A model generated the notes under the pieces. That model was not told the DNA's origin. It worked only from the letters and a program-made list of their open reading frames with translations, and searched no databases. Shown here in pieces: positions 1 through 64,000 of a stretch of DNA of 64,000 nucleotides (position 1 is the stretch's first letter; each line of letters opens with the position of its first letter). Where the stretch lies: assembly GCA_019054805.1 (NCBI GenBank), contig JAHQIY010000014.1, positions 1 through 64,000 on the forward strand. Reading direction: 5' to 3'. The stretch is from Brachionus manjavacas. Its lineage: Eukaryota > Rotifera > Eurotatoria > Ploima > Brachionidae. The translations under genes were made by a program, and so were the position numbers.

Positions 1-1447
1 GGGCTCCGCCCCGGACCCCGTTCTCACTAATTTTTTTTTCTATCAATTAGAGCAATTCCCTAACCGGAACCTTGTACCAATAAGTGGTTTAACGCAAACA
101 ATTAATTAATTTTTTGGATTAAGATTTTAGAATTAATTTATGAGAATATTTATGCTAAAATAATTACTAATAATTTTTTAGATTATTTAACATTCAAAAA
201 TAATAGTAATTTTTACTAATGGTTCTCTAGCTTACTGCATACCCGGAACCCTAAACCAGGGCTCCGCCCCGGACCCCGTTCTCACTAATTTTTTTCTATC
301 AATTAGAGCAATTCCCTAACCGGAACCTTGTACCAATAAGTGGTTTAACGCAAACAATTAATTATTTTTTTGGATTAAGATTTTAGAATTAATTTATGAG
401 AATATTTATGCTAAAATAATTACTAATAATTTTTTAGATTATTTAACATTCAAAAATAATAGTAATTTTTACTAATGGTTCTCTAGCTTACTGCATACCC
501 GGAACCCTAAACCAGGGCTCCGCCCCGGACCCCGTTCTCACTAATTTTTTTTTCTATCAATTAGAGCAATTCCCTAACCGGAACCTTGTACCAATAAGTG
601 GTTTAACGCAAACAATTAATTATTTTTTTGGATTAAGATTTTAGAATTAATTTATGAGAATATTTATGCTAAAATAATTACTAATAATTTTTTAGATTAT
701 TTAACATTCAAAAATAATAGTAATTTTTACTAATGGTTCTCTAGCTTACTGCATACCCGGAACCCTAAACCAGGGCTCCGCCCCGGACCCCGTTCTCACT
801 AATTTTTTTTTCTATCAATTAGAGCAATTCCCTAACCGGAACCTTGTACCAATAAGTGGTTTAACGCAAACAATTAATTATTTTTTTGGATTAAGATTTT
901 AGAATTAATTTATGAGAATATTTATGCTAAAATAATTACTAATAATTTTTAGATTATTTAACATTCAAAAATAATAGTAATTTTTACTAATGGTTCTCTA
1001 GCTTACTGCATACCCGGAACCCTAAACCAGGGCTCCGCCCCGGACCCCGTTCTCACTAATTTTTTTTTCTATCAATTAGAGCAATTCCCTAACCGGAACC
1101 TTGTACCAATAAGTGGTTTAACGCAAACAATTAATTATTTTTTTGGATTAAGATTTTAGAATTAATTTATGAGAATATTTATGCTAAAATAATTACTAAT
1201 AATTTTTTAGATTATTTAACATTCAAAAATAATAGTAATTTTTACTAATGGTTCTCTAGCTTACTGCATACCCGGAACCCTAAACCAGGGCTCCGCCCCG
1301 GACCCCGTTCTCACTAATTTTTTTTTCTATCAATTAGAGCAATTCCCTAACCGGAACCTTGTACCAATAAGTGGTTTAACGCAAACAATTAATTATTTTT
1401 TTGGATTAAGATTTTAGAATTAATTTATGAGAATATTTATGCTAAAA
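1..1447. repeat. 257-bp tandem repeat, about 5.6 copies
   Basis: Units start at 1, 259, 515, 773, 1030 and 1288, giving a period of 256-258 bp, and the copies differ mainly by one or two bases in T runs. Each unit is AT-rich except for one GC-rich core beginning gggctccgccccggaccccg, preceded by ccctaaacca. The array begins at or before the window edge and stops abruptly near 1447. No coding potential is seen. It could be a subtelomeric satellite or a terminal array of the neighbouring element. Confidence 0.97.
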
Positions 1448-1839
1448 TCTTTTTATTTTTGCGACCCATTTTTTTCGAAATTTATAAATGAAATTCTATG
1501 AAGCACACAAATTGCTTTTCAAATTGTTTTTTCTTTATTTAATTTGAAAAAAACCCAATTTTTAACTTAAAATATTTCAGCAAAATAATTAATAAAAATT
1601 TCTAAAAATTAATTTTAGTTGCTAGGAAAAAATCGATAAAAAAAAATTAAGTTGACGAATTTTTAAATAATGATTGTATTTGCTTTACCATACAATTCCA
1701 TTAATAACCATTCCATAATTTTGGTTATTTGAAATAGTTTTTATAAGTAAAAATAATATTATATAATATATATTAGAAAAACCAATTTAAAAGGCTGAAT
1801 TTTTCCTAAGAGAAAGTTTCATTTTAAATTTTCTTCAAA
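1448..1839. promoter_or_regulatory. AT-rich upstream region of the glycoprotein-like gene
   Basis: No gene is seen in these 392 bases. A run of alternating A and T around 1757-1774, about 70 bases before the ATG at 1840, could serve as a TATA-like core promoter for the downstream gene. This is inferred from position and composition only. Confidence 0.3.
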
Positions 1840-3773
1840 ATGGTTAGACTTTATTTTACCCAAGCTTTGATTTTAATGGCAATAATTGTTGTAAAAAACA
1901 AAAGTCAACTTTATGAACAAATCTTGGGCGATTTCAAAATGTGTATCGTTAACAACCATTTGAATATGCTAAATTTAGAGAATGATTGTTTTATGGAGTC
2001 TTTTAGTAAATCTGTGCATGAGTTTTCAATAAAAGCTTTGAAAGGTAAAGAAGAGCAGAATTCAGGTGGGTTAGAAGGTGACATTCATTCCATAGGTTCA
2101 CATGGATACGTTTTTTCCAAGCATAATTTTATTTTAGAGACAAAAGGAATCGAATGTAGAATGTTAGTGCGAAAATATAAATTTAGTAGAGATATTTTCT
2201 TCAATAAATATGTTCAAAATGATTTAGAAAAAATTTATTTATCTAAACATGATTGTGTTCAAATGTTTAAGGAAAAACAGTGTGGCTTTTCGAATAAAAA
2301 ATTCAATATGCTATGTACTAACAATAACACTTGCTCGTTTTCACAAGATGTTGTCGAAAAATATCCATTTTATTTTGGAACAATTGAAAAAACTTTTTAC
2401 GAATGTCATTTCAATGAAAAGATTGTATTCGCTCAAAATAAAAATCAAAATATTTTTCACAACTCAATTGAACCATGCTATGCCGAAGATGAATTTTGTA
2501 AAATGCCTCAAAGTACAATAATATGGGATAGAAAGGATATTCACAATTGTCAATATGAAAGATTATTACATTTTGATGATATGATTAAAATGGATAAAGT
2601 GAATAATGGGATTAAAAGATTAGTTCTTTATTCGTCAAAAGTAAATTATCTTTTTATGGTGACTGGTTATGTTAAAGATTGTGGATTTGATTTTTGGAAA
2701 ACATCAGAGGGACTCTACCTTTCTTTCTACCCTGGGGTTTTCCACCAGGCGCATGATGGGATGTATCAAATCTTACACGCTAATAGCCAAGTCATTAAGG
2801 ATAAGCTTGAAAACCTTCCCACATCAAAGTACTCATTAAGTCATTTTACAGAGAAAGACAAAAATAGGCTTTTAGTTTCTGAACAAGACTATAAAACATT
2901 TGTTATGTTGGAAATGATTAAACAATTGCATTGTAGCATTTTTATCAATTCAATTAAACAAAATCTTCATCTAGAAGATACGTTCTTGAATCTAACGCAT
3001 ATAGGTAATAAATATTAAATTACTTTTTATTTAATAATTTGAATTTTTTATTTTGTTTTAAAAGATAATAAAAATTTCCTTTTTTACATAAACAATGGCC
3101 AAGTATTTATACCACTTTGTTCGAAAATCGACAAAATTCGAATCAAAAATAAAGTTAATTCAAAAGAATGCACCAAACATTTGCCAATTGAATATCGTAT
3201 TCAAAATTCAAAAAACTTCAGACCAGGTTACATACGGCCAAATAACATAATAACCCAATATTCAAAAAAACTGTCGAATGTGATCAATCAATAATGTTAA
3301 GAATGTCAAATAAAAAAGCAGTTCTAGTGGAAAGATTGTCACAGAATACTATTCGCATTTCAAATTTAACTCACCATTCTACTGATTTTAAATTGAAAAC
3401 AGGCGATTTAAAAAATTTATACGATCATCACGCGTACTTGTTGAACGGAACGGACTTTATTGAGAACATACATATTTTGGAAGATGAATCGTTATTTTTT
3501 AATTCGCCATTTATTGTAATGGACTCGCCAAAAGAGCTTTCAAAATTGGACGTAAATGGAAATTTGATCGAAACCAATTCAATGGGAAAAATTGTGCAAT
3601 GGTTTGCAAACAAAATTGGAAATATTAATGATCTGATAAGAAATTTTTTTTCAACAATTTTAATATTTTTTGGAATTTTATTTCTTGTAACTATTACCAT
3701 TTATTTGATTTACTTTTATTTTAGCAAAGTAAAATATGGCAATTATTCAAAAGGCAATGTTGAATATGCCTAA
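1840..3773 (+). CDS. Envelope-glycoprotein-like secreted/membrane protein, two exons, one frame break
   Basis: The ATG at 1840 opens a hydrophobic signal-peptide-like N-terminus, followed by a cysteine-rich ectodomain that includes a W-D...C-x-Y-E motif near 2525-2565. Exon 1 ends at 3004. A 60-bp GT..AG intron (3005-3064) restores the frame into exon 2, which starts with another Cys-containing block. The reading then shifts by one base within an A run near 3262-3272 and continues to 3773. The end carries a strong transmembrane segment (about 3645-3722) and a short basic tail. The layout (signal, Cys-rich ectodomain, C-terminal anchor, short tail) is that of the Env-like glycoproteins of invertebrate retroelements, and its Cys pattern resembles the env fragment at 35739-36262. 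It lies 144 bp upstream of the USP-Helitron gene on the same strand, so it may belong to that element. Family assignment is by pattern only. Confidence 0.6.
3005..3064 (+). other. Intron in glycoprotein-like gene
   Basis: It starts GTAATAAAT and ends TTAAAAG, 60 bp. Removing it joins the two exons in frame (phase 1) and skips the stop codon at 3016-3018. Confidence 0.75.
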
Positions 3774-3917
3774 TATTAAACCTTAGCCCTTGAATATGTC
3801 TTTTTTCTTTTAGTTTTGTTTTAATTTTTTATATTTTAATTTTTAAATAAATTTTTTTCATTTTAGATATTTAGAAATCAAAAAAATCCTATTGAAAAAT
3901 TATTTTAACCAACGAAA

Positions 3918-5465
3918 ATGAGCAGACAATTAACAAGAAGCAAAATTAATTCGATCAATCAATTGTTTAGAAACAATTTACTATTGACAAACTTTGACTA
4001 CGATCGAAATTCTTCCTTTGTTGGCAAAGGAATTCCAAATTTAATTAACACTTGTTTTGTCGGTTCAATAGTTCAATGCATTAATTCATTCGACATGGTA
4101 TTAAAAATGTTATTGAACACAAATACCAACATCAATTTGCCTATGATCAAGACGAGTACAATTTGGTTGATACATATGTTAATTTTGTGTACGAAGGTTT
4201 GAATTTAACAAAAAGACTGAAACAAAAAGAATTTAAAAATTTGTATCAAAATTTTTTCGATCAATTGTACGAGTCGAAATTAAGTGAGACTTTTACACAA
4301 TTTAATCAGCACGATGCTCATGAATTTCTCATACAATTCATGGGTTACATAGATGAATGTGTAATTGAGATTGAGATTGGAAAACGAGGACTTAGATCAA
4401 CCGATCGTTTAGAAGATGTCTTTGAAAATTTCAAGTTTACTCATAATCTAATGAGTCAAAGCTTTATATTCGAAACAATGCAGAAAATGAAATGTGGCAA
4501 AAATTCAATGCATCAAAAACAAATCACTTCTACAAATCTTTGCTTACAATTGCCAATGGATTCGAATTGTAAATCAATAAACGATTGTTTGGAAATATTT
4601 ATTCGTGATGAATTGATTGAGGATACGTTTTGCAATCAGTGCAATTCAAATCAAACCTTTACTTCAAGTTCAAAATTAAATGCAATGAAGGACAATTTGA
4701 TTATAATGCTCAAAAGATTTAGAGTAATTTAATTTTATACAAATTTTTTTCCAAATTTTTATCAAATTTCTATTTAAAAAAAAAAAGATAGATAATTTTG
4801 GGACTGTTAGAAAATTGTCAAATTCTATTGATTTTCAAGAAGAATTAAACTTGAGCAAATATAAAGTTTCAAATTTAAATGACAGAATTTATGAGCTAAC
4901 ATCAATTTGTTTTCATCTTGGAGACGCATCAAACTCGGGACATTATACTTGTAAGTAAGCTTTTAACAATATCAGTAAAAGAAAATATTCCAATTAAAAC
5001 AATTTAAAAAAATAACTCCTGTTTAATTAGATCAAGCCTAAAATAAACCATAGTTTGGCTAAGCGAGAGACGTCGCCAGACGTCTTGAGCTTTGACAAAT
5101 TAGGGTTTATTTTTAGGCTTGATTTTATTTTAACAAAATTGAAGTCTTAATGGGGTCTGGGGCGAAGCCCCGGTTTAGGGATTTCGGCTTAATAGAAGTA
5201 TAGGGTTAGCTTATTAATTTTAATTCATATTTTTTTGTAATTAGTCAAATTAAATAAAATTCTTTTAATTGGATCTTTTATTTTGACCTATTTTTAATTT
5301 AAATATTTTAAAAACTTAATTAATTATTATTTTTCAAAGCATTGGTTCGTTCAAAATCTAATAATTGGCATTATTTTGACGACGAAAATATTAAAGTTTT
5401 TCCGAGCCTAAATCAATTTAAACAAACAATTGATATGAGTACAAATCAATGTTACCTTTTATTTT
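3918..5465 (+). CDS. USP-type (C19) deubiquitinase domain, N-terminal module of a Helitron fusion
   Basis: The domain follows the order of ubiquitin-specific proteases: a Cys box with NTCF, catalytic Cys codon at 4053-4055 (residue 46); a QHDAHEFL box near 4310-4330; a CNQC half zinc ribbon near 4630; the LKRF motif before intron 1; a His box (FHLGDASNSGHYT, His at 4941-4943); then, after intron 2, WHYFDD and CYLLFYKL, the usual end of the fold. Introns at 4724-4787 and 4951-5339 splice in frame. One frame change occurs between about 4060 and 4150. The first CxxC of the zinc ribbon looks lost (KCGKN). No stop separates this domain from the basic arm of Helitron copy A, so the simplest reading is one fusion protein. 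USPs remove ubiquitin from proteins; the target here is unknown. Confidence 0.85.
4724..4787 (+). other. USP intron 1
   Basis: GTAATTT...AAAAAG, 64 bp, phase 0. It follows the LKRF motif and removes the TAA at 4730-4732. Confidence 0.8.
5031..5123. repeat. 93-bp inverted-repeat (MITE-like) insert
   Basis: Arms atcaagcctaaaataaacc (5031-5049) and its complement (5104-5123, one extra T) enclose a loop that contains a second short palindrome around agacgtc. It lies wholly inside USP intron 2. Confidence 0.7.
5152..5181. repeat. GC-rich segment matching the 257-bp satellite core
   Basis: The complement of this stretch matches the ccctaaacca plus GC-rich core junction of the tandem repeat at 1-1447, with a few substitutions. 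It also forms a small hairpin, ggggc-gaa-gcccc. Confidence 0.6.
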
Positions 5466-7240
5466 ACAAATTGAATAGAAGATCCCAAAATCAAATTCGA
5501 CGTGTCAATGTTGTAAGGCCGGTTATTCCGGATAATTCAGCTAGTGCGCAAGCAAATAGAAAACAAAGACATGATTCTCATATGAGTTTTCAATCATTAG
5601 AGGATGAAAAAATGTCATTTTCTATCCAAAAAACAAGTGTTGAAATGAAAATCATAGAATCTGATAGGGAGTTTGGATTGCAAGAAATTAGTCAAACTCC
5701 AGAAAATATATCACAGCATGATAAACGAAAAGAATACAAGAGAGAATGGATGAGAAAGAAAAGAGAAGATGAAAATTATAGAAATGTCGAAAAATCAATA
5801 CAAAAAATAAGTAAACAAGTTAAACGTGAAGATTTGTACGAAAAACAATACGAACAATTAAAAAACACTTTTCTTAAAAAAATAAAAGAATTAACGATGT
5901 CGAATATAGGATCAATGAACAAATCAGAAATAGTCAAGAGCATAGATTACGAAGACAAGATCAAGCATATAGAAATTTTGAGAAATCAAGAAACACTCAA
6001 GAACATCAAATGAGAAGAACAGATCCACAATACAGAGAAGAAGAACAGCTAAGAAACACTGAAGAACATCAACTAAGAAGACTCGATCCACAATACAGAG
6101 AAGAAGAACAGCTAAGAAACACTGAAGAACATCAACTAAGAAGACTCGATCCACAATACAGAGAAGAAGAACAGCTAAGAAACACTGAAGAACATCAACT
6201 AAGAAGACTCGATCCACAATACAGAGAAGAAGAACAGCTAAGAAACACTGAAGAACATCAATTAAGAAGAAGTAATTCCATATATCGAAACGATGAACAA
6301 ATAACAAACACAATCGAGCATGCATTAAGAAGAATAAATATTGAATACAGAATGCAAGAACAATTGTCAAATACCGAACAACACAGAAATAGAAGATCAA
6401 ATGAAACTTTTAGGATTGAAGAACAAGCTAGAAATTCAATTAGTAAACGAAATCAAAGATCAAATATTAAATTTTTGATAGATGTTTATGAAGAAGGAAT
6501 TCAAAATGGTCCGTCGTTTGCTTGTGTTTGTTGTGGTGGTCTTTTTTAAGAGAACAGTAAATAAGTTCACACTTAGTAGAAATAACAGTTTGTTCAATCA
6601 AATATTTAATGTAGATATAAAATCGGAATGTGGTTTTAATTGGATTTGTGTTACTTGTTCTAAATATGTGAGAGAAAACAAAATACCAAATCTCGCATTG
6701 TCAAATGGATTACAATTCCCAGTTGTTCCAGACGAATTAAAACATTTAAATGAAGTTGAAGAACGCTTGTGTTCGCCAAGACTTCCATTTATGCGTATCA
6801 AAGAATTGGTTAATTGGGATCATCAACAAAAAATATCTGGTAATGTAGTAAATGTACCAATTGATACAGAAAAAACATTGGAAATTCTTCCGCGTTCATT
6901 TGAACAATCCGAAACAATTCAGTTGGTATTAAAAAGGAGAATGGACTATACAAAACCTTATATGTTCGATTCAATACGACCATATTTAATTTTAAAAGCA
7001 ATTAGATATTTGCTTAATAGGCCCCTTTTCAAAGAGAATAACATAAAATTATCAACGGAATGGTTCGAGAAACATAAAGATTTTGACAATGTGGATTTGA
7101 CTGAAGATTTCATTGTAAATAATGAAGATAGATTATTGGCTTCGGGTAATTTAAAAAGACTTTATCCAAATTTACAAGGGTTAGAAAAAGAAATGAAGAC
7201 GCTGATTATGTTGAACAATTTCAAAATGCACAACCTACTC
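5466..7240 (+). CDS. Helitron A N-terminal arm and DUF6570-like domain
   Basis: This continues the USP reading frame into a highly charged arm made of repeats of about 21 residues with an LRR-D-P-Q-Y-R-EEEQ-RN pattern, like the basic N-terminal repeats seen in many Helitron proteins. It is followed by CVCCGGLFF...W-I-C-V-T-C-S-K, a Cys-rich zinc-binding start, then the KIPNLALSNGL / PDELKHLNEVEERLCSPR block and an LPR...IQLVLKRR region typical of the DUF6570-like module of Helitrons. The frame changes by one base near 5880-5890 (A run), 6541-6547 (T run) and 7185-7195 (A run). It lies directly upstream of the Rep domain. Function of the module is unknown in general; DNA binding is plausible. 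Confidence 0.8.
6013..6264 (+). repeat. 63-bp coding minisatellite, four copies
   Basis: Units at 6013, 6076, 6139 and 6202 are nearly identical and encode a 21-residue repeat (LRRLDPQYREEEQLRNTEEHQ minus one residue). More diverged units flank both sides, so the array is a recent homogenisation of an older protein repeat. Confidence 0.95.
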
Positions 7241-9236
7241 TTTTGTTTGACAACAACGATTTGGTAAAGACAATAGCGCCAGGCGAAGGTATTCAGCCAA
7301 GATCAATTCTTTCAGATAAAGATGCTGAAGAGTTGACATTTATTAAAATATATGGTGGTGAAAAGTTTCAACCAAAATTACAAATCAAATACGGAATGAG
7401 ATGCAAGTCGGAATTTCGTCGATTTGACAGACGTTGTGCCAATGACATAAATAAATTGTTTTATTCGTACAAGAAATTGGTGAGCAAAAAACTAAATGCA
7501 GCCATAGACACATGCTTGAGAAAAACCCAAGAAATTGAATCGCTGACCGCACGTGATGCTCTAAATAAACAAAAAATAAATGATTTAATAGTTCGAAATG
7601 AAGCACAAATGTTTTTGCGTACAATAAGATCAAGTCCACAGTATTGGGAGTGGAAAAAAATGGAAATAAATGCAATGATTCGTCAATTGGGCTGTCCGTC
7701 GTTTTTTATTACATTGAGTCCGGCAGAAATAGATTGGAATGAATTGATTCAAGTATTGTCGAAAACGCTCGACAATAAATATCTTTCAGATGATGAATTG
7801 ACTAACATAACAAGAGACAAGCGTATTGAAATGGTAAGTCGTGATCCAATCACTGTGGCAAGATATTTTGAAAATAGAATGGGCGAATTGCTCAAATACA
7901 TTTTCAATTTGAATGGACCCTTTAAAGAAAATCCTGTGTTTGATTACTTTTGGCGTGTGGAATTTCAAAATCGTGGAAGTCCTCACATTCATATGATAAC
8001 ATGGAATATAGATGCTCTAAAATATGATGAAGATTTGCAAGACAAAAGTGAATTGGTCAAAAATTGTGCCGAATTTATTGATAAATACATAACGTCAAAG
8101 TGTCCAGCAAACAATATGATTGAGGAAGACGATTATGAGAATCGTAGTTGTATTTTGCAAGAGGTACCTTTGAAGTATCAAGTTCATGTGCACAAAAGTA
8201 ACTGTAAAATTACCGATGATCATGGTAACATTTTGTGCAAGTATGGATTTCCATGGCCCATTCTGGACAAAACAACAATATTAGAGCCTTTGAAAAAAGA
8301 TGATAACGATTTTCACAAGGCTTACGAAAATTTTCTAATGATAAGAGAGAAATTGAATGAAATAAATACAAAATTCAAAAGTAACTCATCATATTCAATT
8401 AATTTTGAACAATTTTTAGAAATGATAGGATTAAATGAAATTGATTATTTGAGGGCACTTTCACGTTCTATTAAAAGATCTACAGTCTTTTTAAAAGATC
8501 ATCTAATGACATAATGGTTAATCCATACAATAAACCCATTTATGTTCGTCACAGAGCAAATATGGACATTCAATTTATTACTGATCCGTATGGTGCTGCA
8601 GCTTATGTGTCAGCGTACATGCTCAAATCAAATGCTTCAATGTCACGACTACTTAAAAATACTGTTGAGGAAGTGGTGCGTGGAAATTTGAGTGTTAAAC
8701 AACGTTTGTTAAAGGTAGCCAACAAGTTTAACAATTGTTGTGAAATATCAGCTCAAGAGTGTACATATACATTGTTGAGTATGCCAGTGTCGCGAACATC
8801 TCGTGAAACCATTTACGTAAATACATTTCCTTCCAAAGAAAGAAATGTTATACTTAAGGAGGATCGCTATTTGGAAATAATGAATCCTGAATCCAAAAAC
8901 ATATTTCGAGCTGGCATACTTCAGCATTATGTTAATAGACCTATTGAAATGGAAAGAATGTGTTTGGCCGAATTTGCCACTTACTTTGACTATTTTTCAA
9001 GAGAAAGAGCAAAAGATCCAAACGATTTGACTCGAGTTGGACGATTTCAAGAAGAAGAAGACGAAAATTTGGACGAAGATGACAACAATTATTATTTTGA
9101 AAATAAACAATTGGCAAGAGTTGAAACGAACACTGGTGAAGACGATGATGTTTCTGACACTGTTGAAATAGCAAGTAATTCAAAATTGATTAAATTGAAA
9201 AATAACGATGGATATGTAAAAAAGAAACAAGTGTAA
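7241..9236 (+). CDS. Helitron A Rep (HUH, Y2) domain
   Basis: This is the Rep endonuclease of rolling-circle transposons, which nicks and joins single DNA strands. VEFQNRGSPHIHMITW near 7960-8005 carries the HUH metal-binding pair, and AAYVSAYMLK near 8597-8630 carries the two catalytic tyrosines with Y-x3-Y spacing. The SFFITLSPAEIDW segment is typical of the Helitron N-terminal region. An acidic tail runs to a TAA at 9234-9236. A one-base deletion in an A run near 8493-8497, compared with copy C, breaks the frame; the rest matches copy C almost base for base. The following helicase is in the +1 frame in both copies. Confidence 0.9.
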
Positions 9237-9239
9237 AAT

Positions 9240-11997
9240 ATTGCGTTACAAAAGATATAATCGAATAAAAGATCCGGAAAATTACTATCGTGTTGAAATA
9301 ATGTTGTTTCACCCGTGGAGAAATGAAAAAAAGAAGTTGAAGTAAAAGATACATTTGAAATATTTGAGCTCAACAAGACAATTATAGGTAATAATCGTGC
9401 ACGCTTTGAATCTGTTGTGGCAGAAGAGTTTGATAAAGCTATAAATGATTTGGAAACAGAAATACAAGAGCATTATGAACGTATGGTCGAAGATTATGTG
9501 GAACGAGTGAATGAAGCAAATGAAAACCTTGTGACGAATGCAAATGAAGCGAGAAATGAAGAAATTGAAGATGAATTTGGATATCATGCTGTTATTCAAG
9601 ATGAAATTAGTAATTTGCAAAGTATGATTAATGCCGATTGTGATTCGATAATTTTGCCAAAGCGAACAACAAATGATGAATATGCAACATTGATGAAGTC
9701 TCTTAATCGTATTCAACACAAGTATTTGTCAAATTTTATCGATTGTGTACGATCAACAGAGCCATTTTATCATTTTGTTAGTGGTGGTGCGGGCACTGGT
9801 AAGTCTCATCTAATCAAGTCGTTATATCAAACGTTTATAAGAATAAATAGTGACAATATCGATGATCCAACTTCTATTACTGTTCTCTTGTCAGCATTTA
9901 CTGGCAAAGCAGCTTTTAACATTAAAGGATCAACTTTGCACTCATTGTTCCATTTTCCAATTCATACAAACAATATGGACAGATTGTCAGAAAATTTATT
10001 GACAAAAGTGCGAAAGCTATTTAAAAAAGTAAAATTATTAATAATTGATGAAATATCGATGGTCGGAAGCAATTTATTTTCGAAATTAAATAAGCGTTTA
10101 ATGCAAATAATGGACAATTCAAAGCCATTTGGCAATATATCTATTGTTGTTGTTGGTGATTTAAATCAAATATGTCCAGTGCAAGACAGTTGGATATTTG
10201 AAAGATCTAGAGGAGAGAGTGGCTATTCGATTTTGGCAGGTGATTTGTTGTGGCACAAGTTTGAATTTGTTGAACTCAAGGAAATAATGAGACAACGTGA
10301 CGATGCAGTGTTTGCTGAAGCTCTTAATACACTTGGAAACAAAGGTGTTATAGGTTTGAGTGAAGAACAAGTGAGAATGTTTAATTCACGCATTGTTCTC
10401 ATTGATCAAATACCAAGAGAAGCTATTTGTGTTATTCATTCAAATAAAGGAGTGAATGAATACAACGATTACAAGTTGAGATCAATGCCTGGTGATTTAA
10501 TTGAAAATCGAGCAATTGATTTGGCTCAAGGCAAAGAGAAAAATTCAAATAAAGCAAAAAACCTAGTGGCAAGTCTTAGAAATGAAATGGACATGAATAA
10601 AACATGTGGAATGCCTACATTGTTGAGATTTAAAGTCAACTGCAAATACATGATGACAACAAATGTGCGAACAGAAGATGGTCTAGTGAATGGTGCAGTT
10701 GGGTGTTTGAAACATATTGTTTTTACAAAGAAAAAACAGACGTAAAGCCATTGGTTAAACGAGTGTACTTGGAATTTGCAGATAAAGATGTTGGTCATTT
10801 GTCACGAAATGAAAACGATCAACTTAAATGGATGAGAGATGATGCATTGATTCTAAAAGAAACAATAGATCCACATTTGACTGCGTTGGTTTACGAACAA
10901 CAGACAATTAAAAGACCAAAAGCGGGTGGCAATTATCGCGTGGATAGGAGACAATTTACTTTGATTGAATGTGAATCAATGACCATACACAAATCACAGG
11001 GACAATCGTATACATGTGTTGCTGTGTTCATTGGAGACAGTTTGAAACGATCGTTGTTGTATGTAGCATTGAGTAGAGCAACTAAGCTGACTGGTTTGTA
11101 TTTGTATGGCAGTCTTTCGATTGAGAGTGCACGTGTTCAACGATTGTCCAAAGAACAACGAGAAAAAGAATTGCAATTGTTTGAACAAAATGATCCGGTT
11201 CGCATTGAAATGAATAGACTAAGATCGAATGCTAACATGAGAAACCATTACTCTTTTTGGACTATGGTTTTGAGTTGAAGAGAACAAGTGATTTGACAAT
11301 AATGTTTCAAAATATTCAATCGTTTAATTCAAACAAAGAAAATGTCAAATATGATTATGGATATAAGCAAGCTGATGTTATTTTTCTAAGTGAATGTCAC
11401 AATAGAAAAAATTTTAGACAAAATGAAGCAAAATTATTATTTGACAATTATCACCTTGTTTATTATTCAAGTGGAATCAATTTAAATTGTTCAAATGGAC
11501 AAATATGTTTAATACGCAAGGAAAAATCACTTGTTGACAATTTTGAATTAGTTGCACACAATGCATCCACAGGGTTTGAGTATTCGGGCATTAATCAATC
11601 GAAATGTGTTGAATTGAGTTTATTCAAATTTAAAAAGGGAAATTCAACAGTTGTTTATTTTTTAAATCTTTACAAGCATCCAAAGATGGACAATGACAAG
11701 TTTATTCAAGAGTTGATTGCCTTTTTGAATTTAAATTTGCACAGCCAAGACTCTTTGGTAATCTTTGGTGATTTCAATATTGACTTTAATAGAGAAAACA
11801 ATTCTAAATATCTTGATACGCTAAGAGACAATTTGAACATGACACCCGTGTTTAGCAAATGTTTAACTTTCAAGGATATTTCTCAATTGGATTGGTGTCT
11901 AACGAGCAAGTCACATTCTTTTGGTCAATTTAAATCACAGCCATATTCAACATGGTTCAGTGATCATCAGGCTATTTTCACCGAGATCACATTTTAA
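9240..11997 (+). CDS. Helitron A PIF1-like helicase plus EEP endonuclease
   Basis: The region opens with LRYKRYNRIKDP, the usual link from Rep to helicase. The helicase has Walker A GGAGTGKSHLI (about 9784-9816), Walker B LLIIDEISMVG (about 10040-10070), VVVGDLNQICPVQD, and the C-terminal TIHKSQGQSY and YVALSRATKL motifs of the PIF1/RecD group. Fused behind it is an endonuclease/exonuclease/phosphatase domain (IMFQNIQS, FLSECH, FGDFNIDFN, WFSDHQAIF), the hallmark of Helentron-type Helitrons. Frame breaks near 9330, 10732 and 11256 lie in homopolymers; the last two are absent in copy C. The stop is at 11995-11997. Confidence 0.9.
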
Positions 11998-12293
11998 TTC
12001 TCTTTTTTTTTCTTATTTAGTTCAACTTTTGTTGTCAATAAATTTTTTATTACTTTAATCTTTTTGATTAATATTTTTGTTTTAGTGATTGATCGATTTA
12101 AAGTTTAATTTTTAAAAAATTAGATTGCCTAGATTTTTCGCGCCTTTTATGTATTCAATGCTATCGATCGACATATTTTTTGTCATTTTTAAAACTAGGG
12201 TTAACATCTAAAAACTAGGGTTAAATGTGTCCACAGACGGACGGACGGACGGACGGACGGACGGACGGACGGACGGACACGACAAACGTAATA
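11998..12293 (+). other. Helitron A 3' non-coding region
   Basis: AT-rich, no gene. It carries two ctagggttaa motifs (12195-12204 and 12215-12224), each containing just over one telomere repeat unit in the opposite orientation to the flanking CCCTAA array. About eleven GGAC units follow at 12236-12278. Copy C shares the layout. Confidence 0.7.
12236..12278. repeat. (GGAC)n microsatellite at Helitron A 3' end
   Basis: Uninterrupted 4-bp repeat. The same repeat is shorter in copies B (15845-15863) and C (20580-20601) at the same distance from the terminal hairpin. Confidence 0.97.
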
Positions 12294-12341
12294 CCTAGAT
12301 TTTTTTTTTCTTGATATTCATATATCAGCGAAAAATCTAGG
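12294..12341 (+). terminator. Helitron A 3' terminal hairpin
   Basis: cctagattttt pairs with aaaaatctagg, and an inner gatat/atatc stem lies in the loop. The element then ends in CTAGGCAACCC at the telomeric repeats. A 3' hairpin is the usual rolling-circle transposon end signal; the same structure closes copies B and C. Confidence 0.8.
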
Positions 12342-12342
12342 C

Positions 12343-12366
12343 AACCCTAACCCTAACCCTAACCCC
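12343..12366. repeat. Telomeric CCCTAA repeats between copies A and B
   Basis: About four CCCTAA units, the last imperfect, lie between the 3' end of copy A and the truncated start of copy B. Confidence 0.95.
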
Positions 12367-15186
12367 AAAATAATTCGTTACAAACGATACAATCGAATAA
12401 AAGATCCGCACAATTATTATCGCGTTGAGCTGATGTTGTTTTTAGCGTGGCGAAATGAAAAGCGTGAAATCGAAATACGTGATCCGTTCGAAAAATTTGA
12501 GTTAAACAAATGTGAAATTGCCAAAAATCATGCTCTTTTTGAGTCGGTTGTGGCCGAAAAATTTGATCGTGCTCAAAATGAAATAGAAACGGCCATTCAA
12601 GAACACTATGAACGTTTGGTCGAAGATTATGTGGACAGAGTAAATGAGGCAAACGAAAATTTGATTACAAATGTAAACGAAGCACAAAATGAAGAGTTCG
12701 AAGCCGAATTTGGCTATCATGCTATAATACAAGATGAATTGAGCACAATTCAAAGTATGTTAAACACAAATACAGGTGACATGATCACGTTGCCAAAACG
12801 TAAATCGAACGAAGCATACACAAGTCTAATGAAATCGCTCAATCGAATTCAACACAAATATTTGGTCAATTTTATTGATTGTGTACGAGCGAACAAAGCT
12901 TTTTATCATTTTGTAAGTGGTGGCGCTGGCACTGGCAAATCACATTTGATCAATTCGTTGTATCAAACATTTATAAGAGTTTGCGATTTGAATCGTGATG
13001 ATCCAAATGCAAAAACAGCATTGTTGACAGCATTTACTGGCAAAGCTGCATTCAATATAAAAGGAACAACGCTTCATTCAATGTTTCATTTGCCAATACA
13101 TTCGAATAAATTGGATCGTTTGTCGGATAAACTTTTAGCTCGTGTTCGACATTCAATTGGCAATGTAAAACTAATTATCATTGACGAAATATCAATGGTT
13201 GGCGCAAATCTATTTGACAAAATAAACAAACGATTACAACAAATAATGGACAATAATCAACCGTTTGGCAATGTTTCATTGGTTGTCGTAGATTTTTAAA
13301 TCAAATAAGGCCTTGTGCAAGATAGTTGGATATTTGAAACAAAGTCAAAACGACAAGACAATGGCTATTCAATTTTGGCTGGTGAAATGCTATGGCAAAT
13401 GTTTAAATTTATTGAGCTTAAAGAAATAATGAGACAACGTGACGATGCAGTGTTTGCTGAAGCTCTAAATGTCTTGGGAAACAAAGGTGTTAATGGTTTG
13501 TGTGAAGATCAAGTAAAAATGTTTAATTCACGTATTGTTAACATTGATCAAATATCTAACGAGGCTATTTGTGTCATACATTCGAACAAAGGCGTAAATG
13601 AATAAAACGAATACAAATTGAAATCAATGCCTGGCAATTTAATTGAAAATAGAGCTGTTGATTTGGCGCGTGGCAAAGATAAACAATCGAATGAAGCCAA
13701 AAATCTTGTTGCTAGTGTACGCAATGAAGTTGATTTGAATAAAACGTGAGGCATGCCGACTTTGCTTCGATTAAAACAAAATTGTAAGTATATGATTACG
13801 ACAAATTTGCGTACGGAAGATGGTTTGGTCAACGGTGCATTTGGTTGTTTGAAACATGTGATATTTACAAAGAAAAAAACTGACGAAAAAACATTGGTAA
13901 AACGTTTGTATTTGGAATTTGCTGATAAAGATGTTGGTCATTTGTCACGTAATGAAAATGAAAAACAAAAATGGATAAGAGACGATTCGCTAATATTAAA
14001 GCAATCAATAAGTCCACAATAGACTGCTCTTGTCTGTGAACAACAAACTATAAAAAGACCAAAATCAGGCGGCAATTATCACGTTGAACGAAAACAATTT
14101 ACACTTGTTGAATGTGAATCAATGACAATACACAAATCACAAGGACAGTCGTACGAGTGTGTTGCCGTTTGTATTGGTGATTCGTTGAAACGATCATTGT
14201 TGTATGTGGCATTGAGTCGTGCAACAAAATTAAATGGTTTGTACTTGTACGGAAGTTTGTCAATTGAGAGTGCACGTATACAACGATTGTCCAAGCGACA
14301 ACGCCAACAAGAATTGGAATACTTTGAACAAAATGATCCAGTTCGCATTGAAATGAGTCGTTTGCGCAGCCAAGCTCAATTGAAAAATAACTACTCTTTT
14401 CTAGACTTCACATTTGAAAAGAAAAGAACATGTGACTTGACAATTGTATTTCAAAATATTCAATCGTACAATACGAACAAAGAAAATTTAAAATCAGACT
14501 TTGGCTACAAACAAGCTGACATTATACTTTTGAGTGAATGTCACAATACAAGAGCAAATCGTTTGCATGCAACTCGATTGTTTGAATCAAATAATCAATA
14601 CGATTGTGTGTACTATTCGTATGCAACTGATTTAAATGCGTCAAATGGTCAAATATGTTATGTTCGAAAAGAGTTGAGCCGTTCTTGTTTCAGATTGTTA
14701 GCTCACAATGCATCATTACAATACGATTACACTGGTATGACACAAAATAAATGCGTTGAATTGAGTCTATTTGAATTTGTTTGTCGTAAACAAGACTTGA
14801 ACGTCAAAAAAATCTATTTGCTTAACTTGTACAAACATCCCAAGTACGAAAACGAAATGTTTCTAGTCGATTTAGACAAATTCATTTCAAAATATTACAC
14901 AAATAGCACTAATTGTTCACTAATTGTAATGGGCGATTTTAACATTGATTTCAATCAAGCGTCAAACAAAAAGTATTTGCACTTTTTTAAACAACAATTC
15001 AATTTGGAACCGTATTTTGACAAGTGCAAAACACACAAAAACATATCACAATTGGACTGGTGTTTCTACAATAAACACAATCATATTTTTGCCACCGCCG
15101 CCAATCCAAGTGCCGGCTTTCACTCACAGCCTTACACGACTTGGTTCAGCGATCATTCGGCAATATTTAGTGAAATTACTTTTTAG
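12367..15186 (+). pseudogene. Helitron B helicase plus EEP, inactivated
   Basis: All PIF1-like motifs are recognisable (GGAGTGKSHLI, IIDEISMVG, TIHKSQGQSY, YVALSRATKL), as are EEP motifs (VFQNIQS, LLSECH, MGDFNIDFN, WFSDHSAIF). Unlike copy A, B has real substitutions giving stops, for example near 13297, 13603, 13747 and 14020, so it is a genuine pseudogene. The protein differs from copies A and C at many positions. The start is the telomere junction, so no Rep remains. The last frame (14122-15186) is open from the helicase C-terminal motifs through the whole EEP domain. Confidence 0.9.
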
Positions 15187-15879
15187 AAAATTGATCAATT
15201 AACCTACTTTTATTTTTTAGTGATTATATGTTTGTGTTTTTTTTTTTAATTTGATTTCTATTTTAATTTAATTCAATAATTTAATTCAGTTGTTTTCAAT
15301 TTGATTGACAACAAAAAAAATAAAATTTATTATTTATGCTAAACCCTTTTTATCTACTCTTTGGGGTACTTGATCAATTAATTCATTTCATTTATACTTT
15401 TAAAATTTTTTTTGCCAATTATATTAATATCTTGATTGATATTTGATCTAGAAAAGCACATACAAAACTTTGTGAACATTGTTTTTGCTCACTATCACAC
15501 TCAATTAAACTAGAACTAAACACGAGTTTAAATTTTAAAAAAATTTATTTTGCCTAGATTTTACTTACACAGATATTTTTGACTTTTAGTTTTTTTTCAT
15601 TGTTTTTTTCTCTCTTAACCCATTTTTTTTTGTGACAAATTCAATTTTTTAATTAATTCGATTTGAGATTGAATGATTTGTTTGGACGTCAATTGACGTT
15701 TTTGAACGTAAATATGCCAATATTTGAAAAGGGAAAGGTGTATCAGTTTGAAATTTGAAGAGCACTCTACTTATCATTAAAAGATTTTGGTCACAAATTT
15801 TCAGCTCTTTAGCTTGTTTCATTCGTCCATTTTGGCCTGTCAACGGACGGACGGACGGACGGACACGACAAACGTAATA
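15187..15879 (+). other. Helitron B 3' non-coding region
   Basis: AT-rich, with no gene recognised. It includes GGAC repeats at 15845-15863, followed by the cacgacaaacgtaatacctag segment shared with copies A and C. Confidence 0.7.
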
Positions 15880-15913
15880 CCTAGATTTTTTTTACTAGCA
15901 TAGTAAAATCTAG
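15880..15913 (+). terminator. Helitron B 3' terminal hairpin
   Basis: cctagatttt pairs with aaaatctagg. The stem is kept while the loop differs from copies A and C, which supports selection on the structure. Confidence 0.8.
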
Positions 15914-15914
15914 G

Positions 15915-15921
15915 CAACCCT

Positions 15922-15955
<34 letters not shown>

Positions 15956-16013
15956 AACCCTAACCCTAACCTAAACCCAAACCTAACCCTAAAACCCTAA
16001 CCCTAACCCTAAC
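15915..16013. repeat. Degenerate telomeric repeats between copies B and C
   Basis: About 97 bases of CCCTAA with variant units (CCCTAAA, CCTAAA). The array joins copy C at ..ccctaac|gcaatgattcg without filler. Confidence 0.97.
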
Positions 16014-16016
16014 GCA

Positions 16017-17579
16017 ATGATTCGTCAATTGGGCTGTCCGTCGTTTTTTATTACATTGAGTCCGGCAGAAATAGATTGGAATGAATTGATTCAAGTATTG
16101 TCGAAAACGCTCGACAATAAATATCTTTCAGATGATGAATTGACTAACATAACAAGAGACAAGCGTATTGAAATGGTAAGTCGTGATCCAATCACTGTGG
16201 CAAGATATTTTGAAAATAGAATGGGCGAATTGCTAAAATACATTTTCAATTTGAATGGACCCTTTAAAGAAAATCCTGTGTTTGATTACTTTTGGCGTGT
16301 GGAATTTCAAAATCGTGGAAGTCCTCACATTCATATGATAACATGGAATATAGATGCTCTAAAATATGATGAAGATTTGCAAGACAAAAGTGAATTGGTC
16401 AAAAATTGTGCCGAATTTATTGATAAATACATAACGTCAAAGCGTCCAGCAAACAATATGATTGAGGAAGACGATTATGAGAATCGTAGTTGTATTTTGC
16501 AAGAGGTACCTTTGAAGTATCAAGTTCATGTGCACAAAAGTAACTGTAAAATTACCGATGATCATGGTAACATTTTGTGCAAGTATGGATTTCCATGGCC
16601 CATTCTGGACAAAACAACAATATTAGAGCCTTTGAAAAAAGATGATAACGATTTTCACAAGGCTTACGAAAATTTTCTAATGATAAGAGAGAAATTGAAT
16701 GAAATAAATACAAAATTCAAAAGTAACTCATCATATTCAATTAATTTTGAACAATTTTTAGAAATGATAGGATTAAATGAAATTGATTATTTGAGGGCAC
16801 TTTCACGTTCTATTAAAAGATCTACAGTCTTTTTAAAAAGATCATCTAATGACATAATGGTTAATCCATACAATAAACCCATTTATGTTCGTCACAGAGC
16901 CAATATGGACATTCAATTTATTACTGATCCGTATGGTGCTGCAGCTTATGTGTCAGCGTACATGCTCAAATCAAATGCTTCAATGTCACGACTACTTAAA
17001 AATACTGTTGAGGAAGTGGTGCGTGGAAATTTGAGTGTTAAACAACGTTTGTTAAAGGTAGCCAACAAGTTTAACAATTGTTGTGAAATATCAGCTCAAG
17101 AGTGTACATATACATTGTTGAGTATGCCAGTGTCGCGAACATCTCGTGAAACCATTTACGTAAATACATTTCCTTCCAAAGAAAGAAATGTTATACTTAA
17201 GGAGGATCGCTATTTGGAAATAATGAATCCTGAATCCAAAAACATATTTCGAGCTGGCATACTTCAGCATTATGTTAATAGACCTATTGAAATGGAAAGA
17301 ATGTGTTTGGCCGAATTTGCCACTTACTTTGACTATTTTTCAAGAGAAAGAGCAAAAGATCCAAACGATTTGACTCGAGTTGGACGATTTCAAGAAGAAG
17401 AAGACGAAAATTTGGACGAAGATGACAACAATTATTATTTTGAAAATAAACAATTGGCAAGAGTTGAAACGAACACTGGTGAAGACGATGATGTTTCTGA
17501 CACTGTTGAAATAGCAAGTAATTCAAAATTGATTAAATTGAAAAATAACGATGGATATGTAAAAAAGAAACAAGTGTAA
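16017..17579 (+). CDS. Helitron C Rep domain, 5'-truncated
   Basis: A continuous frame of 520 codons starts at the telomere junction; the ATG at 16017 is simply an internal methionine of the longer protein. His104 and His106 form the HUH motif, and Tyr311 and Tyr315 are the paired catalytic tyrosines in AAYVSAYMLK. Unlike copy A it has no break near the KRSSND segment. It ends in an acidic stretch and TAA. Without the N-terminal arm it is unlikely to be a full transposase, though the catalytic core is whole. Confidence 0.9.
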   Translation: MIRQLGCPSFFITLSPAEIDWNELIQVLSKTLDNKYLSDDELTNITRDKRIEMVSRDPITVARYFENRMGELLKYIFNLNGPFKENPVFDYFWRVEFQNRGSPHIHMITWNIDALKYDEDLQDKSELVKNCAEFIDKYITSKRPANNMIEEDDYENRSCILQEVPLKYQVHVHKSNCKITDDHGNILCKYGFPWPILDKTTILEPLKKDDNDFHKAYENFLMIREKLNEINTKFKSNSSYSINFEQFLEMIGLNEIDYLRALSRSIKRSTVFLKRSSNDIMVNPYNKPIYVRHRANMDIQFITDPYGAAAYVSAYMLKSNASMSRLLKNTVEEVVRGNLSVKQRLLKVANKFNNCCEISAQECTYTLLSMPVSRTSRETIYVNTFPSKERNVILKEDRYLEIMNPESKNIFRAGILQHYVNRPIEMERMCLAEFATYFDYFSRERAKDPNDLTRVGRFQEEEDENLDEDDNNYYFENKQLARVETNTGEDDDVSDTVEIASNSKLIKLKNNDGYVKKKQV

Positions 17580-17580
17580 A

Positions 17581-20342
17581 ATATTGCGTTACAAAAGATA
17601 TAATCGAATAAAAGATCCGAAAAATTACTACCGTGTTGAAATTATGTTGTTTCATCCGTGGAGAAATGAGAAAAAAGTAGTAAAAGTAAAAGATACATTT
17701 GAAATATTTGAGCTCAACAAGACAATTATAGCTAATAATCGTGCACGCTTTGAATCTGTTGTGGCAGAAGAGTTTGATAAAGCTATAAATGATTTGGAAA
17801 CAGAAATACAAGAGCATTATGAACGTATGGTCGAAGATTATGTGGAACGAGTGAATGAAGCAATTAAAACCTTGTGACGAATGCAAATGAAGCGAGAAAT
17901 GAAGAAATTGAAGATGAATTTGGATATCATGCTGTTATTCAAGATGAAATTAGTAATTTGCAAAGTATGATTAATGCCGATTGTGATTCGATAATTTTGC
18001 CAAAGCGAACAACAAATGATGAATATGCAACATTGATGAAGTCTCTTAATCGTATTCAACACAAGTATTTGTCAAATTTTATCGATTGTGTACGATCAAC
18101 AGAGCCATTTTATCATTTTGTTAGTGGTGGTGCGGGCACTGGTAAGTCTCATCTAATCAAGTCGTTATATCAAACGTTTATAAGAATAAATAGTGACAAT
18201 ATCGATGATCCAACTTCTATTACTGTTCTCTTGTCAGCATTTACTGGCAAAGCAGCTTTTAACATTAAAGGATCAACTTTGCACTCATTGTTCCATTTTC
18301 CAATTCATACAAACAATATGGACAGATTGTCAGAAAATTTATTGACAAAAGTGCGAAAGCTATTTAAAAAAGTAAAATTATTAATAATTGATGAAATATC
18401 GATGGTCGAAAGCAATTTATTTTCGAAATTAAATAAGCGTTTAATGCAAATAATGGACAATTCAAAGCCATTTGGCAATATATCTATTGTTGTTGTTGGT
18501 GATTTAAATCAAATATGTCCAGTGCAAGACAGTTGGATATTTGAAAGATCTAGAGGAGAGAGTGGCTATTCGATTTTGGCAGGTGATTTGTTGTGGCACA
18601 AGTTTGAATTTGTTGAACTCAAGGAAATAATGAGACAACGTGACGATGCAGTGTTTGCTGAAGCTCTTAATACACTTGGAAACAAAGGTGTTATAGGTTT
18701 GAGTGAAGAACAAGTGAGAATGTTTAATTCACGCATTGTTCTCATTGATCAAATACCAAGAGAAGCTATTTGTGTTATTCATTCAAATAAAGGAGTGAAT
18801 GAATACAACGATTACAAGTTGAGATCAATGCCTGGTGATTTAATTGAAAATCGAGCAATTGATTTGGCTCAAGGCAAAGAGAAAAATTCAAATAAAGCAA
18901 AAAACCTAGTGGCAAGTCTTAGAAATGAAATGGACATGAATAAAACATGTGGAATGCCTACATTGTTGAGATTTAAAGTCAACTGCAAATACATGATGAC
19001 AACAAATGTGCGAACAGAAGATGGTCTAGTGAATGGTGCAGTTGGGTGTTTGAAACATATTGTTTTTACAAAGAAAAAAACAGACGTAAAGCCATTGGTT
19101 AAACGAGTGTACTTGGAATTTGCAGATAAAGATGTTGGTCATTTGTCACGAAATGAAAACGATCAACTTAAATGGATGAGAGATGATGCATTGATTCTAA
19201 AAGAAACAATAGATCCACATTTGACTGCGTTGGTTTACGAACAACAGACAATTAAAAGACCAAAAGCGGGTGGCAATTATCGCGTGGATAGGAGACAATT
19301 TACTTTGATTGAATGTGAATCAATGACCATACACAAATCACAGGGACAATCGTATACATGTGTTGCTGTGTTCATTGGAGACAGTTTGAAACGATCGTTG
19401 TTGTATGTAGCATTGAGTAGAGCAACTAAGCTGACTGGTTTGTATTTGTATGGCAGTCTTTCGATTGAGAGTGCACGTGTTCAACGATTGTCCAAAGAAC
19501 AACGAGAAAAAGAATTGCAATTGTTTGAACAAAATGATCCGGTTCGCATTGAAATGAATAGACTAAGATCGAATGCTAACATGAGAAACCATTACTCTTT
19601 TTTGGACTATGGTTTTGAGTTGAAGAGAACAAGTGATTTGACAATAATGTTTCAAAATATTCAATCGTTTAATTCAAACAAAGAAAATGTCAAATATGAT
19701 TATGGATATAAGCAAGCTGATGTTATTTTTCTAAGTGAATGTCACAATAGAAAAAATTTTAGACAAAATGAAGCAAAATTATTATTTGACAATTATCACC
19801 TTGTTTATTATTCAAGTGGAATCAATTTAAATTGTTCAAATGGACAAATATGTTTAATACGCAAGGAAAAATCACTTGTTGACAATTTTGAATTAGTTGC
19901 ACACAATGCATCCACAGGGTTTGAGTATTCGGGCATTAATCAATCGAAATGTGTTGAATTGAGTTTATTCAAATTTAGAAAGGGAAATTCAACAGTTGTT
20001 TATTTTTTAAATCTTTACAAGCATCCAAAGATGGACAATGACAAGTTTATTCAAGAGTTGATTGCCTTTTTGAATTTAAATTTGCACAGCCAAGACTCTT
20101 TGGTAATCTTTGGTGATTTCAATATTGACTTTAATAGAGAAAACAATTCTAAATATCTTGATACGCTAAGAGACAATTTGAACATGACACCCGTGTTTAG
20201 CAAATGTTTAACTTTCAAGGATATGTCTCAATTGGATTGGTGTCTAACGAGCAAGTCACATTCTTTTGGTCAATTTAAATCACAGCCATATTCAACATGG
20301 TTCAGTGATCATCAGGCTATTTTCACCGAGATCACATTTTAA
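17581..20342 (+). CDS. Helitron C PIF1-like helicase plus EEP endonuclease
   Basis: It starts with the LRYKRYNRIKDP linker in the +1 frame relative to Rep. One base is missing near 17866-17870 compared with copy A, so the frame changes there, then stays open from 17874 to 20342 (822 codons). Helicase motifs are the Walker A GGAGTGKSHLI near 18127-18160, a DEISMV box with Glu in place of the Gly seen in copies A and B (VES, about 18408), VVGDLNQICPVQ, TIHKSQGQSY and YVALSRATKL. The EEP domain (about 19640-20340) has FQNIQS, LSECH, FGDFNIDFN and WFSDHQAIF. The Walker B-adjacent substitution may weaken the ATPase. Confidence 0.9.
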
Positions 20343-20617
20343 TTCTCTTTTTTTCTTTTTTAGTTCATACTTTTGTTGTCAATAAATTTTTTATTACTTT
20401 AATCTTTTTGATTAATATTTTTGTTTTAGTGATTGATCGATTTAAAGTTTAATTTTTAAAAAATTAGATGGCCTAGATTTTTCGCGCCTTTTATGTATTC
20501 AATGCTATCGATCGACATATTTTTTGTCATTTTTAAAACTAGGGTTAACATCTAAAAACTAGGGTTAGATGTGTCCACAGACGGACGGACGGACGGACGG
20601 ACACGACAAACGTAATA
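20343..20617 (+). other. Helitron C 3' non-coding region
   Basis: It matches copy A apart from fewer GGAC units (20580-20601). One of the two TAGGGTTA motifs is kept and the second reads ctagggttaga. Confidence 0.7.
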
Positions 20618-20665
20618 CCTAGATTTTTTTTTTCTTGATATTCATATATCAGCGAAAAATCTAGG
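20618..20665 (+). terminator. Helitron C 3' terminal hairpin
   Basis: Same stem and loop as copy A; the element ends in CTAGGCAACCC at about 20671. Confidence 0.8.
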
Positions 20666-20671
20666 CAACCC

Positions 20672-21360
20672 TTCAGTCTCAAAAAAAATAATAATTTGAT
20701 ATGAAGTTAATATTGCAAGCATGAAACAAAAACTTGTTTTTTTTAATTTTGATTTTGGATTTGTGATATGATGATATTTAAGGTAAAATTTTTAGTTTAA
20801 AAAACTATCTACGCTCTGTTTTTCATTTTTTTAAATATTGAGTATTTGCTAAAATACATCATGTTGAGCGTCAATTTAAATTTAAATTTGGGCGGAGAAG
20901 GTAAAATTTTCGAAAAAGATGAATCTTTGTTTCCCAAATTGAAACACTTGAAGGGTGATAAATTAATTTTATTTTTCTTTAATTTTTATTATTTAATTTA
21001 TTTAATATGGTATTACCAGGTGAATTAGATCAGAGCTAATTCTATTTCTAAAACTCATTCAATTTAAAAAAAACAAAAAATTTTTAACTTCATTTTTTAT
21101 TTTTTTAGTAATGAACATTAGTCATTCTATTCAAAAAATGGTTATTCTATTCAATTTCATCACCTAATCTAAAAGTTGTCAGCTAATTTGAAATTTGATC
21201 ACCTAATTCTATTGTGGTTCACCTTTTCGTGAACAAGAAAATTAGATGAATTTAAAGTTCACTAACCCCAGAACAAAAAATGATCGCCAAATATGTGAAC
21301 TATGGCTCACTAGATTTTTTTTTAATTTTATTTTATCTTATTTAACTTTTTCTTTTTGCA
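20672..21360. repeat. 689-bp segment, left member of an inverted pair
   Basis: The reverse complement recurs at 41390-42078 with only a few differences. It contains no convincing gene; a 60-codon frame at 20846-21028 is kept in both copies but has no recognisable features. Confidence 0.95.
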
Positions 21361-21795
21361 TTTTTTTGTAATTTATTTTATTTTTATTGTGAAGGGACAT
21401 TAGCTCGGCAAACAAATAAATAAATAAATCATGGGAAAAGTCCTTTGACGCAAAAATTTTTAATCTTTTATTATTTTAACCTCTCATATTTTTCGAAGCT
21501 TTTTGTAGATGAGATTAAAATAATCAGTTTTTTAACTAAAAAAGAGGCCAATTAGTGAATAAGTGGTAACAATATTTTTGCTTTTTTCTTTTCATTAAAC
21601 TCAATTGAATGAGTTTTAATTTTTAGAATTTAATGATTATGATTTTAGAATTTTTTATGATTTTTTAAAAGAAAATAATTTTAATATCAAAAAATTCTTA
21701 ATCAATCATTCAAATTATTTCCGTGTTTTTCTGCCAAGCAAAAATAAATAAGCTCCTATTTTCTATATTAAAATGACCTAAATCTTTAAATAAAA
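21361..21795. other. Gene-free AT-rich stretch
   Basis: 435 bases with a short (aaat)n run near 21411-21428; nothing else is recognised. Confidence 0.6.
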
Positions 21796-22787
21796 ATGCT
21801 TTTTCCCTTGATTATTCCTGCCGTAATAAACACAGTCTTTACCTTTAACTTCAAAGACATTTTAATAAAAAAACCTTACGGAATAGTGTTCGACACAACG
21901 ATAACCACAAAAAAAGCGGTCAACGTTGACCAACTTGACCAACGGTGCCCACTGGAAATAGGCTCAATCAGTTTACAAACCGGGTGCCGATATTACTTTG
22001 ACACAAGCACCATCGAATGCATCTATTCAGACAGACTTGACACAATTCCACCTTTTTACCAACACAATTCCACTCTTTGCACAAGCTCTCCAGACTGGGC
22101 CAACAAGTGACAAAAACAAACAAAAAAAGTCTCAAAATTGAGCAAATAAATTTGGAAAACAATAATTTAAAATCAATTAATATTAATAAATAACACCAGC
22201 TATGAGATAAAAATAAATTTTCTGAAACTATCTCAAAATTTACTGGAATCCTTGGACACAAAGACCCATTTGGACTTGTGCTATCTAGAGCTGGAAAGTC
22301 TGGACGCGTCAAACAACCAACTAAAACACGGATCGGCTTTCTTTTTTTTTTGAGGCGGCTCAAACTGAGCCAAAACAAAATCAAAACCGACTCAGAGAAA
22401 TAAGATACTATGAATTTTCAAACATGGGGATGCTAGAGCAGCTCGATTAGAGTCACAACTTGATTGTCCAGGTCTTCAAGAAATCTCTTAGTGGTCTAAA
22501 AAGCCTGCATTATTTGGACCTGAGCGACAATCCGGTGTCCCTAATTGGCATGCTGGCATGTTCAAGGAGCAAAAGAAATTTTGCAAATTTTCAAAATAAG
22601 TCGAAACAGTCTGAGCCAAGTTCCCCAAGAGGCATTCAAGTTTTCTGGCCATCTTAAGTGTTTACACATGTGCCATAATCAAATTAAAGTATTGAGAAAT
22701 TGTTCATTTCGCTTAATGTTCTTTTTGATCGAACTTTGTCTGTCACTGAAACAAATTGAATCTAAAGAAGTGGACTTCTTCGATTAA
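21796..22787 (+). pseudogene. Leucine-rich-repeat receptor-like gene remnant
   Basis: The first 104 codons have a hydrophobic start and a Cys-containing N-terminal cap (CPLEIGS...GCRYYF...C), as in secreted LRR proteins. After a stop at 22108-22110, LRR units follow in shifting frames: LDLCYLELESLDASNNQL, then LSGLKSLHYLDLSDNPVSLI (22490-22550), then SLSQVPQEAFKFSGHLKCLHMCHNQI (about 22600-22690). These match the extracellular LxxLxLxxN type. Several stops and frame changes show it is broken. No transmembrane or intracellular part is seen. It sits just inside the 689-bp repeat at the subtelomere edge. Confidence 0.7.
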
Positions 22788-23324
22788 TAAGCTTTCGTAC
22801 TATGGACCCGGTCTGATTGAAAAACTTGACCTAAACTTGATGACTTGAAGAAATGACTAATATTTTAGTCTTTCTACATTGTGTTAATGACTATAAAAAA
22901 ATTTATTTAAAAATTGTTGCATTACATTAGTTTAATTTAATGAAAATTTTAAATTAAACTAATGTAATGAAAAAAATTAATGAAAAAATCGACAATAAAA
23001 CTTGAAAATTAATAAGAGTGTAACAAATTTAATTTTTTTACAAATATCAATGCTGTCAAAAATTGCATTTTTAGTCGAAATACTATTTTATCAGACTATC
23101 TGATAAAAAAATTTGAAGTTTTTTAATAACACTAATAACATTTTTTAATTACACTTTTTTTACGATTATCGGATATTAACGAATCGATAATTAAATTTTT
23201 TCTTCATTAACGATTCTAAGCCCTGAATCGAAATCTTATGTTGAATCTACGTTTAATCTATATAATGGTCAGTATTTAAAATTATAAAAAAGGGAAAATA
23301 AGTAAATTGGAACGAAATTAAAAA
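22788..23324. other. Gene-free AT-rich stretch with a perfect palindrome
   Basis: No gene is seen. 22920-22939 and 22950-22969 are perfect 20-bp inverted arms (cattacattagtttaattta) around a 10-base loop. Confidence 0.7.
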
Positions 23325-23660
23325 ATGGTTAAAGCAACATTTGAAAAAGATTACAAACTCAACGATGCCATAAGCAAAAAAAAGGAAAAAAAGAAACAGG
23401 AAATGTCACAGTCTAAACTACTTATATGGTCAAAAATATCAAAAAGTGAAAATTTGATTCCACTTCCGGTTATCCCTGAACAAAAGAGAAAAGAAATTGA
23501 ACACAAATGCAAGAATCCATTTCCAAAGCCTATTCTGAGATGTCCAAATAAAGAAAAAATAAAACAAAACAATGTTTTATACTGCAATCATAGAAAAAGT
23601 ATCTCAAAGGCTTGTAAAAAACTAGTAAAAAACACAAAAAAATGGAATCAAAAATTTTAA
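23325..23660 (+). CDS. Small lysine-rich hypothetical protein
   Basis: A 111-codon frame from ATG. The product is rich in Lys and Glu, with a KKKEKKKQE run near residue 20 and five Cys in the second half (HKCKN, LRCPN, YCNH, KACKK). No known domain is recognised, and no intron signals are obvious. A terminal poly-T/poly-A context follows. It could be a real short gene or an exon of a larger one; the Lys richness is partly expected from AT-rich DNA. Confidence 0.35.
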   Translation: MVKATFEKDYKLNDAISKKKEKKKQEMSQSKLLIWSKISKSENLIPLPVIPEQKRKEIEHKCKNPFPKPILRCPNKEKIKQNNVLYCNHRKSISKACKKLVKNTKKWNQKF

Positions 23661-24369
23661 AATTTACTTTTTTTTTTTTAATATTTTTATTTATTTTGTT
23701 TTCTTTTATAAAAATAAATAAAATTGTATCTATAAAATACTTTCATTAATAAGAAAAAACTCAATAATATCCTTAACAAACAAGAATAGAAAAATTAATA
23801 TTATTTTGACCAAAAATTATCTTATATGTGATCAACTCTCAATTATCTTGAAGCAAATTTTTTTTAGTGATTTTTTATAATCATATCTTATTCAAAGAAT
23901 TCCTACTTAGATTTTTTTCTAAAACCTGTATTTTTACCAACGGAAAAATTCCTTTTAATTGAAAATTGAAAAAGTGATTCTTAAATTACAAAAAACCCAG
24001 GAAATTTTTAGAATTTTTTTGCAATTATATTATTCGAGAAAAACTTAATAAATATATATTTAATTATTTAATTTTATCAAAACTTTGATTATGAATAGAT
24101 ATTTTTGGCACAATTAAAAAAGTATGCTACGAAAATAGTTTTAAGTCCATTGGAGCTTGAAAATTTGCTTTCGACATTGGAAGCAAAGCCTCTGAATGAA
24201 TTAGTTGAATTAAAATTAAATTTTGATTTAGTGTATACTGTTTAATTAGCCTTCGATTGATATTTAATAAGTTTTTCGTTTCCTAACGAATCCCTATTTG
24301 CCTCTTGCCTTGGCTTTTTGTTAAGATTTAGATAAATTTAGGCCCTATTTTTACTTAGAAATAATTAAA
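23661..24369. other. Gene-free AT-rich stretch
   Basis: Nothing firm. A 41-codon + frame at about 24120-24244 (SPLELENLLSTLEAKPLNEL) looks protein-like but is isolated. Confidence 0.5.
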
Positions 24370-26430
24370 CTGGTAAATTGTCATCATAGATATCAACATG
24401 CTGGACAGCTTTGTTTGCAAAATCATAAAAATTTTATCCATTTTCCACAATTGTTCTGCACTAAAATTATTTGTCATGTTTAAGCTCACAAAAATTCGAT
24501 CACACATAAAAAATATCAGGCAGACAATCACCATTTAAATCTGCGTTAAAAACTATTTCTTATTTGGTCTAACTCTTTTTGACACTTTCGAAAGAGGTCG
24601 CAAAAAATCTGGTTTTTCAATTTTGAGAACTTGGTGTCGCAATGCCAACATGAATTCTATTTCAGCTATCAATACCAGCCAAATAAGGTAAATTGTTATC
24701 ATTTAAAACAATAAAGTCTCTATAATCGCTACCAAAGGACCTTCCATTTATACTGGAAAAACTGGTTGTGCCAAGGCTACCTAGAACTTCGAAATCATCC
24801 TTCAAGAAACTAATATCTCTTCCGGAAATAGTGAAAAAGTGTTTGAGTCTTTTTGAATGAATGTCTATCAAACGATGAAAAACTGAATTCCAAGAGACTT
24901 TTGACCAGATCGAGGGTAGGTTGATGATCTTACGTTTTTCAAATGATGATTGATTGTTAAAATCTACAATCATTTTGTTTGAGTGTCCAATTCCAACAAT
25001 GTACATTTAGCCATCATTGTTCATGTCTTCTAAAAATCTCAAATGGTTCATTCTCCATCCTGAATAAAAGCCTAATATTGAAAACCACTTTCCATACTCA
25101 AAAATTTACCATTGTCATTCAATGACACAAAACTCCGTTGTCTCCGAATCCAACAGCATCGGGTAAATTATCATTGTTTATATCAGTTAAATCCCGCACA
25201 TGTTTAGAAGAAGTCCATCCAGAATCTTGACAAAAAGCACTGAACCAACGCTCTGCATTATAAAAGAAGTTTCCTTCATTTAAGGAAACATAGATTACAT
25301 CTTGGCCAAATCCCACTTTGTCTTTCAAACCATCTCAATTTAAATACATCATCTACATTAATTCACAAAAGCTGTTTTCTCCACATACATTTTCATGATA
25401 TATTGGTTTGGATAAGAAATAGGACAAAGGTTCCTCTGAAGAAATATTAAATTCAAAAGACTTTGAACAGTGCTTTTTTTCAAAACACACGGACACTTTT
25501 TTTTAAGCTTTGCTTTGTAGGCTCAATTGATTTATAGTCAATTTCAAAACCTTTTGCAAATTTGTTGTTTGAGTAAAATTTAATTTTTTAAATATCTATT
25601 CAATGTTTTGAATTTATGACTTGGCAAAAATCGGTTCTGACATGGTCTGTAGGCAAACGTTGTTCACATTCGAAGACCAATTTTTTATTGGAATATAAAA
25701 TATCTGACACATAATTTTGCTTGGCATCAATTTAATTAAAAAAGTTAACTTTATTTCCATTATAATCTCCTTTTTTTTTTAGTTGCCAATTAAAAGTTAA
25801 ATTTGCCAAGTCAGGATGCTTAACCTCATTGCCATTTGTAAAAATAAGATTGTCTTTTGCGTACATTCTAATATAGTTCAAATATTTTTTGAATTAACCT
25901 CAACTGTTTGGCTTGCGTTGTATATCACATTTTGACCAAACGCAACAATTTTATTGAATTGACTTATTTAGGTAATTTTTTCAGCAAATCCATGTTTACC
26001 TTTGCTGACTAAAAGTCGCTGTTTATCTAAAAAATGGATCATCAAAATTTAATTTTAGAGTTTAGTTATCAATTTGACCTTAGTTAGCAATTGTTTTTGA
26101 ACACCGTGATACCTGAATCTACCGATCCAAAGGCAATCCGAGCTCTGTATTCGTTAGATATTTAGCTCTTCGGTAGACTAGATTTAGCTTTGGGAGAATG
26201 TTTAGTGCTGTCATCAAAGGAAAAGATACTGAAACTTTAAGTTCAGCGTTTTCTACATCCACGTTGTGATCGATGTCAAAAATTATGGTTGGCTTGACAA
26301 GAAATTTTGTCAAGTCCATTAGCAAAAAAATTAATAGAATATGTTTGGAAAAAAAATTTTTAATTAAAAAATTAATTTTTTCACTTTTATCTATAAATTC
26401 GTTTGAAAATGAAAAAAACTTTTGATTCAT
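24370..26430 (-). pseudogene. FG-GAP/VCBS-repeat protein remnant
   Basis: Read on the minus strand, several units carry the FG-GAP signature of Asp-rich calcium-loop repeats: VGFGQDVIYVSLNEG and DLTDINNDNLPDAVGFGD (25119-25328), IVGIGHSN (about 25000), FNADLNGDCLPDIF (about 24530) and VDIYDDNLPV (about 24400). These repeats form beta-propeller blades in integrin alpha chains and in many bacterial secreted proteins; the VGFGDNGV wording is closest to the latter type. The 5' part (26119-26430) has a hydrophobic leader-like stretch. Many stops and frame changes occur between units, so it is a pseudogene. Its first 200 bases are included in the 7.3-kb duplication. Confidence 0.65.
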
Positions 26431-28062
26431 TTTGTTTTCTTATTCATTAATTACATTAGTTATTATTGTTTTGTTTTAATACTAGATTTTTAATTTCATT
26501 ATTTAATTATTCAAGTTTACCTTTAATATTTGTTTCATGTCATTTATTTTTATTACACTTTAATGTTTCTATGACAAGAATAGCTAATAAAAAGATTATA
26601 TTAAACTAAAATAAATTTAATCTACAAAAAATGGAGAAATTATGCTGAAATTGATTAATTTTATTTTAAATATTGTTAAGAGCCTTATTTCTAAGCTTTA
26701 TCATGATGCTCGAATTTTTTATTAAAAAATTAAGATCTAAAGGAACCTTACCGGTTTTCCATTGAAATTGAGCCCCCTTTTTTAAAAAACAAAATCAGTT
26801 CAGTTATAAACTAAAATCAATAAAAAAAATGACAAAAATGGTATTAATTAAGAGCTTATCTTATTTTTTTTTTGTTTTCTTAAATTTTTAAACGAAAAAT
26901 TTACTTTCATTTTTACCAAAGTGGAACAAAAAATTTAAAAATCTTATCAAATCTAACATAACTTTTTTTATTATTCTAAGAAAAAGGCTTTCTATTTTCA
27001 AAGAATTTTGTATTTTAAGTAAATGACACTCATTCATTAGATATAATTAAGATATTTGACATTAGCCTTTAAAGCGTTTTTTAAAAAAATTTAAATGATC
27101 AATATAATTGAAATGTATCTAAAAAATATAAATGAAGTTCCTAAAAAAAATTTGAATAGATATATTAGATAATATTAGCTTTTATATAGTTTTAAAAAAT
27201 GGACTTTAAATACTAAATAACGGAGAAGAAAGAGTTAAAATGATTTTCTTTTCAATTTTTCCAGGTTAATAGTTTATTTTCGAGTAAAATAAAAACAAAT
27301 TATTCAGCATATTTTTACATACATAAAGTAAAAATATTGAAATTTTTCCCCATTTTATTATTTTTTACACTGTTCTCGTTTAAAATAACTCCTAAAGATG
27401 ATTATTTTACTCTTACTAAAATAAAAATTACTCCAAAATATTATATTTCACATCCTTTTTTACACTACGTAATCTGATGTAGTTTTTAATCAAAATTAAA
27501 TAAATATATTAAATCTTAATGCATCGCTAATTGGAAGTATTTTTTTTCTTTTCCTTTTTGATGATCATTATTTTCATAATAAGAAATGGGACATTAAATA
27601 ATTGATTCAAATCAAAAAAGGCCTAAAACATTTTTTAGATCAATAAAATAAAAAATTTTTAGGTGATTTTAACTTCAGATATTATATAATTTTTAAAATC
27701 AATTTGGAAAAAAAAAAAACTTTCTGTTTAATTTTGATTTTACACTACTTAAATACTATAGATTATTTAATAAAATTTTTTATTTAAACTTTTCCCTTGA
27801 ATTAAATTTAGTAAAAAAGTTTAGTCTAAAGATTATTTTGAAAAATTTTTATAATCTGAACCTAACAATTAACTCACTGGTTGAAAAAAAATTTTGTATT
27901 TCAGAAAATTTTCGCTTCTACTAAAAAACTTTTCCTCATAAATTATTCTTTCTCGTCAACAGGGTTAGAAGAGTTTAGCAAAAAAAATTTTACTAATTAA
28001 ATATGGACTGGCTGGAATACTTTTTTATTATATCTTAAAATCTGAGGATTAAATAAATCATT
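26431..28062. other. Gene-free AT-rich stretch
   Basis: No coding or RNA gene recognised on either strand; the sequence is repeated at about 42749-44384. Confidence 0.6.
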
Positions 28063-28383
28063 GGGGTTGTGAAGTTCATTTCAATTCGATCGTTTCAATT
28101 CAGAAAAAGTTAAATAACTTTTTTACTAAAGGAGATAATTCAGTTCTGTAAAATTCTTAATGGTTAAGCAACTTTGCTTAATCCAAAAATATATGTCTGC
28201 AAAAACTGCTTTTTGCACGATCACCATCATGAAAGCTTAACATAATAAGAGAGGATCGTTCTGTATTGCAATTTGCAAATTTGCTTATAATTAAGCATTT
28301 TAAAGAACTGAATTGTCTCTTTTAGTAAAAAAGTTATTCAAGTTTTTCTGAATTGAAACGATCGAATTGAAACGAACTACCCC
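28063..28383. mobile_element. Palindromic MITE-like element with captured fragment
   Basis: Arms of about 100 bp (28063-28170 and 28281-28383) are inverted copies, including ttcagttct / agaactgaa and the atcgtttcaattcag / ctgaattgaaacgat blocks, ending in GGGGT/ACCCC. The centre (about 28203-28270) is a near-copy of 31550-31612, part of the degenerate minus-strand gene nearby. No target duplication was identified. Confidence 0.75.
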
Positions 28384-28739
28384 TAAATCGTTTGCGATTC
28401 ATAAATGGTTGTCCAGAATTTATCTTTGTTAGTTATGTTTCTTGTATTTTTAATCTTATGTTTAATATTATGTTTATGTAAAATTAATTAAAATAACATT
28501 ATAATTCAAAAAAATAATTATCATTATTTACTGGCCATAGTAAACCATTAACACAATAATAGCAAATTATCCCACTGATTCAATAAGACAACGACAAATT
28601 AAACTTTTAAAAACACATTAAGTTCTTTTATTAAGTTCTTTCTCGCTTCCTACTTTTTAGGCTTTGAGCTAATTAGACCAGCATTACTTCCGTATTACTT
28701 CTTGTTAAACCTTAATATATAAACATATACGATGTGAGT

Positions 28740-29226
28740 CATTCTGTTATTCGCATTAAAAATGACAAGACCTATGTATTAAGTCCCTAAGCCTCACAAG
28801 AACGCTAGGAAAAAAGTTATTGATACTAAAATTGTAAAACGCAAGAAGGTTGTTCTTAACTTTGTTCAGCGGAGGAAGATCATCACTAAGAACGAAGAAT
28901 GGGTACCCATAAAACTTGAACGAGTACAGGCCCTGTTTGATTTGCAAGTTTTCTCTCGCAAAAGACAGTTTGAAGCCAGTACCTACCAATCAACAATCAG
29001 CTTTTAATATTTATTGGTTAATTTTATTCTTTCTTAACTTTTTCCTTCCGTTAATTTTTTGTTATTTTTCGTTAATTGTTTCTTTGTTCTAAATAAGCAC
29101 TCTAAATCAATTAACACTGTGTTAAACCCTCTTTTCGTTATCAAATCGTGTTATTCGGAAAATTTATTATCCGGAAGACTTTGAAACAAAGCTCGAATCT
29201 CATTCCGGATAAACGGTTATTGACTG
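28740..29226 (+). mobile_element. Pogo/Tigger-like transposon remnant (right end)
   Basis: The right end reads attccggataaacggttattgactg followed by TA. Its complement begins CAGTCAATAACCGTTTATCCGG, the form of pogo/Tigger terminal repeats flanked by TA. Upstream, a + frame without stops (about 28782-29006) encodes a Lys/Arg-rich stretch ending STYQSTISF, resembling the short C-terminal tail of Tigger-type transposases. The left terminal repeat is missing, so only the right part remains. Assignment rests on the end sequence; no catalytic domain is present. Confidence 0.5.
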
Positions 29227-29849
29227 TAATTTTATTTTTAAACCATATTTTGATCGCTTTAACCATTAACTTAATAAAATAATATCAACGGAAGAATAAA
29301 ATACAATTTCAAATATTAACTCAGTTCTTTTTACTAAATTTTTTGTTTAATTTTATACATGAAAATAACAAAAGCCCAATCTAAAATTACCGATTTTTTT
29401 ATAAAAGCTTACAAAATAAGGGTAATTTCAAATTAACAGCATAATGATTGATCTTTAATTTATTTGACAAGAACAGTCAACAATATAAATAATTCAGGTT
29501 AAGTAAATTCTCAAATTCAATTTATAACTTTTATATCCATTCATTTAAACTGAAAAAATAATATTATTTTTCTACTTTAATAAATTTTAAAACAATTTAT
29601 TTTCATTAAAATCAATTAAAATATTTAAACCTATTAAATTAAAATAAAAAGGTACATTTTAAAATTTTGAATATGAAAATAAACTTGATATGACATGTCA
29701 AGTAATTGCTTTTAAAATTATTTATTTTTTCTCTATTATTAAAAAAAATATTACAATTTATATTATGATCTTTTTGATCTTGATCTCAAACTTCAATTTG
29801 CCGGCTGTGGCTATTTATCTTTTCATAGATAATTTTTTCAACTTTCTTT
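29227..29849. other. Gene-free AT-rich stretch
   Basis: Only a hydrophobic 62-codon + frame at 29690-29878, judged a chance frame in T-rich DNA. Confidence 0.5.
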
Positions 29850-31637
29850 GCAGCAATATCATAGCCATTCTCAGATAATTTTAAAGATTTAACGACGAGT
29901 TCGGTTGAAAATCAAGAAGTTATATCTTTATTCGTAGGAATAGCTCTGGTTTTGTAATCCATTATTTTCTTCTTTTTTTTCCGATTTCAATACGATCTGC
30001 AATTGCGGAGATAGTAACTTTTTTACTTTAATATTTAGTTCTAAATTGCCTTTAATTTCGCAAAAAACGGATTGTATTTGTTCTCTTCTTCTTATTTCAA
30101 AATCAATCAGGAGCGATAGACATAATTTTTGTTTTCCATGCGTTTTTGCTTTTTTGAGGGATATTTATTTCTTAAAGGTATTTATTACTAAGGTCTTCAA
30201 TAGATTCTTTGGGAAAATAATTTGTAAAATCTTCGGTTGGCTTGTCACTTATGTCATCAATTTTGCGAAATTTAAGGGTTTTCTTTGAATAGCGAATCAA
30301 CGTTTCTTTGTCAGTTGCTGAATTTTTTTCGGAAAAATATTTGTTTCAGCGATGTCGTCTTTAGATAACTTGGCCGCTTCAGCCTTCTTTTTATCCGCTA
30401 CCTTTGTAACAAATTTATTTCTAAGTATATGTTTAAGGTTAAGAATAATTGGTGACTGCAGCGTTTACATTCCGGCCACTATTTTGACCCGGGTAAGAAG
30501 GACTTTCTTGTAATCTAAATTTAAATATAATTCATTTAGAGTTTAATCGATACCATAAAGTTTACAATCTAGTCCCAGTTCATTTTGCATCTTAAGATTA
30601 AGACAGGGATTATGTATATTTAATCTAGTGTTTTTATTTGCATTCATGTAAGAAATAACCACCAGATTATAGTTAATTAGAGCTGCATCATGTCATTTAC
30701 ATATGACTATGTTATCATTTTTTTTTGATTCTGAAATTCTTCCGCCTTCAAAAATTTGCTGTAGCAGTTTGTTGTATGAAATCTGGACTAAGCATCTAAT
30801 ACATCCACAAAAATATTCATTTGCTGATGATATATATTTGATTTAAGGTAAAGTATTTCAACTTTATGTTCAAGCAAATCAATACAGCAAGCTTTAAATC
30901 TGTATTCAGGATGAAAATTCCATCTTTATTTTCTAGCGCGGAGAAAATCCTTATGTTCATATGGTGCCTTCTTGGTCCAGAGCCTGGAGGTAGGCTTCAT
31001 AGCATTAAAAAGGTCTGCCTAAATAATGTAGCCCGACAAGACAATCAGTAATAGCTCTTTACCCTTCATAAAAGATATTTAATTTATAAGAGATATATTC
31101 AAGCTTATGAGTTACTTCACTCTCACTGTTCAAGTTAATATCAAACATAGAACAGGCTCAAGCTTTAGGTTCTATGTAATGGAATTTGATTCTAAGAAAG
31201 TTCTGTCGAACTGAGCATTAAGGGCAATAATTAAATCTACATCTGCTTAAAACTCAGATATAGAAGATTCATCAATAAGTTTGCTACGAACCATATTATC
31301 AGTAATGCCGGTCGGCTAAGTAATAAAAAATGATTTTTCTAAATTTTCTAGTTTAATCTTAATAATACACTCGTATTTTTTACCTTCAACCTTACCTTAT
31401 ATTATAAACTTTTCCCTGTAATTCAGTTGCATTTTGTTTATTTGCGCAAGTTAAATAGTCAAGTCTTATTATTGTCCGATCATCATTTGCTATATCACCC
31501 CACGCTTTGCCTAAAAGCATGCAAACATTTAATGGAAAACCTTTATTGCTTTTTGCACGATCATCATCATGAAAGCTTAACATAAAAAGAGAGGGTCGTT
31601 CTGTATTTGCAATTGAAATCTGGATCTGTATTTGCAA
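29850..31637 (-). pseudogene. Unidentified degenerate coding region
   Basis: Minus-strand translation gives long protein-like stretches split by stops and frame changes, for example ADKKKAEAAKLSKDD (about 30390), NELGLDCKLYGID (about 30560), HYIEPKA (about 31170) and MLLGKAWGDIANDDRTI (31480-31530). The last is faintly HMG-box-like (LGKAWGD), but this is weak. Base composition is less AT-rich than the flanks. A 60-base piece of it is captured in the palindromic element at 28063-28383, and the whole region recurs in the duplication. Family unknown. Confidence 0.45.
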
Positions 31638-32547
31638 TCAATTTTCTTCTGAATTTTCCTTTTTTAGGTAGCCGTTGTTTTTTTCTATTTTGTCGAAAAA
31701 TTTGTCAAATTCTGATGAAAAAGGTTGCTCTATTTCTTGGAAGTTACTAATTGTTAAATTTTTAGTTTCATTCTCTCTAATAGCACTATATTGTATATAC
31801 GCCCATCCACTTCCGACAATTGTAAAAATCTACAATAAAATTAATAGTAGCTTTGTAGGCGAACTGTTATTCTTAGACATTTATTTTATATTCACTCTCC
31901 TTTAATTGAATTTGTACTTAAGTAATCAATAATAATTTATTTCCAATAATATCTTTATCGAGAAAAAAAAGCGAACAAAGAAGAATCACCACATGGAGGG
32001 CTAATCAAAAAGGTAATGGAAAACCATATTGCTGATCAAGAATTATTGGAAGAATAAGTGCCTTAATCATTTAAAGTCGTATCGATCTTTCTACAGTAAA
32101 GATTGAAAATGAAACCATTGAAGAGAAGAATTTAAAAAAGCAAATGAGTGATATCGTCCTATCTTAGTTTAAAATCATAATTCATTTAATTTCTAGGTGA
32201 TTCATTTACAGAAAGAAGTGTCATATTTGGTTGTAAGACAACTGAAATAAATTTCCAAAATTAAGTTTCCAAGTGAAATAATTTATATTTATTCTGATGT
32301 ATTTCTGAAAATTACAATTTCCCCAGGTTAGCTGTATGAGTTCTTGATTTAATATATTAATTAAATTTTTTTCATGGCAGCAATTTTTTTCATTTGATTT
32401 TGGAATTCAAAAAGCATTTGCAAAATGGGGATTTTTTAAAAAAAACAAAACATTATTTTTTACTTTTTATTTTTAATATTTTTTTAACTATAACATAAAC
32501 ATAAAAAATACAATTGAAAAAATAACGTCTTTAGAAAGAAAATTTTT
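31638..32547. other. Gene-free stretch downstream of Rep
   Basis: A 76-codon + frame at 31675-31905 has a hydrophobic middle but no recognised features. The rest is AT-rich and shows nothing. Confidence 0.5.
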
Positions 32548-33615
32548 TTACAAATTTTTTATAAGTTTGTCTGCTCTTACTATTTTTAGTCTTTCTCTGA
32601 ATCCTTGAATTTGTGTTGATAAATCGTTGATTGGAGGTGGGAGGTTGCTTATAAATATCATTGGCATTGCCAGTCTAATTTTTTTTGATGATCCACCTTT
32701 TCGATTTGCGACAAAACATTCTCCGGATAAGACTTTTTTTAGATCCGTTATATTATATTCACTTATGTCAAATTCGTCAACGATAACAATGTTGTGCAAA
32801 TTTGTGTCAAAATCTTGCCATGCATATTTTTTTTCATTTGGCGTTGGTCTAAAAATTTGTTCTTCAAACTGGACGTTCTCTTCATTGTCGTTTTCCTCTT
32901 TATTTACACACGATTTGACTAGATTAAAAATAAATGTCGTCTTTCCGGTGTTAGATCCACCCCAAAGAAATAATTGAGGGTTCTTGTGACGGTAACCATT
33001 TACTTTCCAATCATTCCACCATCCTATTACTTCATCCTGCCAACTATCTTTAGACTCCAAATTAAAAACACAGAAAAAAGGTCTGAGAATTTGTACAAGC
33101 GATTTTTTTTTTGATTTCTGAACGTTTTCATGCACTCTTTCTAGAAGCTTGTAATATTGTGGGTAATTGAGTACATGAGAGTGGGAGTATTCAAAATTTT
33201 CAGTAGATGATGCCCATTTTATAGAATTATAGTAAAAACTTAGATCATTTTCATTGATGCCAGAAAATACTGGATTAATATCATATTTCGTTATATATTT
33301 TAAATAGTTTTGCTCGTTTCGTACTGTCTGTACTAACACTCCATTGATAACATAATCATTTTCATCATCTTCTTCTTCAGTTTGAGGTTTATCATAGACA
33401 GAATTGACAATTGCTCTTATCTCTTTTATTTTATATTTTACATTAGTTCTTATGTAAATGTGATGATGTGGTTCGTTGTTAAAATGTGTTTCCTGAGAAA
33501 CCAATATCCTACAACAAAATTCCTTAAGTAACCCAAAAACATAGCATTTATCAACTGTTGTAAAGGAAACGGTTATTGCAAAAAGTCTTGAAAATTTTTT
33601 GGAAAAATTTCTCAA
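32548..33615 (-). CDS. CRESS-type Rep (HUH endonuclease plus SF3 helicase), copy 1
   Basis: A 355-codon frame, the usual length for CRESS Rep proteins, which start rolling-circle replication by nicking DNA. The endonuclease half shows motif I-like VSFTTVD, motif II PHHHIYI (about 33455-33470) and motif III YITKYD with the catalytic Tyr (about 33285-33305). The helicase half shows Walker A GGSNTGKTTF (about 32941-32965), Walker B VIVDEFDI (about 32770-32800) and motif C FISNLPPP. The start is taken at the first ATG of the frame. No capsid gene and no clear nonanucleotide origin are seen nearby, so it is either an integrated viral Rep or a Rep-only transposon. The frame is complete, which suggests recent arrival or constraint. 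Confidence 0.85.
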   Translation of the reverse strand: MRNFSKKFSRLFAITVSFTTVDKCYVFGLLKEFCCRILVSQETHFNNEPHHHIYIRTNVKYKIKEIRAIVNSVYDKPQTEEEDDENDYVINGVLVQTVRNEQNYLKYITKYDINPVFSGINENDLSFYYNSIKWASSTENFEYSHSHVLNYPQYYKLLERVHENVQKSKKKSLVQILRPFFCVFNLESKDSWQDEVIGWWNDWKVNGYRHKNPQLFLWGGSNTGKTTFIFNLVKSCVNKEENDNEENVQFEEQIFRPTPNEKKYAWQDFDTNLHNIVIVDEFDISEYNITDLKKVLSGECFVANRKGGSSKKIRLAMPMIFISNLPPPINDLSTQIQGFRERLKIVRADKLIKNL

Positions 33616-34121
33616 TTTTTTGTTAGTAATTAAGTCATCTTACATTTTTGAACAGTTAAATGTCAAAGAAATATACTAAACACTATACTCTACTTTACTT
33701 AAAGAAATTTTCAACCACTTTTGTAAAATAAATTATGATTTTTTAAAATAAAATTTAACAAAAAATACTTAAAGCTTAAATACATTTTTTTATTGATATA
33801 AAATAAAATTTAATTAACGATTTAATATCCTTTCGATTCAATATCACATCGATTCGACAAAGAATCGTGGATGATAAAATCTTTAAAACACATAACGATT
33901 GATTCAAGGCTCGTTTTATCCGAACAGGTGAAGAAATTTGGTCATCGATTAGTGAAATTGAATCAATCGTGAACATAATGTCCAATCTGGATTTTACTTT
34001 ATTTAAATCGACAAACGATTCGTGATAAAGAATTTGGTATTTAAACTTTTTATAAATAGATCATTATTTCATTTAAACTTTAAGATAAATTCGAGAAGAT
34101 ACGAAGCAAAAAGACAAAACA
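33616..34121. other. Intergenic region with a small hairpin
   Basis: No gene. cgattc (33850-33855) and gaatcg (33862-33867) form a short stem 235 bp upstream of the Rep start, and related cgattcg motifs recur near 34007-34025. The divergent neighbours (Rep on minus, next gene on plus) must share this as their promoter region. Confidence 0.5.
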
Positions 34122-35028
34122 ATGGAATACAGACAGTTGATTGCCTCGCATGCATCTAGAAAACAACAACTCGATAATCAGATGTGTTTTGAGCGTTTTG
34201 AATTTTTAAAAAATCAAAAACTTGCTCTAAAAGATTTTAATTTGGATTTGGCAAAAAAGAGAGAAATTCTTAGACTAGAACTTGACAAAGAAAAAGAGGA
34301 ATGGAAAAATGCAAAAAAAATTGGACAAAAAACGAATGGCAAAAATCCGTTAAATAAAACGCATATAAGACCACCTAATGATAAATCTATACAACCTAAA
34401 TACAAATTTTTCCCAAGAGTTGAAATAGAATTTAATTCAACAAAAAATAAATCACAAAATTTAATAAACAACATAAATCATGACAGAAACCAAGATTTGA
34501 TAGAAAGAGTCCAATATTTAAAAAATAAAGTATTGAATGGCACGACGAAAAATGACAATAATTGCCATGTTGAGCACACAGTAGTTTCAGAAAAAAAATC
34601 TGCGAATGATTATAAGCGAAAGTCTACAGAACAAGTATTTGATTGCTACAAAGATGGAAAAAAAATAAAAAAATCCTCAACGAATAACAAAATTATCGAA
34701 TTAGCTTTTGGCAGAGATTCTGAAGAAATGTTTGTGCAGGAAAATGTAAAAATTTCAAATAAAAACTAAAAAATTTAAACTTTAAATTATTAATTTTATT
34801 AAGGGAGAGAAAAGCGGTCAAATTTTATCCCCCTCAATTACAAGCGGTCCTGTCAAGTCAAAAGAACAAAAAACATTTTTTTTAAAAAAAAGTCTATCAT
34901 TCGATAATAAAATTAACCGAAAACAAACTAACAGTAAAAGATTTACCAAGTCCATTTCAAATGTCGAAAATATTTTGGGCAAAGACAAAGATAAAACACA
35001 AATAAATCAATCAAAAATCCAACCATAA
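34122..35028 (+). CDS. Hypothetical charged, coiled-coil protein, two exons, intact
   Basis: Exon 1 (34122-34745) holds 208 codons, with a strongly helical Lys/Glu segment at residues 25-70 (KREILRLELDKEKEEW). A 58-bp GTAAAAATT...TTAAG intron (34746-34803) joins it in phase to exon 2 (34804-35028), which starts GEKSGQILSPSITSGP, is Ser/Lys-rich and ends at TAA. The total is 282 residues with no frame errors, unusual for this window. No known family is recognised; a KKIKKS-type basic cluster suggests a nuclear protein. A 33-bp piece of exon 2 recurs at 37707-37739 beside the gypsy remnant. The whole gene falls in the 2.7-kb segment missing from the second duplication copy. Confidence 0.6.
34746..34803 (+). 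other. Intron of the two-exon hypothetical gene
   Basis: GTAAAAATT...TTATTAAG, 58 bp, phase 0. The downstream frame stays open for 74 codons, which supports it. Confidence 0.6.
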
Positions 35029-35738
35029 TTGAATTAAATGATGCTTGACAGCTATTAAAATTAAATTTCCTTTAAATTTTCATTAGTATTTTTTTCTTTA
35101 TCTTTTTTAATTTAAATTCGAAAATAAATTTAATTTAACAAAAGTAAATTTTTATCTCAAAATTATCCTTCCTTTTAGTTCATTACTATGAAAATACTTT
35201 AAATTAAATTTTGAAACTTGACATATCATTTGTGAGTGAGTGAATACTTTTTGATATGTGAATAACATTTGGTAATTATTTTATCTTTTTATCATTTTTA
35301 GAAATAATTGCATAATTATATTTCAAATTTTAACATTCTTAAAGAACTGGATTTAAATAAAACAATGAAATTTAAAAATTTCAAAAAAGTAAAATAATAA
35401 AAAACTTGCTATTTTCTATTAAGAAATTTATTTGATGATAAATGACAAAGATAAAAATTTGAAATCCAAATTTTGAACTTTTTAATTTAAGTCACAAATG
35501 AATGTTAAAAAATTTGCATAAATTTTTTTTTTCTTGAATTTTTCGATAAAGCTAATTGCATTAAATGAAGGACTGATATCTTTAATTAAAAATTCTAATC
35601 TAATTCTTTAATGGTCTACATTAACTCTGTTACTGTACAAAATTAAAAAAGCACGCCATTAAAAACGAGGATAGATCCACTCTGCATTGTTTTTGCAGAT
35701 TTATATATTTGTAAAACACCCTACGTATCCCTTGATCA
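35029..35738. other. Gene-free AT-rich stretch
   Basis: No coding frame, RNA gene or repeat recognised on either strand. Confidence 0.6.
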
Positions 35739-36262
35739 TCAGCTTCTCAACTGATGCTCAAGTGATACTTTATTCAAGGTAACTCTTTTAGCATTACACA
35801 CAAATTCATAACTCATTACAGGTCTTAGCCACTTGAATATTTCTTTAGGCGTACCATCAAATATACAATCATCATTCTCACAGGACATTTTTGATCCTTC
35901 ACATGTTCGTGTACTTACCATATTTTCACATTCTTTCTTACCAATTTCCACCTTATGAATGATTTTAGATGAGTTTCTTGAACCAAACAGGTTAACGTAT
36001 GCATCAATTATAATTTTCTGTTTACTACATTCCTAACGATTTTTATCTATGGTTAGTATTTGTTTGAATAGCAAGTCCACTCTTCTAAATCTTTTGTCAC
36101 TTTCTACAAAAACTTTTTGAGTGGCATGACTTGCATTACAGTCCTTCTCGGTATTTAGAATTAGGGTGTCTTCAATATTAGTTTGGTCCGGTGTTTCACA
36201 GACAGTAAACCTTCCCTTAATTCTTACTGTTGACAAAGGTTTTATGAGAATAGCCTGTGCAT
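35739..36262 (-). pseudogene. Env-like glycoprotein fragment
   Basis: Two adjoining minus-strand frames (36033-36236 and 35739-35951) encode a Cys-rich segment with KECENMVSTRTCEG, MSCENDDCIF and KWL...Y-x-F-V-C. The Cys spacing matches the middle of the glycoprotein-like gene at 1840-3773 (HDCVQMFKEKQCG ... LCTNNNTCSF). A stop (TAG) lies between the frames, and N- and C-terminal parts are missing. It follows the truncated RT directly, the position of env in errantivirus-like elements. Confidence 0.6.
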
Positions 36263-37250
36263 CATTCTGAATTGAGCTGGGGCATTTTTTAATCTAAAAA
36301 GGTAACCTTTTAAATTGGTAATGTCCGTCTGGAGTGAAGAATGCTGTTTTATCCTTCGAATCTGGGTGCATCTCTACTTGCCGGTTGCCAGACGTCAAGT
36401 CAAGTGTGGAGAAGTATACTGAGCCACTTAAACGTCTGAGAATGTCATCAATTCTTGGAGGAGGCCAATTTTCAGTAACCGACTTTTGGTTTAACTTTCT
36501 GTAATCGACACAAAACCTTTTTGAGCCGTCTTTTTTGGGCATCAAGACAACTGGTGCCGACCATTGTGAGCTTGATTCTTCAATGATATCGTTTTCGAGC
36601 ATGGACTGAACTTCTTTCCTAATATAGTCTCTTTCCATAACAGACTTTCTGTATGGTCTGATATAGATTGGTGTGTATTCCGTTAGTTCTGCTGCGAATC
36701 TATCTTTTAGAGGATTAATAACCTGCCTAAAGTGGTTGAGATCATTATCTTTTAGGTCCTCTTGTGGTTTAATAACCAATTTAGTTTTTGATTTTTCTAG
36801 AGGCCATTCGTCCTCGGACATTTTAAAATAATCAGCAAATTTTATACTACACGCTTCTTCTGTGAGCAGTGTGTCCATTTCGTCTTCATCCGAGTTCAAC
36901 AAGATTATATCGTTCGGAAATTTTATCAATTTTTGACAAGGACCTAGTAGTCCATCGTTATCCTCCTGGTCTATTATCAAAAACTCCATAAAGCATACAT
37001 GACACTGAATGTCCAAATTTATTTTTTCTGTTTTGCCGACTACCATGCTTATTGTATTATCAGCTGTTTTAATTTTCGAACTGAATGGTTAAATTCTTAA
37101 TCCAAAATTATTTACAGTTTTTCTTGAAATAATAGAGCTAGTGCATTCGCTGTCGATAGCGAACTTAACTGGTTTACCGTCTACAAGACCATTTATTCTC
37201 AGTAGGTTACCTGTTGTGCAAGCGTATACGTATTAAGTATCAAGATTACG
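36240..37250 (-). pseudogene. Gypsy-like protease and partial reverse transcriptase
   Basis: The protease region near 37140-37200 has FAIDSECTSSII, with Glu where the catalytic DSG/DTG loop has Gly. The RT frame (36294-37046) has the Ty3/gypsy linker and fingers: PIYIRPYRKSVMERDYI, WSAPVVLMPKKDGSKRFCVDYRKLN, PPPRIDDILRRLSGSVYFSTLDLTSG (first catalytic Asp) and YQFKRLPF. A one-base shift after LPF allows about 15 more residues (LKNAPAQF), after which the RT ends before the YxDD box. It cannot be active. The 662-bp part 36263-36924 recurs at 49892-50552. Confidence 0.9.
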
Positions 37251-37380
37251 ATTGTTTGTCTCTGGTTTTTCCGTTTCTTCTGCTATGTATGATTTCTACA
37301 GGTTGCTTCATTTTCCTTTGTTCTGATTCCTTTCATAATTTGATTTGTTATTGTTCTCGCCGCTAAACAATTTCATTTTG

Positions 37381-37700
37381 CAATCTGCTTTAATGTGGCC
37401 TGGTTTTTTACATCTGTAACAGACAGGGATTTTACCTCTATCATCTGTTTTATTATTTTCATATTTTCCTCTATCAACTTCTTTCTCTCTTAACTTATAG
37501 ATAATAAGTTAAGAGATGATTTTAAGCGCTTCTTATAATTGTTTCTTGAATAATAAACGGGTCCTGGCTTATTAACACTCCACGTACTCCTACTGAATAT
37601 CCTAGCTTGAGTATCGTCTAGTGTCTTGACATTTTTGCTTTCCAACTCCGCTCTAACGCGGGGGTAAACCGCATCTAAAAACATCCATACCAACTCGAAC
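37381..37700 (-). pseudogene. Gypsy-like Gag C-terminus with zinc knuckle
   Basis: A capsid-end block DAVYPRVRAELESKNVKTL (about 37605-37665) resembles the conserved R-x-x-L-x...KTL segment of Ty3/gypsy Gag. It is followed by the nucleocapsid knuckle CYRCKKPGHIKADC (about 37383-37430), with exact C-x2-C-x4-H-x4-C spacing. Frames between the two are disrupted. Gag packages the element RNA; here it is only a remnant. Confidence 0.7.
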
Positions 37701-39340
37701 AACAAGCAAATTTTATCCCCCTCAATTACAAGCGGTCCTATCAAAGGCAGAGTTTTTACTGATGGTAGATTTTTGAGTTTTTTTTTATAATTCAAAAAAT
37801 AATCTATGAAAATAAGTCGATCTAAATAATCGTAAATAAGATATGAAAATGGAATATTTAAAACCAATTTTTAAATAAAATGATAAAATTGATAATTTGA
37901 ATTATGTTCATGTATGCAATTCAGTGTCATGTATGCTTTATGATTAATTAATTTTAAAGGGAATTGGAAGAATTAAATCCTAAAATCTTAAAAATAACTA
38001 ATATTTTGATATTACAGTAAAAGTTTTATATAAAATTTAGTTAATATTTAAGACAAAAAAAATTTAATCTAAAAATTTAAAATAAAAATTTTTTTCATAA
38101 ATTCAAGCATAATTTATCTGTATTTTAATCAGAAGCGTACAGTCAAAACAACAACTGAATTTTCGAATTAAACTAATTTTTCAGCTCAAAATATTACCAA
38201 TTTTTTTGTTGCCCACTTAGATTATTCAAGAGTGTTTGGATAAAGAATCAAATATCGGCTATTTTAAGATCAACATCAAAAATAATTTTAAAGAATTCAA
38301 AAATAAAATTTATTTTTGTATTAATATTAGTTTGCATTAAAACAAACTATGGCACTTTTTCTGAAATGAATCACTTTGAAAAAAATGAATTCTAATTTTA
38401 AACTAAGTTTAACGGCATTGATAAAACCAATTTTATTTAAAACATTACTTTTTTGCAAAAACTTTTTATAAATATTACTTTCAGGTACATTTAAAAAATA
38501 AAATGAATAAATTGTTGCCACGAAAAAAATTTAATTAATTTATTTAACCAAGAACTCACAAAGATTAATTGGAGAATTTTAATGGATACTTTTACATTTT
38601 TACATATTCATTTATAAGAATCAAATCGGATCGATTTTTTTAAAGGACTAACGTAAAAGAATGATTAAAAAACCTATATTTTGAAAATGTTTTGCTTCTA
38701 TTCCCAAAGATCTGAATTTAATTTTTAAATTTGGCGATGCAGAAGAAAATTTGCGCAAAATGGAAATTCTTCTAATTGGAAAAAATCTGACGAAAATAAA
38801 GTTTCTAGTTTCTTTCCATAATCAATGCAGCAAGCGGCTTCTTCAGCCAAGTTACGATCGATCACCTTTTATGTATGCGTCTACTTTTCACATCCGTATT
38901 CACATTTAAAACCCAAAAATAATTAAATCGGAAGTTAATTTTTGTGCTTGATAGACGAGTGGTATAACCTAGCTTTTATTTACAAATTGGTAAATGTCAA
39001 TCAGAAGGGCGTTATAAAATTATAGGTGAACGTTGGACTGGATGAATATCTCACTGATAATGTCCAGATCTACTGGGTTGCCCTATTTTTCGAATATTCA
39101 ATAATTTTTAAATGCTAATTTAAAAAATAGAATAACAAAATCACCATATTTTAACAAACACATTGATATTCTTAATTAAAGAATATTCAAACAGCTGAAC
39201 AGACACTTGAACAGGAAAACAGCACGACGTTAATAGTTTTCAAAAAATAATAATTCGATTAGTGCCGCAAAATCACATGATGTAACTGAAAAGAATTAAA
39301 TATTCAAAGCCCTTTGAAGTGATTTAATCCAAAGAAATGT
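37701..39340. other. Gene-free stretch with a 33-bp exon-fragment repeat
   Basis: 37707-37739 is identical to 34819-34851 in exon 2 of the two-exon gene. Nothing else is recognised on either strand. Confidence 0.6.
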
Positions 39341-39399
39341 AGGTTTAACCAGTTTTACAGGCCGTTATAATTAACGGCTTGTAAAACTGGGGTTAGACC
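39341..39399. repeat. Palindromic segment
   Basis: ccagttttacaggccgtta (39349-39367) pairs with 39372-39390 with one mismatch across a 4-base loop. Arms extend to about 27 bp through ggtttaacc / ggttagacc with a two-base bulge. Confidence 0.85.
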
Positions 39400-41006
39400 T
39401 AAACCCAGAAGCTTTCTTTTTGAACGTTTTTTAAAGCTAAATAAGATAAATAAAGTAATTAAAGTTTGAATGGTAAAGAAAAATTAAATAGTTTTTGATG
39501 CCAGTTAATCAAGTAAAAATAAAATCGTTATTTAAAAACAATGACCTAATGATCTTTGAATTCAAGCCAAATCTTATTTATTTTTATCTAATCAGAAATA
39601 TTATCTTTTATTTGTTCTATCACAACATTTTAATTTATTTCGATATTTTTAAAAAAGATCAAGTTATTTTTGCAGTTCAACCTATCAGATCTATCTACAA
39701 TTAAACCTATTGATTCTTATTAGCAGAACCGAACGATTAATTTTACAGACCGAAATAAACTATCAGAGCACAGCTACATACATTGTCTTCAAAACTGAAA
39801 CAAAGAACTTTTCAATCTGACAGTTTTAACAAACGTAGACCGGCATTCATCGTCAAAAAAAATGCCTTTGAAAATCAGTGTGCGTTAATTTAGGATAAGT
39901 CACTATATATCCTGCGACATGTCGTTAAATCGTGATTAAACGTTATTTTAATTATCTTCTCTGGTATTAAAATGATTTTTCTACTTTATACTTTCGAATG
40001 ACAGAACAGCTCAACTACTTTTCCTTAATAAGAATCATGACATTTAGACTTTTTAATTAAAATTTTTTAGAAAAATATAGTCTAAATATTATTATTTTTA
40101 ATTTTTTATTTGACTTTTAAAACAGTAATAAACAGTGTTTGAATTTCAATTACTGATTAAAAGTCATTATAAAAAAAAATTAGCAAAAAATTTTTGTTTT
40201 CCAAACTTAAAGCAAATAATTATTAAAAGATAAGATATATTTTAGACGAAGCGAATCTTGGTTGAAATTTAGTATAAATATCTAAATCTTTTTTTAATAA
40301 GTTTTAATTAGTAATAATCTTTGTTTTGATTTAAAAACGCAATAAAATATGTACGATAAAAAGGAAATAAAGATTTGCATTGAATTTTTCCATGTTTCAT
40401 TTTTCATTAGAATCGATTTTTTTAATCATTATTAATTTGATTGATTGACAGTTTGATTGAAAATGGCCTCTCAGTATTTTGGATTAAAGTTTTCTTATTT
40501 TAGTAAACGAAATAGGGTCTTTCTGTCATGGTCTTTTTCTAGAAGTATTTCCAACTTAATTATTCAAGAGACTTGAATAAATTTAAAAACTAACTGACCT
40601 GATACTATTTATTGAATTGAAAAAGAGATTTGTTGAAGAAAGTTTGAGTAATTCAGTTGCAATGGGTAAATCGTCATAGAAGTCTCACTAAGTAATTCCG
40701 TTTTCAGACTGCTCGAAGAAAATGGAGTAGGGTTCTAAATCAGTACCTATCGACAAATTTAACACAATTTGTTAATTCGATTTTAAATTTTTCAAATTAT
40801 TATATTTTTATTTTATTTTACATTTTTCTTTAATTTTAGATCCCTTTCTAATAAAATGAAGATTTAGCTTGTCAAAAATATGGAAATTTAATAGATTAGC
40901 TATATATTATAAATGTGAAGCTTTTTTTATGCAATATTTTTTTAAATACTGGTTTATTAAATTTAAAGTTTTAGTCTCATGGACATGTTGGATCATTCAG
41001 TGAAAA
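39400..41006. other. Gene-free AT-rich stretch
   Basis: No gene or repeat recognised; a 69-codon + frame at 39495-39704 looks like chance. Confidence 0.55.
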
Positions 41007-41340
41007 AACCCAACCAGAAACCAAAGCCAAACAAAAAACATAACTTGACCTTTAAATCATTTACTCTAAATTTTCGGCACGGGTAAAACCAAAAAATTAA
41101 ACCCTAAACCCAAATACCGATGAAAAACATATCCAAAACTCAAAAAACCAAAAAAAATACCAGTACTTCCAATAATTCAAATAAATTAACCCAACAAGAA
41201 ACAAAAGCCAAACAAAAAACAAAACTTGATCTTTGAATCATTCATTCTAATTTATTGGGACGGTTATAACCGAAAACCAATACAAAACCAAACCCGACCT
41301 TTAAAATTTATGTAAAAAAAACCAAACCTTTGTGTCAGAT
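41007..41340. repeat. Two-copy tandem repeat of about 181 bp
   Basis: The aacccaac-agaaac-aaagccaaacaaaaaac block recurs at 41007 and 41188, with the following caaaacttga..ctttgaatcatt also repeated. Copies are diverged and A/C-rich, leading into telomeric repeats. Confidence 0.75.
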
Positions 41341-41390
41341 ACCCTAAACCCTAACCCTAACCCTAACCCTAACCCTAACCCTAACCCTAT
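41341..41390. repeat. Interstitial telomeric repeat
   Basis: Eight CCCTAA units, the first imperfect, ending exactly where the right 689-bp inverted copy starts (ccctat|gcaaaaag). Confidence 0.97.
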
Positions 41391-42078
41391 GCAAAAAGAA
41401 AAAGTTAAATAAGATAAAATAAAATTAAAAAAAAATCTAGTGAGCCATAGTTCACATATTTGGCGATCATTTTTTGTTCTGGGGTTAGTGAACTTTAAAT
41501 TCATCTAATTTTCTTGTTCACGAAAAGGTGAACCACAATAGAATTAGGTGATCAAATTTCAAATTAGCTGACAACTTTTAGATTAGGTGATGAAATTGAA
41601 TAGAATAACCATTTTTTGAATAGAATGACTAATGTTCATTACTAAAAAAATAAAAAATGAAGTTAAAAATTTTTTGTTTTTTTTAAATTGAATGAGTTTT
41701 AGAAATAGAATTAGCTCTGATCTAATTCACCTGGTAATACCATATTAAATAAATTAAATAATAAAAATTAAAGAAAAATAAAATTAATTTATCACCCTTC
41801 AAGTGTTTCAATTTGGGAAACAAAGATTCATCTTTTTCGAAAATTTTACCTTCTCCGCCCAAATTTAAATTTATATTGACGCTCAACATGATGTATTTTA
41901 GCAAATACTCAATATTTAAAAAAATGAAAAACAGAGCGTAGATAGTTTTTTAAACTAAAAATTTTACCTTAAATATCATCATATCACAAATCCAAAATCA
42001 AAATTAAAAAAAACAAGTTTTTGTTTCATGCTTGCAATATTAACTTCATATGAAATTATTATTTTTTTTGAGACTGAA
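41390..42078. repeat. 689-bp segment, right member of an inverted pair
   Basis: Reverse complement of 20672-21360, with few differences. Its left edge is capped by CCCTAA repeats and its right edge leaves homology at gagactgaa. Confidence 0.95.
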
Positions 42079-42549
42079 AACAATAATTTGAAATATCGCA
42101 TTTCTTCAATGTTTTTTCAACATTGGATACATTAGTAATTCAAACACATAAAATTTAACCATTTTTATAAAAGAGAGTACAAAATGAATAATAATAATTG
42201 AAATTAAAAAAGGAGAAAAAAAAAACAAAATTAACATTTAAATTTAATATTTTATTTAAATTTTTTAGGTAACACTTAAACTTTTTTTTATTTATTACAT
42301 TTTATTTTTTAGATTTTTATTAAAATTACCTTTAATGCGTTCATTGAAATAAATAAATAAATAAATTTATATTAAAATTATGTTTTTAATAACTTGAAAA
42401 GTAATTTCAAGTATAAATAATGACAATAATCAAGATTGATTTAATTTATGGTTTATCTTTTTTTTTTCATTCGAAAGATCAGTTCTGCATTATAAAAATA
42501 TTTTAATAAAAATATAATTCAGTTTATTCAGATTGTTTTCGGATTTTTT
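42079..42549. other. Gene-free AT-rich stretch
   Basis: Nothing recognised between the inverted repeat and the duplicated segment, apart from a short aaat run near 42349-42365. Confidence 0.6.
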
Positions 42550-44384
42550 GAAACTTTAAGTTCAGCGTTTTCTACATCTACGTTGTGATCGATGTCAAAA
42601 ATTATGGTTGGCTTGACAAGAAATTTTGTCAAGTCCATTAGCAAAAAAATTAATAGAATATGTTTGGAAAAAAAATTTTTTAATTAAAAAATTAATTTTT
42701 TCACTTTTATCTATAAATTCGTTTGAAAATGAAAAAAACTTTTGATTCATTTTGTTTTCTTATTCATTAATTACATTAGTTATTATTGTTTTGTTTTAAT
42801 ACTAGATTTTTAATTTCATTATTTAATTATTCAAGTTTACCTTTAATATTTGTTTCATGTCATTTATTTTTATTACACTTTAATGTTTCTATGACAAGAA
42901 TAGCTAATAAAAAGATTATATTAAACTAAAATAAATTTAATCTACAAAAAATGGAGAAATTATGCTGAAATTGATTAATTTTATTTTAAATATTGTTAAG
43001 AGCCTTATTTCTAAGCTTTATCATGATGCTCGAATTTTTTATTAAAAAATTAAGATCTAAAGGAACCTTACCGGTTTTCCATTGAAATTGAGCCCCCTTT
43101 TTTAAAAAACAAAATCAGTTCAGTTATAAACTAAAATCAATAAAAAAAATGACAAAAATGGTATTAATTAAGAGCTTATCTGATTTTTTTTTTGTTTTCT
43201 TAAATTTTTAAACGCAAAATTTACTTTCATTTTTACCAAAGTGGAACAAAAAATTTAAAAATCTTATCAAATCTGACATAACTTTTTTTAATATTCTAAG
43301 AAAAAGGCTTTCTATTTTCAAAGAATTTTGTATTTTAAGTAAATGACACTCATTCATTAGATATAATTAAGATATTTGACATTAGACTTTAAAGCGTTTT
43401 TTAAAAAAATTTAAATGATCAATATAATTGAAATGTATCTAAAAAATATAAATGAAGTTCCTAAAAAAAATTTGAATAGATATATTAGATAATATTAGCT
43501 TTTATATAGTTTTAAAAAATGGACTTTAAATACTAAATAACGGAGAAGAAAGAGTTAAAATGATTTTCTTTTCAATTTTTCCGGGTTAATAGTTTATTTT
43601 CGAGTAAAATAAAAACAAATTATTCAGCATATTTTTACATACAGAAAGTAAAAATATTGAAATTTTTCCCCATTTTATTATTTTTTACACTGTTCTCGTT
43701 TAAAATAACTCCTAAAGATGATTATTTTACTCTTACTAAAATAAAAATTACTCCAAAATATTATATTTCACATCCTTTTTTTTACACTACGTAATCTGAT
43801 GTAGTTTTTAATCAAAATTAAATAAATATATTAAATCTTAATGCATCGCTAATTGGAAGTATTTTTTTTCTTTTCCTTTTTGATGATCATTATTTTCATA
43901 ATAAGAAATGGGACATTAAATAATTGATTCAAATCAAAAAAGGCCTAAAACATTTTTTAGATCAATAAAATAAAAAATTTTTAGGTGATTTTAACTTCAG
44001 ATATTATATAATTTTTAAAATCAATTTGGAAAAAAAAAAAACTTTCTGTTTTATTTTGATTTTACACTACTTAAATACTATAGATTATTTAATAAAATTT
44101 TTTATTTAAACTTTTCCCTTGAATTAAATTTAGTAAAAAAGTTTAGTCTAAAGATTATTTTGAAAAATTTTTATAATCTGAACCTAACAATTAACTCACT
44201 GGTTGAAAAAAAATTTTGTATTTCAGAAAATTTTCGCTTCTACTAAAAAACTTTTCCTCATAAATTATTCTTTCTCGTCAACAGGGTTAGAAGAGTTTAG
44301 CAAAAAAAATTTTACTAATTAAATATGGACTGACTGGAATACTTTTTTATTATATCTTAAAATCTGAGGATTAAATAAATCATT

Positions 44385-44706
44385 GGGGTTGTGAAGTTCA
44401 TTTCAATTCGATCGTTTCAATTCAGAAAAAGTTAAATAACTTTTTTACTAAAGGAGATAATTCAGTTCTGTAAAATTCTTAATGGTTAAGCAACTTTGCT
44501 TAATCCAAAAATATATGTCTGCAAAAACTGCTTTTTGCACGATCACCATCATGAAAGCTTAACATAATAAGAGAGGATCGTTCTGTATTTGCAATTTGCA
44601 AATTTGCTTATAATTAAGCATTTTAAAGAACTGAATTGTCTCTTTTAGTAAAAAAGTTATTCAAGTTTTTCTGAATTGAAACGATCGAATTGAAACGAAC
44701 TACCCC
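44385..44706. mobile_element. Palindromic MITE-like element, copy 2
   Basis: Same arms and captured centre as 28063-28383; it differs by one T in the captured part (ctgtatttgc). Confidence 0.75.
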
Positions 44707-45063
44707 TAAATCGTTTGCGATTCATAAATGGTTGTCCAGAATTTATCTTTGTTAGTTATGTTTCTTGTATTTTTAATCTTATGTTTAATATTATGTTTAT
44801 GTAAAATTAATTAAAATAACATTATAATTCAAAAAAATAATTATCATTATTTACTGGCCATAGTAAACCATTAACACAATAATAGCAAATTATCCCACTG
44901 ATTCAATAAGACAACGACAAATTAAACTTTTAAAAACACATTAAGTTCTTTTATTAAGTTCTTTCTCGCTTCCTACTTTTTAGGCTTTGAGCTAATTAGA
45001 CCAGCATTACTTCCGTATTACTTCTTGTTAAACCTTAATATATAAACATATACGATGTGAGTC

Positions 45064-45548
45064 ATTCTGTTATTCGCATTAAAAATGACAAGACCTATGT
45101 ATTAAGTCCCTAAGCCTCACAAGAACGCTAGGAAAAAGTTATTGATACTAAAATTGTAAAACGCAAGAAGGTTGTTCTTAACTTTGTTCAGCGGAGGAAG
45201 ATCATCACTAAGAACGAAGAATGGGTACCCATAAAACTTGAACGAGTACAGGCCCTGTTTGATTTGCAAGTTTTCTCTCGCAAAAGACAGTTTGAAGCCA
45301 GTACCTACCAATCAACAATCAGCTTTTAATATTTATTGGTTAATTTTATTCTTTCTTAACTTTTTCCTTCCGTTAATTTTTTGTTATTTTTCGTTAATTG
45401 TTTCTTTGTTCTAAATAAGCACTCTAAATCAATTAACACTGTGTTAAACCCTCTTTTCGTTATCAAATCGTGTTATTCGGAAAATTTATTATCCGGAAGA
45501 CTTTGAAACAAAGCTCGAATCTCATTCCGGATAAACGGTTATTGACTG
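45064..45548 (+). mobile_element. Pogo/Tigger-like remnant, copy 2
   Basis: Same right terminal repeat followed by TA. One A fewer at 45131-45135 breaks the tail frame that is open in copy 1. Confidence 0.5.
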
Positions 45549-46171
45549 TAATTTTATTTTTAAACCATATTTTGATCGCTTTAACCATTAACTTAATAAA
45601 ATAATATCAACGGAAGAATAAAATACAATTTCAAATATTAACTCAGTTCTTTTTACTAAATTTTTTGTTTAATTTTATACATGAAAATAACAAAAGCCCA
45701 ATCTAAAATTACCGATTTTTTTATAAAAGCTTACAAAATAAGGGTAATTTCAAATTAACAGCATAATGATTGATCTTTAATTTATTTGACAAGAACAGTC
45801 AACAATATAAATAATTCAGGTTAAGTAAATTCTCAAATTCAATTTATAACTTTTATATCCATTCATTTAAACTGAAAAAATAATATTATTTTTCTACTTT
45901 AATAAATTTTAAAACAATTTATTTTCATTAAAATCAATTAAAATATTTAAACCTATTAAATTAAAATAAAAAGGTACATTTTAAAATTTTGAATATGAAA
46001 ATAAACTTGATATGACATGTCAAGTAATTGCTTTTAAAATTATTTATTTTTTCTCTATTATTAAAAAAAATATTACAATTTATATTATGATCTTTTTGAT
46101 CTTGATCTCAAACTTCAATTTGCCGGCTGTGGCTATTTATCTTTTCATAGATAATTTTTTCAACTTTCTTT

Positions 46172-47960
46172 GCAGCAATATCATAGCCATTCTCAGATAA
46201 TTTTAAAGATTTAACGACGAGTTCGGTTGAAAATCAAGAAGTTATATCTTTATTCGTAGGAATAGCTCTGGTTTTGTAATCCATTATTTTCTTCTTTTTT
46301 TTTCCGATTTCAATACGATCTGCAATTGCGGAGATAGTAACTTTTTTTACTTTAATATTTAGTTCTAAATTGCCTTTAATTTCGCAAAAAACGGATTGTA
46401 TTTGTTCTCTTCTTCTTATTTCAAAATCAATCAGGAGCGATAGACATAATTTTTGTTTTCCATGCGTTTTTGCTTTTTGAGGGATATTTATTTCTTAAAG
46501 GTATTTATTACTAAGGTCTTCAATAGATTCTTTGGGAAAATAATTTGTAAAATCTTCGGTTGGCTTGTCACTTATGTCATCAATTTTGCGAAATTTAAGG
46601 GTTTTCTTTGAATAGCGAATCAACGTTTCTTTGTCAGTTGCTGAATTTTTTTCGGAAAAATATTTGTTTCAGCGATGTCGTCTTTAGATAACTTGGCCGC
46701 TTCAGCCTTCTTTTTATCCGCTACCTTTGTAACAAATTTATTTCTAAGTATATGTTTAAGGTTAAGAATAATTGGTGACTGCAGCGTTTACATTCCGGCC
46801 ACTATTTTGACCCGGGTAAGAAGGACTTTCTTGTAATCTAAATTTAAATATAATTCATTTAGAGTTTAATCGATACCATAAAGTTTACAATCTAGTCCCA
46901 GTTCATTTTGCATCTTAAGATTAAGACAGGGATTATGTATATTTAATCTAGTGTTTTTATTTGCATTCATGTAAGAAATAACCACCAGATTATAGTTAAT
47001 TAGAGCTGCATCATGTCATTTACATATGACTATGTTATCATTTTTTTTTGATTCTGAAATTCTTCCGCCTTCAAAAATTTGCTGTAGCAGTTTGTTGTAT
47101 GAAATCTGGACTAAGCATCTAATACATCCACAAAAATATTCATTTGCTGATGATATATATTTGATTTAAGGTAAAGTATTTCAACTTTATGTTCAGGCAA
47201 ATCAATACAGCAAGCTTTAAATCTGTATTCAGGATGAAAATTCCATCTTTATTTTCTAGCGCGGAGAAAATCCTTATGTTCATATGGTGCCTTCTTGGTC
47301 CAGAGCCTGGAGGTAGGCTTCATAGCATTAAAAAGGTCTGCCTAAATAATGTAGCCCGACAAGACAATCAGTAATAGCTCTTTACCCTTCATAAAAGATA
47401 TTTAATTTATAAGAGATATATTCAAGCTTATGAGTTACTTCACTCTCACTGTTCAAGTTAATATCAAACATAGAACAGGCTCAAGCTTTAGGTTCTATGT
47501 AATGGAATTTGATTCTAAGAAAGTTCTGTCGAACTGAGCATTAAGGGCAATAATTAAATCTACATCTGCTTAAAACTCAGATATAGAAGATTCATCAATA
47601 AGTTTGCTACGAACCATATTATCAGTAATGCCGGTCGGCTAAGTAATAAAAAATGATTTTTCTAAATTTTCTAGTTTAATCTTAATAATACACTCGTATT
47701 TTTTACCTTCAACCTTACCTTATATTATAAACTTTTCCCTGTAATTCAGTTGCATTTTGTTTATTTGCGCAAGTTAAATAGTCAAGTCTTATTATTGTCC
47801 GATCATCATTTGCTATATCACCCCACGCTTTGCCTAAAAGCATGCAAACATTTAATGGAAAACCTTTATTGCTTTTTGCACGATCATCATCATGAAAGCT
47901 TAACATAAAAAGAGAGGGTCGTTCTGTATTTGCAATTGAAATCTGGATCTGTATTTGCAA
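46172..47960 (-). pseudogene. Unidentified degenerate coding region, copy 2
   Basis: Matches 29850-31637 with the same stops, so the decay happened before the duplication. Confidence 0.45.
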
Positions 47961-48868
47961 TCAATTTTCTTCTGAATTTTCCTTTTTTAGGTAGCCGTTG
48001 TTTTTTTCTATTTTGTCGAAAAATTTGTCAAATTCTGATGAAAAAGGTTGCTCTATTTCTTGGAAGTTACTAATTGTTAAATTTTTAGTTTCATTCTCTC
48101 TAATAGCACTATATTGTATATACGCCCATCCACTTCCGACAATTGTAAAAATCTACAATAAAATTAATAGTAGCTTTGTAGGCGAACTGTTATTCTTAGA
48201 CATTTATTTTATATTCACTCTCCTTTAATTGAATTTGTACTTAAGTAATCAATAATAATTTATTTCCAATAATATCTTTATCGAGAAAAAAAAGCGAACA
48301 AAGAAGAATCACCACATGGAGGGCTAATCAAAAAGGTAATGGAAAACCATATTGCTGATCAAGAATTATTGGAAGAATAAGTGCCTTAATCATTTAAAGT
48401 CGTATCGATCTTTCTACAGTAAAGATTGAAAATGAAACCATTGAAGAGAAGAATTTAAAAAAGCAAATGAGTGATATCGTCCTATCTTAGTTTAAAATCA
48501 TAATTCATTTAATTTCTAGGTGATTCATTTACAGAAAGAAGTGTCATATTTGGTTGTAAGACAACTGAAATAAATTTCCAAAATTAAGTTTCCAAGTGAA
48601 ATAATTTATATTTATTCTGATGTATTTCTGAAAATTACAATTTCCCCAGGTTAGCTGTATGAGTTCTTGATTTAATATATTAATTAAATTTTTTTCATGG
48701 CAGCAATTTTTTTCATTTGATTTTGGAATTCAAAAAGCATTTGCAAAATGGGGATTTTTTAAAAAAAACAAAACATTATTTTTTACTTTTTATTTTTTAT
48801 ATTTTTAACTATAACATAAACATAAAAAATACAATTGAAAAAATAACGTCTTTAGAAAGAAAATTTTT

Positions 48869-49891
48869 TTACAAATTTTTTATAAGTTTGTCTGCTCTTA
48901 CTATTTTTAGTCTTTCTCTGAATCCTTGAATTTGTGTTGATAAATCGTTGGTTGGAGGTGGGAGGTTGCTTATAAATATCATTGGCATTGCCAGTCTAAT
49001 TTTTTTTGATGATCCACCTTTTCGATTTGCGACAAGACATTCTCCGGATAAGACTTTTTTTAGATCCGTAATATTATATTCACTTATGACAAATTCGTCA
49101 ACGATAACAATGTTGTGCAAATTTGTGTCAAAATCTTGCCATGCATATTTTTTTTCATTTGGCGTTGGTCTAAAAATTTGTTCTTCAAACTGGACGTTCT
49201 CTTCATTGTCGTTTTCCTCTTTATTTACACACGATTTGACTAGATTAAAAATAAATGTCGTCTTTCCGGTGTTAGATCCACCCCAAAGAAATAATTCAGG
49301 GTTCTTGTGACGGTAACCATTTACTTTCCAATCATTCCACCATCCTATTACTTCATCCTGCCAACTATCTTTTGACTCCAAATTAAAAACACAGAAAAAA
49401 GGTCTGAGAATTTGTACAAGCGATTTTTTTTTTGATTTCTGAACGTTTTCATGCACTCTTTCTAGAAGCTTGTAATATTGTGGGTAATTGAGTACATGAG
49501 AGTGGGAGTATTCAAAATTTTCAGTAGATGATGCCCATTTTATAGAATTATAGTAAAAACTTAGATCATTTTCATTGATGCCAGAAAACACTGGATTAAT
49601 ATCATATTTCGTTATATATTTTAAATAGTTTTGCTCGTTTCGTACTGTCTGTACTAACACTCCATTGATAACATAATCATTTTCATCATCTTCTTCTTCA
49701 GTTTGAGGTTTATCATAGACAGAATTGACAATTGCTCTTATCTCTTTTATTTTATATTTTACATTAGTTCTTATGTAAATGTGATGATGTGGTTCGTTGT
49801 TAAAATGTGTTTCCTGAGAAACCAATATCCTCCAACAAAATTCCTTAAGTAACCCAAAAACATAGCATTTATCAACTGTTGTAAAGGAAAC
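48869..49891 (-). pseudogene. CRESS-type Rep, copy 2, 5'-truncated
   Basis: It is nearly identical to copy 1 but cut at 49891, about 45 bases inside the gene, where it joins the gypsy RT fragment. HUH, Tyr, Walker A and motif C are all present. Walker B reads VDEFVIS instead of VDEFDIS, losing an acidic residue next to the catalytic pair. With no native start it is unlikely to be made as a full protein, although the frame after the break has no stops. Confidence 0.85.
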
Positions 49892-50552
49892 ATTCTGAAT
49901 TGAGCTGGGGCATTTTTTAATCTAAAAAGGTAACCTTTTAAATTGGTAATGTCCGTCTGGAGTGGAGAATGCTGTTTTATCCTTCGAATCTGGGTGCATC
50001 TCTACTTGCCGGTTGCCAGACGTCAAGTCAAGTGTGGAGAAGTATACTGAGCCACTTAAACGTCTGAGAATGTCATCAATTCTTGGAGGAGGCCAATTTT
50101 CAGTAACCGACTTTTGGTTTAACTTTCTGTAATCGACACAAAACCTTTTTGAGCCGTCTTTTTTGGGCATCAAGACAACTGGTGCCGACCATTGTGAGCT
50201 TGATTCTTCAATGATATCGTTTTCGAGCATGGACTGAACTTCTTTCCTAATATAGTCTCTTTCCATAACAGACTTTCTGTATGGTCTGATATAGATTGGT
50301 GTCTATTCCGTTAGTTCTGCTGCGAATCTATCTTTTAGAGGATTAATAACCTGCCTAAAGTGGTTGAGATCATTATCTTTTAGGTCCTCTTGTGGTTTAA
50401 TAACCAATTTAGTTTTTGATTTTTCTAGAGGCCATTCGTCCTCGGACATTTTAAAATAATCAGCAAATTTTATACTACACGCTTCTTCTGTGAGCAGTGT
50501 GTCCATTTCGTCTTCATCCGAGTTCAACAAGATTATATCGTTCGGAAATTTT
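49892..50552 (-). pseudogene. Gypsy-like RT fragment, copy 2
   Basis: Matches 36263-36924, covering the SEDEWPLEKSK linker to LPF. One extra stop at the TPIYIRP region (tgtctattcc against tgtgtattcc) splits the frame. Its 3' end is fused to the Rep copy and its 5' end leaves homology at ggaaatttt. Confidence 0.9.
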
Positions 50553-52305
50553 GGCATTGTGAATTTTCTTTCAAAAATTCCAATACAAAAAAAAAATATC
50601 AAGCTAATGAGTGAATTTTTGTTTTTTTTGAAAAATACAAATTTAATCTGGTGAAACATTATTTGTTTCATCATTCTTCAAAATTTTAAATATTGAAGTT
50701 GATTATTGATTTGATTTTTGATAAAATTGATATTATTTTGGAAGTTTAGTTAATGTTTAGTTATAATTGCTATAAAAAAAAAATATTTTATTATTTTATT
50801 GCAGATTAATATAAACTAGCATTAACTTGACTACCAAAATAAATTTAAAGAGACTATTGATAGTTTTTTGTTGAATTATTAAAGAATAATAAACAGAACA
50901 TATATTTAATTGTCTTAGATTATTTTTTTCAGCTTTTCTGGTTCGATTTGTAAAAGAATAAAGGAGACTTATAAACCTGAATATCAGTAATATTGAAATT
51001 TCAATTTCACTAGTCTTAATATCAATTAGTAAATTTAACTTTTTCGATATTCAAATTCAATATATGCATAATTTGAATATTAAAATAAAAATTAAACAAT
51101 TGAGTATTTATTTGAATGCATCACTTAAAACAGGAAAGTCATGTATTTACGAAGAAATTCAAGTTTTCTTTTGAGTCCATATGCAACTTTTAAATAATCA
51201 TTTTGATTCCTATTGATGATTTTAAATTATCTAAAGACTGAGCAACGCAAATGTCAACAAGATATAACATTTTTACAATTTCACGTCAAAATTTGAAAAA
51301 AGAATTTAATAAGCTTCAATTTTTAAGCAACTAAAATATTGAAGAAGCTATTCACGTAAATGAAATTTTTTAATAAAATTACTCCAAATAATAGTTAAAA
51401 AACGCGCATTTTTAATCAATAAATTAATTCACAAATTGACTTTCAATTATCAATTTGATATTGAAATTAAATCCGACTTATGATACCTTATGAAAGAGTT
51501 CAGATCCTTAGGGTATGGCCAACATGAGAGTACGGGGGTACTTAAATTATTACATGGGGTTCGCGGGGAAAGTCACTCCAATAGTGAACCTTTTCCTAAA
51601 AATGACCATGCTTACCTGAGAATATTGGTGGCATATGAATCTGTTCCTTAGTATGGACAGACTCAAATTTAAGAAATTCCCCAGGAATAAGGAAGTCAGG
51701 TTCGCGGTCGCCTATGTGCGTGGCCAACCACCAACAATCCGGAAGACGCGCCTTCAAGGCACATATCACCATCAATAAATTTAATTAATAAAAAAATATT
51801 TATTTATAAATATAAAAATTTTTTTTTTGTGAAAATTCAAACAAATTTACAATAAATGTATCTTTTTATTGTTGGTGAAATAACTTTGAACTTTTTCACC
51901 TGTGAATGAATTCGTATGGTAGAATGATTGATATTTCTATAAAAAGCTACAAAATCCAAAATTTTAGTAATTCGAACAAAAACGACGTTGATGTCCTGAA
52001 AATGAATCCTTTTCAAATTTTGTGCGGCTGTTAAATTTTGAACAAAAAGTTTTTTTTGAAACCTTTGAGGTTTTTTAGATCATTATTTGATAATTCCTTA
52101 TAACAAATTTACATCGCACTACTCAATGAAATGAAATCAGATCCAAGAATCAAAATCATTTCATTAGAATTACCAAAAACATGAATTTTGTTGCTTTTAA
52201 AAAAAAATCAATCATCTCTTTTAACAAATTCATTCAAAGGTGAACTAATTTAAAGTTTTCTCACCAAAAATAAAAACAAAACTAAAGAAATGAAAAGAAA
52301 AAAAA
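50553..52305. other. Gene-free region with a GC-richer island
   Basis: Mostly AT-rich with no gene. An island at about 51500-51785 is clearly richer in G and C. It has a stem around ggaaagtcact (51575-51600) and a reverse frame with protein-like text (ARLPDCWWLATHIGDREPD). It could be a decayed exon or a structured RNA; it is not identified. Confidence 0.5.
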
Positions 52306-55300
52306 TTAATTTTTAAACGATTTTTCAGAAAACCATTTCTTGAACTTAACACAGTGATCGGCTCTATCAGTCACATAGACTTTATTAAACGATTTCGGAT
52401 GTCGGTAGAATAGTCCTTTTCTAGGGCCTTCAAAGACCTTTTGACCAAAATGGGCACCGTGAATATTATATCGCCCAACATGTGGCCCATCACCATTAAA
52501 TGAATTATTTGAAACATTCTTTTTAAAGATTTTGAGTACAAAAAATTATAAAAATAAATAAATTTCAAACCTGTTTAATTCTTGATGACTTCTTACTTTT
52601 TTCATCCGATTCCGAGTCACTGGTTGAAGTAAGACTTTCAAGTTTTCGTTTTGAAAACTTTGAATATATTTTAGAGTCAGCAAACGCTACTCTTTTCTTA
52701 AAAGTAACTAATTTATTAAATTTAAAAATAAAATAAAAGCTAAAACCTTGCTGGTCTTTGGAGCACAAACAGGATTTACATCTGATTCATAATAATCTGA
52801 CATTATTGAATCATTTCCAATTTTTGATTCTGTATCATTGTCAGATTCGTCCGAATTACTGGTATATATGTTTGCTTGAGCTCTCATTTTGACAGATGAT
52901 TGTTGTGTATCTAAATTGAATTATAAATTATTTAATTATTTGCTTTTAAAAATTTACTAGATGATTTTACCTTTCTCCTCGATCATTTGGTTAACTAGCT
53001 TAGTGTATTCTGCAATTCTATTTTCTAAGTCAACAATTTTTTTATCTTTTGATTCATTGATTTTCCGTAAATTTTCTGAATTCTTGGGATTAAGGGGACA
53101 GTTTGCACCACTTTAAATGATAATTTTTCTCTCAATAAAATAAAAATTTATAATTTATCTTACGAAAAATGCTTTTTTCTTCCAACAATTGAGTTCCCAA
53201 TCCCGCCGCAAATTTTATATGGACACAAAATACTATTATCAAGTTGAAGTATTTTTATACCGTTTGAATGAATGTTCTCAGGAATATTAAAACTTTTTTT
53301 AACTCAAGTAGTTCTCTTTTTAAAATCGAAATTTCTTGTCTTAATAAAAAAAATTAAGATACTAAAATATATTTATTTGATATTTTACGTTTCTTTTTCA
53401 TCTTTATTTATTCTAAAGTTAAATCTTTTTGCCTCTTCTGATAAATATTTTTGACTAAGCGACAAGATAAAAATTAGAAATTTTTAAGATATTTAACAAA
53501 CTACAGGAAAAATTTATTACTTCTTTTCATTTAATCTACCAATTTCGATGTAAAAATCATTTTTTTTACGCTTGTTTTCAAATTTTAAGTCGTCTATGAT
53601 TAAAAGCAATTTTTGCTTTTCTTTTGAGATTTGAGATAAATCCTGAGACTTTTCGACGGAAATTTCTTTTGATTTTTCTTTTTAAATTTCTTCTGAATCT
53701 CATCAAACTCAATTTTCAATTGATTGAATGTAGCTTCACTTCAAAAAATATTTAAAAAAAAAATTATTTAGAATTTTAGATAGTTACTTTTCTTTTCTCA
53801 ATATATCAGAATTTTCTATATCTGTGTAGAGAGAATTGATTTTTTCCTCGAGTTTAAATATTTCTTCGTTTTTAATAGCCAATTCAAAATTTCTAAAATA
53901 AGAATTTAACTAACATAAGGATATAAAAATATATTTTAAAATTTACTTGTCAGTTTTTAATGTTCTTTCTTCATCAAAATTTTTTTCGTTTTCATATTTA
54001 TTTAAATTTTCAATTTCGGTTTTCCATTTCGATTATCATGTCTTTTGAGTTTCTGATTTCATCGAATTTTCTAATACAAATTATAATAGAATGATTATTA
54101 AATTTTACAAATCTGATATTTACTCGTTAAGTTCCATGTTAATTCGCAATATTTCTTTCTCAAGACGATCAATTTCATCTTTGTAATTTTTGATTGTGGA
54201 TTGATGGTATTCTTTCTCAATTTCGGTCTTTTGATTTGCAGTCCTTTCCGATTCATGAAGTTTTGTTTTTAATTTTGTATTTTCTATCTCATATTCAATT
54301 AGCCGATCGATTTCCTTTTTTTAAATTTTTTAGAAATTTTTTATTAAAATGTTTAAAATTATTACTTTCTTCCATAAAGGACAATTTTCTAACGTAAAAT
54401 GATTCAGATGATTCGTCCCATTCTTGTTAACATTACCGTAGTTTTTGCATTTTTTATACTGGCAAGTCCTTTTTCTGTTTTCCACTTTTAATTTCAAGTT
54501 TTCCATTGTCAATTTTTCAATTTGACATTCGAAGTCTTTAAATCTATCATTTAGACTTAAGTTTTCAGCGGTAATTTTTTCCTTAAAATAAATATTTTGA
54601 AAGGCAATATTATTGATTTTTTTTATACTTTTGACTAAGTCGATCCTGTAATTCTTTTATTTTGAGATTCAACTTTTCTTCACCTATTTCATTAAATCTG
54701 ATCAGTTCTTCAAAATATTTTACTCTTTTGTCACAGGACAGCTTAATAAAAATATTTTTTAAATGATTATTATTAATAAAAAAATCAAGAAATACTTTGA
54801 GGGCTTCAAATTCTTCTGAACGTAGTAAAATTGACTTCTGATGATCATCCTTCATGTCTTCAATCTTATCGTTTAAAGAAATGCATTCTTCTTCTTTAAC
54901 TTCTAATGCGTAAAGAAGCTCCTCTATTTTTGCTCGCAATCTAGGATCTTCAATTGGGCGAATTTCGTTTTCATCTATTTCCTCGAATTCAAGTGAACGA
55001 TTTAAGGGAGTAGAAGAACGTGGATTATTGCCCTTTTTTAGATAATATTATATTATTTTTAAGTAAATTTTAATTTGGAATAAGCTATAATTTAAAAATT
55101 AAAAAAAAAAACAAATTACATCTTCATTAATGTCAACCACATGTTCCATTATGTTTTTAACTGATGAAACTAAGGTATTAGTGACATTTTGAACAGTTTC
55201 AAATGACTTATTCTAAAATAAAAAAATTATTGTTTTTTTAATTGCGATTTTTAAATTTTAAATACCAATGCCTTTTGCATAAATGAATTCTTCGGACTGT

Positions 55301-55481
55301 TTTGATACTTCGCTATTGCTTTAGAAGCACAATTTAATTGAAAAATATTGTTATTTGCCACTCCTCTTATTTTGTTTGAAGTTGAAATAACAAATGCTTT
55401 AATGTTTTTTGAATTCTTTAATTCATCAAGGAAATTAAAAGAATCAGTCTCTGTGAAACAACGCTTATTTTCAGCAGCCAT
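52306..55481 (-). CDS. Multi-exon coiled-coil protein with two MYT1-type C2HC zinc fingers
   Basis: It starts at ATG 55481 (MAAENKRCFTETDSF). About ten exons are separated by 45-90-bp GT..AG introns, for example 55213-55265 and 55033-55119, both phase 0. The middle is long coiled coil (ALEVKEEECISLNDKIEDM; EIDRLIEYEIENTKLKTKL). Two fingers of the C-x4-C...H-x5-C class are seen: CQYKKCKNYG...HFTLENCPLW (54395-54470) and CPYKICGGIGNSIVGRKKHF...NCPL (53095-53225, split by an intron). The C-terminus is acidic and Ser-rich (TSTSDSESDEKSKKSS). It ends with GPHVGRYNIHGAHFG and GPRKGLFYRH..NKVYV, similar to the short basic adaptor motif of chlorovirus proteins. The last gene of four co-oriented genes. 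Family unknown; DNA or chromatin binding is likely. Some exon phases disagree, suggesting base errors. Confidence 0.7.
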
Positions 55482-56067
55482 CTCAGTATTGCTTGAGTTT
55501 TTAATTAGTAATTTAGATATCTAAAGTAAATTAAAAAGAAATATATAATTTAAAAATTAATTAATTCAAAAAGTTAAATAATTCATTAACTTTTGTTCAA
55601 ATGGTCAAAAATTTGCCCTGCAGATCAAACAGAATTTAATAAACGTTGTTTATTTTTTAAAAAATAAAATTTTTTAATTTTTCCTTGATTTTTCTAGAAA
55701 TTAATCTAAAAAGAAATTTGAACAAGTGATAATAAAATTAATAATTTTTAAATAAATTCTGAATTTAAACTTCAATTTTTGTAAAAAAATGTCCTATAGA
55801 ATATTTTTATCAAAAATTGCTAGGGAAGCTTTCATATTTGGCATCAGGAACAAACAATCGATCACTTTGCTGACCTCTTTATAAAATGAATCATTATTGT
55901 AATTTGTAATTATTAATTTCAGATTTATCTATAGTAAGATTTTCAAAATTTTAATTACAAAGCTTCGCAAAAAGCTTTTTCTTTTTATAAATAAAAATAA
56001 AAATATAATTTTATGATTTTTATTAAAGTTTTTAAACCAAAAACAAGAAAAAACAATAAATTAAACT
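55482..56067. other. Gene-free AT-rich spacer
   Basis: 586 bases between the coiled-coil gene and the Ulp1-bearing gene; no coding or repeat structure recognised. It should contain the promoter of the former. Confidence 0.6.
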
Positions 56068-59000
56068 TTATTTACAGAGAGGACATTTGAAATTATTTAA
56101 ATTGGAGAAATAATTTTCTAAACATTTAATATGATATTTATGGAAGCAGCTATTTGATTTTAAAAAATTGAATTCCGTCAATTTAGAGCTACAAAATGAA
56201 CAAAAATTATTTTCGGAATATTTTCTAATTTTGACATTGATTTTAAGCCGTAAAAACTCTAAAGAATCATTGTCATTTCTAAATATTAAATCGATTTCTT
56301 CTATTAGTCGGCTTAAAATTTCGCAAACAAAAACACCACAATTCGAAGAATCAATTTGATATGAATGTTCCGGTAAAGCTAGTTTCCATTTTCGCTTTTT
56401 CAAAAATGGAAATTTTTTGCAAAAAAAACTTAAATTTAATTTTAGAAAATATTTTTAAATATCATTCTCAAAGTTTAATTACCACCATTCTTCAAATAAC
56501 TTTGATTGTTTATATGTTGTATTTCCATGTTTGTCTAATATTTTATAATTTTTTTTGGGATCAATTAAATAAAACTTATTTGCATTGAAATCAATAAACA
56601 TTAGTATCCAATGATTTCCGTTTTCGTTTATGAATCCATAAGCAGCAGCACACTTTTCAAACTAATCAATAATTAAAAATAATTTTCAAATTAGTGCTTA
56701 ATTTTAAAATTTTACTTTATATTCATTGGAAAACTTTTCAAAACCATTATTAAACATAGAAGTAGCATGAAAAGAATTTATTAATGATATTTTTTTTTTA
56801 GATTCTTTTACTAGACAAAGTCCATATGTTTCTAAAACCTTTAAATCAAATTGAAAAAATTCAAATAGAAAAAAAATAAAATATTACGCTATCTTTTAAC
56901 CATCGATTTAATAAAATATCTTTAACTTCAGAATATCTCAAATAAAATTCGTCGACTTTGTAGTAGAATAGATTGTCGATATTTATTTTCTTTTCTTGTT
57001 TATCTAAATTATATCATTTGATAAATATTTTAAAATAATTAATGAAGTTGATTTACCTTCCATTGAGTTAACTTCTTTCGCCAAGCTTTTGATTGAAAAA
57101 TTTCCAATTGTATCTAATGCCGTATCTACTTTCAATATTTTCCGTTTAAAATCCTCAGAAAACGGATCGTTAAATTCGTTAAACAGCTCCTTTCTTAAGT
57201 CAGTTTTTTCTATAATAACTTTTTCGATTTCATCCTTGAATTTTTTATTTTCGTAAAAATCCAATCTAAAACTTCTTGTAAAGTATTGAGCATCTTTTTT
57301 ATTATTTTCTCTCATGGCCCACATTTCTTTATCCTTTTCACTATATGAAAATTTTTCTTTAGATTCAAAAAATGCATTAAATTTATCCTCATACAATGTT
57401 TCGTAAAGATGAGAAAGATAGAAATACTATGGGGTCGCCAATTCATTGCTATATAAAAGTCTTTGACCTCTAATTCGCTTATTTACTTTTAGAATGGAAT
57501 TTTTTAAAAATTTAAACCATGATTCAACATAGTTATTTGATAGACGATTTTTATCAGGTAAAACTTTATTTATCAATAGGCCAGACCATAAAGGAACAAG
57601 ATGCAGTTTTTTTTTATGATATTAAAAAGACTTGGAAAAAATAAATCATTTTTCTCAAATGAGTTTTCTGTTTCCATTTCTTGCGAATCTTGTAGAAGAT
57701 TATCAAAAAATGACATAAATGGAGAATCTTTCGCAAAGTTCACAGATTTTTCAATTGATTGATATAAAAATAGTTTGCTTTCATTTAAATTTTCTTTATT
57801 TTTTTCTTTTTGTTTTTTGTCAATTTCTGGAGATATTGTTTCACAAACGTTTTTGAACCAATCACTATTTCTATCGAGTAAAGCTGTATTTATTTTTATC
57901 ATGCTTTCGAAATATTGATTATCCTTATATCTACGTGAAAAAATATTTTTTATGCACATTAAATTAATGCAAAAGTCGTCTAAACATTTTGATGTTTGAA
58001 GAATTGAAAAAGAGAAAATGAAACTCTTTCTTAACAAAATTTTATTTTCTTTTGCATGTTTTAGCTCTAAATCAGTTGCATCGATTATATTTTTTAGAAA
58101 ATGTGTTGAGCAAAGATAGATAACCGTTTTACCTAGCTTTCTAAGATCAATAGTTTCTTTTTTACTAAAATAGAGTGGCAAATAGTTAAATATTCTAACA
58201 TTTCCATTTGATTAAATGCAAACATGCATCCATGAAGATTTGCCCATGAAAAATCTGTGACCAAAATAGCTGGTTTTTTAAAAAAACTGTATCGCTTAGC
58301 CTCCAGGAGAATTTTCGATAATTTTAGTCCAATACTTACGTTGTCATTTTGACTGCTTACAAAGTCCCCTATAGAAACCATTTTGTGCCGTACAAAATCG
58401 TGAGCAACTAAGCTATGTAATAAAATATTTTTTTGGCCACCATATTTAACCATAACGTTACCGGTCGAATCAAAAAACCAAACTGGATTCATACTTTCAA
58501 TTATCGCCCACATTTTTACCTAACAAAATTTAGAAATTAAATACTCTTTGTTGGCAAAAATTTTTACTTGAATTTCAGAAAACATCACAAAACCTATCGG
58601 ATTTGATTCAATATCGTGAATAAAACCTTGTGTCCCTTTTATATAGTTACGAAGAAAGTAGTCAAAAAACAATTTAGTTGCATCAGAATCAATCCTCATT
58701 TCGTTACTTAATTGAAATCGATGTTTGAAAAGGCTTTTTAATTTTCTTGCATTCTCATATGATATATTGGTCGTATCTTGTTCATCTAAAAAAATGAATT
58801 AATTTGTTAAAGAAGATTTAAATTTGAAGAAAATTACTGAAAAAGCTCTCTCAGATAAGAAGTTTTGAACTCCTTTTGCCGTAATTTCGCTTTGTATTAA
58901 ACTTCGTTTCTCCCCTTTTAACTGCAATTTAGGAATCGTAACATTTTCTGAGCAGTTTTTTCCATTCCAATCAAAACAAAAGGTAATTCCACAATTTGCT

Positions 59001-59536
59001 ACAGGTTTTGTTTTAATAAATCCATCAAATTCGTTTTTACAAGTGATACATTTAATTCTTCCACGCCAATAAAAATGACCAGGGAGTAAGATTTTTGATG
59101 TGGTAAAAGAATTATTGGTATTTAATTTAAAGCTACATTTAATTCCAACATTCTTGAGTTTCTTTGAAATCATTTGATTTGCTGAAGCCAAAAATCTCGG
59201 TCGTGTTGATTTTGAAATACACTGCTGCATATTACGCCACTCGACATTATTGAAATAAATTTGAATTTTATTGTCGGTTATCAAACCTGAGGCGTTTTGA
59301 TGAGAGAAGGCTTTTGATAATACTTTCGTCCTGAAATGACCATCGTTTCTTTTCCATTTTGTATAAATATTTACAGGAGCTGTTTCACTAGTAGAACCAT
59401 AAATATCCGCAATTTTTTTAAAATGGCTTTCTCCTCGAAATCCTCCCTCAAGATCAGTTAGATTATGACTCATCATATAATCTGCTGTTACAAGAACTAA
59501 TTTCTCAGAATCATCGAAATTAACTGATTTTGGCAT
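56068..59536 (-). CDS. Transposase-like protein with C-terminal Ulp1/SENP protease and RING finger
   Basis: It starts at ATG 59536. The N-terminal exon (to 58838) has a zinc-binding CITCKNEF...C...NGKNC segment. After short introns (58786-58837 and 58520-58567) a nuclease-like core follows: FDSTGNVMVKYGG (first Asp), LVTDFSWANLHGCMFAFN (second Asp) and RLSNNYVESWFKFLK (candidate Glu), the D-D-E layout of MULE-like transposases. Exons near 56620-56700 give NGNHWILMFIDFNANK and FYLIDPKK (catalytic His and Asp). 56300-56360 gives YQIDSSNCGVFVCE, the Gln and Cys of C48 SUMO proteases. The last 45 residues form a RING-H2 finger (CSFC...CFHKYHIKC...CPLC). A frame change near 58150-58170 and an in-frame TAG at 57427-57429 are present; the TAG could lie in a short intron. 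Expected role: transposition plus SUMO or ubiquitin handling. Confidence 0.7.
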
Positions 59537-59794
59537 TTTTTAATATATTCGTCTCTAAGCGGGAACTCTAATTAAATAGAAGTAAAATAAAATTATAAAA
59601 GAAGCTTATTTATGAGCTTTTTGAAATAAATGTTCTCCATGAATAGGAAATTAGCTTAAAAGTGAACATTTTTATTAAAAAAAAACAAATATGGTCAAAT
59701 ATATTATAAAAAATTTAAAGCTTTTTGAATAATTTATTTCAATAGGTTGGGTATAAACAAAATTTTTATTAAATTACTTTATTAAAATTTAATA
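59537..59794. promoter_or_regulatory. Spacer upstream of the Ulp1-bearing gene
   Basis: 258 AT-rich bases between the JAMM-like gene stop and the transposase-like gene start; presumed promoter by position only. Confidence 0.3.
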
Positions 59795-60376
59795 TTAGTT
59801 TAAACAAATGCTTAATTTTAAAAAATTTATGTTAGAATATTCGAAATCTGCTAGATAGTTTTCGACTATATTCTCCACAGAAATGCTTTCGCAATTATGA
59901 GAAGACACTGCAATATTCGCCATTACATCACAAATATCGTTTATATCTTCTTCAATTTCTTTTATTTTTTTTTCATCCAATTGTTGATTGGAAAAAATAA
60001 ATGTTTGAATTATTGAGTTGCCTTGTTCAGAAAAGATAATTTCCTGAGTGTCAGATTCATAATGAAAGGCTGCTTTCAGTAAATTTCCAATATCGATTGG
60101 CGATGGAAATGCGTCAAAATGAATTTTAATTTCATTTTCGTCAAACTGTCCTTGATAGTTATTTTTCCTGATATTCGACGAAATTGGATGCGTATGCCAT
60201 GAAATTAGTTCATCGGATATAGGAAAAATTTGAATTGATTCCAGGAACAGTGTTTCTGGACTTCCGTTCTGAATATTGGTAATATTTCCGGTATCTTTTT
60301 CGAAAACACCACCCATTTCATAAGAAAAATGCATTGTTTGTGGATCATTAATTATATTAGATATATGGATGGACAT
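59795..60376 (-). CDS. JAMM/MPN-like metalloprotease-related protein
   Basis: A single intact 193-codon frame from ATG 60376. Residues 20-25 are YEMGGVF, giving the Glu expected near the start of an MPN fold. LISWHTHP (about residues 57-64) and FPSPIDIGNLL (about residues 89-99) supply H-x-H, Ser and Asp of the JAMM zinc site. The gap between H-x-H and S-x2-D is longer than in the classic motif, which is seen in some viral and mobile-element MPN proteins but lowers certainty. JAMM proteins cleave ubiquitin-like modifiers. It lies between the KSSQPDG repeat gene and the transposase-like gene, all on the minus strand. The C-terminal third is acidic with no recognised domain. Confidence 0.6.
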   Translation of the reverse strand: MSIHISNIINDPQTMHFSYEMGGVFEKDTGNITNIQNGSPETLFLESIQIFPISDELISWHTHPISSNIRKNNYQGQFDENEIKIHFDAFPSPIDIGNLLKAAFHYESDTQEIIFSEQGNSIIQTFIFSNQQLDEKKIKEIEEDINDICDVMANIAVSSHNCESISVENIVENYLADFEYSNINFLKLSICLN

Positions 60377-60922
60377 TTTTGGTTTAAATTTCTAATTTTC
60401 TAAAAATAAAGTAGAATAATTAAAAATTGAATATATTGAATTCAAAAACAACAAAATTTATTTGAATTTTCCTGGATTTAAAAAAAATTGATTTATTATT
60501 TTATTAAATAAATACCTAAATGACTCTTTATCCAACAAAAAATAAATCAAAAAATTTTAAAAATCGAAGAATTTCAAATTTATTTTAACTCAATTAATAA
60601 ATTTCAATTTTTATATTTATAATTTTACAATTTTAATTCTATAATTCACAAAGGAAAAAACTAAATTTACTGAAAATCAAAATAAAGAAGCTTCAAAATT
60701 AGTCCAACAAAACTAAATTCACTGAAAATCAAAATAAAAAGCTTCAAAATTAGTCCAACAACAATTTGATCCCTTAACATACATAAAAAATGAAATAATT
60801 GAGTCGTTTCAGTTGTTAAACCGAAATAATAAAGAAAAAAGGTCAATAAATTAGAATGTTTTATTTCTTTTAAATTTTAAATCAATATTTTTAGATAATT
60901 GTTTGAAATTCGATTAAATAAA
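60377..60922. other. Gene-free spacer with a 52-bp tandem duplication
   Basis: aactaaatt..actgaaaatc...ccaacaa occurs at 60659-60710 and 60711-60761. The rest is AT-rich without genes. Confidence 0.7.
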
Positions 60923-62540
60923 TTATTTCCTTTTCTTTTTTTTTGTTTTCGGTCCTTGATTATCTAGCGTGAAAATATCATTAGCAAGTTGATTTTCATC
61001 TTCATTCAAATTTTCTGCTAAAAAAATCACACTCGGCATCGTCTTTGTTTGGATGTACTGAGTGTTCGATACGATCTGGAATCTTTTCACCTTTTGATTT
61101 AAAATAATCATTGATCATTGAGGGTGCGAAAATACGACTTAAAGTCTCCCATGACCTTAAAAAAGATTTAAATATTATGTCCTAAATAAAGCGTGTTTTA
61201 CTCTTCATATTCCTCATCTTTTAAATTCCGCCATGCAAGCAAAAGTTCCATTTTTTTTGTTTCATCATTTATCTGATGATTTAGAATTTGATCAAACTTT
61301 AAATTTTAAAAAAGAAAAATTGAATTTAAAATAAGGAATTTTAAAAAATTATCTAAAATTACATAATATTCTATATTATGAATATCGTATTTGGTCTTAT
61401 CCTTAAACTCTTCCTCCAAATGTTTAATTGCTTCAAAAGTTTCAATAGGAAAATAGGCTTCGATAGATTTGCCGTCTGGCTGACTGGATTTTCGGTCTGT
61501 TCGACCAGATTTGCCGTGTGGTTGACTAGATTTTCTGCCTGTTTGACCAGATTTTCGGTCTGTTCGACCAGATTTTCGCTCTAATCGACCAGATTTGCCG
61601 TCAGTTTGACCAGATTTTCGGTCTGTTTGACCAGATTTTCCTTCTGGTTGACTATATTTTCTGCCTGGTTGACTAGATTTTCGGTCTGTTCGACCAGATT
61701 TGCCGTCAGTTTGACCAGATTTGCCGTCTTTTTGACCAGATTTGCCGTCTGTTTGACCAGATTTGCCGTCTTTTTGACCAGATTTGCCGTCTGGTTGACT
61801 AGATTTATTCTCTGGTTGACTAGATTTATTCTCTGGTTGACTAGATTTATTCTCTGGTTGACTAGATTTTTTCTCTGGTTGACTAGATTTTCCGACTGGT
61901 TGACTAGATTTTCCGTCTGGTTGACTAGATTTTCCGTCTGGTTGACTAGATTTGCCGTCTGGTTGACTAGATTTTCCGTCTGGTTGGCCAGATTTACCGA
62001 GCGTCCCAAATAACTCATTTGAAAGCTTTGAAATGGTAATGGTTGAACAAGTTTTGTCTGGTTGACCAATTCTCGCATTATTTGTCAAATCGGATAAATT
62101 GTCATGTTGACCAGGTCTCTTGACTTTTGCATCATTTTTTAAGACTTGTGTTCCAGAATTTTGATGTTTGCTTGCGCCTGTATCATTTTTTCTCTCCATT
62201 AGCTCTTTCTTTTGCTCCAACATAGTATCAAAATAGTCAAAGACAAGATTCTTATAAAAAGTTTCAATTTTTGTTTCATCGTTATCGATTTCGAATTGTT
62301 CAAATATGTAATCAAAAATGACGTTATCTGCAAAAGCTTCCTCGACAGATTTAAAATTTGGAACAAGTTGTGATTCTTAATATTAGTATTGAAATACATT
62401 TAATGTCATTCATTTAAAATAAATTATTGTTCTTACCTTTTGATAAAATTTTAAATTCAGCGGTGGAATAAAGCGTTTTCTTAATGATTTAATACAAAAC
62501 TTGGGCTCTCTTCAAACAGCTTTTTGATCGATTGTTATTC
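60923..62540 (-). CDS. Repeat-rich KSSQPDG protein with basic C-terminus, spliced
   Basis: The exon containing 61375-62370 is open from ESQLVPNFKSVEEAFADN through an acidic helical segment and an N-terminal KKELMERKND stretch into about 25 heptads of the type KSSQPDG/KSGQTDG. It then reads IEAYFPIETFEAIKHLEEEFKDK. Introns near 61310-61375 and 61149-61200 lead to MELLLAWRNLKDEEYEE and SWETLSRIFAPSMINDYFKSKGEKIPDRI, ending in KTKKKKRK, a likely nuclear signal, at the TAA 60923-60925. A one-base break lies in a T/A run near 61020. An upstream exon (about 62457-62540) has an in-frame TAA, and no start was found, so the 5' end is uncertain. The repeat is low-complexity and hydrophilic. Family unknown. 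Confidence 0.55.
61465..61995. repeat. 21-bp coding minisatellite, about 25 copies
   Basis: Variants of gactagattttccgtctggt with strict 21-bp spacing encode the KSSQPDG heptads. The array is open in several frames on both strands, which explains the long spurious frames there. Confidence 0.95.
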
Positions 62541-62604
62541 AAATCGCTTTTTGACTTCTAAAATTATTCGAAATAAAAATAAATAAAAAATCAAAGACTT
62601 AAAT
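62541..62604. other. Short AT-rich junction
   Basis: Separates the spliced gene from the LINE-derived tandem array; an acceptor-like ttttag lies at its gene side. Confidence 0.4.
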
Positions 62605-63530
62605 CTATATATTTATTTCTTTTTTTTGCGTTAATAGCCTTGGATATTCCATGGCAAAAAGCTTTATGTTTTTTAATTGTCTCATGAAAATTAGATTATC
62701 TATGAAAAACTCCTTCTTAATTTTCCTTATTTGGTTGTTCATAAATATGCCTTGGACATTCCAAGACATTATTTTGAAATACCTGTTGAGTGTTTGAACG
62801 CTTAATTTTTTGTAAAAATTTATATACCTAGATTCTGATATATTTATTTCTTTTTTTTGCGTTAATAGCCTTGGATATTCCATGGCAAAAAGCTTTATGT
62901 TTTTTAATTGTCTCATGATAATTAGATTATCTATGAAAAAATCCTTCTTAATTTTCCTTATTTGGTTGTTCATAAATATGCCTTGGACATTCCATGACAT
63001 TATTTTGAAATACCTGTTGAGTGTTTGAACGCTTAATTTTTTGTAAAAATTTATATACCTAGATTCTGATATATTTATTTCTTTTTTTTGCGTTAATAGC
63101 CTTGGATATTCCATGGCAAAAAGCTTTAAGTTTTTTAATTGTCTCATGATAATTAGATTATCTATTAAAAATCCTTCTTAATTTTCCTTATTTGGTTGTT
63201 CATAAATATGCCTTGGACATTCCATGACATTATTTTGAAAAACCTGTTGAGTGTTTGAACGCTTAATTTTTTGTAAAAATTTATATACCTAGATTCTGAT
63301 ATATTTATTTCTTTTTTTTGCGTTAATAGCCTTGGATATTCCATGGCAAAAAAGCTTTATGTTTTTTAATTGTCTCATGATAATTAGATTATCTATGAAA
63401 AAATCCTTCTTAATTTTCCTTATTTGGTTGTTCATAAATATGCCTTGGACATTCCATGACATTATTTTGAAATACCTGCTGAGTGTTTACTATGAATTTA
63501 TTTGCCTAGGATCTGATATATTTTTGGCTA
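62605..63530 (-). repeat. 231-bp tandem repeat derived from a LINE endonuclease N-terminus, four copies
   Basis: Units start near 62611, 62842, 63073 and 63303 (period 230-231). On the minus strand each encodes LNRYFKIMSWNVQGIF followed by a basic stretch. KIMSWNVQG is the typical first motif of apurinic-type endonucleases of non-LTR retrotransposons. 231 is a multiple of three, so translation runs through two joins (62605-63147); one-base differences stop it in the others. No RT or further endonuclease motif is present. Confidence 0.85.
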
Positions 63531-63532
63531 CT

Positions 63533-63615
63533 TGAAGTTGATGGTCAATTCAAGATATCATTTCAATTTCTCAGTACATTAAAATAATGATATTTTGAAT
63601 TGATCATCAACTTCA
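63533..63615. repeat. Imperfect inverted repeat
   Basis: 30-bp arms 63533-63562 and 63586-63615 pair with about three mismatches around a 23-base loop, inserted between the fourth and fifth repeat units. Confidence 0.85.
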
Positions 63616-63620
63616 GGATG

Positions 63621-63700
63621 CGATATTTTTTCCTTTTTTTTGCGTTAGTTGCATTGGATTTTCCATGGCAAAAAAGCTTTATGTTTTTTAATTTCAAATC
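63621..63700 (-). repeat. Partial fifth LINE-derived unit
   Basis: ttttttttgcgtta and ttccatggcaaaaaagcttt match the start of the 231-bp units with several differences, then homology ends. Confidence 0.75.
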
Positions 63701-64000
63701 GTAATTCATTATTAGGAAATGAATTTAATTATACATACCTGAGAGTAATTTGAAGAAAAGGATGAATTTTATGATATTGGTTGATAAGCTTCTTTCTCTT
63801 TGCTTTCTAGTGAGTTATTATGTTCATAAAATTTTTTGAACAAACATAATCCTGTTAGCTTTATTTTTGGAGGATTCAGCTAATAATTTTATTTATTTAA
63901 TTTATTTTTACAAATACTATTTTTTTACATTTTTGTTGACATTTCTGCACTCAATGAATTCTTTCTCAACTGTTTGATTATATTCTTCTTTTGAATTGTA
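63701..64000 (-). other. Right edge, possible exon fragment
   Basis: Mostly AT-rich. A minus-strand frame enters from the edge and runs to a TAG at 63917-63919 (NQTVEKEFIECRNVNKN). It could be the end of a gene outside the window; too short to name. Confidence 0.25.

Follow-up and report, generated by a model that had tools for sequence, protein, structure and literature searches.

Head-to-tail Helentron copies near contig ends of the rotifer Brachionus manjavacas point to a telomere-associated rolling-circle transposon

Introduction

Non-LTR retrotransposons of the HeT-A/TART and TRAS/SART groups lie in one orientation, with their 3' ends facing inward and their 5' ends truncated; flies do without telomerase. 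These elements are RNA-templated and use enzymes unrelated to those of Helentrons. Joining to telomeres is so far known mainly from retroelements, where a link to telomerase is natural. Among them are the Terminons of bdelloid rotifers, telomere-associated Penelope-like retroelements (Arkhipova et al. 2017, as described in PMC6431247). Terminons are reported there as 5'-truncated behind short telomeric repeats, arranged head-to-tail at chromosome ends, and carrying at the 3' end a reverse-complement telomere repeat beside a folded motif (PMC6431247).

Helitrons at chromosome ends are already known elsewhere. In the nematode Oscheius tipulae, Helitron-like genes occur on 11 of 12 subtelomeric extensions (PMC8022731). 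In two Caenorhabditis species Helitrons are enriched in eliminated DNA, mostly chromosome ends, and among 26 other species, 5 have them at chromosome ends (PMC13370393). Drosophila biarmipes has lost its telomere-specialised retroelements (PMC7334843), and its telomeres have SAR repeats and Helitrons, the latter named as the major component (PMC10088271). The Helentrons and HINEs described from the oyster Crassostrea gigas include nonautonomous elements with subterminal repeats, a 3' palindrome and embedded satellite arrays, and the HINE microsatellite has mostly 4-nt units (PMC7492417).

Here, we describe a Helentron family of Brachionus manjavacas that shares several of these properties. The original prediction, made from the letters of one locus, drew a parallel with telomeric retroelements, and the recurrence of truncated, same-orientation stacks agrees with it. 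Orientation and 5' truncation are common to this family and to HeT-A/TART and TRAS/SART; templating and enzymes differ. Truncation behind short repeats, head-to-tail order and the design of the 3' end are shared with Terminons, yet the element here is a rolling-circle DNA transposon with a DNA hairpin and a tail of a single AACCC unit. As for the Penelope-type reverse transcriptase and hammerhead ribozyme that mark Terminon/Athena elements, the seven scanned open reading frames (ORFs) of the three copies contain no reverse transcriptase domain, and no Rfam family, hammerhead included, scored above cut-off in window positions 1-22000. The probable placement at chromosome ends is shared with O. 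tipulae, but the account in PMC8022731, so far as it covers these genes, describes neither 5' truncation behind telomere repeats nor a telomere-complementary tail. The Caenorhabditis case, as presented in PMC13370393, is a statistical enrichment given without junction structure. Unlike D. biarmipes, B. manjavacas has a TERT gene and TTAGGG-type repeats, and the oyster elements are described as dispersed at T-rich sites (PMC7492417) whereas copies here are stacked near contig ends. A literature search gave no published telomere-stacked Helitrons in rotifers among the matches listed.

Results

The stretch analyzed (the window, 64,000 nt of a B. manjavacas contig) carries three Helentrons, A, B and C, arranged head-to-tail on the + strand within positions 1-20671 (Table 1). 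Copy C is 99.0% identical to A, and B is 76% identical. Relative to A, copy B is truncated at the position homologous to base 9235 and copy C at that homologous to about base 7671, each behind a CCCTAA-type tract, and all three copies end in CTAGGCAACCC behind a hairpin. The original prediction had proposed this common orientation, the unequal 5' cuts and the shared intact 3' terminus. It had also placed the whole stack within telomeric repeats, which holds at the A/B and B/C junctions and fails at the 3' end of C, where non-telomeric TTCAGTCTC follows. The helicase-endonuclease region is broken in the middle copy and open in the inner one, which argues against a simple order in which inner copies are older, unless B was copied in its broken state or C has been renewed. 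The 258-bp satellite at the contig start probably represents the 5' region of copy A. Together with a piece of about 375 bp, it also lies 5' of truncated copies on contigs C11, C18, C27 and C28.

Table 1. Features of the stacked Helentron locus, in window coordinates
Feature	Position	Strand	Remarks
258-bp satellite, ~5.6 copies	1..1446	+	contig start; TRF
Outermost Helentron copy A, with intact 3' end	1447..12347	+	Rep and helicase split across several frames
ORF with ubiquitin C-terminal hydrolase match, copy A	4163..4732	+	Pfam UCH, E 2.9e-5
ORF with DUF6570, upstream of Rep, copy A	6482..7267	+	E 8e-19
Rep region of copy A, two frames	7243..9236	+	7675-8502 and 8487-9233 match Rep of C
Inverted copy of the 3' terminus of A, TTGCCTAGATTTTTCGC, 17 bp	12125..12141	+	candidate subterminal inverted repeat, ~200 bp inside
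3' hairpin of A, leaving the CAACCC tail	12294..12341	+	DNA fold, z -4.9
Telomere-type tract between A and B, 24 nt	12343..12366	+	first AACCC common to the end of A
Helentron copy B, with 5' truncation, a broken coding region and an intact 3' end	12367..15920	+	
Degenerate CCCTAA/CCCTAAA tract between B and C, ~97 nt	15916..16012	+	TRF
Innermost Helentron copy C, with 5' truncation and an intact 3' end	16013..20671	+	
Open Rep ORF, copy C	16017..17579	+	Helitron_like_N, E 2.8e-20; HIH and YVSAYMLK motifs
PIF1 helicase-EEP endonuclease fusion, open, 822 aa, copy C	17874..20342	+	PIF1, E 9e-34; Exo_endo_phos, E 7e-7
Non-telomeric DNA directly inside the 3' end of C	20672..20700	+	without reference-element match

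Judged by their predicted proteins and termini, the stacked copies are Helentrons, a group of rolling-circle DNA transposons that encode Rep, a PIF1 helicase and an EEP endonuclease. The Rep of copy C contains HIH, which we take to be the HUH motif, and YVSAYMLK, presumably the two-tyrosine motif; a single ORF of C fuses the PIF1 helicase to the EEP domain. A 3' palindrome is present in A, B, C and a further copy, L006. Helentrons often carry OTU protease and RPA ORFs; the seven scanned ORFs contain neither, and they include a UCH-type protease.

The 3' hairpin folds as DNA with z scores of -4.9 in A and C, -4.6 in B (at about 15880-15914) and -6.4 in L006. Behind it stands the tail CAACCC, whose last five letters equal one C-strand telomere unit. 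Helentrons typically insert within TT, have a T string at their boundaries and make no target duplication; here the boundary is CAACCC and not a T string, and no empty site turned up. Across the genome, 172 of 176 A-type 3' ends run into AACCC and three of the other four into AACC; B-type ends run into AACCC in 10 of 11 cases and into AAACCC in the remaining one. The tail also occurs where no telomere array follows (AACCC at L005, L041 and L042, AACC at L101), and it therefore looks element-encoded. As a candidate for the subterminal inverted repeats that Helentrons have at both ends, the 3' terminus recurs exactly, in inverted form, about 200 bp inside A (17 bp) and 365 bp inside B (16 bp), and the copy in C differs at its tip. 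A 5' terminus of the family was looked for among the copies and not found. Five places (L057 and L087-L090) have no hairpin.

We searched the 114-Mb genome assembly for further junctions. CTAGGCAACCC occurs 205 times, against 4 for a letter-reversed control. The 68 distinct 60-mers at 3' junctions were reduced to 59 by removing two, one matched by chance and the other an internal repeat, and merging seven near-identical ones; the 106-copy array junction CTAGGCAACCCATTATTTAAC enters this tally as one. Telomere-type continuation was seen at 35 of the 59 junctions and at 10 of 525 background AACC sites (window 21001-64000 plus five contig ends), or 3 of 502 without window positions 41001-41500. 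That segment contains an interstitial telomere tract. At 30 junctions the sequence enters a reference element or satellite piece, on the same strand (head-to-tail) in every case, and the inner elements are cut at many different points. Truncation behind telomere-type tracts, predicted from the window, thus recurs at many other loci. Tracts between copies are short, with a median of 12 nt and 57 of 59 at 33 nt or less; these lengths come from a strict pattern, which scores a few long tracts too low. At 10 junctions or more, the truncation point is joined to AACCC and at most a few further letters. A single C-run is present at 24 of the 59 junctions, a pattern that direct insertion or end joining would equally produce. 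Chance as the source of the pattern is excluded by the 205 versus 4 and 35/59 versus 10/525 counts, and a single event copied about the genome is excluded by the 59 junctions that stayed distinct after merging.

To place the copies, we used 88 of 89 sites, C21:376021 (the L057 site) being dropped for lack of a hairpin. Rep matches on large contigs number 42; for 38 of them a contig end is no more than 95 kb away, and the other four form one head-to-head cluster resembling fused ends. Of the 66 3' ends outside arrays on these contigs, 49 are at most 120 kb from a contig end. Most copies are thus not internal ones with full 5' ends, and the predicted telomere association recurs at many other loci. 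The stacks run in one orientation, with 3' ends inward, and touch telomere repeats.

Orientation is strongly biased. The 5' side faces outward at 40 of the 49 near-end sites and, counting only the 3' end nearest each contig end, at 12 of 13 contig ends (sign test, 0.0017), a bias that assembly broken at repeats would not produce. The opposite orientation is seen at nine near-end sites, eight belonging to stacks that are inverted or two-sided (C6, C11, C14 and C19) and one on C28. The 17 ends lying more than 120 kb inward comprise four on C1, two on C17, six on C30, one on C31 and four diverged copies, the last (two on C3, one each on C6 and C7) being truly interior. The C31 end lies just past the 120-kb limit, and the six on C30 have one flank. 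Two more ends, at C6:1.33 Mb and C16:2.069 Mb, fall outside any stack. A long clean telomere array was found at none of the 22 left and 13 right contig ends read (one left end begins with N, and eight right ends were read for only 100 bp), so "terminal" rests here on contig ends; perfect (CCCTAA)6 occurs at only six places in the genome, none of them a contig end.

Individual stacks vary in composition. At the right end of C5 stand four B copies, which measure 640, 315, 322 and at least 5,258 bp; the longest sits at the tip, and the innermost has a diverged 3' end. From the inside outward, the right end of C18 passes from DNA without match to the element through a tract into a stack of ends that spans about 54 kb and reaches the contig end; the two extremes were read as sequence, and the interval between them is known by motif places only. 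A Rep fragment lies a further 3.6 kb inward of the innermost 3' end listed for C18, so the boundary there is not clean. Head-to-head stacks on C1 (minus at 1.793, plus at 1.798-1.824 Mb) and C17 (minus at 1.5608, plus at 1.5624 Mb) look like fused ends. A 337-bp satellite lies at both contig ends of C1, and other satellites sit at many contig ends. The TERT gene is 92% identical to that of Brachionus plicatilis. Domestication of the element as the sole telomere mechanism is unsupported, given TERT and the other satellites at contig ends.

Discussion

Taken together, these data indicate that this Helentron family is very probably a telomere-associated, end-stacking element. As to how the stacks arise, we favor attachment of the element to a free chromosome end through its hairpin and telomere-complementary tail, a reading that is unproven and to which we give a probability of about 0.58. 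A single-stranded element intermediate would pair its AACCC tail with the GGGTT telomere overhang or, alternatively, with a broken end that has acquired one GGGTT unit. The chromosome 3' end could then prime copying of the element, a step proposed for its fit, and the chromosome would become longer. Incomplete copying or later erosion would leave a 5'-truncated end, which telomerase would cap briefly before the next element joined, and subsequent recombination would amplify some units into arrays.

The original prediction explained the stacks differently, by repeated insertion into a telomere, loss of the outer part and addition of a new telomere. Spelled out as a mechanism, Rep would insert the element into duplex telomere repeats at a fixed register, CCC|TAA, ahead of the T; what lies outside would be lost, telomerase would heal the end, and the next copy would insert. 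Many junctions show a constant register, AACCC|TAACCC, which fits such a cycle, as do the presence of TERT and the Helentron preference for TT reported in PMC4067079, which is close to AACCC|T; a T follows AACCC at interior sites too (L005, L041 and L042). Against it stand the short tracts between copies, the junctions with no leftover duplex telomere at the inner truncation point, and the lack among the copies of any whose complete 5' end is flanked by telomere repeats, though no 5' terminus was found for the family at all. With AACCC present at otherwise non-telomeric sites as well, the near-repeatless junctions favor reading AACCC as a tail that the element itself supplies for attachment to a free end. 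The decay of B and C is out of order for the earlier model too. Its telomere link, orientation and truncations stand, while insertion followed by outer loss is not established, and we consider it rather unlikely.

Ordinary subtelomeric repeat biology seems improbable as the explanation. A Helentron preferring CCCTAA-like targets anywhere, with unequal exchange, break repair and assemblies that break at repeats, would accommodate CTAGGCAACCCATTATTTAAC, whose 106 occurrences are mostly in regular arrays, as well as the palindromic and tandem segmental copies and the diverged interior ones. Breaks within interior arrays, however, predict both orientations and not the outward 5' sides of 12 of 13 outermost copies, and the truncations vary in point and fall on the 5' side, whereas inner tandem Helitrons elsewhere are often 3'-truncated, as described in PMC7492417. 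That repeat misjoins created the junctions and inverted arms is very improbable: inverted regions near contig ends on C4, C11 and C19 and inside C17, and N runs in some stretches, would suit such an artefact, but the 59 distinct junction sequences are spread over many contigs, and the two arms of C17 differ in sequence.

If attachment to free ends is the correct reading, the niche would require no more than a free end and a tail complementary to the telomere, a testable route by which Helitrons choose chromosome ends. We suggest tentatively that a telomere-docking 3' end, the hairpin with CAACCC, has evolved, with the G-rich overhang priming the copying of a transposon single strand. Chromosome ends might then, on this docking reading, be lengthened by DNA in an animal that has retained its telomerase. 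This could account for the enrichment of Helitrons at nematode and fly chromosome ends, and head-to-head stacks would flag fused chromosome ends. It would also explain where the 258-bp repeat, a subtelomeric satellite, comes from. The family would then have converged with Terminons and HeT-A, without reverse transcription.

Anatomy of the element

Copies A, B and C of the window are Helentrons lying head to tail, and together they define the anatomy of the element. Copy C carries an open Rep ORF (Helitron_like_N, with HIH and YVSAYMLK motifs) and a single open 822-aa ORF combining a PIF1 helicase with an EEP endonuclease, a protein whose closest named relatives are in B. calyciflorus (40% identity over 87%). 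Copy A has, upstream of its Rep region, a UCH-type protease ORF and DUF6570, and 5' of these, at the contig start, lies a 258-bp satellite. This gene content fits that of Helentrons, for which an excerpt of PMC4067079 names OTU proteases and terminal T strings; neither of these two features was seen here, the protease among seven scanned ORFs of A, B and C. The helicase-EEP region is decayed in B and open in the more inward copy C, which opposes a simple ordering of the copies by age.

The 3' end consists of a (GACG)n microsatellite, a hairpin and the tail CAACCC, in that order. Folded as DNA, the hairpins of A, B and C have z values of -4.9, -4.6 and -4.9, and that of a diverged family on contig 3 (C3) at 7.6 Mb has -6.4. 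Exact inverted copies of the 3' terminus lie inside the end in A (17 bp, ~200 bp inside) and B (16 bp, ~365 bp inside); that of C deviates at its tip.

We searched the genome (114 Mb, 61 contigs) for the hairpin core of copy A, CAGCGAAAAATCTAGGC, without conditioning on what follows, and identified 176 copies. AACCC comes directly after the core in 172, and the remaining four read AACCTAACCC, AACCTAAACCCC, AACCTTTGTC and CATCCTAACC. The core of copy B has 11 copies, followed by AACCC in 10 and AAACCC in 1. Because AACCC also precedes DNA other than telomere arrays (at the genomic loci L005, L041 and L042 and at the end of copy C), we prefer to regard it as belonging to the element itself. By its sequence it is one C-strand telomere unit, and we infer that it would pair with the chromosome overhang.

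Junctions between copies

The shared 3' terminus of the original prediction, CTAGGCAACCC, occurs at 205 genomic sites. Of these, 89 have C or T next, and 106 are a single array junction, CTAGGCAACCCATTATTTAAC, whose 106-fold multiplication requires recombination or rolling-circle amplification. We fetched 60 stretches of 301 bp around listed 3' ends; with loci fetched earlier, these gave 68 distinct 60-mers at 3' junctions, or 59 after two were dropped and seven merged. At least two telomere-type units continue after 35 of the 59, a conservative count in that B's own junction, CCCTTAACCC, misses the strict pattern. Among background AACC sites, the corresponding figure is 10/525 (3/502 without one interstitial tract of the window).

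From 30 of the 59 junctions a reference element or satellite piece is reached, in 27 cases within 90 bp and in all 30 on the same strand; one of the 30 depends on a match of 20 bp, and satellite hits are assigned by inference to the element's 5' part. The truncation points vary in B (e.g., 1821, 2746, 2776, 2917, 3119, 3243 and 3246) and in C (e.g., 3051, 3371, 4249 and 4260), and several more fall within the satellite. The predicted single orientation of the three copies, and the 5' cuts of B and C behind CCCTAA-type repeats, are confirmed and greatly extended. At least 10 junctions consist of AACCC and at most a few letters before the truncation point. Tract length by the strict pattern is 12 nt at the median and no more than 33 nt in 57/59 junctions; the pattern undercounts a few longer tracts, including the one between B and C in the window and two on C8.

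The right end of C5 carries four successive B copies of 640, 315, 322 and at least 5,258 bp. The longest sits at the tip; telomere-type tracts lie inside the three outer copies, and the innermost has a diverged 3' end. At the right end of C18, DNA without an element match is followed by a degenerate TTAGGG tract and then by stacked ends across 54 kb to the contig end, of which the first 3 kb and last 2 kb were read as sequence and the rest as motif places; a Rep fragment lies 3.6 kb farther inward.

Placement at contig ends

After one C21 site was dropped from the 89, 66 of the 88 non-array 3' ends lie on contigs >600 kb. Of these 66, 49 lie no more than 120 kb from a contig end, and 40 of the 49 have the element's 5' end outward. 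Rep protein matches number 60 in the genome, with 42 on large contigs, a further 17 on small ones and one weak match on C25. On the large contigs, 38 of the 42 lie at most 95 kb from a contig end, spread over ten ends and 5'-outward in 30; the other four form the C1 cluster. Matches are not independent, given fragments and palindromes, and the very small nominal P values for the 3'-end and Rep counts therefore deserve little weight.

Because repeats break assemblies, position at a contig end is weak proof alone. If assembly had split interior arrays, both orientations should appear; instead, at 12/13 ends the 3' end closest to the contig end belongs to a 5'-outward element (sign test, 0.0017; sites up to 121 kb from the end, on contigs of at least 600 kb). 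These are C4, C5, C6, C8, C11, C14, C16, C17, C18, C27, C28 and C31, the exception being C19, inside a palindrome.

Arrays, satellites and inverted regions

Spacings give array units of ~1.3, 1.56, 1.8 and 2.1 kb. Where read, the unit is a ~700-bp 3' piece, a 375-bp piece and a variable number of 258-bp repeats, and some of the difference in unit length may come from 5' truncation at varying points of the satellite. A 337-bp satellite occupies the left ends of C1, C2, C5, C9, C13 and C16 (TRF) and the right ends of C1, C3, C8 and C12 (by eye, 100 bp). It may be centromeric, since C5 and C16 carry Helentron stacks at the opposite end.

On C1, which has this satellite at both ends, a minus copy (3' end at 1.7932 Mb) and plus copies (1.798 to 1.824 Mb) lie 5' to 5', as if two arms were joined telomere to telomere, by nature or by assembly. 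A small inverted case on C17 (~1.561 Mb) has slightly different arms. These head-to-head stacks, with telomere tracts facing outward, are candidate chromosome-end fusions or assembly joins. The 71 kb of C14 between two stacks whose 5' ends face away resembles a small chromosome joined to the remaining C14.

Coordinates of features in the window (C14:1-64000) and elsewhere
Feature	Contig	Position	Strand	Description
258-bp satellite	C14	1-1446
Copy A	C14	1447-12347	+
Copy B	C14	12367-15920	+
Copy C	C14	16013-20671	+
7.3-kb direct duplication	C14	26230-33570, 42549-49891		99.6% identical; ORF weakly matching DUF5906 and Gemini_AL1
Interstitial (ACCCTA)8	C14	41341-41389		Strand sense as other tracts; no Helentron end adjoining
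21-bp repeat	C14	61464-61999		Within ORF; 25.5 copies
231-bp tandem repeat	C14	62607-63488
Second stack (locus L034)	C14	90900-99900	-	71 kb to first stack
Head-to-head cluster	C1	1793215-1824317
Small inverted case	C17	1560781-1562435
Altered satellite (locus L032, ~base 2100)	C18	1365000-1367207		Unit partly replaced by GGGTTAGGGTTAGGGTTAGGG, ~0.1 kb from contig end
Inverted subterminal region	C6	41410-47069		Same flank on both arms
Inverted subterminal region	C11	45878-58015		Same flank on both arms
Inverted subterminal region	C19	6264-45443		Same flank on both arms
Tandem segmental duplication	C30	437423-465961	+	Six copies, one flank; C number at junction varies
TERT match	C6	3325836-3326234		Within 1126-aa frame

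Comparison with known systems and a possible mechanism

Excerpts of earlier papers describe Helitron-like genes on 11/12 subtelomeric extensions of O. tipulae (PMC8022731), Helitron enrichment at chromosome ends in Caenorhabditis (PMC13370393) and a prior case of Helitrons at telomeres in D. biarmipes (PMC10088271). Among the matches listed in a literature search conducted largely outside subscription papers, none was a published account of telomere-stacked Helitrons in rotifers. As excerpted, Terminons have the same anatomy but in a retroelement (PMC6431247), and inner copies of tandem Helitrons elsewhere are often truncated at the 3' end (PMC7492417), the opposite of the 5' truncation here.

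The genome encodes a TERT match with 92% identity to Brachionus plicatilis and 65% to B. calyciflorus, which places the host in Brachionus, close to B. plicatilis. The original prediction of repeated telomere insertion and healing was right in kind: the copies are end-stacked, one-directional and 5'-truncated, with telomere-tailed 3' ends. Insertion into duplex telomere with subsequent loss and healing is the less favoured, though still plausible, mechanism: it should leave longer telomere repeats between copies than are typical here, and AACCC joined to broken non-telomeric DNA is hard to obtain from it. Instead, the tail may dock on the chromosome overhang and the chromosome end may prime copying of the element; the attached copy would then erode, and telomerase would cap the end.
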